From Arabidopsis thaliana (taxonomy: Eukaryota > Streptophyta > Magnoliopsida > Brassicales > Brassicaceae), in assembly GCF_000001735.4 (NCBI RefSeq), contig NC_003075.7, forward strand, positions 2,667,001-2,731,000: a stretch of DNA of 64,000 nucleotides, read 5' to 3'. The notes under the pieces are model-generated. The model was given only the letters and a program-made list of their open reading frames with translations. It was not told the DNA's origin and searched no databases. Made by a program: the position numbers and the translations under genes. Positions 1 to 64,000 of the stretch are shown piece by piece (within the stretch, counting starts at the first letter, position 1; the number at the start of each line of letters is the position of its first letter).

Positions 1-989
1 CCTCACCTTCTCCTATTTCCAAATCTCTTGATCATACAAGCTAAAATAATAAAGTACACAACATTACTTTGCAGTTTGCTAAGAATCTTCCAACTGAAAA
101 AGTCAATTATTTGGGACTCATCAATTGGTTTACACGTAATGTTCATGCAGGGTTGGCTCTGAGTTCAAGCTGGAAAAGTTGAGCTTGGAACCTCAAATTC
201 TTTCATCATCTAAGGGCCGCTAATATTGTTTAGAAAGGTTGGTAAAGGGTTTGTAGGTGGAAGGTTTGAGATGCCCCTCTTTTCCAGTCAAATACTATTT
301 TTATTAAGTTATTAGAAAAAAATTATCCGCTAGGAAGAGTCATTCGGGAACCGACGTGCTTACATGAGAAAAAAAACATTTCTACTCTTAGCTTTTTTTG
401 CTAAATGGTCTGCTCGAGTGTTAAAACTTCGAGAAAGAAATCTAATACAAAAAGAAGGAAAAAAAAAGCAATAAGAGATCGAAAAGAGGCTAATTATATA
501 AAACCTTTTTCTAGTTAAACTAATGGGTTATATATACATTTACTTTGGAATCCACATATTTTTAAGGCCGGCAATACGATTATCTAATTCGTATTTAGAT
601 GAGAAATTTTCATTTACAAAGGAATTAAACATTTTCTGGTTGGCCTCAATTTAAACCGTTGTGCAACATACACTAAACTTCAGGTTTATTCAAAAAAAAA
701 AAAAAAAATTATTTGCAGGTTTTTATATTGTATTTTATAATCCAAATGCAAAACCTTCGGTTTAGTTTGACATTTACGTTTATAATTAACAAATTTATTT
801 TGCTTCAAATAGTAGGTTCATTTAGAGAAAAATAGTAAACGTACGCAAACAAACAATATATGATTTTGAAGTATTACAGGACATTTACATTTCTGTATAA
901 ATTAAAAAGGGACATAAAACTTTACAAGATCCCCTGTTTGCGGAAGATTACTTTGTTTGTTTATGTATCTACGTATTTAGTTTATAAGT
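1..989. other. Intergenic, no gene seen
   Basis: AT-rich DNA with homopolymer A runs (for example near 691-708). I see no coding exon with splice signals and no recognisable repeat. The last part is probably the 3' flank of the minus-strand bHLH gene. Confidence 0.6.
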
Positions 990-2421
990 TTACAAAGAAT
1001 GGAAGATGCCAGAAACCAGATGTACGTTCATCTCTGCAGCCGAAGCCGCAGCTGCAGCCACGGGATATGAAGCTGAGATCGGCATTAGACATAGTCCACG
1101 GCTCGAAAGATCTACATATCTTCTTGGACTACATTCGTCTTCTTCTACTTCTCCTTGAGTATTGATAGATTTCTTGTTTGAACACTATTAATTATACGAA
1201 TCATTAATTGGTGATGATTAGTTTTGAAAAGATTCTTGATGTCACAAGCAAAAGGACAAGAAAAGAGAGTTGTTATAACATATAACTAATTTTTAAGTAC
1301 CTGCTGTTGTTGAACAGATCCTATGGTGTTCTGTTCTGGATTACTCAATACCTAATTTTTAAATTAAAGAATCAAACGAATTGTTAATTAATTGATTTGA
1401 TTTTGACTGCAAATGAAAAATCAAGAATCTGAACTTACAGTGACTTGTTCTTGAAGAAACTTTATGTACTCTACAGCTTCGTTGAGAACAGAAGCTGTAT
1501 CTGTCTGCAAAGAGTTTAGAAGACAAATCTTTTGAGCTTAAATAAGAAGAAATCAAAGATTAAACATGCGTAAAATACTTAGAGTAATGTTGTTTTAATT
1601 TACCTTGCCAAATGGAGAAACCAGTTGCTGAAGCGCAGTGATTCTATCTCCGAGTTTTTCTTTACGAACTTTGAAGCTTGGCAATGGAGATAGTGTCTCG
1701 AGTCTCGGTCTTTTTAGTAATCGCGGTGAATACTCATCGCTGTTCTCTTCTAATTCTTCACTCCTCTGAAAGAATCATCACATCTTTTGTAATGTTAATT
1801 ACCTCTAAGTATTAGTCACAACAAAAATAGTTAGGTTTTTATGTTTGTTACGTGCCTTTGAAGTAAGATTCTTGTAGTCTTGTGTAATTTGCTCCTTAGA
1901 CGACTTATGGTTTCTGATTTCATGATCCAACAAAGATTCAGCTTCTGAATCGACCAAGAACATGTTATCTAAGAATGGGAAGTTTTCAAGGAGCTCAGAT
2001 TTAGCGTTAGGAATTGTACTTTTGGACCATGGATCCGGTAGTAATTGATCGTTAGGATCGATTAATAGTCCTTCGAAGAAACTATTATGCCTACAAGAAA
2101 TATAAAAGAAAGAATATAAATTTAAGAAAGTTCAATATTATTACTTTGTATGTTAATGTATGTATGCATGTGGACTTACATGTTCATACAACCATCATTA
2201 TGATCGTTAATCTTGTTATCGAAGTTTTGCCATCCGAAATTTGTGACATCAGGGCTAATCTCAGTGGAACATGGCAGCGAGTAGCCAGAGAATACTGCGG
2301 CGGTGTTTGTTGGCGAGCTCCACCAAGCTCCGGTGGAGATTCCTGCGATCTCAAACTCTTCCGTCATGTTCTTAATTGTGTAGTTTACTTTGGAATTTAA
2401 TGTCGAAGTTGCATGAGACAT
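990..2421 (-). CDS. bHLH114: bHLH transcription factor, atypical basic region
   Basis: Probable nuclear transcription factor with six coding exons on the minus strand. Exon 1 runs from the ATG at 2421 to a GTAAGT donor at 2180, and exon 2 starts at 2090 in matching phase. The exon near 1768-1603 ends in an acidic stretch and then a helix reading KVRKEKLGDRITALQQLVSP, and the next exon (about 1503-1438) gives helix 2, TDTASVLNEAVEYIKFLQEQ. Together these form the bHLH dimerisation domain. The basic part lacks the usual His-Glu-Arg E-box reader, so canonical E-box binding is doubtful. The last exon encodes an Ala-rich tail ending GIFHSL before the stop at 990-992. The architecture fits the plant bHLH103/113/114/123 group. 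The symbol is from memory of the locus order upstream of PSBQ2. Confidence 0.85.
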
Positions 2422-5092
2422 GATGTTTATTACATAGTGTATTTATATGTAGGCATGAGTCCATCAAAATTATAATTTAAACGGAAAACTACAATTACTA
2501 AATAATATATCTAGCTACCCTCTTAACCATAATACGTCTCTATACCTATTGATGATTATGAAAATAACGCATCTCATTGGACACACTCTTGTGTTCGTGT
2601 TTACGTTAAATTATAGAGTAATCTATTTATTAAAAATCATTTGCAAATACTAAATACAGGAACAGGAAGTTGACAGGATATAAATAAAATAAAAAATAAT
2701 CAAAAAGTATTTTACGTTAATATGCTTTTGTAAAACATGTTTGACAAAATTAAAGAAAAAAAAAATTCTGAATTGATTTAAAAGGTAAGAATATTGTAAC
2801 ACAATGCAAATATCTCTTTCGTAAATCAGAATTATATATTTGCTCTTGATAGGCTAAACTAAATGTCCACGTTGAACAAGTTTTATTGTTTAATAAAAAC
2901 ACGAATATCTACTTTTTTGGAATGATTTGAAAATATTCATGTTTGAAGGAATTAGATAAAGCAAAAAGGATATTTGGATTTTGGTGAAAGGTTTTCTTTT
3001 TAAAATGGTTAGGTAATCTCTATTTATTTGGTTTTCTTCTAATTTTACGTTTAAAAATGTGCACAAATTAATAACATTAGACTACAGAAATACCGATTTC
3101 GATTTAAAAAAAAAAAATATTATTTGACAAAATCTTGCAAGGAATTTTGAAACAGTGTGGTAGTTTTTTGGAGAGAAGTCCACTCTGAAGTATTTTAGTG
3201 CGTGTTTACCGGGACTGAGCGGATCAGCCGATAGAGTTTATCAAAAAAGAAAAAAAAATCTGAAACGGTTTGGTCTGGTGTTAATAATAAATGTTGCAAA
3301 AAAAAAAATATAACAAAAAGGACATAAAAGGTGATTCGAAATAAATGAATAAGAGGAAATTCACATGAATAAATAAATAACAATAAGTCAACTGTTGACA
3401 TATAAGTACAATTAGTAATAGGTAAATACGTTTTGTGTGGATTAAGTCATACCACCCAATCGAATTCTCTTGGGTTTTAGGGGTTGTCTTCATTTTTACT
3501 TTGGAAATGTTCCCAAATCTTCTTTTAATATACATACAATATATGCTCATGTCATCTGATTTGACTCCTTAACCACAATTCCACTATTAGTTAATTGAAA
3601 TATTTGGTTAACCTATCTAATCTCATATTATATGATTATTATATGTATATCTACTTTTTTCCTTTCTTTTTATAAAATAATCAGCTTTGCGGTCTAAGTC
3701 AATTTGGCTTCGAGGGATACATAATCCCTAAACTAAACATGTCTAACTACTTAATTATAAGTTTTTCCTGTTAAAGTAAGACTTAGTTTAGTTTGAAAAA
3801 GTCCATATAGTACTATCGATCTCATCATAATTTTTTTAAATCATGTCATCAAACTGTAGTTGTAGAGTTTAAGATTTGATTAGATTTAGAAATATAGTGT
3901 ATTTTAGGTTTGGTAACTGGTAAGTGTTCTTTAATTTATAGAGATCAAAGTAAATTTGGATGTGACTTCCGTTTGATAGAATCTTTAAAAGCTAATTAAA
4001 GTTTCGGTCAACCATATGACGTTTAAACCTTAAGCACATACAAAAACTTCTTTGTTGACTTATAGGACATGACAATTAAACGACCATGGTCTAACCTCCT
4101 CCTTGTCATATCATGAAATTTGTTATATCATTATACCTAATTAAAATCTAAAGTTTAGATTATCTCGCGCGTGGAGTGGGAAGAACACTTAGAAAAAGTG
4201 AAGCGATTAACAAGAAGAAGAATAAAAACTTATAAAAGTGTTAATGGTTTAAGTGTCCTCGGCCTTTGACCTAATCACACGTATATTTTTTATTATCTTC
4301 ACGATCTATGTTAAAATATATTGTTCACTATAGTATGATTAATTTATACATTTGATGTATGTATATGATGTATGTATGTATGTAAAGGATAATCAGTAGT
4401 GTGTACGTAATATAGACTAGAAGTGTATGATAAATATTAATTGAACTAAACTTTAAGAAAAATCTCTATGTTACCTATTCTATATCAATTAGAAAATGAA
4501 GCTAAATTAATTGCATATCTTACTTGAATATCATGTGTCTTAACATCGATTTTCTTTTACATTCCTGACATCAAGACCTCAAAAAGACAGAATCTCAAGC
4601 CCTCATTCTGATTCCTAAGATGACAAAGTAACTTTCACATACAAATATGTTGAGGGACTACTATCTGCATGAAACTGTGACAAATGCATGGTTGTTGTTG
4701 TTATCAATCCATTAATTTCTGTATAAAAGAAAATTTGATATTAATTTTAGTTAAAATTTCCAATCAAAACTCTTTGAAAAGTTGTGGTATGTCATCTAAT
4801 TTATGATGGAACAAAGGTTAATTTGATCACGAAGTTGGTGTAAAACTGATAATGGGAATGATGAGGACGGGAATGCTCAGAATCAGAACATGAACTTACA
4901 AAGTGGTCAGCTCGAGGACGAATATATAATGTTTTGCTAAAGAGCCAGCCAATATATTGGTTAAAACTTGAAACTGAAATTAGAGATAACCGATTTGATC
5001 AGACAAGAAGAGAAGGAGAAAGACAAAGTACTTGGATAGCAGTAATTATAATAACATCGACATCAACAGATTACAACGCAAGTCTTTCTTCA
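2422..5092. other. Long intergenic region, no gene seen
   Basis: About 2.7 kb of AT-rich sequence between the bHLH promoter and the 3' end of PSBQ2. It contains poly(A)/poly(T) runs and a short ATGT microsatellite near 4358-4384. No coding exon, RNA gene or bounded transposon was recognised. The part next to 2421 should hold the bHLH promoter. Confidence 0.5.
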
Positions 5093-6170
5093 TTAACCGA
5101 GCTTGGCAAGAACATTGTTCAAACTCGAGACAGTTTCTGAGTAATACTTCTCAGCATCTGGGCTACTCTTTGATCTCGCCGCATAGTCCAACTTCCACAT
5201 AAGAAAATCAACAAAACAACAATCTCAGATTAACCCAAACTTAGGAAGAATCTTGTGCATAAAAAAAATCAATGCACACTCTAACTTCTTTACCAAGAAA
5301 CCGCTAGAAAACAAAACCCTAAAGAAAGAAAAAACTTACGTTGTCAATGGTTTGGAAAAGCTTTGCGGTGAGATCTTTAAGGCTTTGCTTCTCTTCCTTA
5401 GGCTTAGCGGAGATAACGGTGTTGAGATCGTAACGGAGGTACGATGCTCTTAAACGGAGATCGTTCTGAACATAGGGCCAAGCTTTTTTGTCGATAAATG
5501 ACTTAACGTTGATGATCTCTTTAGCAGAATCTTTGGCTCTAGCTGCAGCTTCTGTTGGTGACAATGGTTGTATGTAAAATCTATCTTTCAATGCCAATGA
5601 AAAGTCTCTTGCTTGGTCTGAGTTATCTGTTCCAGCTGCTCACACACAAAAAAACAAAAACAAAAGCAGAACCATAATCAATCAAACAGAACCGGTCTCT
5701 ATAATCTAATTACTAAAACTTTTATCTTACAAAAGTGATTAAAGATACGTTTGATAAAAACCTAAATTATAACCATGCAAGCTATAACACAATAATTTCG
5801 TTTTGTTATCTCCTTAACCAAAAAAATAGTATTAGTCATTATGTGAAATTTAATTAAATTAGTTTTACTTACGTAGGCCACCGGAAGGAAGTGGAGGACC
5901 ACCAACTTTGATCGGAATAGCTTCGGCGAAAACAGCTTTAACGAATGAACCACCGGCTAAACCAGCCGCCACGAGTCCAATCACTGACCGGCGACTACTT
6001 TCTGGTACTGACACGTTCTGCTGAGCCCTGATCACAAGTCCGGTTCTCTGAGACCCAACCGAGACTCTTGAGATGTTCAAACGGTTTGAGCCGTTGATCT
6101 GTAAACTTCCTTCAAGGACAGCCTGAGATGCTCCACGTAAGCCAGCCATCGAAGTCACTGCTTGAGCCAT
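5093..6170 (-). CDS. PSBQ2: PsbQ, oxygen-evolving complex 16-kDa subunit of photosystem II
   Basis: Extrinsic photosystem II protein that sits on the lumen side and stabilises the oxygen-evolving complex. There are three exons: 6170-5873 (ATG at 6168-6170, [13 protein letters not shown]), about 5630-5336, and about 5190-5093. The N-terminus is a chloroplast transit sequence. It is followed by a lumen-targeting segment with a twin arginine ([16 protein letters not shown]) and a cleavage region around AFAEA/AVFAEA, the pattern of a Tat-dependent thylakoid passenger. The mature part is a four-helix bundle domain (for example [19 protein letters not shown]) ending NNVLAKLG. Total length is about 230 aa, normal for the family. 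An upstream-extended reading to 6266 is possible but the transit peptide starts at 6170. Two CACGTG G-boxes lie upstream. Confidence 0.95.
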
Positions 6171-6314
6171 TTTTTTTTTATCTGCTTTGAATAATTGATT
6201 AGTGAAGTGTTGAGTTATAATTTTTGGTGTTTGGTTATGTGACAAAGAATACCTTATCTGATTCACGTTGTTACTTAGATTACTCGGATATGGTTTTAAC
6301 TACTAATATGTTGA

Positions 6315-6388
6315 CACGTGGTTTCTTGATTCTCAGTTTTGCCACATAGGATTGAGATCGAGTGTTCCCAGAATGCGATTGTCACGTG
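6315..6388 (-). promoter_or_regulatory. Pair of G-boxes upstream of PSBQ2
   Basis: CACGTG occurs at 6315-6320 and again at 6383-6388, about 145 and 213 bp upstream of the PSBQ2 ATG. G-boxes bind bZIP and bHLH factors such as HY5 and PIFs and are common in light-regulated photosynthesis genes. Light control is inferred, not shown. Confidence 0.45.
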
Positions 6389-7054
6389 GCTGAATGACGT
6401 GGAAATTGACCAATTCGGTTAAACCTAGTCAAAGTTAATTGAAAACCGGTTTCGATAATATCTAAGCAAATTGTAACTTAAATCCAATCCAACTTGACAA
6501 ATAAATGAAATCCCTTATTGTTAAAAAAAAGTACAAATTGAAAAATAGATAATTTTGGCCTCAATTTCAATTTTGGATTTTGTACATAGCCATTAAGAAT
6601 AATTTGGTCAATTCAATCTATTAAAGTTTATATGATCCACATTTTTAATTTCGGGTGGGTTAGGAATAATAGTCACTTATTCACGAATTCAAATACCTAA
6701 TCATGTTTAGCATCCAAAGTAGACAATCTTAACCGTTCAACAATATTGGTATCACTACTTCATTTTGGTATCTAAATATGAGCATATTTCATTCCAAAAA
6801 GAATTATAATCACAAAAATAATAATAATAAAAAAACTTATAATCACAAAAAAAATTACACCGTTTTTACTATTTTACATTTTTGTTACTACTTTACTTAT
6901 ATTTAAATTACATACACACATTAAAACACATTATTTTAATCACTAAATAACAACTAACCAATAAAAATCTCAATCATTATTTATAAAAATTTAAAATAAA
7001 AGAAATATTTTATAAATTTATAATATAAATATAATCAAATACTTAATTAAAAAC
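6389..7054. other. AT-rich intergenic DNA, possible Helitron body
   Basis: No gene. From about 6840 the sequence becomes extremely A/T-rich with short degenerate A-runs and may be the body of the Helitron whose probable 3' end is at 7630. The 5' Helitron end was not located. Confidence 0.35.
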
Positions 7055-7630
7055 CATATAAGATTGACGACCTGAAAGAGGATGGATCAAATGCAACTTT
7101 GATGGCTCATTCGTTAATGGAGATGTAGAAAGTAAAGCAGGTTGGGTTGTTCGGGATAGTAATGGAAGTTATCTACTGGCGGGTCAGGCTATAGGAAGAA
7201 AGGTGGACAATGCTCTGGAGAGTGAAATTCAAGCGCTAATCATTTCAATGCAGCACTGTTGGAGTCATGGTTACAAACGGGTTTGCTTTGAAGGAGATAA
7301 CAAGATGCTGTTTGACCTAATCAACGGATCCAAGGTACATTTTGGCGTTCACAACTGGATACGAGACGTTCATTGGTGGTCAAGGAAGTTTGAATCAATC
7401 CATTTCAATTGGATAAGAAGACATCACAATGTTCCAGCTGATATTCTTGCTAAAGCTCCTCTCCAAAACCAATCTTTATTCCTTAATCATTTTTGGGTTC
7501 CTAATGTAATAAGCTATGCTTTACATTGTGACTACACTGCTGATTTATAAATCAATAAGATGATGATGACAAAAAAAAAAAAAAAACATATAAAACCGAG
7601 GCCCGCTGTAAACCACGGGTTGAATCCTAG
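7055..7630 (+). mobile_element. Probable Helitron 3' terminus (interrupted by the LINE)
   Basis: After the LINE poly(A) the sequence continues with a short hairpin (stem cccg/cggg, about 7601-7619) and then CTAG at 7627-7630 followed by T. A hairpin just before CTRR and insertion before T are the known 3' signature of plant Helitrons. Joining the DNA on either side of the LINE gives an unbroken AT-rich Helitron-like tail. The 5' end is not identified, so the call is tentative. Confidence 0.4.
7062..7586 (+). mobile_element. 5'-truncated LINE (non-LTR retrotransposon) tail with RNase H domain
   Basis: An open frame running from before 7080 to 7550 encodes an RNase H-like domain of the kind found at the C-terminus of plant L1-type LINEs. 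It reads GWIKCNFDGS (first Asp), then ALESEIQAL (Glu), FEGDNK (Asp) and HHNVPADILAK (last Asp), so the acidic catalytic set is visible. An A-run at 7571-7586 follows the stop, which fits target-primed insertion. CATATAA occurs on both sides (7055-7061 and 7587-7593) and is a plausible short target duplication. Only the 3' end of the element is present, so it cannot move. Confidence 0.7.
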
Positions 7631-8337
7631 TTAAAGTAAGTAATAACTCTCCAAAATTATCCCAAAATCGAATATTAACTGCGAATCAAACTAAAAACAA
7701 GAATTTGAAACTTTTAAAACCCTTCATTTTATACAAAATAAAAGAAAAATAATTTTATAAAAAGATTTAACCATAAAATAGAAACCAATTTGATTAATAT
7801 CTTACTTTTTTTTCTTTCCCATAATTTATTTAGCCAACAAAAAGTCACGCAAAATATGGAATATCACTAGTGTTAATGGACCGAGTTTTAAGTCAATTGG
7901 CTCAAATGGAGCCTATACTTTATATAATAATAATTTAAATATTAATGGACAAGAGTAACGTTACAATGTTGATGGGCCTGAAAGTTAAGTCAATTGGCCT
8001 GAGAGTAAGTATCTAAGGAAAAAAAAGATTATTGTTTAATGCTGATGGGCCTGAAAGTTAATATTATAATCGAGGAGAAGAGTAACGTTACAATTTTGAC
8101 AAGAGTCCGCCGATCTGTTTTCAAATATTCAAACAACAGGCTCCTCCTTCTTCCTTCCTCCTTCCTCAATTCTTAAAATCTCCCCCATTAGGAAAAAAGC
8201 AAGAACCCTAATTTCCCATCTCAGATTCAGAAAAAACCAGGTCTGATTTCTCCCGGGTTCTTAAGAAATCCGCCGCCGATCTCGGGATTGAGATTTGGAT
8301 CCTATTGACGAGCCTAAGGTGAAGCAATCCATCGAAG
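7631..8337 (+). promoter_or_regulatory. ATK5 upstream region with local repeats
   Basis: This stretch contains two copies of AGAGTAACGTTACAA (about 7943-7957 and 8079-8093) and two copies of TGATGGGCCTGAAAGTTAA (about 7971 and 8043). The GGGCC cores resemble site-II/TCP-type elements common in promoters of proliferation genes. The block just before the ATG at 8338 is a CT-rich 5' leader. Regulation is inferred from motif content only. Confidence 0.4.
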
Positions 8338-11300
8338 ATGCCACTTCGCAACCAGAATCGCGCTCCTTTACCTAGTCCAAACGTCGTAAGCCTTCTTCTT
8401 TCTTTTATTTTCCTTCTTCTAAGAGAGAAGCGGAGATTGTAAAAGTCATAACGATATTTTTCAGTTTAATTGTTTGATTTAGGGTTTTGTTCAATTGAGA
8501 AGATCTTGTGGGTTCTCTTGAGAAATTGATTCATAAAAGTCTGTGGCTTTACTTAATTTTGTTGGTTTTTGAACTATGTTTAAGAAAAAGGAAGCGCTCT
8601 CAAGTATTCCTTTTGACAAGCGAAGGAAGGAGACGCAAGGTACTGGAAGAAGACAAGTGCTTTCGACAGTGAACAGACAAGATGCGAACAGCGATGTGGG
8701 AAGCACAGAGGAGTGTGGTAAAGTTGAGTTTACAAAAGATGAAGTGTTGGCTTTGCTTAACGAGAGAGCTAAAGCTGGAAAATTTGATACCAAGGTTTGT
8801 GAACCGAATAACCAATTGGTTGATTATAGGAGATTCTAAGAAAAAAATCACTTTAATATGTATTTGCATTGTGGTACTAATAGGGTAAGATTGAGCAAAT
8901 GACGGATATTATCAAGAAGCTTAAGGTCTGTGTTAGATGGTACCAACAAGTGGATGAAACTCATGTTCAAGACAAGGAAAATCTTTCTTCTTCTCTTCAA
9001 TCTGCAGAGAAAAGATACAGTGATAAAGGTGAATTTTAGTTTTCTAGTTACATGTTTGGTTCTCACATCGTTTTGTGTACACTGAATATGGACTTGATTT
9101 CTCATTATTTCTAGAGTTGGATGCAAAGACCAAAGAGGAAGAGCTACGAGCAACTATAACAGAGATGAAGGAGAACATAGAATCACTTCAGGAAAAGCTG
9201 TCCAAGGAGAAGTTGAGTAAACTGGTAAGGATTTATCGCTCAAAGAATCGTTTATCATTGTGCAAACTTATCTCCTAAAGAATCGTTTATCAAGTTTGGT
9301 GACTCTTAATTGGTTATGACTACTAGGATGCAATTGAAAATCACAGAAGAGAAAAAGATTGTAGAGTTGTAGCTGAGAAGCTTCAGGTTTCTCTCAGAGA
9401 AGAGCTTGACAAAGTTAAAGAGGAAAAAATGGCTGCGAAGCAGAAGGTACTTAAGATTTGCTTTTCGCTAATGTGTTGTTTACTTGTTTCATTCTCTGTT
9501 AACTCCTCTTAGCTCTTGGCTCAATCTTTTAGTTGTTGTGTTAACTGGAATGTTTTCTTTCTTTCTAGGTGACGTCTCTAGAAGATATGTACAAGAGGCT
9601 GCAAGAGTACAACACAAGTTTGCAACAATATAACACCAAACTCCAGACTGATCTTGAAGTAGCTAGAGAGGCTCACACTCGTGCTGAAAAAGAAAAGTCA
9701 AGTATACTGGAGAATCTTACTACACTAAGAGGTCACAGTAAATCACTACAAGATCAATTAGCATCGAGCCGGGTAAATATCCCTGGTCTACAAACGTGAT
9801 TCTTGTATTTCTTAATTTGTGATTGATTTTTCATTGCATCTTACTTCGTTTATCTTCCCCTTTTGTGATCAAGGTTTCACAAGATGAAGCGGTAAAACAA
9901 AAGGATTCATTGCTGATGGAAGTTAATAACCTTCAAAGCGAGCTGCAACAAGTCCGTGATGATCGTGATCGCCATGTTGTACAGTCACAAAAGCTGGCTG
10001 GTGAGATACTGATGTATAAGGAGAGTGTTGGAAAGTCATCTCATGAGTTGGACATTCTTATAGCCAAATCAGGATCTTTAGAGGTTAGTCAAAGTCGACG
10101 TTTCACATCCTTGCCTTATATTTTCAATATTCTGACAATGTCAATCTTATGCTGCAGGAAACATGTTCGTTGCAAAAAGAGCGTATTAAAATGTTGGAGC
10201 AGGAATTAGCTTTTGCTAAGGAAAAGCTTAAGGTATTATGCGATCAAGTACCTTTGGAATTTTGATTGGTGATCTGCCAACTTTCAGATACTCTTTAGTT
10301 TGCCAATTGTTTCTTTACACTGACATACGTTTATTTGCTTTCTACAGATGGTGGATTTATCTATGTCTCATACAATGACAGAATTTGAGGAGCAGAAACA
10401 ATGTATGCATGAACTGCAAGATCGCCTTGCAGACACGGAGCGTCAACTTTTTGAAGGAGAGTTATTAAGGAAAAAGCTTCATAACACCATTCTTGTAAGA
10501 AAATGTCGTTTTGGAAACACTTTTCAGTTATAGTATGACTTTCTTTATGGCCGCTAAGCAAAGCTTTTATTCCAGGAACTCAAAGGAAACATACGCGTGT
10601 TCTGCCGAGTGCGCCCCTTGCTACCAGATGATGGAGGACGCCAAGAGGCCAGTGTTATTGCCTATCCTACATCAACTGAATCTCTTGGTAGAGGCATTGA
10701 TGTGGTCCAAAGTGGTAAATTCAGCAACCCACCTTATTACTTTGCTCAATTAGGATATGTCTGTACTAGAGTTTAATACATTTTTATTGCCTTGTGCTAC
10801 TTGGGGGTCTCAGGTAACAAACATCCTTTCACTTTCGACAAGGTCTTCGACCACGGAGCTTCTCAGGAGGAAGTATTCTTTGAAATATCTCAACTTGTGC
10901 AGAGCGCATTGGATGGCTACAAGGTTCAATATCTTCCTTGTTTTGACTTTCTTGTAGATAGATACCTAAGATGCAAATTCTAGTTAGATAGAAGTAGTAT
11001 TTGACTCATGGTTATTGTCCTTATGTAGTTGAATTTATTAAGAACTCCTGTTTATGTGAAGCAGACTACACTTTGACTGATTCCTTTGTTACTGCACCAA
11101 CTCTTGTTTAAATGAGACAGACATCACTTTGACTGATTCTTCTGTCATTGCATCTTTCTCAAATCTTTGTGGACACAGGTTTGTATTTTTGCCTACGGTC
11201 AGACAGGTTCTGGCAAAACCTATACCATGATGGGCAGGCCTGAAACACCAGAACAGAAAGGACTGATCCCTCGATCACTCGAACAAATATTCAAAACCAG

Positions 11301-12482
11301 CCAAAGTCTTAGTACACAAGGCTGGAAATACAAGATGCAGGTAAATATTTCTCCAAGAATGTTCTGACTTTTGTTGAATGCTTTCACTGTTAGCATTGTT
11401 TTGATCGAATTTTAATTGTAGGTCTCAATGTTGGAGATATATAATGAGTCCATCAGAGACTTGTTGTCTACAAGCCGAACGATTGCTATAGAATCTGTGC
11501 GGGCAGACAGTAGCACATCTGGAAGACAATATACAATCACACATGATGTTAATGGAAACACTCATGTTAGCGACCTGACAATAGTAGATGTATGCAGCAT
11601 TGGACAAATTTCCTCACTTTTGCAACAAGCTGCTCAGAGCAGGTTTGTCTATAAGTTTTGGGAACTTTTTTCTTCAAAGAGCATGGCTTTTGAGAATATT
11701 GTTACACTGTCGTTTCTGTATAGTTACATCGTAAACCTCTTATTTGTAGGTCTGTTGGGAAGACGCATATGAATGAACAATCATCAAGAAGTCATTTCGT
11801 GTTTACTCTTAGGATTTCTGGTGTGAATGAGGTTAATATCTTTTGTCTTTCAGGTTTATGTTTTGTGTTGTAGATTTATTTCTCACTTATGAAAACACCA
11901 ACACTCTCTCCTATTTCAGAGCACTGAACAGCAAGTACAAGGTGTTCTTAACCTAATTGATCTTGCTGGAAGTGAGCGACTTTCAAGGAGCGGGGCAACC
12001 GGAGACCGGTTAAAGGAGACACAGGTTTTTGCTTTTAAAATACGGTCTTCTAAGTTATTCCCATAAATTTTTTGGACTTTCCCTCTAATCTTTGTTGTTT
12101 CCTTCAACAGGCTATAAACAAAAGCTTGTCTGCATTGAGTGATGTTATATTTGCATTGGCAAAGAAAGAGGATCATGTACCTTTCAGAAACTCAAAGTTA
12201 ACATATCTGCTCCAGGTTAGATAACATTTTTACTTCTGAATCATTATGCAAATAATCTGTCTATCTAGCTCTTTCTAATTAAGGAGAATCATTTTTAAAC
12301 AGCCATGTTTAGGAGGGGACTCAAAGACCTTAATGTTTGTGAACATATCACCTGATCCATCTTCAACTGGAGAGTCTCTATGCTCTCTTCGGTTTGCTGC
12401 TAGAGTTAATGCATGTGAGATTGGAATACCTCGCAGACAAACTTCCGCAAAACTCCTCGACTCTCGCCTAAGTTACGGTTAA
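8338..12482 (+). CDS. ATK5: Kinesin-14 minus-end motor ATK5
   Basis: C-terminal-motor kinesin that crosslinks and focuses spindle microtubules. There are many exons. The first is short (ATG at 8338, [16 protein letters not shown]), followed by a basic N-terminal tail that in this family binds microtubules. A long coiled coil comes next (about residues 120-420, exons from about 8883 to 10494). The neck [13 protein letters not shown] leads into the motor domain, with P-loop GQTGSGKT (near 11200), switch I NEQSSRSH (near 11775) and switch [11 protein letters not shown] (near 11958). The neck lying directly N-terminal to the motor is diagnostic of minus-end-directed kinesin-14. The last exon ends SRLSYG at 12482. 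Predicted length is about 790 aa, full for the family, with no break seen. Confidence 0.95.
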
Positions 12483-12792
12483 CACTGGTGGTTCGAGTCT
12501 CTCTTTCATCTGTATAACAACAACAACATTTGTTTTAGAGGTTTGTAATTTCTGATTGTGGTTTTGACTTATATTTTTCTGTACCAAGCTCGATGGTTCA
12601 TATGAATCGGGTACTTTACCAAGCTTGCTGTCTTGGCAATGTTGTGTGAGGAAATCTCAAATCTCCCTGATTGGCATTTTTAGAGCTTTTTCGGTTATGT
12701 AATTGTCTTTTAGGACATAACTAAATAAGTTTTTGCTTTGTTTCACATAGTTACAAGTTACAACATAACATTACTGGAACTAATTGTTGAAG
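12483..12792. other. Convergent 3' flanks of ATK5 and CRK25
   Basis: The 310-bp gap between two convergent genes holds the ATK5 3' UTR and the CRK25 3' UTR on the other strand. No other feature was seen. Confidence 0.6.
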
Positions 12793-15309
<2,517 letters not shown>

Positions 15310-15866
15310 GTTTTTGTTTTCTTTGCTCTTCTTCTTCTTTGAGTTTCTTAATATAATCTTCATTGGAATTAGTGGGATTCAAAGTCTAATTACTACAGTT
15401 AGTCATTGATAATTAAGATTGTTTAAATCAAATTATTATGTTCAAACTTCAATATTCCATAGGTTAGGCAGGCCTGTCTAGATAATGAAATTAAAATGTG
15501 CTGTTGTAATCATTGACATAATAATATGATTAAAAAACATATTTGGTCAAAGGTTTCGGGGAATCATAAAATTTATAAATTCATCAAAATAGTTTTTTTT
15601 TGTCATCAGATTTTATTTAGAACTCATAATAGCCAATCCTGAGTAACATTGTTTACAAAAGTGATATGAAGCGGTTTCAAGATTGTTTGTTGAGTATAAA
15701 ATATTACATGGAAATGTTGATTTTTTAGTTCTAATTTGTTTTGTTAAAAGAAAGAGTTTAAAGCTTTGGAGGGAAAAAAAAAAAAGCAAGTTCAAAGTTT
15801 TTTTTTTTTTGGTCGTGTCGCTAAATTTGTTCAGTTTCTTCTGAATCTCTATAAATTTTGTTGACT
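15310..15866. other. Divergent promoter region between CRK25 and LPXD2
   Basis: AT-rich DNA with T-runs (15593-15600, 15800-15810) between two divergent genes. It must hold both promoters. No repeat or RNA gene was seen. Confidence 0.5.
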
Positions 15867-17867
15867 ATGGCAAATAGTTTGCGAACATTGTTCTCAGTGT
15901 CCACTCATGGTGTCTTTTTGAACAAGCGGTCTAGGTTTTTCTCTAGTAGCCGAAATTTAAGGGTTTGCTCTCATCAATCAACTGAATCCGTCACTGTTAA
16001 TGTTTCTCCACATAACGGTTAGTCTTGTTAAGAATTTGTACCTTTAAAGTTTTGACTTTTGTTTGCATTTATCTTATCAAGTTATCGTGTACGCAAGGTG
16101 TTTGTTGGAATGCCTCTGAGAATATGCAGTGAAATTCCTAGATTCGTATCAGTTTCGTGTATAAGGTCTGACATGTGTGGTATTATGATGCTTGGGAAAG
16201 ATGTTCATGATCTGTATATGATTTAACAGCATTGTGATGAACGAATATTGATGACAATTGTTGCATGAAACATTTTACGCTATTAAAGAGTCCGGATTGT
16301 GATATTTAGATGGTGGAAAGATGTTATATGTGTAAAGGTGGTGACTATTCTATGTAAATGATTGTTGCTGATACTTCTTGTGTTTTGTTGTAACTGTCAA
16401 GATTAGAGACAAGTAGTGGAGGTAATGTTGAGAAAGGTTTTCTAAGATGGCGAAACGGAGGAGGAATGTACCATCGTTCGGCCCTAATTGATTCCTCGGC
16501 TCTGGTTGAGTTTGGAGCAGTGGTTCACCAAGAAGCTATATTGGGAGCAGAGGTTCATATAGGATCCAACACTGTAATTGGATCATCAGTCAAAATTGGC
16601 CCTTCTACAAAGATCGGGTAACGGTTTTGCTTAATGTCTTATACATGTTTTTGAAGAGAATCTTGAAAGAATCTATACTTGTCTACAGGTATAATGTTTC
16701 AGTCAGCAATTGTAGTATTGGTGATTTATGTGTCATCCATAATGGAGTCTGCATTGGTCAAGATGGTATGGACCAAGTCCATGTTTTCTTCTTTATCTTC
16801 TGAGAATTGGCATTGAATTGAGATTGGTTTTTAACTGTTCAGGATTTGGGTTTTACGTGGATGACAACGGAAACATGGTGAAGAAGCCTCAAGTAAGCAC
16901 ACCTAGATTGCTCTCTTGAATCTGGATAACAATTGTGCATCACTTTTATCCTTTGTTCTGTTTCTTGCTCTCCCTAGACTTTAAATGTGAAGATAGGGAA
17001 TCGTGTGGAAATCGGAGCAAACACATGCATTGATCGGGGCAGGTAACAGAATATTTCAAGAACTAGTTCCCTGTAAAGCTCTTTTCTAGCTCCATATCCT
17101 TTACTATTTATGCAGCTGGAGAGATACCGTGATCGGGGATGATACTAAGATAGACAACTTAGTTCAGGTGTCTCTTCGATTCTATCTTGCAACTCCCCCA
17201 TAGATCACAAGTAAATGACAACTGAGATGCTATTCTGTTTACTTAAATATTGCAGATAGGTCACAATGTGATTATTGGCAAATGTTGCTTGTTCTGTGGC
17301 CAAGTAGGCATAGCTGGATCAGCAGAGTAAATGCTTCTAATCCCAGCAACCAAATAACTATTATGTTCCGTTGATTGAAACTATAAGCTTCTCGTCTTTT
17401 CGACAATTATTTTTTGTAGGATTGGTGACTTTGTAGCACTAGGAGGACGAGTAGCTGTTCGAGACCATGTCTCCATTGTATCCAAGGTAAAAAAATAGAA
17501 ACATAATTGGAGTAATGAAATTGTGCAGTGCTTCATCTAAATCCGTTTTTGGTTTCCGACTATAGGTTCGACTTGCTGCTAATAGTTGTGTTACTAAAAA
17601 CATTACGGAACCAGGGGATTACGGCGGTTTTCCTGCTGTAAGCATCTCTCTTTCTCTTCGATTGAGTCTTCACTTCCATCTGATTCCAAGATCCCAAGTT
17701 TGCTTTGATTTTTTATCATAAGCCAGTATAAAAAAACAGAGCCGGACTCTGCTTTTGCTTCCGATAAACATTGTTTCATCTTACAAAAAATTCTTATTCA
17801 GGTCCCAATTCATCAATGGAGAAGGCAAATTGTTGAAGCTCAGATTTCGAGCAAGAGGAAACCATAA
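15867..17867 (+). CDS. LPXD2: LpxD-type acyltransferase of the mitochondrial lipid A-like pathway
   Basis: UDP-3-O-(hydroxyacyl)glucosamine N-acyltransferase homologue. In bacteria this enzyme adds the N-linked acyl chain in lipid A synthesis; plant copies are targeted to mitochondria. About ten exons run from MANSLRTLFSVST (Arg/Ser-rich presequence) to RRQIVEAQISSKRKP and the stop at 17865-17867. The body is a left-handed beta helix of hexapeptide repeats, for example AILGAEVHIGSNTVIGSSVK, VKIGNRVEIGANTCIDRG and GDFVALGGRVAVRDHVSI. IGHNVIIG (near 17258-17278) holds the His expected to be catalytic. The N-terminal uridine-binding domain of bacterial LpxD is short or absent, giving about 300 aa. 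Exon borders between 16018 and 16400 are the least certain. Confidence 0.9.
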
Positions 17868-18103
17868 CTTATTCTGTTTGCCAGACTCAAGAAGACTGAG
17901 GTAATAGATTGAACTATCTGCCAATTGCTTTGCGTTTTTACTTTTACCAAATGATTTCTTTGATATGTTTAACTCAAAGATCATACATTTAATGAGAAAA
18001 ACCAAACTCCCAAATCCAAGTTACAAAACGTAAAGAAAGCAAAATCATTCAAAAGGAAAGTAAAATATAAAGAGAATAGCAAATAACAAACCAATCAATC
18101 TTT

Positions 18104-18784
18104 CTAAGTGAAGTAGACTGGACACCGTTTATGGTTAAACTTGGGCAAGATCAACCCGTCTCTTCCAACCACGATGTTGCAATTAGCGTGCATCCTATGA
18201 TGCTTACTGATCCACCTATGGAGTTTAAACCGAATAGTCGAAACTATATCGAGCCTGAAACCCACGGTTCCTTGAGCCCGATCATTACTAAACTCGGTCC
18301 AGCGGTTACTGTTTACCGTTAAGGAAGCTCCTGTAAGCGTCCCGGTCACAATTGTTGTGTTAGTCGGTTGCTGGAAAAACGGGTTTAGCAATGGGATCAA
18401 TCCGACCCGTTGATCTTTGTAGTAAATGGAACCTTCCATGGAATCAAAGTAAACACCCATATGTTGGTTAGGGTTAAGTATGGTTACATTGAAAGCAATT
18501 CTTGCGTTTTCGACTCCGGTAGGCTGGTCTAGACCTTGTACCACGAAGTCTTGGATATGGAACCGAGGTCTATGAGGGCGTAAACTGAGCCAAAGTATGA
18601 AAGCAATGACGCCTACAAAGAACAAAACCAAGAGAAACATTGCGCAGATGAATTTCGATATCCGGGTTGAGAGGCTTTCTCTGACACGGTGAGCGTAGTA
18701 GCTAGCGGAATGGTGACGCTTCATGGGTTGGGCTCGGGGTACGGGACTGGTGCGGATCGGGATAGTTGTTCGGTCTGGTGTCAT
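18104..18784 (-). CDS. NHL/LEA-2 type membrane protein (hydroxyproline-rich glycoprotein family)
   Basis: Single-exon gene, 226 aa. The start is the ATG at 18782-18784 (MTPDRTTIPIRTSP); reading further upstream reaches only a TTG. It has a basic Pro/Arg-rich cytosolic N-terminus, one transmembrane helix (about residues 45-70, FICAMFLLVLFFVGVIAFIL), then a LEA-2/NDR1-HIN1-like beta-sandwich. Family features include NVTILNPNQHMGVYFDSMEG and GTLTGASLTVNS, and the tail reads FNHKRCPVYFT. Relatives act at the plasma membrane in pathogen response or cell-wall contact. The substrate or partner cannot be read from sequence. The gene is tail-to-tail with LPXD2, about 240 bp apart. Confidence 0.88.
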   Translation of the reverse strand: MTPDRTTIPIRTSPVPRAQPMKRHHSASYYAHRVRESLSTRISKFICAMFLLVLFFVGVIAFILWLSLRPHRPRFHIQDFVVQGLDQPTGVENARIAFNVTILNPNQHMGVYFDSMEGSIYYKDQRVGLIPLLNPFFQQPTNTTIVTGTLTGASLTVNSNRWTEFSNDRAQGTVGFRLDIVSTIRFKLHRWISKHHRMHANCNIVVGRDGLILPKFNHKRCPVYFT

Positions 18785-19129
18785 TGTGCTTTGATGATTT
18801 CCTGGCAAAAAAAACTATGGAGATTTTGAGCATGAAAGTTTTGGAGTGTAGGAGTTATGTATGAAAGAAGAAAAGTAAATAGTTCTTGAAGTGTTTGGAG
18901 AAGAAAGGAATCAGATTACGTAAAGTGAACACGTTGTATTGGTAACTTTTGTGTTTTTTCTTCATCGTATTTTTGATTATTTACAAGAGAATCGTATAAT
19001 ACAACCTATTCAAGCTATTATAGATTATTTAAATATATATGAGGTTTTAATTCTTTATTGTATTCCATTTCCAACGGTGCTCGCAGTGGACATGCAAGAT
19101 GCAACTATGTCTGGGCAAATAAATTAAAC
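18785..19129. other. Promoter region of the NHL-type gene
   Basis: Upstream of the minus-strand ATG at 18784 there is a purine-rich leader region and AT-rich DNA. No other gene was seen. Confidence 0.5.
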
Positions 19130-19590
19130 CGAATGTATCGAACTAAAATCGAAATAAAAATAACCGAATAGAATCAAAAATTGGAAACTAATCGAATGGA
19201 TACTAAATTCTATAACCGAAATAACCGAAACAGAATGGATATAAACCTAAATATTTTGGGTAACCAAAAATATCCTAAATATAAATATATTTTCAAAAAT
19301 ATTAGTTATTTCTAGACTTAATAATTAAAATACTTGAGAATATATATAAAATAGTAAAAATACTTGAAAATATCTAAAATATATCCGAAAATATCCAAAA
19401 ATAACCGAAATATCCGAAATATTTAAAGCAAAATAACCGAATGAATACTAAATTTTAAAACCAAAAACACCGAAACCGAACCAAGCTTTCAAAATAACCG
19501 AATGGATACTAAACTTTAGAACCGAAAAACCGATAACCGAATGGATATAACCGAAACCGAATGGATAACCGAATGGATAACCGAATGCCT
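19130..19590. repeat. Degenerate AACCGAA-rich repeat
   Basis: About 460 bp built from variants of ATAACCGAA and ACCGAATGGATA, densest at 19425-19590, where AACCGAATGGATA recurs nearly head to tail. It has no coding capacity. It looks like a diverged minisatellite of a type scattered in Arabidopsis intergenic DNA. Its edges fade gradually into AT-rich sequence. Confidence 0.7.
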
Positions 19591-20002
19591 ATGTATTTTA
19601 AAATCCAAGAAGGCTCAATAGGGCCAGGCCCAAACATTATGGGCTGGTTTTGGTTTTAGACTTTTTCAGATTTAGTGAATCTTCTGAAAAACCATTCCCA
19701 AAAACAAAATAGAAAGTAAGATAGCTAATACATTACATTATTCTTTAGTTAAGTCAATTGACTAAAAGAGAGATCTAAACAATTATAATTTGAGTCTAGA
19801 TTTTCCACAGATATTTTGTATTTTTACTATTCTCACGATTGTAAATATCAAAAACCCATGGAAATAGGTCGTTTAGTTAACACTTACCACATAATGCGGA
19901 AACGTTAGTTACTAAAATCCAAAGTTGATAGCATCTTCTCTCATTTCACCGTCTTCGTTAGCAGTCTCCATTGATCTTGAAACACGTACCATTGATACGA
20001 TT
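19591..20002. promoter_or_regulatory. Upstream region of the first UBL gene
   Basis: Holds AGGGCCAGGCCCAAA and GGGCTGG (19619-19646), similar in type to the GGGCCAAGCCCAA block in front of other UBL copies, though the rest of that block is not conserved here. No gene seen. Confidence 0.35.
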
Positions 20003-20623
20003 ATGGATGTGTTCTTCGAGACTCGGAGTGGTTCCACATTCGAGATTGAATTAGGTTATTGGGATACAGTGTTGGAGATCAAACAAAAGATCGAGAAGTA
20101 TCAACGTATCCCAGTTTCCAAACAAACCCTTTTATTCCAAGGCAATGTTCTTCAAGATCATCTTGATATCGAACAATGTGTGATCCTTAACCACTCTCGT
20201 ATCCAACTTTCCATCTCTTCTCCCGACCAAAGCCGTAACAACATTCAAGTGTTCAAAACCGAGCAATTCCCACAGTCAAATTCAACAGAACAGACCAGTA
20301 ACGGTCATCATGAATCAACAGTGATGATCCCAATGAGCAACAACAACAACAACAACAACCCGAAGAAGCTGAGAGTAATGGTGTTGCCGAAATCCGGGAC
20401 TAGGAAGATTCCGGTGGACGTGAACGCAGGGGATAATGTTGGAGAGCTGAGGAAAGAGTTGGCTAAGATTCAACAGAGGTTTCAGTTAAGTCTGCCTCAA
20501 GAAGGCTATTTCTTTATCTATAAACAGAATGTAATGGATGAAAACAGGTCATTCCGGTGGCACCGTGTTGATCAAGGCGACACAATTGAGATTTTCAACG
20601 GAAGTGTTTCCGGTGGCTCTTAA
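20003..20623 (+). CDS. Ubiquitin-like domain protein, UBL cluster copy 1
   Basis: Single exon, 206 aa from the ATG at 20003 (MDVFFETRSGSTFEIELGYW); the open frame extends upstream but only from a TTG. Residues 1-75 form a ubiquitin fold with recognisable core: VLEIKQKIEKYQRIPVSKQ, then LLFQGNVLQDHLDIEQC. A Gln/Asn-rich linker follows, and a second degenerate UBL-like domain spans about 115-200, with the motif FFIYKQNVMDENRSFRWHRV and end DTIEIFNG. There is no C-terminal Gly-Gly, so it should not be conjugated to targets; a binding role is more likely. It is the first of a cluster of paralogues that continues to 28328 and, beyond the large transposon, at 47765. Corresponds to At4g05230 by order. 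Confidence 0.85.
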   Translation: MDVFFETRSGSTFEIELGYWDTVLEIKQKIEKYQRIPVSKQTLLFQGNVLQDHLDIEQCVILNHSRIQLSISSPDQSRNNIQVFKTEQFPQSNSTEQTSNGHHESTVMIPMSNNNNNNNPKKLRVMVLPKSGTRKIPVDVNAGDNVGELRKELAKIQQRFQLSLPQEGYFFIYKQNVMDENRSFRWHRVDQGDTIEIFNGSVSGGS

Positions 20624-21023
20624 TACCCTATAATTTCGAAGCTCAAGTCTTTGCAATCTCCTCATTTCTTGTAGCTTACAGTCTTTTTTTTTTTAAGTTT
20701 CTTGCTTTCTTCTAAATTGTATTTTCGTCTCAGAGCTTTCTACAAATATGCTTAAGAAGATCTATGACAAGTAATTTTAGTATTTTACCAAAAAATAATA
20801 ACGAGCTGAAAAAGAGAAACTTGTGTGTTATTGACTTACCTCTTGACAACAAAAAAAGGGATCAGATCATTCTCCAAATTAACTTTCCAACCGGGTAATC
20901 TAAATAACATTTTAAAAATTTCTGGATAATCTGGCATATAACAAGATGTATAAATAAGATCAGAAGTTTATAATAAGATGTCAAAAAAAAAAAAAAAAAA
21001 ACATGTATAATGCTTAAATTAAC
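20624..21023. other. Intergenic, no gene
   Basis: 3' flank of UBL copy 1, AT-rich, with an A-run at about 20983-21000. Nothing else seen. Confidence 0.5.
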
Positions 21024-21118
21024 GAGGCTTTCATTGACTTAAGAAACACGTAATCTATAAGGTTTATTTGGGCCAAGCCCAAATAAAGTCCATTTGATAC
21101 GTGAATTGATATAAAACT
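21024..21118 (+). promoter_or_regulatory. Shared UBL promoter block, copy a
   Basis: Contains AGGCTTTCATTGACTTAAGA, then ACACGTAA, then the near-palindrome GGGCCAAGCCCAA, then ATATAAAAC as a likely TATA element before the UBL ATG at 21175. The same order recurs in front of the UBL genes at 24460, 27939 and 47765. ACACGTAA has an ACGT core and GGGCC...GGCCC-type boxes resemble site-II elements. Confidence 0.55.
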
Positions 21119-21174
21119 AGATTATGCAGTTCATCAGACTCTCCATTTGATCTTGAAACACCATTGATACAATT

Positions 21175-22018
21175 ATGGATGTGTTCTTCGAGACTCAGGA
21201 TGGCTACTATCAACAGTATTCAGATAAAGCCTCCAAACAGAGTAGAAGGTTTCTCTGGCAAATGTCAATACACTGCCGTTTCATCTAATGCAGCAAAGAA
21301 ACAAATGAAAATGGGCTTCGCAGTACATAAGCCCAAGACACAAATATGGAGGCAACGGTCACTCAGCTTCAAATGTTCAAGAGTCTGGAAGCTTCCCAAG
21401 TAATGACATAAACGGAGCTGGCAGTACGGTAAAGACATTTACCCTCAAGCTGGAGAATCAGTTTCTAGCCCTTGATTGTGAGAACTCAACTTGATGATGA
21501 CACATGTCTTGTCTCCTTAGGGTTTAGCTAAGTCTCAGTCTTTGTATTTAAGCAAGAACAATCTCCTCTTGTAAAGTTAAGCAAACTATCAATGAAAACT
21601 TAAAAGGATTGATTTTGTCTTCAGCTACAAGTTCGAGATTGAATTGGGTTACTGGGATACAGTGTTAGAAATCAAACAGAAGATCGAGAAGTATCAACGT
21701 ATCCTTGTTTACAGACAAACCCTTTTCTTCCAAGGCAATGTTCTTCAAGATCATCTTGATATCGAACAATGTGTGATCCTTAACCACTCTCTTCTCAAAG
21801 TATTCGTAGATCCTTACCGTAACCCTAATCACGACAACGATCAAATGCTTCAAACCGAGGAATCTCCACCGTTAAACTCAGCCAAAGAGATCGTTAACGT
21901 TCAAGATTCGCCAATTATGGTGAGAAGCAATATGAAAGTCGCGACGAGCATAAAGGTTGAGAACAATAATAACAACAATGATCAGTGCTTCGAACCAAGC
22001 AATCTCCAGCGTCGTTAA
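21175..22018 (+). CDS. UBL cluster copy 2, interrupted by an LTR-like insertion (possible intron)
   Basis: The ATG at 21175 starts MDVFFETQDG, the same opening as the other UBL copies. The homology then breaks at 21208 and resumes at 21629 with KFEIELGYWDTVLEIKQK, continuing to a stop at 22018. Between them is a 416-bp insertion flanked by GCTAC. The insertion edges offer a GTATTC donor at 21216 and a TTGTCTTCAG acceptor ending at 21624. Removing that 409-bp stretch leaves a frame-preserving 144-aa UBL protein with about five added residues. Without splicing the gene is dead. The second half has no ATG at its own start. The C-terminal part is shorter than copy 1 and lacks the second UBL-like domain. 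Likely At4g05240. Confidence 0.55.
21208..21623 (+). mobile_element. LTR-like fossil insertion inside UBL copy 2
   Basis: 416 bp between two copies of GCTAC (21203-21207 and 21624-21628), a 5-bp target duplication typical of LTR retrotransposons. The last 180 bp look like a Copia-type LTR, with a TATTTAAG box near 21546 and an end in TTCA. The element is a fossil reduced to one short piece. The family is not certain, and a fragment of another class cannot be excluded. Confidence 0.5.
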
Positions 22019-22485
22019 CACTCAATATTCCCCTTTGAAGCTTGTGAAGGTTGAAGCATCGAAATATTTGGATAATCTCCAAATATCTTTCATTAGTATC
22101 TACAATATATTTGTTATAACAAAATATTTTTGTTATAAGTTTAGATAATTATATAAGACTATATTAGAGTTTATCTAGGTTTTGGTTTTCTTTTTTTTTT
22201 AATTAATGATCAATGGTTTTTATAAAATTATTTTTAGAGTTTATCTAGGTTTTAGCTTAGACAATAATCATTGTTTCATGCAATTGTTGTTTAATTGAGG
22301 TTTTGTAAATGAGCTTAAAGTCATTCGTAGTGGAACGATACAACTATGATTTTTCGAACATCTTACACATGCATGGGCTCTGTAACCATGTGGCTTAAGT
22401 CACAATTTAGGATTAAGAAAAAACTATGTAGCAAAATTGTACTTTTCCATACGTAGAACCAAAATACAACAAAAAAGTTATGTGG
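22019..22485. other. Intergenic, no gene
   Basis: 3' flank of UBL copy 2. It starts with decayed sequence that still resembles the downstream part of the UBL genes (CTCAATATTCCCCTTTGAAG near 22020), then AT-rich DNA. No other feature was seen. Confidence 0.45.
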
Positions 22486-22495
22486 ATTTTATCTT

Positions 22496-23620
22496 GGAAA
22501 AAATGTTGTTTTATATGCGAACTTTAAAATAATGGCCATTTAATACATAAATTTTTTGTATGATCAAACAAAATATGATAAAAATGTTGACCGGTTATTT
22601 CACACAAATGTTATAGTTGACCAGGCCAAAATCCCCATAACGTTATCTTGTAGTAACGGATGCGATAACTCTGTTAGCACATGTTAATTAGTTTCCGTTA
22701 ATACCCAAAACGACGCCGTTTCATTTAAATCGAAACATCAAAATTTCCAAATCGATTTTGAAATCCCTAAATTCTAAAATTAAAATCAAATCCCTAATTC
22801 CTAAATTCTAAAGACCAAATCCTTAAATGGCCTTCTTTTTGACGTTCCTCCATGTTCATCATCGATCTTGCTCCTCCTCCTTCACAAATTAAAACGAACA
22901 ACTGCTGTCAATAGTCGAATGTGGTTATTCATATTCAAATTGGTTCTCATGTGTGTGTGTTCCTAACATTTTATACACAAGAGACAACAAAACAAAACAA
23001 ATAAAAAACAATGGAAATTCACCTAAAATTAATCAGTGTTCCAACATGATGAAATACAATTATGAGAGTGAGGAAAAAACCTTGGAAGAACGGGATTGAG
23101 ATTTCCAAAGAAGAACATGTTGTTGCCATGTGATGCAGATGGAAACCAAAAATTGTTTGCAAAAAAAAAAAAAGGAAACACAAAGAAGGAGGAAGCAGAG
23201 ATAGCGAGAAGATGATTAAGAAGATGGAAAGAAGTAGGAAGGATTAGAAAATCATGTTCATAGTAATCATAACCTTTAGCTTTTCCGATCAATTCTCAAG
23301 ATAATTTCAAAGTAGCTAGGAACTAGGGATTTGATTTTTAGAATTTAGGGATTTCAAAAATCGATTTGGAAATTTTGATGTTTCGATTTTATTGAAACGG
23401 CGTCGTTTTAGGCATTAAAGAAAACTAATTAACATGTGCTAACAGAGTTATCGCGTCCGTTAATGCAAGATAACGTCATGGAGATTTTGCCCTGGTCAAC
23501 TATAACATTTGTGTGAAATAACCGGTCAACATTTTTATCATATTTTATTTGACCATACAAAAAGTTTATGTATTAAATGGCCATTTTTTTAAAGTTCGCA
23601 TATAAAACAACATTTTTTTC
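22496..23620. mobile_element. Non-autonomous foldback Mutator-like element (MULE)
   Basis: The arms at about 22496-22806 and 23310-23620 are long inverted copies of each other. The left arm begins GGAAAAAATGTTG and the right arm ends CAACATTTTTTTC; both contain CCGGTTATTTCACACAAATG or its complement and the AACGACGCCGTTT/AAACGGCGTCGTTT block. A perfect 10-bp direct repeat, ATTTTATCTT, flanks the element (22486-22495 and 23621-23630), close to the 9-bp duplication usual for MULEs. The roughly 500-bp core has no transposase. An 87-codon minus-strand frame in it (23029-23292) has no recognisable domain. The arms match well, so it is not very old. Confidence 0.85.
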
Positions 23621-23630
23621 ATTTTATCTT

Positions 23631-24279
23631 ATTTGAAAGTTTAACGACCATCATTATTGGTATCTTCATCTACCTCAAAAGTGTCTTATTTAAGATACTT
23701 TTGTTAGTTATAAGACATGTCTCTTAACATAAGAGTTGTTTTAAGAGACCATTAATAACGATGCTCTCTCCTCTATTCTTATAGCTTTCAGTGTTTCTTG
23801 AAGTCAACTCCATCACTCAAAGTTTATTTTTTGTTTCACAGCTAAAAGCTCATAATTGGTTACACGTTTATATAAATATTTTTTTATTATATAAAATACT
23901 TAATTTTTCCCAAATAAGATGAAAAATATCAAAATATTATTCATATATTTCATTTCATTCATTGTGAGGTAGATGAAGTAGAAAAAAAAATTAAGCTAAT
24001 TTTGAATACACTAAAATAAAGATGAACAAATTAGATAAGCATCGTGACGTGTTGCTTTCAGAGTGATTTTCTACCATTTAAAATATTACCCAAATGCGTG
24101 TTCAAAAAAAATAAAATTATTACCCAAATTCTACTATAGACTATTTACATATTTTGGTATTAGTTTTAATACATACATATATCACACAAATTAAAAACAA
24201 ATTTATAACTAAAAAGTAAATAATTAGTCAACTAACTTGCATATTTATATTTAACAACTAATATGAGAGCTTTGTCTAT
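23631..24279. other. AT-rich intergenic with a possible small MITE
   Basis: No gene. CTTCATCTACCTCA near 23667 is matched by its inverse, TGAGGTAGATGAAG, near 23966, which could mark a roughly 300-bp MITE. No convincing target duplication was found, so no element is called. Confidence 0.3.
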
Positions 24280-24400
24280 TTTATTTCATTGACTTAAGAA
24301 GAAACACGTAAAGCAAGAAGGTATATATGGGCCAATCCTAAATGAGTGAAAATATGAAACCAGAGTAAAACTTTATTTACAAAACAATCACTTTCTCTGT
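24280..24400 (+). promoter_or_regulatory. Shared UBL promoter block, copy b
   Basis: Contains TTTCATTGACTTAAGAAGAA, ACACGTAA and GGGCCAATCCTAAATGAGTG, in the same order and spacing as the block before UBL copy 2. It lies about 100-180 bp upstream of the ATG at 24460. Confidence 0.55.
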
Positions 24401-24459
24401 CTCCACTCTCTTTTCTTCATCATTCTCTCCATTGATCTTGAAACTCCATTAATACGATT

Positions 24460-25416
24460 ATGGATGTGTTCTTCGAGACTCAGAGTGGCGACAAGTTCGA
24501 GATTGAATTGGGTTATTGGGATACAATGTTGGAGATCAAAGAGAAGATCGAGAAGTATCAATGTATCCCTGTTTCTAAACAAACCCTAATCTTCCAAGGA
24601 GTTGTTCTTCAAGATCATCTTGATATCAAACAATGTGTGATCCTCAACCACTCTCATATCCAGATCTTCGTTGAACCTAACCCTAACCCTAATCCCAACA
24701 ACGCTCAAGTGCTTCAAACCGATATATCTTCACCTTTAAACTCATTCATAGATATCGATAACTTTCTAGATTCCCCTGTTTCGACGAGCGTCAAGTTTGG
24801 GATCAACAACGACGATCACGTGCTTCAACCGGAGAAATCTACACCGTTTAACTCATCCAAAGAGATCGATTACTTTCAAGAATACCCTATTTCAACGAGC
24901 ATGGAGCTTGTAAGCAACAACAGTGATCAAGTGCCTCAACCGGAGAAATCTACACCGTTTAACTCATACGAAGAGATCGATTACATTCAAGACTACCCTG
25001 TTTCAACGAGCATGGAGCTTGTAAGCAACAACAGTGATCAAGTGCCTCCACCGGAGAAGTCTCCACCGTTAAACTCATCCAAAGAGATCGATTACTTTCA
25101 AGAATACCCTGTTTCAACGAGCATGGAGCTTGTAAGCAACAACATTGATCAAGTGCCTCAACCGGAGAAGTCTCCACCGTTAAACTCATCCAAAGAGATC
25201 GATTACTTTCAAGAATACCCTGTTTCAACGAGTATGGAGCTTGTAAGCAACAACAATGATCAAGTGCCTCAACCGGAGAAATCTCCACTGTTAAACTCAT
25301 TCAAAGATATCGCCAACACTCAAGGTCCGTCTGTGAAGCGTATAAAATTGGGAGGCATCAACAACAGTCACCAAGATTCGACTATGAGGGTTAATGACTT
25401 AAGTACCCTAATCTAA
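24460..25416 (+). CDS. UBL protein with a 37-residue tandem repeat tail, cluster copy 3
   Basis: Single exon, 318 aa, ATG at 24460. Residues 1-75 are the UBL fold (ELGYWDTMLEIKEKIEKYQ, then LIFQGVVLQDHLDIKQC). From about residue 120 the protein is a tandem array with a 111-bp, 37-aa period. Units begin PEKS(T/P)P at about 24829, 24940, 25051, 25162 and 25273, and each contains SKEIDYFQEYPVSTSMELVS or a close variant. The repeats are nearly identical in DNA, so the amplification is recent. There is no second UBL domain and no terminal Gly-Gly. A linker or scaffold function is possible but not shown. Likely At4g05250. Confidence 0.85.
   Translation: MDVFFETQSGDKFEIELGYWDTMLEIKEKIEKYQCIPVSKQTLIFQGVVLQDHLDIKQCVILNHSHIQIFVEPNPNPNPNNAQVLQTDISSPLNSFIDIDNFLDSPVSTSVKFGINNDDHVLQPEKSTPFNSSKEIDYFQEYPISTSMELVSNNSDQVPQPEKSTPFNSYEEIDYIQDYPVSTSMELVSNNSDQVPPPEKSPPLNSSKEIDYFQEYPVSTSMELVSNNIDQVPQPEKSPPLNSSKEIDYFQEYPVSTSMELVSNNNDQVPQPEKSPLLNSFKDIANTQGPSVKRIKLGGINNSHQDSTMRVNDLSTLI
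24829..25300 (+). repeat. 111-bp tandem coding repeat
   Basis: About 4.2 copies of a 111-bp unit inside UBL copy 3, always in frame. Copies 3 to 5 (from about 25051) differ by only a few bases. Two of the units read TTTAACTCA and the later ones TTAAACTCA, which shows a simple order of duplication. Confidence 0.9.
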
Positions 25417-26560
25417 CACAGCTAAACTTGGTTTAAGCCTATTACAATACTATATGGCCCATGACCCATCTTCTTCCTTATTACCTTGTAAAATGATCCA
25501 TTGCTTTTTCTTTTAAATGAAATTGACTCTAAATTTCATAAGAATATGGGTGTTTCATACTCTTATAACCTAGATTCTTATGTAAACCTCAAGTAGAATC
25601 TGATTTGGTGTTGTGGCTGCGTACAAACTTTTATGATCTTGAAATTAGGGTTTTTCTATGCAAATCCATATGAAATATACAGATATATCCTTAGTAATTG
25701 AATCATGATGTTGTGGCGGCGATATAACTTTTATCATCTTGAAATTAGGGTTTTGTTACAAAAATTTATATGAAATTTACATATATACCCTTAGTATAAT
25801 TTGAATTAGTGATATAGTACAAACCTAAAAACTTTTCTAAAGTTCTATTTTTTTTATTAAATTATGATTTTTGACGAATTTTATTTTTTTCCAATGAATG
25901 TGGTTCTTTAGCTGAAAACTAATATAAAAATTAGACTAAAATATGAACCAATACATAGGAGAAAACAGAGAGAAAGCAGAGGCCTTTATCGAGGAGAGCT
26001 AAGGTGGTCCGTGGCAAACCATAAGGTGAGCCCTTCGTCTTGTCTATGAGTTTTGTTAAATGAGGGGAAGAGATGGAATTTTCTCCACAAAAATCACCCA
26101 ATATTTCTGTGGAGATTATGATATTTTTACATCTTCAGTAAGAAAAAAATTTAAAATCATCTTTCTACAACATCAATGGTAAAATACTATAATTTTTACC
26201 ACTTCTAAAACTTCAGAAAGAGATGATAACTTGACTTGAGTAAAAAAGAAAGAAAAAGGAAAAAAAAAGCAGAGTCCTAAGATTATGGTGCGTTCATCAT
26301 TTACCTTTTTTCAAATCGATTCACTCACATCAGATATAATAAGGAAGTAGTGATTTTAATCACTACAGTAGATTATTTTCTTCTCTATCTAACAAGGCCA
26401 ACAATAAGTCAATAACACAATAAAATCGGAAACTTGAATAACAAGTTACATTTAAATCACAAAGAGGGAAAACCAACCTAAACAAAGAACAAAGAAGAAT
26501 TGCTTACTTTACACAACCGTTGGATCATATTGGTAAAAGGAACTAACGACGGTGAAGATT
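25417..26560. other. Intergenic, no gene seen
   Basis: AT-rich DNA between UBL copies 3 and 4. Two copies of a short block, CATCTTGAAATTAGGGTTTT (about 25636 and 25735), form an imperfect direct repeat of about 100 bp. No exon was seen. Confidence 0.45.
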
Positions 26561-26679
26561 CAGTGACGAGGCTTTCATTGACTATAAAATGTCCCATATT
26601 CAGTGACGATACTTTTCTCGCTCTTCACTTTCTTCTTCATCAATCTCTCCATTGATCTTGAAACACCATTGACAGAATT

Positions 26680-27459
26680 ATGGATGTGTACTTCGAAACT
26701 CAGAATGGCAGAAAGTTTTGCATTGAATTAGGTTACTGGGACACAGTGTTGGAGATCAAAAAGAAGATCGAGAAGTATCAACGTATCCCTGTTCCCAATC
26801 AAACCCTTTTCTTCGGCAATGCTCTTGAAGACCATCTTGATATCGGTCAATGCAAGATTCTCCAAAACTCTCATGTCGTACTCTTCGTCCTTCCAGACCC
26901 TAATGACAACAACGATCAAGTTCTTCAAACGGAGGAGCAACCTCCTATAATCGGAGATCTCATTTACGGTGAGGATTTGCCTTTGACAACTGAAGTTGTT
27001 TTGAATATTCGACCTTTTTGCCCAGTTCAAGATTCTCCGGTGAGAAACAACGATCAATCTCCACCGTCAGACGCAGCAAAAGATATCATCAAAGGTCATC
27101 AAGATTCGCCGGTGAGAAACAACGAGCAAACTCCACCGTCAGACTCGGTTAAAGAGAACACTAACATTCAAGATTCGCCTGTGGGGAAGATAATACTAAC
27201 ATTACGGGTGATGCCATATTCCGGCAAGATTAAAGCTGCGAAGAATCTTCATTTTATTACGTACAAGACGTATAGGGTGAAAATGCTGAGACAAGAGTTG
27301 GTTCAGAATGAACTAAGGGATCATTTAGATCGGCCTCAAGATGGTGATTATTTCTTCGTACACAAAGGGAGAGTATTGAACGAAGATCAGTCATTCGAGT
27401 GGAACAGTGTTGCTCACACTGATATTGTTGAGATCGTTCCCGATCCGTGGCTCTATTAG
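26680..27459 (+). CDS. Ubiquitin-like protein with two UBL domains, cluster copy 4
   Basis: Single exon, 259 aa, ATG at 26680 (MDVYFETQNGRKFCIELGYW). N-terminal UBL at residues 1-73 (VLEIKKKIEKYQRIPVPNQ). The middle repeats a short acidic and Pro-rich motif, DSPVRNN...PPSD, two to three times. A C-terminal UBL-like domain spans about 168-255, with VKMLRQELVQNELRDHLDRP, DYFFVHKGRVLNEDQSFEWN and the end DIVEIVPDPWLY. That second domain matches those of copies 1 and 6. There is no Gly-Gly. The leader ATTGATCTTGAAACACCATTGA just before the ATG is shared with the other copies. Likely At4g05260. Confidence 0.85.
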   Translation: MDVYFETQNGRKFCIELGYWDTVLEIKKKIEKYQRIPVPNQTLFFGNALEDHLDIGQCKILQNSHVVLFVLPDPNDNNDQVLQTEEQPPIIGDLIYGEDLPLTTEVVLNIRPFCPVQDSPVRNNDQSPPSDAAKDIIKGHQDSPVRNNEQTPPSDSVKENTNIQDSPVGKIILTLRVMPYSGKIKAAKNLHFITYKTYRVKMLRQELVQNELRDHLDRPQDGDYFFVHKGRVLNEDQSFEWNSVAHTDIVEIVPDPWLY

Positions 27460-27764
27460 GTCAAATTCAAGACTTTTGGTTTTATTAGTTTTTTCTTTTA
27501 GGGTTTATAGTCTTTCTTGAAGTTTCTTGCTTTGTGCAAAGTTTGCTTTTGGTTTCACAACTTTCTTCATATATTCTAAGACATGTAATTACCTACAAAG
27601 AATTTTGAAATGAAAATTGTTCTTATTGAATAATGAAGATGAATTAAGCTAAGTTTGTAGAATTGATATGCGAATTGGAAACTGGAGAAAGAGAACAGAT
27701 ACATTCGAATTTTTATCCTTTTTTAAAAACATTACGTTGGATAATTTTAGTAAGATTTAGATTC
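27460..27764. other. Intergenic, no gene
   Basis: 3' flank of UBL copy 4, AT-rich; nothing else seen. Confidence 0.5.
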
Positions 27765-27870
27765 TTCGAGGAGGCTATTGACTTAGGGAACACGTAACCG
27801 AGAAGGTTAATATGGGCTAAGCCCAAGTGAGTTCTATTTAATACGTTCATTAAATGATATAAATACTAAA
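27765..27870 (+). promoter_or_regulatory. Shared UBL promoter block, copy c
   Basis: Contains GGCTATTGACTTAGGGAACACGTAA (as two adjoining pieces), then GGGCTAAGCCCAAGTGAG, ATACGTTCATTAAATGATAT and a TATA-like ATATAAATAC before the ATG at 27939. It is the same arrangement as copies a, b and d. Confidence 0.55.
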
Positions 27871-27938
27871 CAAATTCTCTACAAAACAATCACTTTAATT
27901 ATCTCTCTTTTTCTTCATCCGTTTCTATTGATAAAGTT

Positions 27939-28328
27939 ATGAAGTTTCTCGTCGAGAATCTGAATGGTTCATCATTCGAACTTGAGGTTGATTACAGGGA
28001 TACACTGTTAGTGGTCAAACAAAAGATCGAGAGGTCTCAACATATTCCTGTTTCCAAACAAACCCTTATCGTCGACGGCATTGTTATTCTTCGAGAGGAT
28101 CTTACTGTCGAACAATGCCAGATCGTCCCCACTTCTGATATCCAACTCGAAGTCTCATCTGACGATGATAACCCTAATCACAACGACTGCGATCAAAAGC
28201 CGCAAACCGAGCAATCTCCAGCACTACCATTGGTTTCAGCGGAAGAGTACTTTGAGAGACAAGATTGGCCTTTGACAGCAGAAGAGCTGAGACAGATTTA
28301 TAGTTATCGGCCTGAGCATGAAGGTTGA
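27939..28328 (+). CDS. Short UBL protein, cluster copy 5
   Basis: Single exon, 129 aa, ATG at 27939. It has a UBL fold (LEVDYRDTLLVVKQKIERSQ, then TLIVDGIVILREDLTVEQC) and a short tail ending QIYSYRPEHEG. It is closest to copy 6 at 47765 (shared KQTLIVDG, EEYFE.QDWPLT and IYSYRPE) and not to copies 1-4. The DNA after the stop still resembles the continuing frame of copy 6 (Asn-rich stretch, then CGAGCAATATCCACCGTCG), so this is a shortened version of a longer ancestor. Likely At4g05270. Confidence 0.85.
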   Translation: MKFLVENLNGSSFELEVDYRDTLLVVKQKIERSQHIPVSKQTLIVDGIVILREDLTVEQCQIVPTSDIQLEVSSDDDNPNHNDCDQKPQTEQSPALPLVSAEEYFERQDWPLTAEELRQIYSYRPEHEG

Positions 28329-28618
28329 GAGCAACCACAACGATGATCAAACCGAGCAATATCCACCGTCGTCGTTGCGAAGATGAGGCTTGACGAGATC
28401 TTTGGAAACTTTTCATTATTATCTTTGGAAATTTTTCATTATTATCTTCAATGTGTTTACTATTTTTTTTAAGTTAGTTTAGATAATTATAGATTATTTA
28501 CATTTTACCTAAGGTTTTGGTTTCTATTTTCTTAATAAATAGCTCATTATTTCCCATTATTTCATGAAGTTATTTGTTTAGTTGAGATTTTATAAAAAGG
28601 GATAATAAACTAATAAGC
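28329..28618. other. 3' flank of UBL copy 5
   Basis: It begins with decayed UBL coding sequence (28329-28390) and then AT-rich DNA. No separate gene. Confidence 0.5.
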
Positions 28619-28620
28619 AT

Positions 28621-29210
28621 ACTAGATTGTAACTCGTGTTGGTAGTAGAATTTTAATTTTTAAATATTTATTTAAAGTTGGATCATTGTTTGTTTTATAA
28701 TACAGCTTTAATCAATCCATACATAATACAAAACAAAGAAACTTAGACCATGCACATAGTTGGTATTCATAAAGTATCATAACATTTTTTACTATTAATT
28801 TTAATGTTTATTTATTGTTTGAGAATTTTTATAATACTGATAATAAATCTGTTTTCAGTGATGAGATCCGTAATGATATCATTGAAAAAAAATATTTGCA
28901 AAATCGAAAATACCTGCTAGCATCGGCCACTACAACGATACCGGAGACAGTCCGATTGAAGAGAACAGTTAAAAGAGAAGCGCCTCCGACGTAGATATAA
29001 AGGAGTGTGAGAGAATTTGCGATTAAGGTTCCAAGGGATCTGAATTTGGAAGATGATTCTCGTTTTCATTGAAAAAGAATCGTATCAAGATGCACTGAAG
29101 AGGAGAGAAGAGAAGAGCAAATGATTTTTTTTTTCTCTCCTTTCCCACAAAAACGCGTTGCCGACTAATCACAAGCCGCCAAATCATCAAAAACTAGTAT
29201 CAGAAGTATC
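28621..29210 (-). mobile_element. Possible Helitron-like fragment (minus orientation)
   Basis: Read on the minus strand, the piece ends ACACGAGTTACAATCTAGT at about 28641-28621. This is a CTAG|T terminus with a weak hairpin before it, similar to degenerate Helitron 3' ends. The AT-rich arm and the gene fragment at 28915-29100 would then be its body. No convincing 5' end was found. Treat as a hypothesis. Confidence 0.25.
28915..29070 (-). pseudogene. Fragment of a host gene exon with a membrane helix
   Basis: On the minus strand an open stretch reads LYIYVGGASLLTVLFNRTVS, then GIVVVADAS, followed directly by a GT splice donor (about 28914). The hydrophobic and NRTVSG/VADAS pattern reminds me of the chloroplast complex-C assembly protein CCB4, from memory only. 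No start codon with a transit peptide and no downstream exon are present, so this is a copied piece, perhaps carried by the Helitron-like DNA around it. Confidence 0.35.
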
Positions 29211-30065
29211 TCTCCAGTGATACGACTTAGGCCCAAATCAGTTGTTTTACCCATTAATTTAATGTTTTTTGGGTTTCTGATACTCATAAAAATCCTACTA
29301 TGTACATGGTCTTACCCTTATTCCATTGTCGGTGAAATCCTTCAGGGTTTATGCTTTTCCAGTGCTAAAATCGCATTTCAACGAAACCGAATCCCTAATG
29401 AATGAAATCGCATTTCAACAAGTAGAAAAAAGTGATAAGACTAGGGCTTTTTATTCAAAATCTCGGTTTTGTTTAAATTCGAACCAAATCCGACCGGTTT
29501 ACTTAATTAAACCAAATTGTTAACCATCTCTCAGAAGCAAACCCCTAATGGCCTAATCCGATGATCGACCTAGTTCTCAATGTACTTGAAGATTTTATAT
29601 TGCCTTCTACTCACAATATTATGCATAACCCTATTATAAAGATGATCAATGTTTATATACAGCTACAAACTTTTTCATTCTCACTTAGTCTCATTGTATT
29701 ATCAATCAACGATATAGCTCTATACCATATTGAACTCCGATGATCGGGGCTATAATCGGAGAAGAGAGAGATGTAACAAACGTTTATTATCAACTCAAAA
29801 TATTGTTACAAAGCTTAAACTAAAATTAGTTACATTCACATCTTATATACTATTCACATTAATCTTAAACCGAAATCTAGTTAACTGGAGTTAACCAAAT
29901 TAAACCAGTCCATCTATCCCAATAATTCATTCATTCATACAATTTTATGTACAAGGTTACCAAAAGAATCAAAGAGAAAACACTTGGCTTAAGTAAGAGT
30001 ATAACAATAAACAGACAATTAAAGAAGAATCATATGCATATATAATTTCACCATGTGATATTGAA
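29211..30065. other. Intergenic, no gene seen
   Basis: AT-rich sequence up to the left end of the large transposon. Short frames here have no domain or splice support. Confidence 0.45.
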
Positions 30066-30074
30066 TTATATAAA
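30066..30074 (+). repeat. Left target-site duplication of the 17-kb MULE
   Basis: TTATATAAA, repeated exactly at 47157-47165 next to the other predicted end of the element. Nine bases is the standard MULE duplication length. Confidence 0.7.
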
Positions 30075-30580
30075 AAGAAATTTTCACAGAAGTGGACGAA
30101 AAAAGATTTGCTCTCACCGTTTGTCAAAGTGAGAACTGGTTTTCACGTTTTGTCTTTTCATTCAATTTCGGACCAAATTACCCTGGGAAAACTTAATAAT
30201 GGCACAAACCAAACCGTGCAGCAGTTCGTATCGGTTAAGTTGACGGCGTAAACCAAACCCTACAGCAGTTGGTTTCGGTTTAGTTGATGCGGTTCAGTTT
30301 TGAAAAAGACAAAAAAAAAAACTGAAACGAAGAAACCCGAGAAAACGAAAAAGAGAAGAGAGTAACGGAGAGATTTGAGAGAGAATCAGAAAGCGAAACG
30401 AAATTCAGTATCCATTGCTTCAAAATTCGACATAACTTCGAATTGTTGGATAGTTGAATTGAGCCACTGAACTCCCACATCCGGGGAAGTGAAAGTTACT
30501 GTTTTTCTCGGCGAAGCCAAGAGAAAGTTACTGTTTATTCCGGCGAAATTTGAACCTCCGGCGAGATAGCATCTTTAGCT
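30075..30580 (+). other. Left arm of the MULE
   Basis: Holds the degenerate terminal inverted region and the probable promoter and 5' leader of the ULP1 gene (purine-rich AGAGAAGAGAGTAACGGAGAG near 30350). Two imperfect copies of a motif AAACC..C.GCAGCAGTT.GT.TCGGTT lie at about 30210 and 30255. Confidence 0.5.
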
Positions 30581-33500
30581 ATGGCTGGGAATAAAGCTAA
30601 CGACGAAGTCCCGAGGAAGCAGCATGGTCCAGGGAAGGAGAAGCGGGTATTAAGAGTTTCCCCGCGGAGAAAACGCTCTGCGACAAAGGCAACGGAGGAA
30701 CTGGGTTAGAATCTCTAATTTACCGTTTGTTGTCTTTGGGTGTATCAGAATTGTAAAGCTTGTTTGATTAAGGGGTTAGAATTTGTCGGAATTTAGCATA
30801 TCTTTAGGATGAAAAATTGAGAAGTAGAATTGGAAATCTCTGTTTCCGCCAAAAATATGATTTTGAGTTATAATCTGGAAAATGTCTGTGTACGTACACT
30901 ACTTCGGTTTGCTTAACAGTATATGACTTTTAATTGCAGGTAGTCCAAGTGTTGCTCCGACTGAAGATCTTACAGTTGAAGAGTTACCACCAAGACTCTT
31001 TGCTTTAGACCGGTACCCTTCCGAGACGAAGATGAACGCGTACTCTAAACCGGAGTACATTTCTGACATAGCAAATGTACTAAAGGGGAAACCAGAGATG
31101 CAGTTTCTTCTCGATTCTCCATTTGGGGAACTTTTTAAAATACCCAAAAACAAGGCATCTTTCAATGCTAAGCTTGTCCTTAGACTAATATGCCGTAAGT
31201 TAGTGACAAAGAAGGTGAATGAGATGTGGATTGTATTCGGCGGTCATCCAATCAGATTTGGATTAAGAGAATTTAGTATCTTAACTGGGCTGGAATGTGG
31301 GAAGTATCCCAAGAAGAAAGACGTTGATGATGTTATCAGTGTGAAACCTGAGTGTGAGAGTGTTTGGAAGACTCTGTTTGATGAGAGGTTTTGGGACACG
31401 GTTCCAACAATTGCTGATTTGGTGAGCTGGCTGTAGGAGGAGGAAAGCATGGAGGGGTGGAAGCAACTGGCACTATCTCTTTTTATTTTGGTTGACGGTG
31501 TGGTAGCGGCCCACAGTAACCCCAACAGGCCTACTTCGAAGACTGTCGAGATGACTAAGAACCTGGAGTTCTTCTGCAAATACCCATGGGGAAGGGTGTC
31601 CTTTACCCGTACTTTGGGGAGGATAGCAAATTTCCAAACTCCTTACGATGCTCAATAACTAATAAGGGGTTTACTTGTAGGGTCTTATGCACTCCATGGC
31701 TTCTCATTAGCTCTCCATCTTTTAGCTTTCGAAACAATCCCATCAATTGCTAAGCTAGGACCTGATGATGTACCTAACAGGACATTTGCTGAGAGGTCTA
31801 TCCATCGTCTTGCCTCTCTGCGAGCAATCCGGACATCTCGCATTTTGGAGTGTGAGGCTGCTGATGAGGTGTGTTAAATTGTGTATGTACGTACATAATA
31901 AGTAAATGTACATTATCTATGGTTAACATACTTATTTGTGTAGGTTGAGGTCAACTATATTGTGAAACCAGCTGATAATGTTTGTCCTCCATCTCTTTCA
32001 TGGGATGATGAAGTTGATGATCCAAGGGTTGATTACATTGAGGCACTGTTGATAGATGGGCACCAGTGGCAGGAGGATGAATGGGTTGGAGGCTATGCTA
32101 GAGTACCAAAGCAGTTGCGCCCACCACAACTAGAAGAGACAGGTAAGTATAAGTATAAAGGTTGTTTACAAATTTTTTTGGTATTGCACCCAGAAGAAAA
32201 CCAATTAATAGCAGCAACTGGTCTATTGTAGATGTTAAGAGGAAACGAAATGCACCGGGCCCGAGCCCTAAAGAACCTGCTATGAAAAAACAGATATCTG
32301 AAATGGACTGTGATAAAGAAGAGAATGCTGAGGATTGTTTTGGAGAGCCTGTGCCTGAGAGGTTTATTGTTGAAATGAGGAGGTCTTTCAAGGAGCTGGA
32401 AGACCAAATGTATCAAATGCATGAAGATATGAAAGACTTTGTCCGTGACCAGATACGTGCTGTCCTTGATCCAAAAGGCAAAAGGCCAGAACAAACCATA
32501 CCTTCCCATGATTCGCGGGAACCACCTACTTCTATGGATAAGGCACCGGTTACTGCGAAGAAGCCATCGAGAAGGATGTCTACAAAAGGAAGCACTGAAA
32601 CGAGAAAGTCTTCAAGGCTGACTCGTGTTTCTCATGATGTGGACACTCCTGCACTTTCTGTTGGCTGTAATTCCAAAGAGGAAGATTTGGATATCCCTGG
32701 AGTACATACCACTGCTGTCGGCGGAAGAAAAAAACCTTCAAAGCCGAAGAAAAATGTTTCTTTTGCTGTTGACACTACTGAGCTACCTGATTCCAATAAG
32801 GAAGATATGCAAGGATTCATTGATGAACAGGTAAGTCATGTACGTACATTGCTAAATATTTTATAATCCATATGTATAACTGTACTGTCTGCTTCGATAC
32901 AGTATGGCGCTAATAATGAAAGTGATTTTACTGCAAATGATGGATTGGATTCTTCGGCCGCTGAAGAAGAGATATTAGACACTGGATTTTTAATAGTTCC
33001 TTATGCTGGATCCACACAATCCCATCTGGTATGTCGTCTACTAATACTCTTAACAATCTGTTTAAATGGTGTACGTACATATTCGCTTAAGAAGTTAGTT
33101 AAACTATGTTTCAGGATAGAGGAAATGTTGTTGTTGGTAAGACTGTCTTCTTAGGTTCAATGTCTGGGACTGTCTATGTTACACAGGAAGAGAGGCCTGT
33201 GGAAGAAGCTACTGTTGACACCGAGATGGAAGAAGTTCCATCTAATGTGTATGCAAGAGTTTCAGAGGTAGATCTTCTGGTAATCGTTATATACAGATTT
33301 CCATGACTATATGCATATATATTACATTAATTTCTCCACTTATCTAACGCTTAACTCTATGGTAGCCTATGTTTCAGGATAATGGACCAAAGGATGTTGC
33401 TGAACCTGGCTTAGTTGGTACCCATACAGGGGCCGATGAAATAGCTGATGCTGACATAGAGATGGTAGACAATCCATCAGGTTTACCTTCAACATCTGCA

Positions 33501-35477
33501 CAGGTATGTGTTAGTCACTTGTTCTTTTTCCATATGTGTACGCCCATAAGACTTTGCAAATTATTTTTGTTTCATAAAGAAGCAAGAGATGCCAGTGCAT
33601 CGACTGAAGCTAATGGTAGCGAGTCAGAAGAAACTTATGAGCCTTCTGATGGAGATACAGCTCACGTACCTGGCACAAGTGTACATACATTTTTGTCACT
33701 ATGTTTTGTGTACATATATATTGTTTCATACATTACTAAAAAGTTTCTTTCCGATGATAAATTCTACAGGTTGAGGCGGCAGGAGAATCCAAATTAGTGA
33801 CAGAGATGGAAGTTGAAATACCTGAGAAGACCCACAGTGATCCCCCGTCACCATTTCAAGTAGTTAACAATGTAAGCTAACTCTTGCAACAAATAAAATG
33901 TACTATTTACTGTTCAAATGTATAAAATTTATATTATGCAGGTCATACGGGAGTTGGATACCAAAGCCGTTGGTGATTTGGCTGCAGCTACTGATGTGGA
34001 GGTAACAATTTGTGTGTTTTAATTCCTATTTTCGAAATAGCATGCATAGGATTATATGTGTACATTATATAGACTTGTGTACGTTAACTTGGACAGGTAG
34101 TCATGGAAGAGCCGGGTATTGTCGAGGGGTCTGTAGGAACTGAGGATCCTAACCCAGGGTCAGATGAAGCAGACAAGACCGATATTCCTAAAAATAATGT
34201 ATGTACCTATTTTAAAAATAGAAAAACGTATGAAACTGTTGTTGACAATCATATTTGTTAACAGGATGAATCAGACAATGCTGTTGCTGTCGAAGCAAAA
34301 GAAGAAAAAAAATCGTCCCCAAAGGTCCCAAAAAAAGTGAAGAATCAACTTGTCTATGAACAGGATGATGTCCATCCTCATGGTTTTAAGGCAAAAACAG
34401 TCTTGGTGCCCGATGTACCAAATCAACAGATAGAGGTTGTTATCAGGGCTGAAAATGTCTCATACAACCCCCTGGACATGGTTGACCCTTCAAAAGTAGA
34501 GGAATTCAGCAATATCATTAAAGGACCCTCTGTGTAAGTACATTATATTAAAATGGATTATTTAATATCTCAATCATCATTTTTCCAAGTCTTAAGGTTG
34601 TTATCAAATATTTTTCTGGATTTACAGGATTCACACTCTTTTCGGGTTTCGCAAAGTGCCCAACGAGTTTTTTGCGAACCTTCTAACACCTGGTGAATGG
34701 GTCGAAAGTTTGGTACGTTTCATTTATATTCGTACATTCCTTGTTATAAATTGTACATAGATGATTAAATTTTTCGTGGAAGTGTACGTACACTGATATA
34801 TTTTTTGAACATTTCAGCATTTAGAAAAGATGGCAATGTTGATGTGGCACAAGAACGGGGAACAGATGATAACAAACAGATGTATTGTATTGGACATGAT
34901 GCTGACACATCTACTTACCAAGCGGGTGGGCGACTTCAAGAAGTGTATTAATAAGAACGGGTTCAAATAGGGTAAATTACTGTCCGACATTGCTAATGGA
35001 GTTCACATAAACCGTGAACCCAATATGAAGTGGCTGAAGGATGTCGATGTTGTGTATGCTCCGATGAACTGGAAGAGTGAACATTGGGTTGCTTTGGGAA
35101 TCAACCTTAATGAACGGCTAATAACTGTGTATGACGCTTTAATATCGCACACGCGGGAGTCGGCTGTGAAGGCGAGAATGACTCCTATTTGCGAAATGAT
35201 ACCGTACTTAGTCAGAGCGATGTGCCAGGATGTATTGATTTCTCCGTACTCAGTTGAACCTTTTGAGTATGTGCGTTGTCCTACCGTTGCTCAAAACCCA
35301 ACTACAGGAGATTGCGGGTCATACACGATGAAGTTCTTGGAGTTGCTTGCGTTTGGACACCCTTTTTCGGAATTGACAACCATTCGAGAAGCAGATATGG
35401 TTTTCTACCGTCAGAAATACTCGGTTGACATCTACGAGCACGGCAAGCGGGAGGCCGGTACTGTGCACTTGCTTTAA
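30581..35477 (+). pseudogene. Transposon-borne DUF1985 plus ULP1-type (C48) protease gene
   Basis: Multi-exon gene of the MULE. It starts MAGNKANDEVPRKQHGPGKE at 30581. Exon 2 (from about 30941) is a DUF1985 domain: KLVLRLICRKLVTKK, MWIVFGGHPIRFGLREFSIL, TGLECG. A long Lys/Glu-rich middle follows, split into many short exons (32230-34540). The last exon is a C48 cysteine protease domain with His in EHWVALG, Asp in ITVYDA and Cys in GDCGSYTMKF (about 35074-35340), so the catalytic triad is kept. In-frame stops lie at 31434-31436 (TAG), 31656-31658 (TAA) and 34968-34970 (TAG), so the reading is broken in three places although the flanking protein is conserved. ULP1 enzymes release SUMO; transposon copies have unknown targets. 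Several introns carry TGTACGTACA. Likely At4g05280 region. Confidence 0.8.
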
Positions 35478-35742
35478 TCGTCCAAGAACAATATTCTGGT
35501 TCTTTGCAACCAATTATTATGAACAAACCTATCTTAGATATATGATTGCAACTACATTTAATTTGGAGATTGTCAGAAGTTAATTTAGTGTCCTCTATCA
35601 TATTGTCGTACACATCGTTCACTTCTAATTACATAATGTAAATGTGTACGTACATATCTATATGTCTCGTACACTGCATATTAACTTTATAACATAACTC
35701 AAGTGATAAATTGATTTGACAGCCAACGCTTACTAACACAAG
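35478..35742. other. Spacer in MULE
   Basis: Noncoding, with TGTACGTACA at 35645-35654 and further CGTACA-type half sites nearby (TCGTACAC at 35606 and 35668). Confidence 0.6.
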
Positions 35743-35842
35743 TATGACATTCATTTCAACCGTAATTGCCCCAACCAAATTCACAGTAGTGGTTATTAAA
35801 GTGAAGAAATTACTGACGATCTCTGACTATCTCATTTCAAAC

Positions 35843-36505
35843 ATGGTTAACCCGACTCTTCCCGACGATTTACTCTCGAAGATAGCTAAGAACCTGGCTA
35901 ACCAATGCTGGTCCGACCTTGGTCCACTGGTACGATCCGGCACTCGTGGAAGAGACATTGTCTACCGTCCGGATGTCCTCAAAGATGCCAATATTCTCAC
36001 CTTGTGTAACTCGCCCGATGACTTCCAAGCTTGAGGGGGCCACAATCCCTCCGGATCCGCTGATGAAGGCCGACATCGACCATTTTTTTTACGGTGTTTT
36101 GCAGCTAATAATCCCACGGCAGTGTATTACGAAGGTATTCGTGTTCTAACGCATGAACGAAACATCAATGGAGCCATCAGGCTCTTACAGCGTCATGCTC
36201 CAGTACGAGCAAATGCAACAGTTACATGCGCCATTGTATTCATATGTGCTGGGTATGATTATATGGGCGACTTGTTTCTACAGCTCTTCACCCGCAACCA
36301 TTATCCATTGGACTCGGTTGCCACTCGAATTTGGGTGATGAGTTTCTTCAAGGAAATAAAGAAGTTTGACCCTGCATACAACAATACATATGGTCCTACG
36401 TTCTCTTATCCTACCAGCCATGGAATTAGTATGCCTCCTTGCGCCTTATATTGTTACATGGTATCAGGAGCTTTCCAAAACGTTTGCAACCGCTGTTACC
36501 TCTGA
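35843..36505 (+). pseudogene. Cys-rich ORF related to F-box-associated TPR-like family, copy 1
   Basis: Reads MVNPTLPDDLLSKIAKNLAN from the ATG at 35843, then RGRDIVYRPDVLKDANILTL. A TGA at 36032-36034 interrupts the frame, after which it resumes (RPFFLRC, AVYYEGIRVLTHERNINGAI) to the stop at 36505. The order LPDDLL...motif, RPFF..C, YYEGIR, CAIVFICAG and a C-terminal C-x3-C-x10-C-x2-C cluster matches plant proteins like the putative F-box protein At1g67623 and At2g35280 (from memory). Compared with copy 2 it is 50-60 percent similar by eye. It is carried inside the MULE and its function there is unknown. Confidence 0.6.
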
Positions 36506-37173
36506 TCGTGTGCCAGGCGTGTTAGTCAAATGCTATAGTTAAAATCTAAAGTTGAATATTTTTCAGCCAAATTCGCATATGATATTTAGTTCCCGAAGTA
36601 AATGTAAATTTGGATATTAAAATCTAAGCGTCCACAACTACGTACACGTGCATCTACCAAATAATACTTAAAGGTTTTTTGTTTGTCTCGGAAAACTAGA
36701 TATGTACGTACACTAGCATGAGATATCAACTCTAACGTACACTAAAAAATAACACATTCAAACATATGAGGTCTTTGGTTTGTCTCATAAATGGTGATAT
36801 TTATGAATGGACGTACACTGATAGTACACTACAGCGTACACTGTTTGTTGGGTAAATGTAGAAATGTAAATGTGGACGTACACTACAACGTACACTGTTT
36901 GTTGGGCAAATGTAGAAATGTAAATGTGGACGTACACTAAAACGCACACTAAAACGTACACGTCTAGTTTTAAGCTGTTATTAAAAAGTGGTTGCTCATA
37001 ACAACAATAACAAATTATATATGGAATACTATTACGTTGATTTGACAATATGAATACACATCATCACTTAATACCTTTGCAATAAATACAACCATAACTT
37101 ACCCAACCATATCTTCAATGATGCTTATTTAAGTGTTGGAATTTCATTTTGTTAAAACACCTTACTCCTAAAT
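36506..37173. repeat. CGTACAC-rich spacer with a 54-bp tandem repeat
   Basis: Noncoding. Two adjoining copies of a 54-bp unit begin CGTACACTGTTTGTTGGG at 36835 and 36889, each ending in GTGGACGTACACTA. Further CGTACAC copies lie at 36641, 36734, 36812 and 36955, plus a full TGTACGTACA at 36703-36712. This is the densest cluster of the motif in the window. Confidence 0.8.
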
Positions 37174-37866
37174 ATAACAAACCCAAATATTCATGATGAT
37201 TTGCTTGCGAAGATAGCCAAGAAAATGGCTGACAAATGTTGGTGGTACCTCGGACCTATGTTGAAATCCGGTCCTCGTGGAAGAGACATTGTCTACCGTC
37301 CGGATGTCCTCAAGGATGCAAACATTTTCAGCATGTGCGACGATCCCGATGACTTCTACGCGGTAGGCCACGATCCAAATGACATCAACTCCGAAGGTCG
37401 CTATAGACCCTTCTTCAAACGGTGCTTACAAGCTGGTAACCCCACGGCTATTTACCATGAAGGACTGCGTCTCGTTACACATGAGTCTGACATTCAGGGA
37501 GCTATCCTACACTTAGAGCGAATCTCCCCAAGGAACGCCGCTGCAACCCTTGCATGCGCAATTCTTTACATATGTGCTGGTAATGCTCACATGGGTGGTG
37601 TCTACCTTCGGCTCTTCGGAAGCAACCATTATGCTTTGGAATCGGAGGAGGCACGTGACATTTGTGAGGAGGTGCTAGAAGATATAAAGAAATATGGTAA
37701 TACTTTAAAATACACATACGCTAACAGTTTTTCGTACCCGGAATGTGGTGACTTAAGCACTCCTGAATGCGCAGAGATGTGTTACATGAGATCGAGACTC
37801 TTCAATAATCTTTGCAACCAATGTTACATCTGGTTGTGTGCTAAACGGATTAGCCAGATCCTGTAG
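37174..37866 (+). CDS. Cys-rich ORF related to F-box-associated TPR-like family, copy 2
   Basis: Open from the codon aligned with copy 1's start to the stop at 37864-37866. That start position reads ATA (37174-37176) where copy 1 has ATG, so the usual start is lost; the next in-frame ATG is at 37225 (MADKCWWYLGPMLKSGPRG). Text includes RGRDIVYRPDVLKDANIFSM, RPFFKRCLQAGNPTAIYHEG, TLACAILYICAG and a terminal CAEMCYMRSRLFNNLCNQC (C-x3-C-x10-C-x2-C). The long body without stops suggests recent function or recent loss. It belongs to the same family as the ORFs at 35843 and 38670 and lies in the MULE. Confidence 0.55.
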   Translation: MTNPNIHDDLLAKIAKKMADKCWWYLGPMLKSGPRGRDIVYRPDVLKDANIFSMCDDPDDFYAVGHDPNDINSEGRYRPFFKRCLQAGNPTAIYHEGLRLVTHESDIQGAILHLERISPRNAAATLACAILYICAGNAHMGGVYLRLFGSNHYALESEEARDICEEVLEDIKKYGNTLKYTYANSFSYPECGDLSTPECAEMCYMRSRLFNNLCNQCYIWLCAKRISQIL

Positions 37867-38669
37867 AGCTCACATTCGCCACGATCCTGTCATATTTATA
37901 AGTTTTTCATGCAACAATATGTGAGCTTTTTACGTTGATTATCAGTAATGGAAGTTTGTTTTTAATAATTATCACTTTGTAATTGATTCAAACATACTAG
38001 CTCAAACTACTCTAATATGAGACATCATTAACACAAAATAATAATAAAATAATAAAATATCTACGTACACGGTATATGATAATGTACATGTGGTATAGTT
38101 TAATTCCAACTATAAAGATTACATAGTGAGCGACGGTATAGTTTGTAAATGAAGACGAAAGAAAATTTGATTTGACGTCGTATAACACATATCTAGAAGA
38201 TTTCGCTCCATATTAATTACTCGCTGTCAAATACACACTAGAAGTGACCTCCATCACACTCTCATTAATATCTCTATTAGACATACACGGTTCCCGAGCA
38301 ACGTACTCAATTGATTTGGCAGATAAAATAAGTAAGTTAATGTTTATTTGAAAAGATTGTTAGTAAATGCGTTGACCCCTAATATAGCACTATACATGAA
38401 GCCATATTGTTCCACTTATATGCAATACAAACAGACGTTAACTCAACCTTCTGTAAGAAAACGTAATGAGTATTTTATAGACATACACGGCGCGATTATG
38501 AGAGGTACACAGTAGTTTGTTTAAATTAAAAGTTACTAATATGATGCACTAAATATACATCCACGTCACCCACCCACTTACATTGATGATTATTCCCCTC
38601 TTTAAAACTCATGTCAAACACACTTAGTTGAATACACGAATCCGTCTAAACCTCCTCGTTTGAAAAACA
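37867..38669. other. Spacer in MULE
   Basis: Noncoding AT-rich DNA, with CTACGTACACGG near 38062 and ACATACACGG twice (38282, 38483). No exon was recognised. Confidence 0.5.
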
Positions 38670-39308
38670 ATGCCTTTCCTACCTCCGCTAACCCCTCCAA
38701 CCGAGTTGTACCTAGGAATCCAATTGCCAAACCCCATAAGCATACTTGTCAACTACCTCCCCGTCAGCCAGACTCCCATAGAGACGCTAAGGAACTTAGT
38801 CAACAGTTGTGACATCAACACCCTTGCAATCGATGAATTCATGACGTGGCCGTCGTTACTCCAACCGGAGTCTACCTTCCGGCCATACTTCGAGCTGCTT
38901 GTAGAACGTGGATCCATCCCGGCGGTTTACCTTGAAGGTGTTCGCCAAGCGAGCAACTTCGTGACAGTAGCTCAGGGCCTTTCAGTCATGACAACGGTCG
39001 CTTTATCTGATCCCTTTGCTTGCTTCGCAACCGGTTTGTTCCTTACGTGTACTGGTAATCACTTGGATTTCCTCCCGATCAGCGAAAAGTTCTGGGAAAT
39101 GACACCCACCCTTGAAGCTGGCCACGCGGTTGCAGAGATGGTGATGTATCACATCAGCCAGCTTCACACTGAAAATGCTCGCCGCTGGGAAAGGTCTTGG
39201 AGGTTTGTCCACCCGCTGAGTTGCGTAGGGCAATGCACGTTCCATCATGGCTGCAGGGTTTGTTTTTTCTACTGGTACGCCAGGGAGATTGCTATATTCT
39301 GTGTATGA
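38670..39308 (+). CDS. Cys-rich ORF related to F-box-associated TPR-like family, copy 3 (intact)
   Basis: Single exon, 212 aa, ATG at 38670 (MPFLPPLTPPTELYLGIQLP). It shares the family core STFRPYFELLVERGSIPAVY followed by LEGVRQASNFVTVAQGLSVM and ACFATGLFLTCTGNH, and ends in a Cys-rich tail with C-x3-C-x5-C-x2-C (CVGQCTFHHGCRVC). It diverges strongly from copies 1 and 2, especially at the N-terminus. The uninterrupted frame and higher GC than its flanks suggest it is or was expressed. It may bind protein or zinc, but no F-box is evident. Inside the MULE, between the ORF pair and the nested LTR element. Confidence 0.6.
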   Translation: MPFLPPLTPPTELYLGIQLPNPISILVNYLPVSQTPIETLRNLVNSCDINTLAIDEFMTWPSLLQPESTFRPYFELLVERGSIPAVYLEGVRQASNFVTVAQGLSVMTTVALSDPFACFATGLFLTCTGNHLDFLPISEKFWEMTPTLEAGHAVAEMVMYHISQLHTENARRWERSWRFVHPLSCVGQCTFHHGCRVCFFYWYAREIAIFCV

Positions 39309-39815
39309 CGGATGCACACATATTTTGCAACACATGTGTATGCTTCGTTGAAAAAATTATGTTTTTTGATTCGTTCCAGTTTATTTATCTTATGAATTTC
39401 CCTTTATATAAACTGCCTGTCTTTTTTATGTTTCTGGCTTTTGAATGAATTACCCCTTTAAGTATTACTAGATGTCTTCGTGTACGTACACTATATAGTA
39501 CATTAAACTTGGTTTATCGTACATTGGGAAATTGCGTACACAACATAAGTATAAATCTAATAGTTTTTGATGTTGAAGGCACCAAAACTAATACACGTAC
39601 ACGATAGCGTACACCAGAAACTATACGTACATTGCGAGAGGATTTGAACTATAAAACAAGGCATGTACATAAAACAACAAATTAGATTAACATTTAAACG
39701 GAAACAGGAAAAAACAACGACTGAAATGTAGTTTGGTTCTTATGGAAACAACAACAACAACTGGGAAAGAAAACTTAATTGAAATGTAGTCTTATATTAT
39801 ATTAAAACGGAGAAT
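39309..39815. other. Spacer in MULE
   Basis: Noncoding, with TGTACGTACA at 39481-39490 and further motif halves at 39595-39640 (ACACGTACACG, GCGTACACC, TACGTACATT). Confidence 0.6.
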
Positions 39816-39820
39816 AATGG

Positions 39821-41966
39821 TGTAACGCCTGTGTCCCGAGTTAGGGAGTAACCCAGATCTTACACCAGCCGAATTCGAGGACGAATTCAGTTTAAGGGGG
39901 GTAGACATGTAACGACCGCGTCCCGCGTTCATAAAGAGGCCAAGTTGTTTTAGGAGAAAACTAGACCATGGTCAAGAAACGGACTAAAATACTTAGTCGG
40001 ATGAACGAGAAAGTTCAAGCTGAACCAGCTAGGTGAGCTGGACAAGCTAGGATGAACTAGCTAGCTAAGCTAGGTGAGCTTAACCAGGTGGAAGACTAGC
40101 TAGCTCAGCTAGATGAGCTGACCGACAGCTCGACTGAGCTCGGTGAGCTGATCGTGTACTGACCCAGCTGGGTGGTCTGGTCAGCTGACACTCGAGCTGG
40201 TGGACTGTGGTAGCTCACGGGTGAAAAGGTGTCTCGGCCAAAAGGTGTAAGGTCGAGCGGGTACCAACGAACGGTTGTGACCTTTTGGAAGGAACGGATG
40301 TGACCTTTTGGAAGGGTGCAAGGAACGGATGTGACCTTTCGGAGGGGTGCAAGGAACGGATGTGATGCTTCGGGAAGCATCCATTCGCCCCCTATATAAG
40401 GGAGGACGCCCAAGGCCTTTGAAATAATCTCACATCATCTCACAACATCCAAAACACCATAAAACATTCTTAAAGGAGTCCCAACACATCGTAGAGTTGT
40501 TGGTCGGAAAGGGGGTGCGGCTCGGCGAGTATAATTCGACCGAACTGATGCGCATGCTACCTCCCGGTCCAACGGTTCGATGGAGTGTAGATGATGGAGA
40601 GGGTAGACCGTTCGTCTTAGAGACAAATCGGATCTGGTAGACCGATCGTTGGATCGGATCGGCCAGACCGATCGTCAGACGGATCGGATCGGCCAGACGG
40701 ATCGGATCGGCCAGACGGATCGGATCGGCCAGACGGATCGGACTGACTGATCGTCGGACGGGTCAGATGGGACAGGCCGATCGTCTGACAGAACGGGACG
40801 GACAGACCGATCATCGGATGGGATGGATCGAGAAAAGTGTTCGAGGAAGCACAAGGATAAGTGCATCCGAGCACACCCAAGGGTCGCCCATGGATGCAAT
40901 CTTACCGGTAAAGGGAGAAAGCACCAAGAATGGGTAAGGAACGTGATTCACCATATAGGATCAACATCGCGGCCGCCTTCATGTATCTATCTCCTCAGCC
41001 ATGGTGAAACCGATCAGAGATCGGTAAGACCAAAGGGTGACTCGACGGATAACCAACGGGAAAGTCTACGGTGGGAACCGATGGACAAAACGGATGTTGG
41101 ACCCGCGAGCAAACCTAAGGCCGACGGAAGAAAGATTTCATGGGCTAGCCTACGATGATCCAGTGGATGAATCCACGGACCCTTGGGTGTGATAAGGATA
41201 TAGTTCGAATCGTATGGATGGATCAATAAGCCGAAAGCTTTATCGACCACCATAAACCGGACGGATAAACGGTTAGTAAACCGTGGGCGGTCGTAGTAAA
41301 TGACCGGATCGGAAACATGGATGGTTCGATAAGCCAAGGGCTCAATCGTCCACCATGGAACCGAAGGGGAGTACGTTTGGAGGACGGATGGACCAATAAG
41401 CCAAGAGCTTGATTCGACCATCGTGAACCAAGGGAATCGTACAATCCCCAATCTCTATCGTTGTACTTAGACCAGTGGGGTTGGTTGGTTGTATGGCTAA
41501 GTAACGATAGGGATTGGTTCATCAATTCACGACCGATGACGAGTCGTTGAACGAATAGAGTAAGGCGACAAACGGGCTAAGGAATCAAATACGCATATTG
41601 GCCAAGGTATGTAAAGATCTAGCTTATTAGTTAAGATAGACGTTTGGTAATTGACCGTGAAAGTAGGATAAAGGAATATGCGATTGTTTGGCTTAGAATG
41701 GTTAGCGAACATATGCATGTCTTGACCGAGTAAAGGATAGATCTAAGTCTAAGGGACAAAGACGATGAAACCGGTACAAGAGTTGGTTAGAATTAAACCA
41801 AGGTTAGAAAGACTTCCGCTGTGTAATAAGAGAGCGATTATAGAATTTAGCCTCGTAAAGGCAATTCTATGTTGAATCGCAAAAAATTAAGAGGTTCGGC
41901 CGGAGAGAGGCGCGAACTTGAGTACTACGTCGCCGGACGACGAGACGTCCGGGACGGGGTCTTACA
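39821..41966 (+). mobile_element. Ty3/Gypsy LTR retrotransposon fossil nested in the MULE
   Basis: Flanked by AATGG at 39816-39820 and 41967-41971, a perfect 5-bp target duplication. Parts in order: a much reduced left LTR (39821-39864, starting TGTAACG and ending TCTTACA), a short remnant of the internal region with a polypurine tract (AAGGGGGGTAGACA ending at 39907), and a long right LTR (39908-41966, about 2.06 kb, same start and end). Almost all of the internal region is missing, so it is a broken relic. The clean duplication suggests a fairly young insertion. The right LTR contains internal tandem repeats. Confidence 0.8.
40260..40740 (+). repeat. Short tandem repeats inside the Gypsy LTR
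   Basis: GGAACGGATGTGACCTTT recurs three times or more at 40285-40360, and CAGACGGATCGGATCGGC recurs at 40675-40740 with an 18-bp period. Frames that cross these blocks are repeat artefacts and not genes. Confidence 0.8.
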
Positions 41967-41985
41967 AATGGTTCATTCCCTCTAG

Positions 41986-42934
41986 CTAAAAAACCACCAT
42001 CGAGATATCCGCAACTTCTGGTCTGTCCGGATTGGCAACCACCTTTGAAATAGCACCATGGCTCTCAAGCTTCGGGTTAGACAGTTCGGTTAGACGCCAA
42101 AAGCTGAGTGCGACAATAAAATTTCCCTTACCCAAACTCTGAAAGTAACCATCCAAGTACTCCGCCTGTTGATTGCGGGCTTCGCACTCCAAGACTTCAT
42201 TGCTACGTTAGAAATATGGACAGTTAGCGTTTAGAGTGACATTGTAAATAAAACAAATGAAAAGAACACTTACTATCTATCTTTTATCTTGAAACTCAGT
42301 TTGAGACCGTAATAGTCTGTAGTCAATGCGCCAACATCAACCAACGCTCCAACGACATCTAGATGATGGAGAAACAAAGATAATAAACAAAAATTTTCAA
42401 AAATGTAATAAATGAAGCATCGGAGTTATTCTTCCTCACCGACTAAAACGTTCTTGTAAGCAGATTTCTCCAAAATGTAGTCGAAGGGAGTGAAATCGAA
42501 ATCTGGAACTGGTGGTGATCTCGGTGGGGCCTGAACGACGACGGTCCGATCCATAAACAGTATGTCGTATTCATGCTTTGTTGCTCTGACTGAGTCAGTT
42601 GACTTACGGACCAAGAAAGAGGTGATCGTCTTCCACTCATTTTCAACGAATCGGTCTTCGTAAAACGGAGCAAGGCGACGATCAACGGTGGCCTCAATAC
42701 GGTTATTCTTTACATACAGAACATGATAGTAGACAGTTTAATATACAAGTTAAGCGAATGAACGAGAAAAACACATAATGATTTGACGGAAATTACCGCG
42801 TAATCTGCCAGGATAAGGCCGAGTTCGAAGACGTTGGGCGATATAACCTTCTTGAAGACTCTCAAGTCAAAGACATAAATTCGCCACCCAGTGATCAGAG
42901 GACACAATTCTGAGACCATATGAAACCCCTCCAT
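41986..42934 (-). CDS. RPA70-like OB-fold protein (DUF223 type) in the MULE
   Basis: Four exons on the minus strand fit without a break. Exon 1 is 42934-42797 (MEGFHMVSELCPLITGWRIY). Exon 2 starts at 42707 (NNRIEATVDRRLAPFYEDRF) and leaves at a GTGAGG donor within VLVG. Exon 3 reads VVGALVDVGALTTDYYGLKL. Exon 4 reads NEVLECEARNQQAEYLDGYF and ends DISMVVF at 41986. The text matches the plant family of RPA1-like/DUF223 proteins, which carry single-strand DNA-binding OB folds and are often found in Arabidopsis repeats. The protein is about 240 aa, shorter than full RPA70, lacking its usual C-terminal zinc domain. It ends about 15 bp before the Gypsy insertion. Confidence 0.65.
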
Positions 42935-43516
42935 CTCACGGATAGCAAGAACAAGCGAATCGAAAGACTAAATTTTTATTTGTGAATGATATAACTGCCG
43001 GCACAAGAAATGGGTTTAAAATGAGGATTGTGGATAAAATTAAGGAAGGGAGGAGACTTAAATAGAGGAAATCTGGAACGGCTACAGTTATTAATGCGGT
43101 TCCAACTACACTTGATTCAAATTTTTGGTAATAGCTTGGTAACCGTCATATAGGGTAATTATTACGTTGATTTGACAATAAACATCAACAGTTACGTCCT
43201 TTCCATTAAATACCAACACAACCACAGTATACCCAACCATGTCTCCAACTCCGTTCATTTAAGAGGGGGAATAAGTTAGATTTTCAAAAAACTTATTTGA
43301 AATTACTCAAAATATTGAGCAACCACCTCTATGTACCCTTATTACATGAACTTTAACACGTACACAGACAAAAACGTACATAGTTATACAAACGTAGAGT
43401 TTAAACGTACGTACACAACGTACATAGTTACAGGTGGATTATATATAAACTTACGTACACCGAGAAAACACAGAAGCGTACACTATATTGGCAGGCTCAG
43501 AAACTTGTCACCAGAA
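42935..43516. other. Spacer between the RPA-like gene and the transposase
   Basis: Noncoding, probably the RPA-like promoter and the transposase 3' flank. CGTAC-type motifs cluster at 43360-43480 (ACGTACGTACAC at 43405-43416, ACGTACACCG at 43453). Confidence 0.5.
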
Positions 43517-46455
43517 CTAGATTGGATTTTTGCACATCTTCTTGTTATGACCTGCTTGTCGACAGCGTGAGCACTGATTTGGTAAAAGTCTTTTCTGTCT
43601 CTTTTTCTGAAGTGACAAAGACAGGAAGTTAAAAATCTCCGCATGGTAATACTCAAAATACAAGTAGATGAATGAACGATGTTAGTACATACCCGGTTTT
43701 CACCTCTAGATGGGATCCTTTTGGACAGTGGTCTTCCTGGTGGCCGTCTACTGTATAGAGGAATGAGTATCAAATCCACTATATGTTGTGGGATGACAAC
43801 ATCTTTCGGATCCGCGATAGGTAGAATTGGTTCTTGGAAAGAATCAGAAAACGTTTGAAGGCCATACCACCATCCGACACAAGACTTCGGATCAATTCCA
43901 TGCTTGATTGCAGCTGCTAGAGCGTGTTCACAAGGGATTCTTAGCTTGGTGTACCTAAGACACGTACACGTACACTGGTCCAGAACGACATGAAAATGCT
44001 CACCGGATTTACTTGTCACTTGATAGCTCCACGGTCCAGACATCTTCACAGCGTATTTACCTGACGCAGGCAACTCTTGTAGAAATCTCTCATCAACCTC
44101 AGGTGTCACAGAAGATTTGCACCTAGCAACTTTCTTCCTCCTCGATGCGAACCATCGCATTAGGACATCCCGAATGAACTCGATCATGTAAATAATCGGA
44201 TAAGTTTTTGCTTTTGTTAACACATGATTCATGGACTCAGAGCTATTGCTAGACATGATATTGTAGCGTTCTCCTCTACAGTGAGCTCTTGTCCAATGCT
44301 TAAATCCTATGTCCTCTAGGTATTTTGCGCATTTAGCACTCTTTTCCCTTAACAGTTCAAAATATTTCTCGAAATCCCTGACCCTATAAGCTTTGGCAGC
44401 GCTGAAAAATAAAGCAGACACACCAAACTTACCATAATAGGTGGAGAGGTTTCGCTCAAGGTGAACAACACATGCTCCATGATGCGCTCTCGGGTAAACA
44501 ACACTTAGGCCTTTGTATATAGATGAATGTCTGTCCGAGACAATCATTAAATCGTCACTGTCTGGAACAATCTCAGCTAACTTTTCAAAAAACCATGCCC
44601 AAGAAGCATCGGTCTCACCATCAACAACACCAAAAGCTATTGGGAATATTTGGAAGTTCCCATCTTGGGCACATGCAATAAGGAGACATCCTTTGTAAGG
44701 TTCGACTAGCTGCGTTCCATCTACTACAACTACCTTCCTCATATATATCAGACCTTTGATAGAAGCCCCAAGAGAGACAAAGACATACTTGAAGCGCTGC
44801 TTACCATCATCTTCTGGTGTATAGTGTAGGTGTGTTATTGTACCCGGATTAGCTAATTGGAGAAGATACAGATAGGTCGGCAAAAACCTGTAATTTGCTA
44901 TCTCATCCCCCCTTACATTTTCCACTGCAACCTCTTTTGCTCTCCAAGCGGTAGAATATGAAATCCGCACATTCAGATCATTTAGGAGCAGCTGTGGTAA
45001 ATCGACAGCTCGCGGCCCACCCTACGTAGAACTGTATCTGCTCCTCACAACTTCCCCGAGGAGCTTATAATTAGCATGTTTAATGTAGTTCTTCCGAGAG
45101 TCGATGTTACACGTATGTGTCGTAGCATACGAAGTGATTTTGAAACTTTCTGAATCCTTCACGATGCAAGCAGTCAATTGCCATGGACAAGTCTCATCAA
45201 CGCACACCATCTTTAATGTTTTAGGACATGACTTAGGTTGCTTGAAGCAAAAGCATTGCTTTATCGCTTGAAGAGACATTGTTTGTTGCAGGACTTTTCT
45301 ATTCTTAAAAACACTTCCAACAAACAAAGTTTCGCCTGTGGTGCTGATTTCAACCTGTGTCTCATCAGCTCGAAAATTGAGTAAGTCATCGAACACAGGA
45401 GCAGCATCGTTACCGAGATTCGCCAACTCGCCACCATGTAACTTAGGAAATTCATTATACACTTGGTAAGCCTCAGCTGCGGTAACTACCCCATTATCAT
45501 TCTGTGTCCCAGTTGAGGAAGCTCCAATACCGTCGATCACTTCATCCCCGGTAACTTCGTCTATACAAATAAGATTGGAATCCTTTTGCCCTTCGCAGCG
45601 TGTACCGTAACCCAATGGAAAAATTGTTTCTTCGCCAGGTACACTAAGATCAGTGTACGTACACGTTTCCAAGAGACGACTGAATTCTCTTGTATCTCCG
45701 TCAGGTACACTAACACCCGTGTACGTACACGTTTCCAATAAACGACTGAATTCCCCTGGATGTTGAGCAGTCTGTTGAGTGAGATTGACGTCTTCCTCAA
45801 GATTTCCTTATACATATTCTTCTACTATTACATCGTTCCACTTGTTGTAATCGTATTTTTCGCCAATACCTTCACTACCGTCTGTGGTAGGATACATGGT
45901 ACTTCCCCCAATAGATCCATCCACACCAAGATAATCATCACACCCATCATCATCTTCGTTGCCCTCCTCCACTTCATCCTCTTCTGTTGTATCGTCTTCA
46001 ACATCGGCTTGCTCCTCTGCATCCTCATTATTTTCATCAACATTTGTAGCACTATCAAACACACGGTCACTTTCAGAAACTTCACCATGAGACCTAGAGA
46101 CAGTATTCCCGAACGCCTTCACTGTATTATTGAAAGAGACGAACAAGTTGAGAGAAAGATACCCACCACAAACAAAAAAAAACGTTTCGAGACCCATCTG
46201 ACTGTCAATGTATACAGGAGGGCGTTTAGTATCTATCAGCACTGACATTTCTCCCGGCATCCAGTAGCTAATTATGGGATTGATCTCGGTGGACTTCAAA
46301 CTGAAAGCCTCTCGGAGTGTACGGACAAAGTCCGTGTACGTCATGGTTTCCTGAACGCGTACACAACGACCAAAGATGCCTTCCTCAGGTTCAAATTTCC
46401 ATTCTCCTTCTTTGCATTTCCACTCACCGACCATAGTAAATACGGGAATATCCAT
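43517..46455 (-). pseudogene. MuDR-type transposase of the MULE (two in-frame stops)
   Basis: Starts MDIPVFTMVGEWKCKEGEWK at 46455 and has an acidic linker (DEVEEGNEDDDG). A TAA at 45808-45810 breaks the frame, then a duplicated segment, EFSRLLETCTYT, occurs twice. A mutator-type zinc DNA-binding domain (DETCPWQLTACIVKDSESFK...THTC) follows, and a second stop, TAG, lies at 45022-45024. The catalytic core is intact: VVVDGTQL (first Asp), IVSDRHSSIYKGL (second Asp) and the downstream helical region. A SWIM zinc finger (CTCTCLRYTKLRIPCEH) comes next. After an intron the last exon has a CCHC knuckle, CSRCRQAGHNKKMC, and stops at 43517. Domain order is that of MURA/VANA transposases. Two stops make it inactive as read, unless readthrough or splicing avoids them. 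Confidence 0.85.
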
Positions 46456-47156
46456 AACCCACCTGCATCATAAATTCAGGAGACACACATTAAATGCAAC
46501 TGAAAAATACTATACATATAAAAAACAAATGGAATGTCGATACTACACATTTATAAACCTAAATACCAATTATCATTTGACTATTTTAAACAAACAAATA
46601 TAGATTTTGCAAATTTTCTGATAAAAAAATGGAGTTAAAACACAATCAAGATCCTAATATGACATAACAAAAAACTTCTTAAAAGAACTTCATTACTTAC
46701 ACGAGCAATGCTTGTTTTGGCTCCAAACTTGGTACAAAAACAAGATCAACACTTCTTCAACAGCAATGTACGTTCTTAATTTTTTATTAATTATTATCAA
46801 TAATTTTTTTAATATTATTTGATGTAATGATGATTTTGCATTAATTGTGACAATAGTCACATCTAAACTTTTTTGGGGCATTAAATGTTGATGTCACTTC
46901 GGAATAATGAAAATAATCTCACTTGTAACGGAACCGAATCGCGTCAACGTGAAACAAAAAATCTTCAACTGAATCGGAACAGTGTACGTAACTAAACCTG
47001 CTAAACTAAACCGTACATTTCAACAGTTACTAAGAGAGAAGCGCAAGGGCAGAAACGTCATTTTGCAGGCGAAAAGACAAATGGTGAAAACCACATTTGA
47101 CTTTAACAATCCATGGAAATAAAACATGGTCAACGGGTGTGGCCTGCAATTTACCC
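46456..47156. other. Right arm of the MULE
   Basis: Probable transposase promoter plus the degenerate terminal inverted region (best match to the left arm at 47071-47093). GTGTACGTAAC is at 46982. The end reads GGCCTGCAATTTACCC and is followed directly by the duplicated TTATATAAA. Confidence 0.6.
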
Positions 47157-47165
47157 TTATATAAA

Positions 47166-47421
47166 CACTAATATATATATCTAGGCTAGTACAGTTTTTC
47201 CTCTACGACATTTACAAATCTTTTTTTTTCTTTTTCTTAAAACTCTCATTAAAAAAACAATGATAAATCAAACATGCTTCGTTCCGGCTTAATTACTGCT
47301 CTTCCCCATCTCAAGCGCATTCCCATACTCCCATCCTCTACAAACCTTGACCAATACCAGTGTGACCTCCACACTTGACCCATCTCCTCAATCGGAATAC
47401 CTTTCGTCTCCGGCAAGAATC
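47166..47421 (-). pseudogene. 3' end fragment of a sugar/proton symporter gene (STP1-like)
   Basis: Minus strand: [20 protein letters not shown] then YWSRFVEDG, which I recognise as the C-terminal tail of hexose transporter STP1. After that the frame shifts by one deleted base near 47330, and the next frame continues [13 protein letters not shown], a stop in place of Gln, and AGTKHV with the normal stop. The remaining bases to 47166 look like its 3' UTR. No upstream transporter exon is present. It is therefore a dead copy of only the last exon end, lying between the MULE and UBL copy 6. Confidence 0.75.
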
Positions 47422-47553
47422 TTTAATGGGTCGGATTTGTAGATTTACGGTTTAATGGGTCGGATCTAGATAGTTTTAATCAATCTTTTTATAACATTAC
47501 CGTTGGATAATATAAGTAAGAATATACTGTAGCATAGATACTGATGATTTTAT

Positions 47554-47665
47554 GTGAGGCTTTCATTGACTTAAGAGCCACGTAACCCAATAAAAATGGG
47601 TCAAGCCCAAATGCGGTTCATTTGATATGTGAATGAATGATATTAAAACCAAATTCTATCGTGAA
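47554..47665 (+). promoter_or_regulatory. Shared UBL promoter block, copy d
   Basis: Contains AGGCTTTCATTGACTTAAGA, GCCACGTAA, GGGTCAAGCCCAAATG and ATTTGATATGTGAATGAATG before the ATG at 47765. The closest match is the block at 21024, which lies on the far side of the MULE. Confidence 0.6.
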
Positions 47666-47764
47666 CTATCTTTACAAAACAATCACTTTCTCTCTCGCTC
47701 TCTCTGTTTCTTGACTCTCTTCTTCATTAGTCTCCATTGATCTTGAAACACCATTGATAGAGTC

Positions 47765-49012
47765 ATGAAGTTTGTGGTCGAGATTCTGGGTGGTTCATCG
47801 TTCGAGATTGAAGTGGAACGCACAGATACATTGTTAGTGGTCAAACAGAAGATCGAGAAGTCTCAACGTGTCCCAGTTTCGAAACAAACCCTTATCGTCG
47901 ACGGCATTTTTATTCTTCGAGAAGATCTTAACCTCGACCAATGCCAGATCTTCCACGATTCTCAAATCCAACTCGAAGTCTCTCCTGACGTGAACCCTAT
48001 TCACAACAACGACGATCAAATCCCGCAAACAGAGCAATCTCCTCCAGCACCGTGGATTTCAGTTGAAGAGTACTTTGCGGAGCAAGATTGGCCTTTGACA
48101 GAGGAAGAGATCAGAAAGATTTACAGTTATCGGCCTGAGACAACCCAAGACATCAGTAAGATTCAAGATGCGCATCAAACAGAGGAATCTCCACCGTCAA
48201 ACTCAGTCAAAGAGACCGTTAACATTCAAGATTCGTCTGTGAAGTTTGCGAGTAAGAACAACAACGATCAAGTGCCTCCAACGAAGCAATTTCCACAGTC
48301 AAACTTAGTCAAAAAGATCACTAACGGAAAAAAAAGAGTCCGGCAGATGCTAGTATATGTGTCGCCATATCCTGGTATGAATGAAGTCCCAACGAATATT
48401 CTGGTGCAAGTGAAAGTTACGGATGAGGTGAAAACACTGAGAGGTCTTATGAAACTGGCTCAAGAAGGGTACATCTTTACGCACAATAATCAAGTATTGA
48501 ACGAAGATCAGTCATACGAGTGTAACAGTGTTAAACCCTTGGATACAATTGTGATTGTTCCCAGACGTGTTATCCAAGAGACCAGTAAGATTCAAGATTC
48601 GTCTGTGACGGTTCAAGTGCCTCAAATGGAGCAATCTCCAGCGTCAAACTCAGTCAAAGAGATCACTGACCCGAAGAAGAAGATTAAAGTATATGTGGTG
48701 GCAGCTTCAAGTGAGTGTAAAGGTCTGAAGAGATTTATTGAGGTGGATGTGAACTCGACGGATCAAGTGAAAATACTGAGAACCGAGTTGGTTGAAAGTG
48801 GTCGGAGGGGTCATATAAGAATGCCTCACGAAGGATATTTCTTTGTGGACAGAAAGAAAGAGAGAGTATTGAACGAAGATCAGTCATTCGAGTGGAACCG
48901 TGTTCTTCCAGCCGAAACAGTTTATATGGTTAGTGGACGTGATACACATTTTGCCTCGTCTTTTACTCGTGGCTCTAAAGTCACAATGCTTTGTGCTCAA
49001 AAAGTTCTGTAG
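47765..49012 (+). CDS. Triple ubiquitin-like domain protein, cluster copy 6
   Basis: Single exon, 415 aa, ATG at 47765 (MKFVVEILGGSSFEIEVERT). Domain 1 (residues 1-75) has LLVVKQKIEKSQRVPVSKQ and LIVDGIFILREDLNLDQC. Two further UBL-like domains span about 195-275 (QMLVYVSPYPGMNEVPTNI, VLNEDQSYECNSV) and about 298-395 (IKVYVVAASSECKGLKRFIE, RVLNEDQSFEWNRV). The last two share the VLNEDQS(F/Y)E motif found once in UBL copies 1 and 4. There is no Gly-Gly end. It is the longest copy and probably shows the ancestral arrangement from which copy 5 was shortened. Likely At4g05310. Confidence 0.85.
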   Translation: MKFVVEILGGSSFEIEVERTDTLLVVKQKIEKSQRVPVSKQTLIVDGIFILREDLNLDQCQIFHDSQIQLEVSPDVNPIHNNDDQIPQTEQSPPAPWISVEEYFAEQDWPLTEEEIRKIYSYRPETTQDISKIQDAHQTEESPPSNSVKETVNIQDSSVKFASKNNNDQVPPTKQFPQSNLVKKITNGKKRVRQMLVYVSPYPGMNEVPTNILVQVKVTDEVKTLRGLMKLAQEGYIFTHNNQVLNEDQSYECNSVKPLDTIVIVPRRVIQETSKIQDSSVTVQVPQMEQSPASNSVKEITDPKKKIKVYVVAASSECKGLKRFIEVDVNSTDQVKILRTELVESGRRGHIRMPHEGYFFVDRKKERVLNEDQSFEWNRVLPAETVYMVSGRDTHFASSFTRGSKVTMLCAQKVL

Positions 49013-49499
49013 AAAGTCTGTATATATGACACAGAAGAAACCAAAAACTATGATACATTCAGCAACAGAAAGTTATGTGGATCTTTAACTCTTTGCTAAT
49101 AGGTTTTAATCTTTCTTCAAGTTTTCTTCTGGCCCTTAAGTCACAATGCTTTGAAATTTTTGAGTATATGTAGATACATAGAAGAAACAAAACTATGATA
49201 CATTTAGTAACAGAAATTTATGTGGATTTTATCCTATTTGTAGGTGTAACTCTTTTCTTCTAGGTTTTAATATTTTTCTTCAAGTAAACTTGTTGTTATT
49301 GAATTCCCTTTAGTCGAAAGCAGCGATCAAGCTTCTCTTATAAGTTACAAACCCTAATTTCAGCAAACACAACTTGGAAACACTAGCAGCAACAACTTTG
49401 TTATTTTAAAACATTAGCAAAAGAAATCTCATTGCAACATCAAATGGCAAAACTGGAAGGTAAAAAAAGCAGAACTTATCAAACAAGACTACCAATATG
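49013..49499. other. 3' flank of UBL copy 6 with a duplicated segment
   Basis: The sequence around 49011-49110 (TATATATGACACAGAAGAAACC, AACAGAAAGTTATGTGGAT) is repeated in diverged form at 49165-49265, an imperfect tandem duplication of about 150 bp. No gene was seen. Confidence 0.5.
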
Positions 49500-49512
49500 A
49501 TGAACTGATGAT

Positions 49513-50297
49513 TTTTTTTTTTTTTTTTTTGGCTCAACAACAAACTTTCCATTCACCCATTTATGGATACACAGTCTAGCTCAACAGAGCTTTTAACCCA
49601 AATTGGTACAATAGAATACAACTTTAGATCATAATTCTCAAAAGAAAGAGATTCCTTAGCTATTCTATCTGCCACTCCATTTCCTTCTCGGCTTGTATGC
49701 ACAAGCATAAAATCCTCAAACTTGCTAAGTAGATACTTTATGTCTTGGATAATTGGATTGAGACTTGACAAGCATAACTTTCATGTAACCAAAGACACAA
49801 GTTGCTGAGAATCCACCTCAAAAATGATCTTCCTATAATTGAATCGGGATAATGACAGCACAGCCCATCTAAGAGCCTCCACTTCTACTTCCAGCACGCT
49901 TCTTACTTTTACCACAGCTCTTGCACCTAACCATAACACCTTCCCTGTATGATCGCGAAGCACCCACCCTAAGCCACATTTTAATCCTTCTGTTGGCCAT
50001 GCCCCATCAAAGTTGCACTTAACCCAAGATTGTGGTGGAGCTTCCCATGTTTCTCGTCTGTCCCGACGGTGTTGTGGTTGGTGCTTTCCTTACATTCTGA
50101 GCCTCTTTCCTTCTAATCCACTCATCTGCATCTTCTTGTGTCCTTACTAATACCTCATTGGTTCCAAATTCCCTCCCTTTAAGCACCAGCTCGTTTCTGT
50201 TCTTCCACAGCCTCCCAAGTATCCAAGGGACTAAAGCCTCCACATTCTTCAGATCAGGATATTCTTGTTTAAGATGTTGAACTCTATGGAGGTTTGT
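49513..50297 (-). mobile_element. 5'-truncated LINE with RNase H domain and 13-bp target duplication
   Basis: Minus-strand LINE tail. ATGAACTGATGAT occurs exactly at 49500-49512 and 50298-50310, a 13-bp target duplication, and a T-run (49513-49531) is the poly(A) tail on the minus strand. The coding remnant includes PWILGRLWKNRNELVLKGRE and RRKEAQNVRKAP, then an RNase H domain with ALRWAVLSL, IIFEVDSQQL and DRIAKESLSFENYDLKLY, broken into three open pieces. It is the 3' end of a plant L1-type element and immobile. The perfect duplication suggests a recent insertion. Confidence 0.85.
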
Positions 50298-50310
50298 ATG
50301 AACTGATGAT

Positions 50311-51254
50311 CTAGGACCGGATAAGTTCCCTTCTTCATAGCGAACTTATTCAAAGAATGTTTTGTGTATCATTCTTGTTACATTGTTATTAATGAAAAAA
50401 TATTATTGGTCATTGGACTGAACACGAGTGTTAAATATGGACCAGGCCCCAAATAAGATCCATTGATATATGAATTAAATAACAAGAATAAATCGAGTCA
50501 CCAAACCACTTGCCTTTTTTAACGAGACTTGTTCACCAACTTGATACAAAAGTCATTATCCTATGCAAATCAATAATCATACAAAAATATCCAATAACAC
50601 TAAAAAATTAAAAGAAATGGATAATTTCACAATATGTTATACGATAAAGAAGTTACTTTTCCAAGAAATTCACTGATTTTATAAGCCCACTTGCATTAGA
50701 TAAATGGCAAAAAAAAACAAAAAGGAAAAGAAATAAAGCACGAAGAATTCTAGAAAATACGAAATACGCTTCAATGCAGTGGGACCCACGGTTCAATTAT
50801 TGCCAATTTTCAGCTCCACCGTATATTTAAAAAATAAAACGATAATGCTAAAAAAATATAAATCGTAACGATCGTTAAATCTCAACGGCTGGATCTTATG
50901 ACGACCGTTAGAAATTGTGGTTGTCGACGAGTCAGTAATAAACGGCGTCAAAGTGGTTGCAGCCGGCACACACGAGTCGTGTTTATCAACTCAAAGCACA
51001 AATACTTTTCCTCAACCTAAAAATAAGGCAATTAGCCAAAAACAACTTTGCGTGTAAACAACGCTCAATACACGTGTCATTTTATTATTAGCTATTGCTT
51101 CACCGCCTTAGCTTTCTCGTGACCTAGTCGTCCTCGTCTTTTCTTCTTCTTCTTCTATAAAACAATACCCAAAGAGCTCTTCTTCTTCACAATTCAGATT
51201 TCAATTTCTCAAAATCTTAAAAACTTTCTCTCAATTCTCTCTACCGTGATCAAG
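50311..51254 (+). promoter_or_regulatory. UBQ10 promoter and 5' leader
   Basis: Upstream region of UBQ10 with no gene of its own. It contains a CACGTG G-box at 51071-51076, a CT-rich stretch, and a TATA element, TATAAAA, at 51156-51162. The leader exon follows and ends ACCGTGATCAAG at 51254. The UBQ10 promoter is known for strong, near-constitutive expression, and part of that strength is attributed to the leader intron. Confidence 0.8.
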
Positions 51255-52932
<1,678 letters not shown>

Positions 52933-53771
52933 ATCTCGTCTCTGTTATGCTTAAGAAGTTCAATGTTTCGTTTCATGTAAAACTTTGGTGGTTTGTGTTT
53001 TGGGGCCTTGTATAATCCCTGATGAATAAGTGTTCTACTATGTTTCCGTTCCTGTTATCTCTTTCTTTCTAATGACAAGTCGAACTTCTTCTTTATCATC
53101 GCTTCGTTTTTATTATCTGTGCTTCTTTTGTTTAATACGCCTGCAAAGTGACTCGACTCTGTTTAGTGCAGTTCTGCGAAACTTGTAAATAGTCCAATTG
53201 TTGGCCTCTAGTAATAGATGTAGCGAAAGTGTTGAGCTGTTGGGTTCTAAGGATGGCTTGAACATGTTAATCTTTTAGGTTCTGAGTATGATGAACATTC
53301 GTTGTTGCTAAGAAATGCCTGTAATGTCCCACAAATGTAGAAAATGGTTCGTACCTTTGTCCAAGCATTGATATGTCTGATGAGAGGAAACTGCAAGATA
53401 CTGAGCTTGGTTTAACGAAGGAGAGGCAGTTTCTTCCTTCCAAAGCATTTCATTTGACAATGCCTTGATCATCTTAAGTAGAGTTTCTGTTGTGGAAAGT
53501 TTGAAACTTTGAAGAAACGACTCTCAAGTAAATTGATGATCACAAGTGAAAGTGTATGTTACATAAGTGGATATTTCACCCTTTTTCCATCAATCAAAAC
53601 ATCATATAGTAATCCATTGGTTTATACAAACATCAAAATACATTTACCTCTGAAATGAGGAAAAAAATGCAAAGAGATTTTTGAAAATTTCCAACAAATG
53701 GAGAGAAAAAAAAAAAACAAAGAATTAAATCAATCAGTACATTTATAAAGGTTATGAGACCTATATGACAC
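52933..53771. other. 3' flanks of UBQ10 and AGD13
   Basis: UBQ10 3' UTR (with GATGAATAAGTG near 53022 as a possible polyadenylation signal), then intergenic DNA, then the AGD13 3' UTR. No other feature was seen. Confidence 0.6.
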
Positions 53772-55679
53772 TTATTGGTCAAGTGGCAGCCATTCCATTT
53801 CTAGCTCTAATTCTCCAGACTCTACATTCTGAAGCTTGATCTGAACCTCCTGTTTCACTTTCCCATCAACAATGTTAATGATACTGTCATCTATTAATGG
53901 GTTATCATGCGATTTTAGCCATTTCCCAATCTGCATATCCCCAAACATTTCTGGATCCCCAAAAGCCATTGCAGATGTTATCAAAGGTTGTATATCAATA
54001 TCTGCTTCTCCCATTATGTCATCAGCAGAAAATGTATCATAATCATACACTTGCTGCAACCACATAAGAAACCGTAAGATATATATATAAGCTTTGGCAA
54101 TGACTGAAATCGTCAATAGAAAATGAATTTGCTCTTACCAATTTCACAGGGCCATAGCTCTCAGGAACAGACAGCATGAGTTCTTGATTCCATACCGGGT
54201 TCAAATTACTATTCATAACAGTTGTCTGAAGTTTCTGAATAAACAAGACAATTTTACTCAAGATTCACAGCATCAACAAGAAGTAAAGCTAATAAAAAGA
54301 TGCAAAGCAAATCACTTACTTGCTTCCCTAGATTCAACACAACATATGGATCACTTGACATCATGTCTCTGATTGCTAAGTTAGTTCCCTTCTTAATAGT
54401 CACCTTCAACAATCCAATAAACTCTACCATTCCTTCCTGAAACTGTCAAATTTACCGATTTCAAAACATGCAAGAAGAAAGGTATAAGAAAGAAAACGTT
54501 AACTTATGCAAGTTTGAAGCTTTACCATCGTCTGCGATGATGAATTTGTGCGAAAACTATCCATGATCTTTCTAGAAAGACTTGATGTAAGAAAAGCTGA
54601 ACTCTTTGTTGAGCCTTTCCCGGATGTAATCCGCAAGCTTGGTTTCAGAAACTCTTGCAGTTCATATTTTGCCCTAAATAAAGATTTTGAGTAAGTCACT
54701 ATACAAACAACAGCAATAGATTTGTCCTGTCACAGAGTATTTTGTTTTAGAATCTGACCTAATGAATCTCATACGCTGGTCATGATTAACATCAGGTCCA
54801 GGCTTAGAGCACGTGTCAGGTAAAAAAGCTTCATAAATTGAATTAGCAGACGCATTTCCTCCAATTTCAATCATGGAATCGACTTCCTCATCTGACCATT
54901 CATCTAGTGTCACAGACAAAACCTGGAGAAACCAAACAATGAGTACACAACGAAAGAGATCTAATTTTGTCTTGAGTAATGAAGAAAAGAGACAACAAAT
55001 GGACAACCAATATGTAATAGAGCAAAGAAGATATATCACCTTTGAAATATGAGTGCCGAGGCTCCTGTGCACACCGCAACATTTTAAGCAAATGAATACT
55101 CCGATATTTGCTGATCTGAAAACAAGCTACTAACTGATTATTCAATATAAGAACAAACACAAAGATACATAACTAAAGACACAAGAACATGTAGATGAAG
55201 CTCAAATCGCATAATGCGAATAAGTAACTTTCGGTTATGGTAAAGAAATGTGAGACATTCAACTCTATGAGATTAACCCCTAAATGAATAGAGAACATAC
55301 AGAACCAAACATATTGTATTAGCATAAGATTAGCTATATACTAAATGACATGTTGTTTATCAGCAAAACTACCAAAAGATAAGAAGAAGAAAAAGAGGCT
55401 TAGAAGCGATGACTTACGCCCATTTAGGATCAGAAGCGCCACAATCAGCGCAGACTCGGTTATCAGGTTGATTTAAAAGATCTCTGATTCTCCTTTTACC
55501 TGTTAAACACACAATGTGGATTGAATCACAACATAATCAGAAACCTTGTGACGCCATTATAACATGAAAAAGTCAAGAAATTTCGCTAAATCTATAGAAT
55601 CGACCACACACACACACAAAAGAAAGAATCTGTCATTACCTGAGCCAGGCTTACCGAGTCCGGCTGCATAATTGCTCAT
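53772..55679 (-). CDS. AGD13: ARF GTPase-activating protein with C2 domain
   Basis: Multi-exon, about 336 aa, ATG at 55677-55679 (MSNYAAGLGKPGSGKRRIRD) and stop at 53772-53774. The ArfGAP zinc finger is C-x2-C-x16-C-x2-C (CADCGASDPKW...CLKCC) followed by GVHRSLGTHISK, where the Arg is the catalytic finger. It stimulates GTP hydrolysis on ARF small GTPases in vesicle traffic. A linker with SLRITSGKGSTKSSAF leads to a C2 domain (about residues 180-280: VTIKKGTNLAIRDMMSSDPY, VWNQELMLSVPESYGPVKL, YDYDTFSADDIMGEADIDI), which binds membranes, usually with calcium; Asp residues for calcium are present. The end reads ELEMEWLPLDQ. Confidence 0.95.
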
Positions 55680-58520
55680 TGCTCTTCTTTCAAAACCCAA
55701 CGATCATCAAACAAAATCCTACATTGAGAACAACCCATCACGCACAAATTGTTGTAAATGATCACAACATAAGAAAGTTCCAATTTTTATCATGGAAATC
55801 AAATTAAATTTGCGATCAAAACGTGAACATTGTTGAAAACAAAACAAATGGGCCAATCACGAGAAGAATCTCTTTTCATATCAAAAATTAAAAACCTATG
55901 TGAATCATCCTTACGTTGTCGGATTCCGACACCGGAGAGGAAAAAAAAACCGACAAAAAAATTTTAAAATTTGACCTTTAACATTCTTAGAGATTGGATG
56001 ATCTAAATATGAAACAAGAAGATATACAAAAAATTGGAAATGAGAGGGGATTTGGTGTTCTTACAATGTTGCGGAAGGGAGGATAGATAGACGAAGGAAA
56101 GAGGTGAATTTACAAGAAAATTGGCAAATGATAATATCTGCAAATGACAACTACGTGCTCACTTTTCTTTTTATCTTATTATTTTTTTCTGCGTTTTTTA
56201 AATAAAGAAATTAGAGCAAATTGTTAATTTAAAAAAATCCCAAAAAAAAACACTATTTCCAATCCGGCGTTATTGTTTCATAGGTTTTTTTTAAAAAATT
56301 TTTTTTTATTAAAATTTGGTTTATGATGAAAATAGAAACCAAATTAGTACAAAAGTAAATATCATTCGGTCGGTTTAAATTGCTTTTTATTTATTAGCAA
56401 AACATATTATTTTAGAAAATATGTATTTTTTAACAAATAATTTGGTTGAAAAGACATTAACTTTTCCTTTAGATACTTTAAATCAGTATTTTTGTTGACT
56501 AAAATTTTTAAAATAAATTGTGTTGATTTATCAGCAGATTGATTATGGAGATAACTGATAATAAGTAACACATAGTTAACCTCGTTAATGCGTTTCATCA
56601 AAATATTTTATGACGAGTCTAAATCGGGTTGATTAATAAAAGTTTGTGACTAAAATGAAAAGTCAACCAAATTTAATACTTTTCCTATATATTTTATATG
56701 ATATTCTTGGCATTGAATTCCTTGTTTTTTTTTAATCTAAATTATTATTAGTTGAAATTATATATATGAAAATTGTCAAACACTCATATGAGTGACATAT
56801 TATCATAAAAATAATGATATGTGTCATTCTACATTAATTAAATTAAAAAACTAGCAAACTAATTGAAAAAAAAGTCAAAAAAAAATTGTTGTGTTAAATT
56901 CTCCATTAATCTTACTCTTAAATAAATTTTTCTGAAAACATTCACTAAATAAAAAATCATAATAATGTACCAAGCACTACTTTCATTCTATTCTACTTAT
57001 TTTTTTTACTTTTTTTTTTATCAATAGTCATTAATCCATAATGGCTAAAAATTTACTTGTGTTGTAATTTAGACGTTTGCTACCTAACCTCATATTAATT
57101 TAGTTATTTTAATTGGATATTTTTTGTTATTACGTTTTCTGAATTTGATTTATCATATTGACCTTCTTTCTGTATATTTTTGTGCGTTCTGATAACTTTG
57201 TAACATTGATATCTCTAACTATTAATATTTTTCCTTGATAATTAAGTTATGTATGTAAATGCTTTTTTTAAACTCGTAAATATTATATAAATTTAGAATT
57301 GTTTTAGCTAAAAATATCAGAAAATCTATAAAAATTAATGAATATTTTATCTTCTTCTAATAATAATATTTTTGCCATGTGGATTAACTTTAAAAGAAAA
57401 TCTTCCAAATCAGCAATCAAAGAACTTATCAAACAACTAAATCGCCGTCACTTAGATTTATAAATCACCCCTTTGATTGCTCAGTGATATCGTCCCCGTC
57501 ACGCCCTTTTTCTTAAAGAATAATTTAGGAAAAAGAAAACAATATCTCGTCGTTCTTTTCGGCTTTCTCCGATTGTTTTTAATATTTCTCCTAACTCTCT
57601 CTCGATCTCCGTCAAAATAATCACTGTTTCTTTGTTTTTTCTCACAATAACCCTGAAACATTTGCCCAAAAGAGGGAAACTAAACTCCAAAATATAGCAA
57701 AACTGATTAAAACCAAATATAGAGACAGAAATCGAAAGAAGATACAAAATTAATGGAGAAAAAACAATCTAAGCACTAGAATTGAACAAAGGCATGAGAG
57801 ACTTTCACAAAGCATCCCTATAGAACCTGTAAATACCAAAAGCACCAATAAGTCCGGAGAAACCTCACACCGACGACAAACCAATAGCAAACCGACAGGG
57901 AGGAAAGCAAGAATCCAACGCGACCAAAAACCAAATACAACTACCAACACACCTCACCAACTAATCGGAGAGAGCAAGAAACACTAGGATCAAGGCAAAA
58001 CCTTAAAATCGACTGGAGACAAACCACGTAAGATCAACAATTCTTACACGCGGACACAATTTCCTTGGTCTTATGCAGCAAAATTCTCTTGTTTAAAGAA
58101 TAATAATTTTTATTTTCTTTAATTCGGTAGAGCAAGAACACAAATTCTTTATTTTACCACATTTGTAATTTGGTATGAGCATTTTTCCCACTTTAGTTAT
58201 CAATAATGCTGAATGCTGATACTCAAATCACTAAATATCAATAGATTTATGTAAACATTTAAGGGATAAAGCGAAACATTTCTTATTTATTAGACGAGTA
58301 AAATAAGGGATTGGAAAAATACTTCAAATCCCCCATTTTTCAAATTTTTATTTTTTCCCTTGTACGCGATCAAAATAAACATCGAGCAATGTGGTAGTTA
58401 CATGAAAATTCGTTTATTTCCGTAAGAGGAAAGCTGAGTTTGGGGATTTTCATTCATCTGAGTTTAATTACGTTTTTATACTTTATAATTCGTAACTAAT
58501 TCGTATTTTGATTGTTGGGT
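55680..58520. other. Long AT-rich intergenic region
   Basis: Holds the AGD13 promoter at its start. From 56200 to 57400 it is very AT-rich and featureless. From 57440 to 58060 there is a less AT-rich island with minus-strand open frames (57458-57661, 57750-57950). I cannot assign it; it might be an old transposon piece. Confidence 0.4.
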
Positions 58521-58531
58521 ATAAACCAAAG

Positions 58532-58574
58532 GTCCCACATCGGAAGTTAAGAAAAAGAGTTTCTAATATATAAG
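58532..58574 (+). promoter_or_regulatory. USE-like GTCCCACATCG plus TATA element
   Basis: GTCCCACATCG at 58532-58542 matches the plant snRNA upstream sequence element, and TATATAAG follows at 58567-58574, 24 bp after it. That spacing is the RNA polymerase III type. However, the same block with the following TTTTGGGAAGTAACCCAA and AGAGGACAATATCATACT also matches a dispersed plant repeat that I recall as the LTR of TRIM-type elements, so it may be only a fossil repeat. No snRNA body was recognised downstream. Confidence 0.35.
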
Positions 58575-58689
58575 TCAAGTCCAACTCCAACTAGTATGAG
58601 GCATTTTGGGAAGTAACCCAATAACAAATTCTTGAGGGCTTGAACATGTAGACCCAAAGAGGACAATATCATACTAAAAAGGAGTTGGA

Positions 58690-59065
58690 ATGGACTTTAG
58701 AAAGGAAAATAAAGATGAAGGAGGAAATGGCGAGAAACAGAACAAGAAGAAGAAGAATGATCCTCAGGTTATGAATAATATTTGAGTATATATAAGATTC
58801 ACTAATATCCACAAACTATCTCTGATTCTTGTTTTTATTTGTTGTTGTTTAGGTAAGTTTGTCCGGTCTACTATACTTTGTAGACGGGTTATGGTCAAAC
58901 TCTGTGGAGGAACGGATCATAATATTCACAACCAACCATAAGGAGAAACTCGATCCGGCATTTCTGAGACCAGGAAAGATGGATGTTCACATACTCATGG
59001 ATTATTGTACGCCTGTTGTCTTCAAGAAACTCGATGCTTTGTACCTAGATATTCGAAGAACATGA
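58690..59065 (+). pseudogene. Truncated AAA-ATPase (BCS1/AATP-like) fragment
   Basis: Two exons, 58690-58767 (MDFRKENKDEGGNGEKQNKK) and 58853-59065. The second starts VSLSGLLYFVDGLWSNSVEE and has the sensor region IIIFTTNHKEKLDPAF and arginine-finger part LRPGKMDVH. These are the second half of the AAA module of plant BCS1-like ATPases. Walker A and the N-terminal mitochondrial or ER anchor are missing. At about 59050 the frame shifts: the alternative frame continues HDMFELIEKMLLEVKATLAE and beyond, the normal family sequence, while the read frame stops at 59065. So the short protein (96 aa) is a decayed copy. Likely At4g05340. Confidence 0.75.
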
Positions 59066-59909
59066 CATGTTTGAGCTTATTGAGAAGATGTTACTTGAGG
59101 TGAAAGCAACTCTAGCTGAGATCACAGAGCAGCTTATGGTAAGCAAGAATCCGGATGTATTACGCTTAAGGGTGTTGTTGAGTTTCTTGACACCAAAAGG
59201 TTGACTAAGGAGATATACTGTTGATTCTAAAATTTAAAGAAGCAGAAGCATGAAGCTTCAAGGATCCGTGGAAGTGGTTATGCATTTCTTAGTTTGATTT
59301 AATAACTTTGCCTCAGACACTAAATTTGGAAGATGACACACTCGACATGTATCAACTCTTTTAACATCTTGTTGGAGTTCAATTTGTTGTTATAAAGCTT
59401 GAAAGATCTTAACGTTCCTTGTTCTTGCCATTTTGGGCTCAAATTTGCAGAAAGTTTCTCATCTTCAACTATTTTAACATATACGTTTCAAGATCACTAA
59501 GAAATGCTGAAGTAGAGATATCCTTTAAAAGATTCGAGGAATATATATGATGGTAACAAATATGTTGAAATTGCAGAAGGAGATAATAAAGACACTGCAG
59601 AAGGACTTCATGTGAGAGGTGAAACAAATCACATTGAAGAAGACACGTAGGAATCATGATTTGATTTCAGAGCAACAGCTTGATGTGAAGGGTTCTGGTT
59701 ATATTGTTAAGGATTTAAGAGTTTGCAAATGAACTTAAAACCGACAAGATTTGTGACACAAAACTTCTCTAATTGAGTAAAACCCTTAAAACAACAAATT
59801 ACATTCAATGTCTTCAACTAGTTACAGCATGTGACAAAAAACTAGAATTTCTAACTTCTATTGGAAACCTTAATACTAATCCTTACATAAAACCCTAATT
59901 TCAATGTTT
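59066..59909. other. Decayed AAA-ATPase 3' sequence and intergenic DNA
   Basis: 59050-59200 still encodes the frame-shifted AAA tail (TEQLMVSKNPDVLRLRVLLS). The rest has no clear gene and includes the 3' flank of the RING gene. Confidence 0.55.
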
Positions 59910-60530
59910 TCAATCGTAGATCTCAGTACGACACAGGGGACAAGTGTTCTTACGCTTGAGCCACTCCAAAAGACAGCCATTGTGGAAGACATGAGAACAA
60001 GTCATGCGTGTGACGTCCCTAGGTTTCGGACCGGAGACTAGACTCTCGAGACATATGGAACACGGCTCTGTTTCCATCTTCAAACTCTTGAATTCCTCTG
60101 CTTTCATTCTCCCTAGCAGAACCATCCTCAATGATTTCTCGTCGTTTGACATAACTGAGACGGTCCGGTAAGTAACTGTAGCGGCCATGGTCAAGGTAAA
60201 GCCGTTGTGCCCAAAACCTAAGTCTATTGCAGCCGTTGAGATCTTTGGGGCTAAGTCATCGCACAAGTAACTCTCAAAGGGGTAGCCGACTAATCGATCG
60301 TGGAGAAGCGTTCGGATGTGGTCGTGACTAGAGCTACGGAGATTGATATCGATGAGAAAAGGTGGTGAAACCTGAGTCCGGCGGTTTTGGCGACCGGTTG
60401 TTTGGTTTTCAATAATGATCTCTACAGATTTGGTTTTGAGGCGTATGATGACTGAGTTTGGTTCTGATGGAGAGAGTTTCCTTCCGTTGGTGACGTGAAC
60501 TTCCACTTCAGGACGAGAACTCATACTCAT
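59910..60530 (-). CDS. RING-H2 finger protein, probable E3 ubiquitin ligase
   Basis: Single exon, 206 aa, ATG at 60528-60530 (MSMSSRPEVEVHVTNGRKLS). The N-terminal 140 residues have no domain I recognise. The C-terminal RING-H2 has the full ligand set: CSICLESL, then TCSHVFHNGC (Cys-x-His-x2-His-x2-Cys) and CPLC, ending RTEIYD. RING-H2 proteins recruit E2 enzymes and transfer ubiquitin to substrates. No transmembrane helix is seen, so it is probably soluble. Likely At4g05350. Confidence 0.85.
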   Translation of the reverse strand: MSMSSRPEVEVHVTNGRKLSPSEPNSVIIRLKTKSVEIIIENQTTGRQNRRTQVSPPFLIDINLRSSSHDHIRTLLHDRLVGYPFESYLCDDLAPKISTAAIDLGFGHNGFTLTMAATVTYRTVSVMSNDEKSLRMVLLGRMKAEEFKSLKMETEPCSICLESLVSGPKPRDVTRMTCSHVFHNGCLLEWLKRKNTCPLCRTEIYD

Positions 60531-61378
60531 GTTTCGAAACGCAAAGAGAAAATCCCAAAAAAAATAAAATCAGAAGAGGTTTACACAGCGAAGAAGAAAA
60601 TTGTGATGAGAGCAAATTGAGAGAGAAGAGGATTTGTGAAGCTTTAGGGTTATATATACAAGCGTGTTCAACAACGGTCAGGTTCTAGTTTCCTTTTTCC
60701 TGCCACGAAGAAATTTTCTTTTTTCTTTATGGGCTTTTAATTTGGGCTTTAATCCTGATGGGCTATGGGATGAGTTGTATGATATTGTTTATGGCTAATT
60801 CAGAATTATGTGGTGTGGTTTTGTTTAAATATGATTGGTTCAATTCCGGTTAACCTTTGGTTAACTGTTTTGTCTCTTCCCTGTTCTGTGGCGTTAGTTA
60901 CTGTAATTTCACTGATAATGGAAAAGAGAGAGCGTCGTTTGTTTGCAGTGATGGCTCTGGCTTTTACGGAAACTTCCGTACTCTTTTAACAGACCTGTGT
61001 ATGTTGTAGCTTATGATAGAGCAATGTAAAACAATTTAGGGTTTTTTTTTTTTGTTTTTGTTTTTTCTGTGCACACAAGGTGTTCGACGAAATGACTGTG
61101 AGACAGAGTAAGAAAAGACTCTCTCAACATGTGTTTTGCAATGTTCGAAGAAGAAAATATTATTAGGAGAGGTGATTACACTTTCTGCATATTTGAGCCC
61201 AAAATGGGAAAAATAAAAGATCAAAAAGGCAAGGAGCATGATCATTCTCAGTGTCGGAGATACGGTTATGAAGGAAGAAATTAAAAAAATACTATATGAC
61301 TAGTTCTTTAGATGAAACTGTGAAGGATAAAAGGACACACTATCCCTAGTTTTGATGAAGAAGTGTTGAATTCTAAAG
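60531..61378. other. Promoter of the RING gene and intergenic DNA
   Basis: TATATATA near 60651 is a candidate TATA box for the minus-strand RING gene. The rest is AT-rich, and short frames such as 61036-61245 have no support. Confidence 0.45.
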
Positions 61379-61383
61379 GGCAT

Positions 61384-61664
61384 TGATAAGAAAGAAAGCG
61401 TAATCCGTGTATTTCTTATCTATCAATCCAATTACAAAGAATCAAAACCCTAAATCGATAAGCTTGGAGTTACAGTTCTCCAATCTTATCTCCTAAGAAC
61501 AGAGCACATAAGCCCTAATTCTACTCGCAACATCAATATGATCACGCAGGATGATTCTCTATGTTTGCTCTCTATCTCTATTTATACTCTGAATTCTTCT
61601 CATGCTTCTCTTTGGCTCTTCACACGTGCCTATTCATCTCACTCACACATGTGCTCTCTTATCA
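61384..61664 (-). mobile_element. Solo LTR fossil
   Basis: 281 bp starting TGATAAGA and ending TCTTATCA, flanked by GGCAT at 61379-61383 and 61665-61669, a 5-bp target duplication. Read on the minus strand it has a TATA-like ATAAATAGAG and the LTR end pattern. It is a single LTR without an internal region, probably of a Copia-type element. The perfect duplication suggests modest age. Confidence 0.7.
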
Positions 61665-61699
61665 GGCATTCGACGTTTTAGCATGGCTTAGGATCTCCA

Positions 61700-63095
61700 A
61701 ATTTTGCAGGGTCTGAGGAAGAGAGTGCAGATTTTGGTGAGTGAACAAAATATAAATGTTATGCTAACCTATCTTATTTATATACTTAAAATACTTAATT
61801 TTTGTTTTGATGTTAAGTGCATCCATCACCTGAAGTGGTCTTCTGCCAACAACTCCTCCTCCCACACCACAAACAAGGCCAAAGGACTGAATCACTATGA
61901 TAAGGGCAGTTTATCCTGTGACTTTGATTATTTCATTACCTGTTTTGCATACTGATTACTGAATTTGGAACAGTATCTTGAGAAAAAGGAGTGAGGATCC
62001 TAGTAAGACTGTTCGTAAGAGAAAGAAGTTGTCTTCATCAAAACTAGGTTTTCGGAGACTTGATAACCAGTCAAAGAAGGATCAACTTTTCAACGAGCCC
62101 TTGTTTACTGGTAAAACTTTCCAGTGACTCTTTCTTTCAGTTTTACTTTCTGTTGCCCTTTGTTTTTAATTGCCTATCTACATTTATCTGCAGGCTTCTC
62201 AAATGTTTTACTCAGTGTCTTTAAAAAGGATTGTGTAGCAAAATCATATTTTGCTGCTCCTAAAGAACCTGCATCTGTACCTGTATCATCTCCTACTCGA
62301 GAAGCTGAAACAGAAATTAACTCGGCCTCTCCAGTTACACAATCTACAGTTCCTGATTCTACTAATCAAGAGAGTACGGTTCAGCGATCTTCAGGTCAGC
62401 AAACTGAACATTTCCAAGGTGTTGCACTTAAATTCGTGCATGAAAACATTCATATCTAAACTGAACAAGTTCACCTTCTGGAACCAATGACTTCACCACT
62501 CATCCTGAAACGGTGGAGACAAGATCTTATAGAACAAAACATTCAAATTCCACTATTCCATAGGTTTTGCCTGGACTAAACATCCTCGAGTACATGCTAT
62601 CACCACCTCCAAGATCTTCACCTTTTAGAACCAATGGCTTCACCATTCATCCTGAAACATGGGAGACAGGATCTTACAGAACACAACCTTCAACTTCCAA
62701 CAATACAGAGGTTTGTTCTCACATTTTTCGCTTGTGTTTACCATTCCTGGTGCTTTTGCTAACATTGATAGCAGATACTTTTTGGTTGTGCCATACAGGA
62801 ACTTCATTTTCTTGAGGAAGGTGTCAATACCCCGGTAAGATCACCGGTTACTCAAGATTCTGGGGGTTTTTCAGGAAGAACAAGGTACCAAGATTCCAAA
62901 AACCATGTAGCGTTTTTAAGAGCCTATCGTTTCTATACTAACCATCTAACATTCATTGAACATTACAGAGCCTTGGCTCAGCATCTTAAAGAACGTTATT
63001 CTGGATATCTAAGTTTGAACAAGATCTTGGAAGGAAAGACAAGAAAAATAGCTGCTCGAATGTTCTACGAGACACTGGTGATTGATTCTCAATAG
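61700..63095 (+). pseudogene. C-terminal RAD21/SCC1 cohesin (SYN-type) remnant
   Basis: Several exon-like pieces: KTVRKRKKLSSSKLGFRRLD then NQSKKDQLFNEPLFTG (about 62000-62110), NVLLSVFKKDCVAKSYFAAP (from about 62205), GLNILEYMLSPPPRSSPF (62573 on), and at the end ALAQHLKERY, LNKILEGKTRKIAARMFYET, stop at 63093-63095. The last piece is the winged-helix C-terminus by which RAD21/REC8 kleisins bind SMC1. The N-terminal SMC3-binding domain is absent. A block at about 62475-62565 is duplicated at 62618-62708, with a stop between, which breaks the reading. I regard it as a decayed copy of a SYN2/SYN3/SYN4-like gene. Confidence 0.65.
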
Positions 63096-64000
63096 ATTTC
63101 TATTCGTTTTATCTCTCTATGCATTGCCTCTAATTGAGATTTGAAGATGTAGTTGCTGCTGATGGAGTTGTTGAATGATACAAGAAGTAATACGCGATTT
63201 TATCTGATGGAATTTCTGAATGATTCAAGAAGTAATTCAGGATGCGACAGTTTTGTGTGAGTGTCGGTTTCTAGAAGATTTGAGAAGAGCGTGTTTAGAG
63301 GATGAAACAAAAAGGAAAAAGGACTTAAAGAGATTTGGAAGACTTGATGAAAGTGGAGTTTGATGAGAAAAAGGAAAAGAGTAAAAAGGAAATTTACTTT
63401 TTCTTACAGAAAAAGGAAATCTTCTCCTATGGTGATTAGGCAATCGTTTTGACTATATAAAGAGGTGCTAGGACGTCTTGGAGAGGCAGGAGAGCTGAGG
63501 CATAAAGACAAATCATTGAGAGCTTTCTAAGGGTGTGTGCGACATAGTTTCGCGGTTTTATGCGACATAGTTTCGCAGGTTTGGTGCTTGTGTGATCAAG
63601 CTTGTTTGGTGGTGTGTGAAAGTTGTTCCAGAAACTTGGAGAATTGAAGTCTAGGCTCAGAAGGAGTTTAGCTCAGGGTTAGGTTATCCTGATTAAATCT
63701 AGACTCAGGGGAGTTTAGTTAAGGGTAGAGATTATCCTTAAGGTTTCACGTTTATAGAAGGGAGCGGTAAATCAAGAGGGGTGTGCTTGTTTTACGCGTT
63801 TGCGAATTGGTTGTAATTTGCTTTCTTGTTCTAGTGAAATCGAAATCTGGACGTGGTCCCGGGGAGTAGGAAAAACCGAACCTCGTTAACAAATTTCTTG
63901 TCTCTTTACTTTCTGCACTTTATTGTTACCTCATCCGCACTTACAAGTGGTATCAGAGCAGGTTCTTGATAGAGATTTAGTCTTGTTTCGAGTAGATCAG
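63096..64000 (+). mobile_element. 5' LTR and primer-binding site of a Copia-type element (runs off the window)
   Basis: TGGTATCAGAGC at 63948-63959 is the initiator-Met tRNA primer-binding site of Copia elements, two bases after an LTR end (CA at 63944-63945). The LTR contains TATATAAAG at 63454-63462. Its left border was not resolved; it lies somewhere after about 63100. The internal region continues beyond position 64000, so completeness cannot be judged. Confidence 0.75.

Follow-up and report, generated by a model that had tools for sequence, protein, structure and literature searches.

A CpG-centred palindromic motif concentrated in the noncoding DNA of a VANDAL-like MULE is the probable target set of its family's VANC-type DUF1985-Ulp1 protein

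VANC proteins are transposon factors able to lift silencing at specific addresses. Published work describes them as anti-silencing proteins whose binding motifs are short and crowd the noncoding DNA of their own family, and it assigns DUF1985 to them (Hosaka 2017, PMC5735166). The target motifs of VANC21 lie mostly in one orientation and partly in tandem repeats, and the events that follow VANC binding were named as an open question (Hosaka 2017, PMC5735166). According to an excerpt of a review, VANDALs carrying KIU recognise the motifs of their own group and hypomethylate them; the same excerpt cites Hoen 2006 and the review's reference 61 for Kaonashi (KIU) VANDALs with an Ulp1-containing VANC (PMC13317346).

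We analysed a 64,000-base stretch of DNA, apparently from Arabidopsis (the window), that holds a large, decayed element of this kind (Table 1), with MULE, DUF1985 and C48 domains all inside its bounds. The flanking 9-mer TTATATAAA is the only exact 9-mer common to both stretches searched, and this duplication is in register with the subterminal inverted repeat. Target duplications of VANDAL elements are 9-11 bp long. The two arms of the subterminal repeat are identical at 32 of 39 positions in a 39-nt ungapped alignment (score 25), a score reached by 0 of 1000 random pairs. Domains PF10551 (E 6.3e-18), PF04434 (SWIM) and PF00872 (Transposase_mut) were found in 43486-45021 of the transposase frame, with DBD_Tnp_Mut in 45025-45807 below its cut-off; two in-frame stops, whose first minus-strand bases are 45810 and 45024, interrupt the frame. 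Neither viral_contigs nor genome_contigs yielded a confirmed relative of the transposase; 7 and 17 stretches, respectively, matched a pattern. Together with the VANC-type gene described below, the transposase, the degenerate subterminal repeat and the 9-bp duplication support the assignment of the element as a MULE with VANDAL-like anatomy, as a sequence-only reading of this DNA had proposed.

Table 1. Features of the transposon, in positions of the window
Feature	Position	Strand	Remarks
Left target site duplication TTATATAAA	30066..30074	.	9 bp
Whole element, 17,082-bp MULE without long TIRs, VANDAL/Kaonashi type	30075..47156	.	TSD and subterminal repeat
Subterminal inverted repeat, left arm, degenerate	30121..30159	+	46 bases inside left end
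DUF1985-Ulp1 gene, 14 exons, 13 introns, 1214 codons	30581..35477	+	PF09331 and PF02902
Palindromic site	30889..30898	.	intron 1
DUF1985 domain, two pieces, cut by stop 31434	30927..31655	+	PF09331, E 2.4e-17 and 4.3e-12
Palindromic site	31886..31895	.	intron 2
Palindromic site	32839..32848	.	intron 4
Palindromic site	33070..33079	.	intron 5
Palindromic site	34783..34792	.	intron 13
Ulp1/C48 SUMO-protease-like domain, last exon, cut by stop 34968	34818..35474	+	PF02902
Palindromic site	35645..35654	.	downstream of DUF1985-Ulp1 gene
Three related small ORFs	35843..39308	+	first one broken between two frames near 36031
Palindromic site	36703..36712	.	spacer
Motif array, 54-bp and 12-bp tandem units	36812..36961	-	single sites, one orientation
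Palindromic site (39481) and single-site cluster	39481..39631	.	spacer
Nested insertion	39821..41966	.	TG..CA ends, 5-bp duplication AATGG
DUF223 gene fragment	41989..42967	-	PF02721, E 2.2e-20 and 6.7e-13
Single-site cluster	43358..43482	-	spacer 3' of transposase frame
MULE transposase frame, VANA-like, read unspliced	43483..46455	-	PF10551, PF04434, PF00872
66-bp tandem repeat, one palindrome per unit (45654, 45720)	45624..45753	.	open in transposase frame
Three single sites	46767..47017	.	right terminal region, upstream of transposase gene
Subterminal inverted repeat, right arm, degenerate	47071..47109	-	47 bases inside right end
Right target site duplication TTATATAAA	47157..47165	.	9 bp

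The DUF1985-Ulp1 gene, which we take to be AT4G05280, joins DUF1985 and an Ulp1 C48 domain in a single 14-exon frame, as in the Kaonashi KIU subgroup. Its splice model is a prediction from GT..AG boundaries and open phase, unconfirmed by transcripts. PF02902 matched positions 61-215 (E 2e-56) and positions 2-57 (E 3.7e-5) of the Ulp1 domain, and DUF287 was not found in the parts of the gene that were scanned. The first DUF1985 piece matches the solved VANC21 chain 9lnj_A (E 2.8e-6); in searches of PDB chains the second piece and the stretch after it had no match. A PDB search with the Ulp1 piece gave nothing at 0.001, and at the loosest limit it gave SENP5 at 0.091 and an Ulp1-like protease at 1.1. 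The predicted structure of the DUF1985 exon, made from the single sequence, has a mean pLDDT of 38.9. Because DUF1985 is found in VANC proteins (PMC5735166) and the first piece matches VANC21, we place the gene in the VANC family. The DUF1985 protein had been suggested as the candidate factor; the family assignment lends that suggestion good support, but this copy itself probably no longer encodes the factor, as it carries three in-frame stops (31434, 31656 and 34968). With its VANC-type and transposase genes both interrupted, this copy is probably a passive target and not the source of the factor.

The decamer TGTACGTACA occurs in 10 exact copies in the window, all within the element and at each of the ten positions previously listed. 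As had been anticipated, far fewer than one copy is expected: dinucleotide shuffles of the window held a mean of 0.03 and a maximum of 1, and 0 of 100 reached 10. With one mismatch allowed the count rose to 20, where 1.10 would be expected, and 19 of the 20 fall within the element; the reported abundance of CGTACAC half sites held up as well (39 on both strands in 28-47 kb, 3 in the rest of the window). The motif is better written as the 12-bp palindrome RTGTACGTACAY, which fits 10 of 10 copies and has a central CpG. In all, the element contains 54 TGTACG sites, two in each of the 10 palindromes plus 34 single sites. A purine precedes TGTACG at 53 of these 54 sites, compared with 4 of 8 outside the element, the sole exception being site 41438 inside the nested LTR remnant; with the 36824-36950 array left out, the purine is present at 29 of 30 single sites (p 5.8e-8). 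The base before TGTACG played no part in site selection for this test. Extension to the full palindrome is seen at 10 of 31 TGTACGT sites, against 1.9% by chance (p 2e-10).

The sites are not all independent of one another. AGTGTACG is skewed in orientation, 13 vs 4 (13 of 17 one way) or 9 vs 2 without the palindromes, and its sites lie partly in tandem repeats; three tandem arrays contain the motif. Eight of the 10 palindromes fall outside tandem arrays, and those at 45654 and 45720 are copies of a single 66-bp tandem repeat. Among the flanks of the other 44 palindrome pairs, the top identity (0.417) equals the 99th percentile of 2000 random pairs, and the median over all 45 pairs is 0.30 vs 0.28 for random pairs. 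With one shared repeat unit and other flanks about random, we count about nine independent occurrences of the palindrome. Kaonashi (KIU) VANDALs are reportedly treated in work by Sasaki in 2022, which is also said to describe helical spacing of motifs in VANC targets. Over 63 pair distances in this element, such spacing was not established, with p 0.29 at 10.5 bp and, uncorrected, 0.018 at 11 bp.

With palindromes merged, 44 TGTACG loci lie in the 17,082 bp of the element and 8 in the 46,918 bp outside it (p 3.7e-18, a value that, like the other p values reported here, is too small because tandem and palindromic sites are non-independent). Per kb, TGTACG occurs 10.4 times in introns, 7.2 in other noncoding DNA, 0 in the DUF1985-Ulp1 exons, 3.0 in the transposase frame and 0.17 outside the element. 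Within the DUF1985-Ulp1 gene, 8 of 8 loci are intronic (1,252 bp of intron) and none is exonic (3,645 bp; p 1.8e-5). With up to 2 mismatches allowed, 8 of its 13 introns and 0 of its 14 exons contain a site, the other 5 introns having none; the background is 3.8% among 3000 windows of intron length taken from outside the element. The expected concentration of a target motif in introns and spacers is present, but it is not strictly confined to noncoding DNA: the transposase reading frame holds 9 of the 54 TGTACG sites, with 2 palindromes represented by both their sites. The previously listed positions likewise stand, but the limit of 45729 set for the motif span does not, since TGTACG sites continue as far as 47012, close to the element's right end. 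The nested insertion is motif-poor, with 1 TGTACG in 2,146 bp, a weak contrast (p 0.04).

Systems of this type have been described before. The motif here differs from those of VANC21 and VANC6 in being palindromic with a central CpG; the comparison with published VANC motifs that had been recommended thus places it in neither type. As in VANDAL21/Hiun with VANC21, a MULE with degenerate TIRs carries a transposase and a DUF1985 gene, the DUF1985 regions are homologous, and a short motif is dense in introns and spacers; the partly tandem, mostly one-way layout of the VANC21 motif may have a counterpart here in the AGTGTACG sites. In contrast, the VANC21 motif YAGTATTAY is asymmetric and without CpG, with 0 occurrences in the element and 2 elsewhere in the window, and the gene studied here has an added Ulp1 domain. 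VANDAL6 with VANC6 represents the same system, and its AC-type motif AGTTGTAC has TGTAC in common with RTGTACGTACAY; of the VANC6 motifs, AGTTGTCC is absent from the window and AGTTGTAC occurs once, inside the element. Kaonashi (KIU) VANDALs share the DUF1985 plus Ulp1 gene architecture and, according to the review excerpt, hypomethylation of their own group via motifs (PMC13317346).

Other readings of the motif have to be weighed against a VANC target set. Host SPL (SBP-box) transcription factors, with a GTAC core and the consensus TNCGTACAA, might bind the sites and drive transcription of the transposon, and the CGTACA core is common to the SBP site given in an excerpt of a published account (PMC10796333). 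The SBP consensus, however, has an A after CGTACA, where the element shows a pyrimidine at 53 of its 54 sites and an A at the remaining one, TNCGTACAA is absent from the element and present twice outside it, and the sites are scattered over introns and spacers; we consider this explanation improbable. The sites might instead be transposase-binding or end-recognition motifs, similar to the subterminal repeats of En/Spm, whose TnpA binds a repeated 12-bp subterminal motif, counters methylation and has its sites at the ends only. Three single sites do lie less than 400 bp from the right end, but the first site is 814 bases from the left end, the 39-nt subterminal repeat contains none, and interior sites occur throughout, densest in the DUF1985-Ulp1 introns. 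En/Spm, moreover, belongs to another transposon superfamily and differs from this element in that its sites are not internal, and a role of this sort seems to us a remote prospect.

The motif could also have been spread by tandem or segmental duplication, or reflect a quirk of composition, and be read by no protein. Its presence in three tandem arrays and the location of 45654 and 45720 in one repeat unit are in keeping with such an origin, which is nevertheless very improbable given that the flanks of the palindromes, that pair aside, resemble one another about as much as random stretches do, that a dinucleotide shuffle yields only 0.03 copies, and that the DUF1985-Ulp1 exons contain none. 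Finally, the sites might act in the RNA of short introns, as a splicing signal or a small-RNA precursor: one intron site begins 8 nt past its splice donor, and the introns of AT4G05280 appear among mirtron candidates in the excerpted part of one study (PMC3278437). As the motif is also dense in spacers, present in the transposase frame and found on both strands, and as 5 of the 13 introns lack it, we give this idea almost no weight.

We therefore propose that the target set of the family's VANC-type DUF1985-Ulp1 (KIU) anti-silencing protein very probably consists of the RTGTACGTACAY palindromes together with the single RTGTACG sites. The VANC/KIU-type gene, the VANC21 match, the published behaviour of VANC proteins (PMC5735166) and that of KIU elements in the review excerpt (PMC13317346) indicate that the target-motif idea of the sequence-only reading is probably right. 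Intact members of the family, presumed to exist, would encode the DUF1985-Ulp1 protein. It would bind the sites, which crowd the introns, the spacers and the terminal region on the right, and at the palindromes it might do so as a dimer. Bound protein would cause DNA methylation to be lost over the element, so that family genes would be expressed and copies would be able to move; unrelated host DNA, where sites are rare and isolated, would be spared. A more speculative proposal, which we regard as rather doubtful, is that an Ulp1-bearing VANC reads the CpG-centred 12-bp palindrome as a dimer, with binding that is perhaps methylation-dependent, in a class apart from the asymmetric, CpG-free motifs of VANC21 and VANC6, and that the tethered SUMO protease is the likely effector stripping silencing. 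A palindromic address for an Ulp1-carrying VANC family would offer a concrete means to probe binding and dimerisation, any sensitivity to CpG methylation and what the protease does, and RTGTACGTACAY may add one more address to those used for sequence-specific epigenome editing.

The element also carries other cargo. By its ends and duplication, the nested insertion is probably an LTR-retrotransposon remnant. The first two of the three small ORFs are 77% alike over 182 nt, and the second and third align with a score of 85 vs a shuffle maximum of 45. TPR_27 was detected in the first two (8.8e-5 and 1.1e-5, both below cut-off) and is absent from the third; the three are possibly captured host genes. 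In the DUF223 gene fragment, the 41989-42207 stretch had no match of its own. This fragment, whose DUF223 domain we take to be an OB-fold, may likewise have been captured.

The sequence-only reading had described ten exact copies of the palindrome TGTACGTACA, confined to the transposon (delimited here as a 17,082-bp MULE). We recovered 10 of 10 at the positions it gave (a count to be read with caution, as those at 45654 and 45720 are units of a single 66-bp tandem repeat) against 0.03 expected in the window from dinucleotide shuffling, and a search of the rest of the 64-kb window returned 0 copies, confirming the confinement. Window-wide, 19 of 20 one-mismatch variants lay inside the element, and TGTACGTACA and its parts topped every list of 7-, 8- and 10-mers when 28-47 kb was compared with the remaining window.

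The element is framed by a 9-bp duplication, TTATATAAA, which was the only exact 9-mer common to both stretches searched. This repeat alone is unconvincing because near matches abound; the element ends are convincing because it stands in register with a subterminal inverted repeat that scored 25, a value none of 1000 random pairs attained. The DUF223 fragment was possibly captured, and the three small ORFs are possibly captured, tandemly duplicated host genes. Judging from its TG..CA ends, the nested insertion is probably an LTR-retrotransposon remnant; it contains two LTR-start-like copies, at 39821 and 39908, 87 bp apart.

Features of the element and density of TGTACG sites
Feature	Coordinates	Strand	Description	TGTACG per kb
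9-bp duplication	30066-30074, 47157-47165		TTATATAAA; frames 17,082 bp	
Subterminal inverted repeat			39 nt, 32/39 identical; arms begin 46 bases in from the left end and 47 from the right	
DUF1985-Ulp1 gene	30581-35477	+	DUF1985 and Ulp1/C48 domains	
DUF1985-Ulp1 introns		+		10.4
DUF1985-Ulp1 exons		+		0
Three related small ORFs	35843-39308		weak TPR_27 matches in first two	0
Nested insertion	39821-41966		5-bp TSD AATGG, TG..CA ends	0.47
DUF223 gene fragment	41989-42967	-	density for DUF223 pieces	0
MULE transposase frame	43483-46455	-	with SWIM finger	3.0
Other noncoding DNA of element				7.2
Outside element				0.17

With palindromes merged, we counted 44 TGTACG loci inside the element vs 8 outside (p 3.7e-18), 8 in the introns vs 0 in the exons of the DUF1985-Ulp1 gene (p 1.8e-5), and 1 in the nested insertion vs 43 in the remaining element (p 0.04), all of these p values being too small because tandem sites are not independent. 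Allowing up to two mismatches, a site was present in 8 of this gene's 13 introns but in none of its 14 exons; among 3000 windows of intron length drawn from outside the element, 3.8% had one. Introns and other noncoding DNA were richest in the motif and the DUF1985-Ulp1 exons empty; nine sites inside the transposase frame speak against a strict confinement to noncoding DNA. Among these, TGTACGTGTACGTGT (43963-43975, minus strand) encodes the SWIM-finger CTCTC, which places two motif sites on cysteine codons. Others encode part of a 22-residue repeat, which would arise from the palindrome-bearing 66-bp tandem repeat (45624-45753), across which the frame stays open.

A purine preceded TGTACG at 53 of the 54 element sites (both strands, each palindrome counted twice), the sole exception (41438) lying inside the nested insertion, and at 4 of 8 sites outside; excluding palindromes and the 36824-36950 array, the figure was 29 of 30. 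All ten palindromes fit the 12-bp form RTGTACGTACAY, and 10 of 31 TGTACGT sites extended to the palindrome vs 1.9% by chance (p 2e-10), indicating a preference for the symmetric form over and above that for the half site. AGTGTACG was oriented 13 minus vs 4 plus (9 vs 2 outside palindromes). The element holds 41 copies of RTGTACGT, 9 of deaminated RTGTACAT and 5 of deaminated RTGTATGT (outside: 2, 2 and 11); the central CpG has mostly survived there, and survival alone does not show protection. Multiples of 6 bp were over-represented among inter-site distances across 30889-47012 (for period 6.0, R was 0.455, from non-independent pairs and a scan of ~250 periods).

Host SPL factors share a GTAC core with the motif, but we assign their binding to these sites a low probability, as the SPL consensus TNCGTACAA (PMC10796333) is absent from the element and, at 53 of 54 element sites, CGTACA is followed by a base other than that of the consensus. 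That the sites serve transposase binding is unlikely because they are mostly internal, and spread by duplication alone is likewise improbable because the flanks of the palindromes differ.

We favour recognition by a VANC-type anti-silencing protein, which would bind the motif and thereby bring about demethylation of the element. VANC anti-silencing in VANDALs is a known system. Sasaki 2022 (EMBO J) reportedly described no fewer than ten systems, VANCs that contain Ulp1 and a helical periodicity of motifs, and probably catalogues motifs of Ulp1-bearing families; helical spacing of the sites here gave no clear signal (p 0.29 for a 10.5-bp period and an uncorrected p of 0.018 for 11 bp). According to Hosaka 2017 (PMC5735166), VANC21 recognises YAGTATTAY, a motif abundant in the introns, spacers and ends of VANDAL21, and causes methylation loss there, and VANC6 acts similarly with motifs AGTTGTCC and AGTTGTAC. 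A review (PMC13317346) adds that KIU VANDALs also direct hypomethylation via own-group motifs. Comparison with published motifs, suggested by the sequence-only reading, covered those of VANC21 and VANC6; neither set was enriched in the element, implying a different specificity if the same mechanism applies. A loose pattern of AGT followed 1-2 bases on by TAC (VANC21 AGT-AT-TAC, VANC6 AGT-TG-TAC, element AGT-G-TAC) is suggestive only.

The DUF1985-Ulp1 gene, which we take to be AT4G05280 on chromosome 4, gave a GT..AG splice model of 14 exons, 13 introns and 1214 codons that joins both domains in one frame and has three internal stops, at 31434 (inside DUF1985), 31656 and 34968 (inside C48). 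This architecture is named KIU in the same review (PMC13317346). The DUF1985 piece at 30927-31433 matches residues 47-129 of chain 9lnj_A, named VANC21 (E 2.8e-6); a then unpublished VANC21 crystal structure is mentioned in an earlier meeting report (PMC8756742). VANC proteins contain DUF1985 and DUF287 (PMC5735166), and scanning parts of the gene other than its first exon revealed no DUF287. Two in-frame stops interrupt the transposase frame as read through unspliced; one of them, 45810, may fall within an intron that went unrecognised. This copy is likely decayed and the target of a VANC made elsewhere.

Outside the element, a 457-aa open frame at 51559 encodes six ubiquitin units (polyubiquitin), and the stretch just upstream matches the A. 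thaliana UBQ10 5' intron at 304 of 304 bases; together these very probably place the element beside UBQ10 on A. thaliana chromosome 4. Repeated genes with a ubiquitin domain (3 of 3 scanned matched) flank the element at 20031-28316 and 47753-49012, near the polyubiquitin frame, and one carries a 111-bp internal tandem repeat (24696-25312). An inverted repeat at 22495-23621, whose 265-nt arms are 94% complementary and separated by 597 nt, may be a small DNA transposon or give rise to a hairpin.
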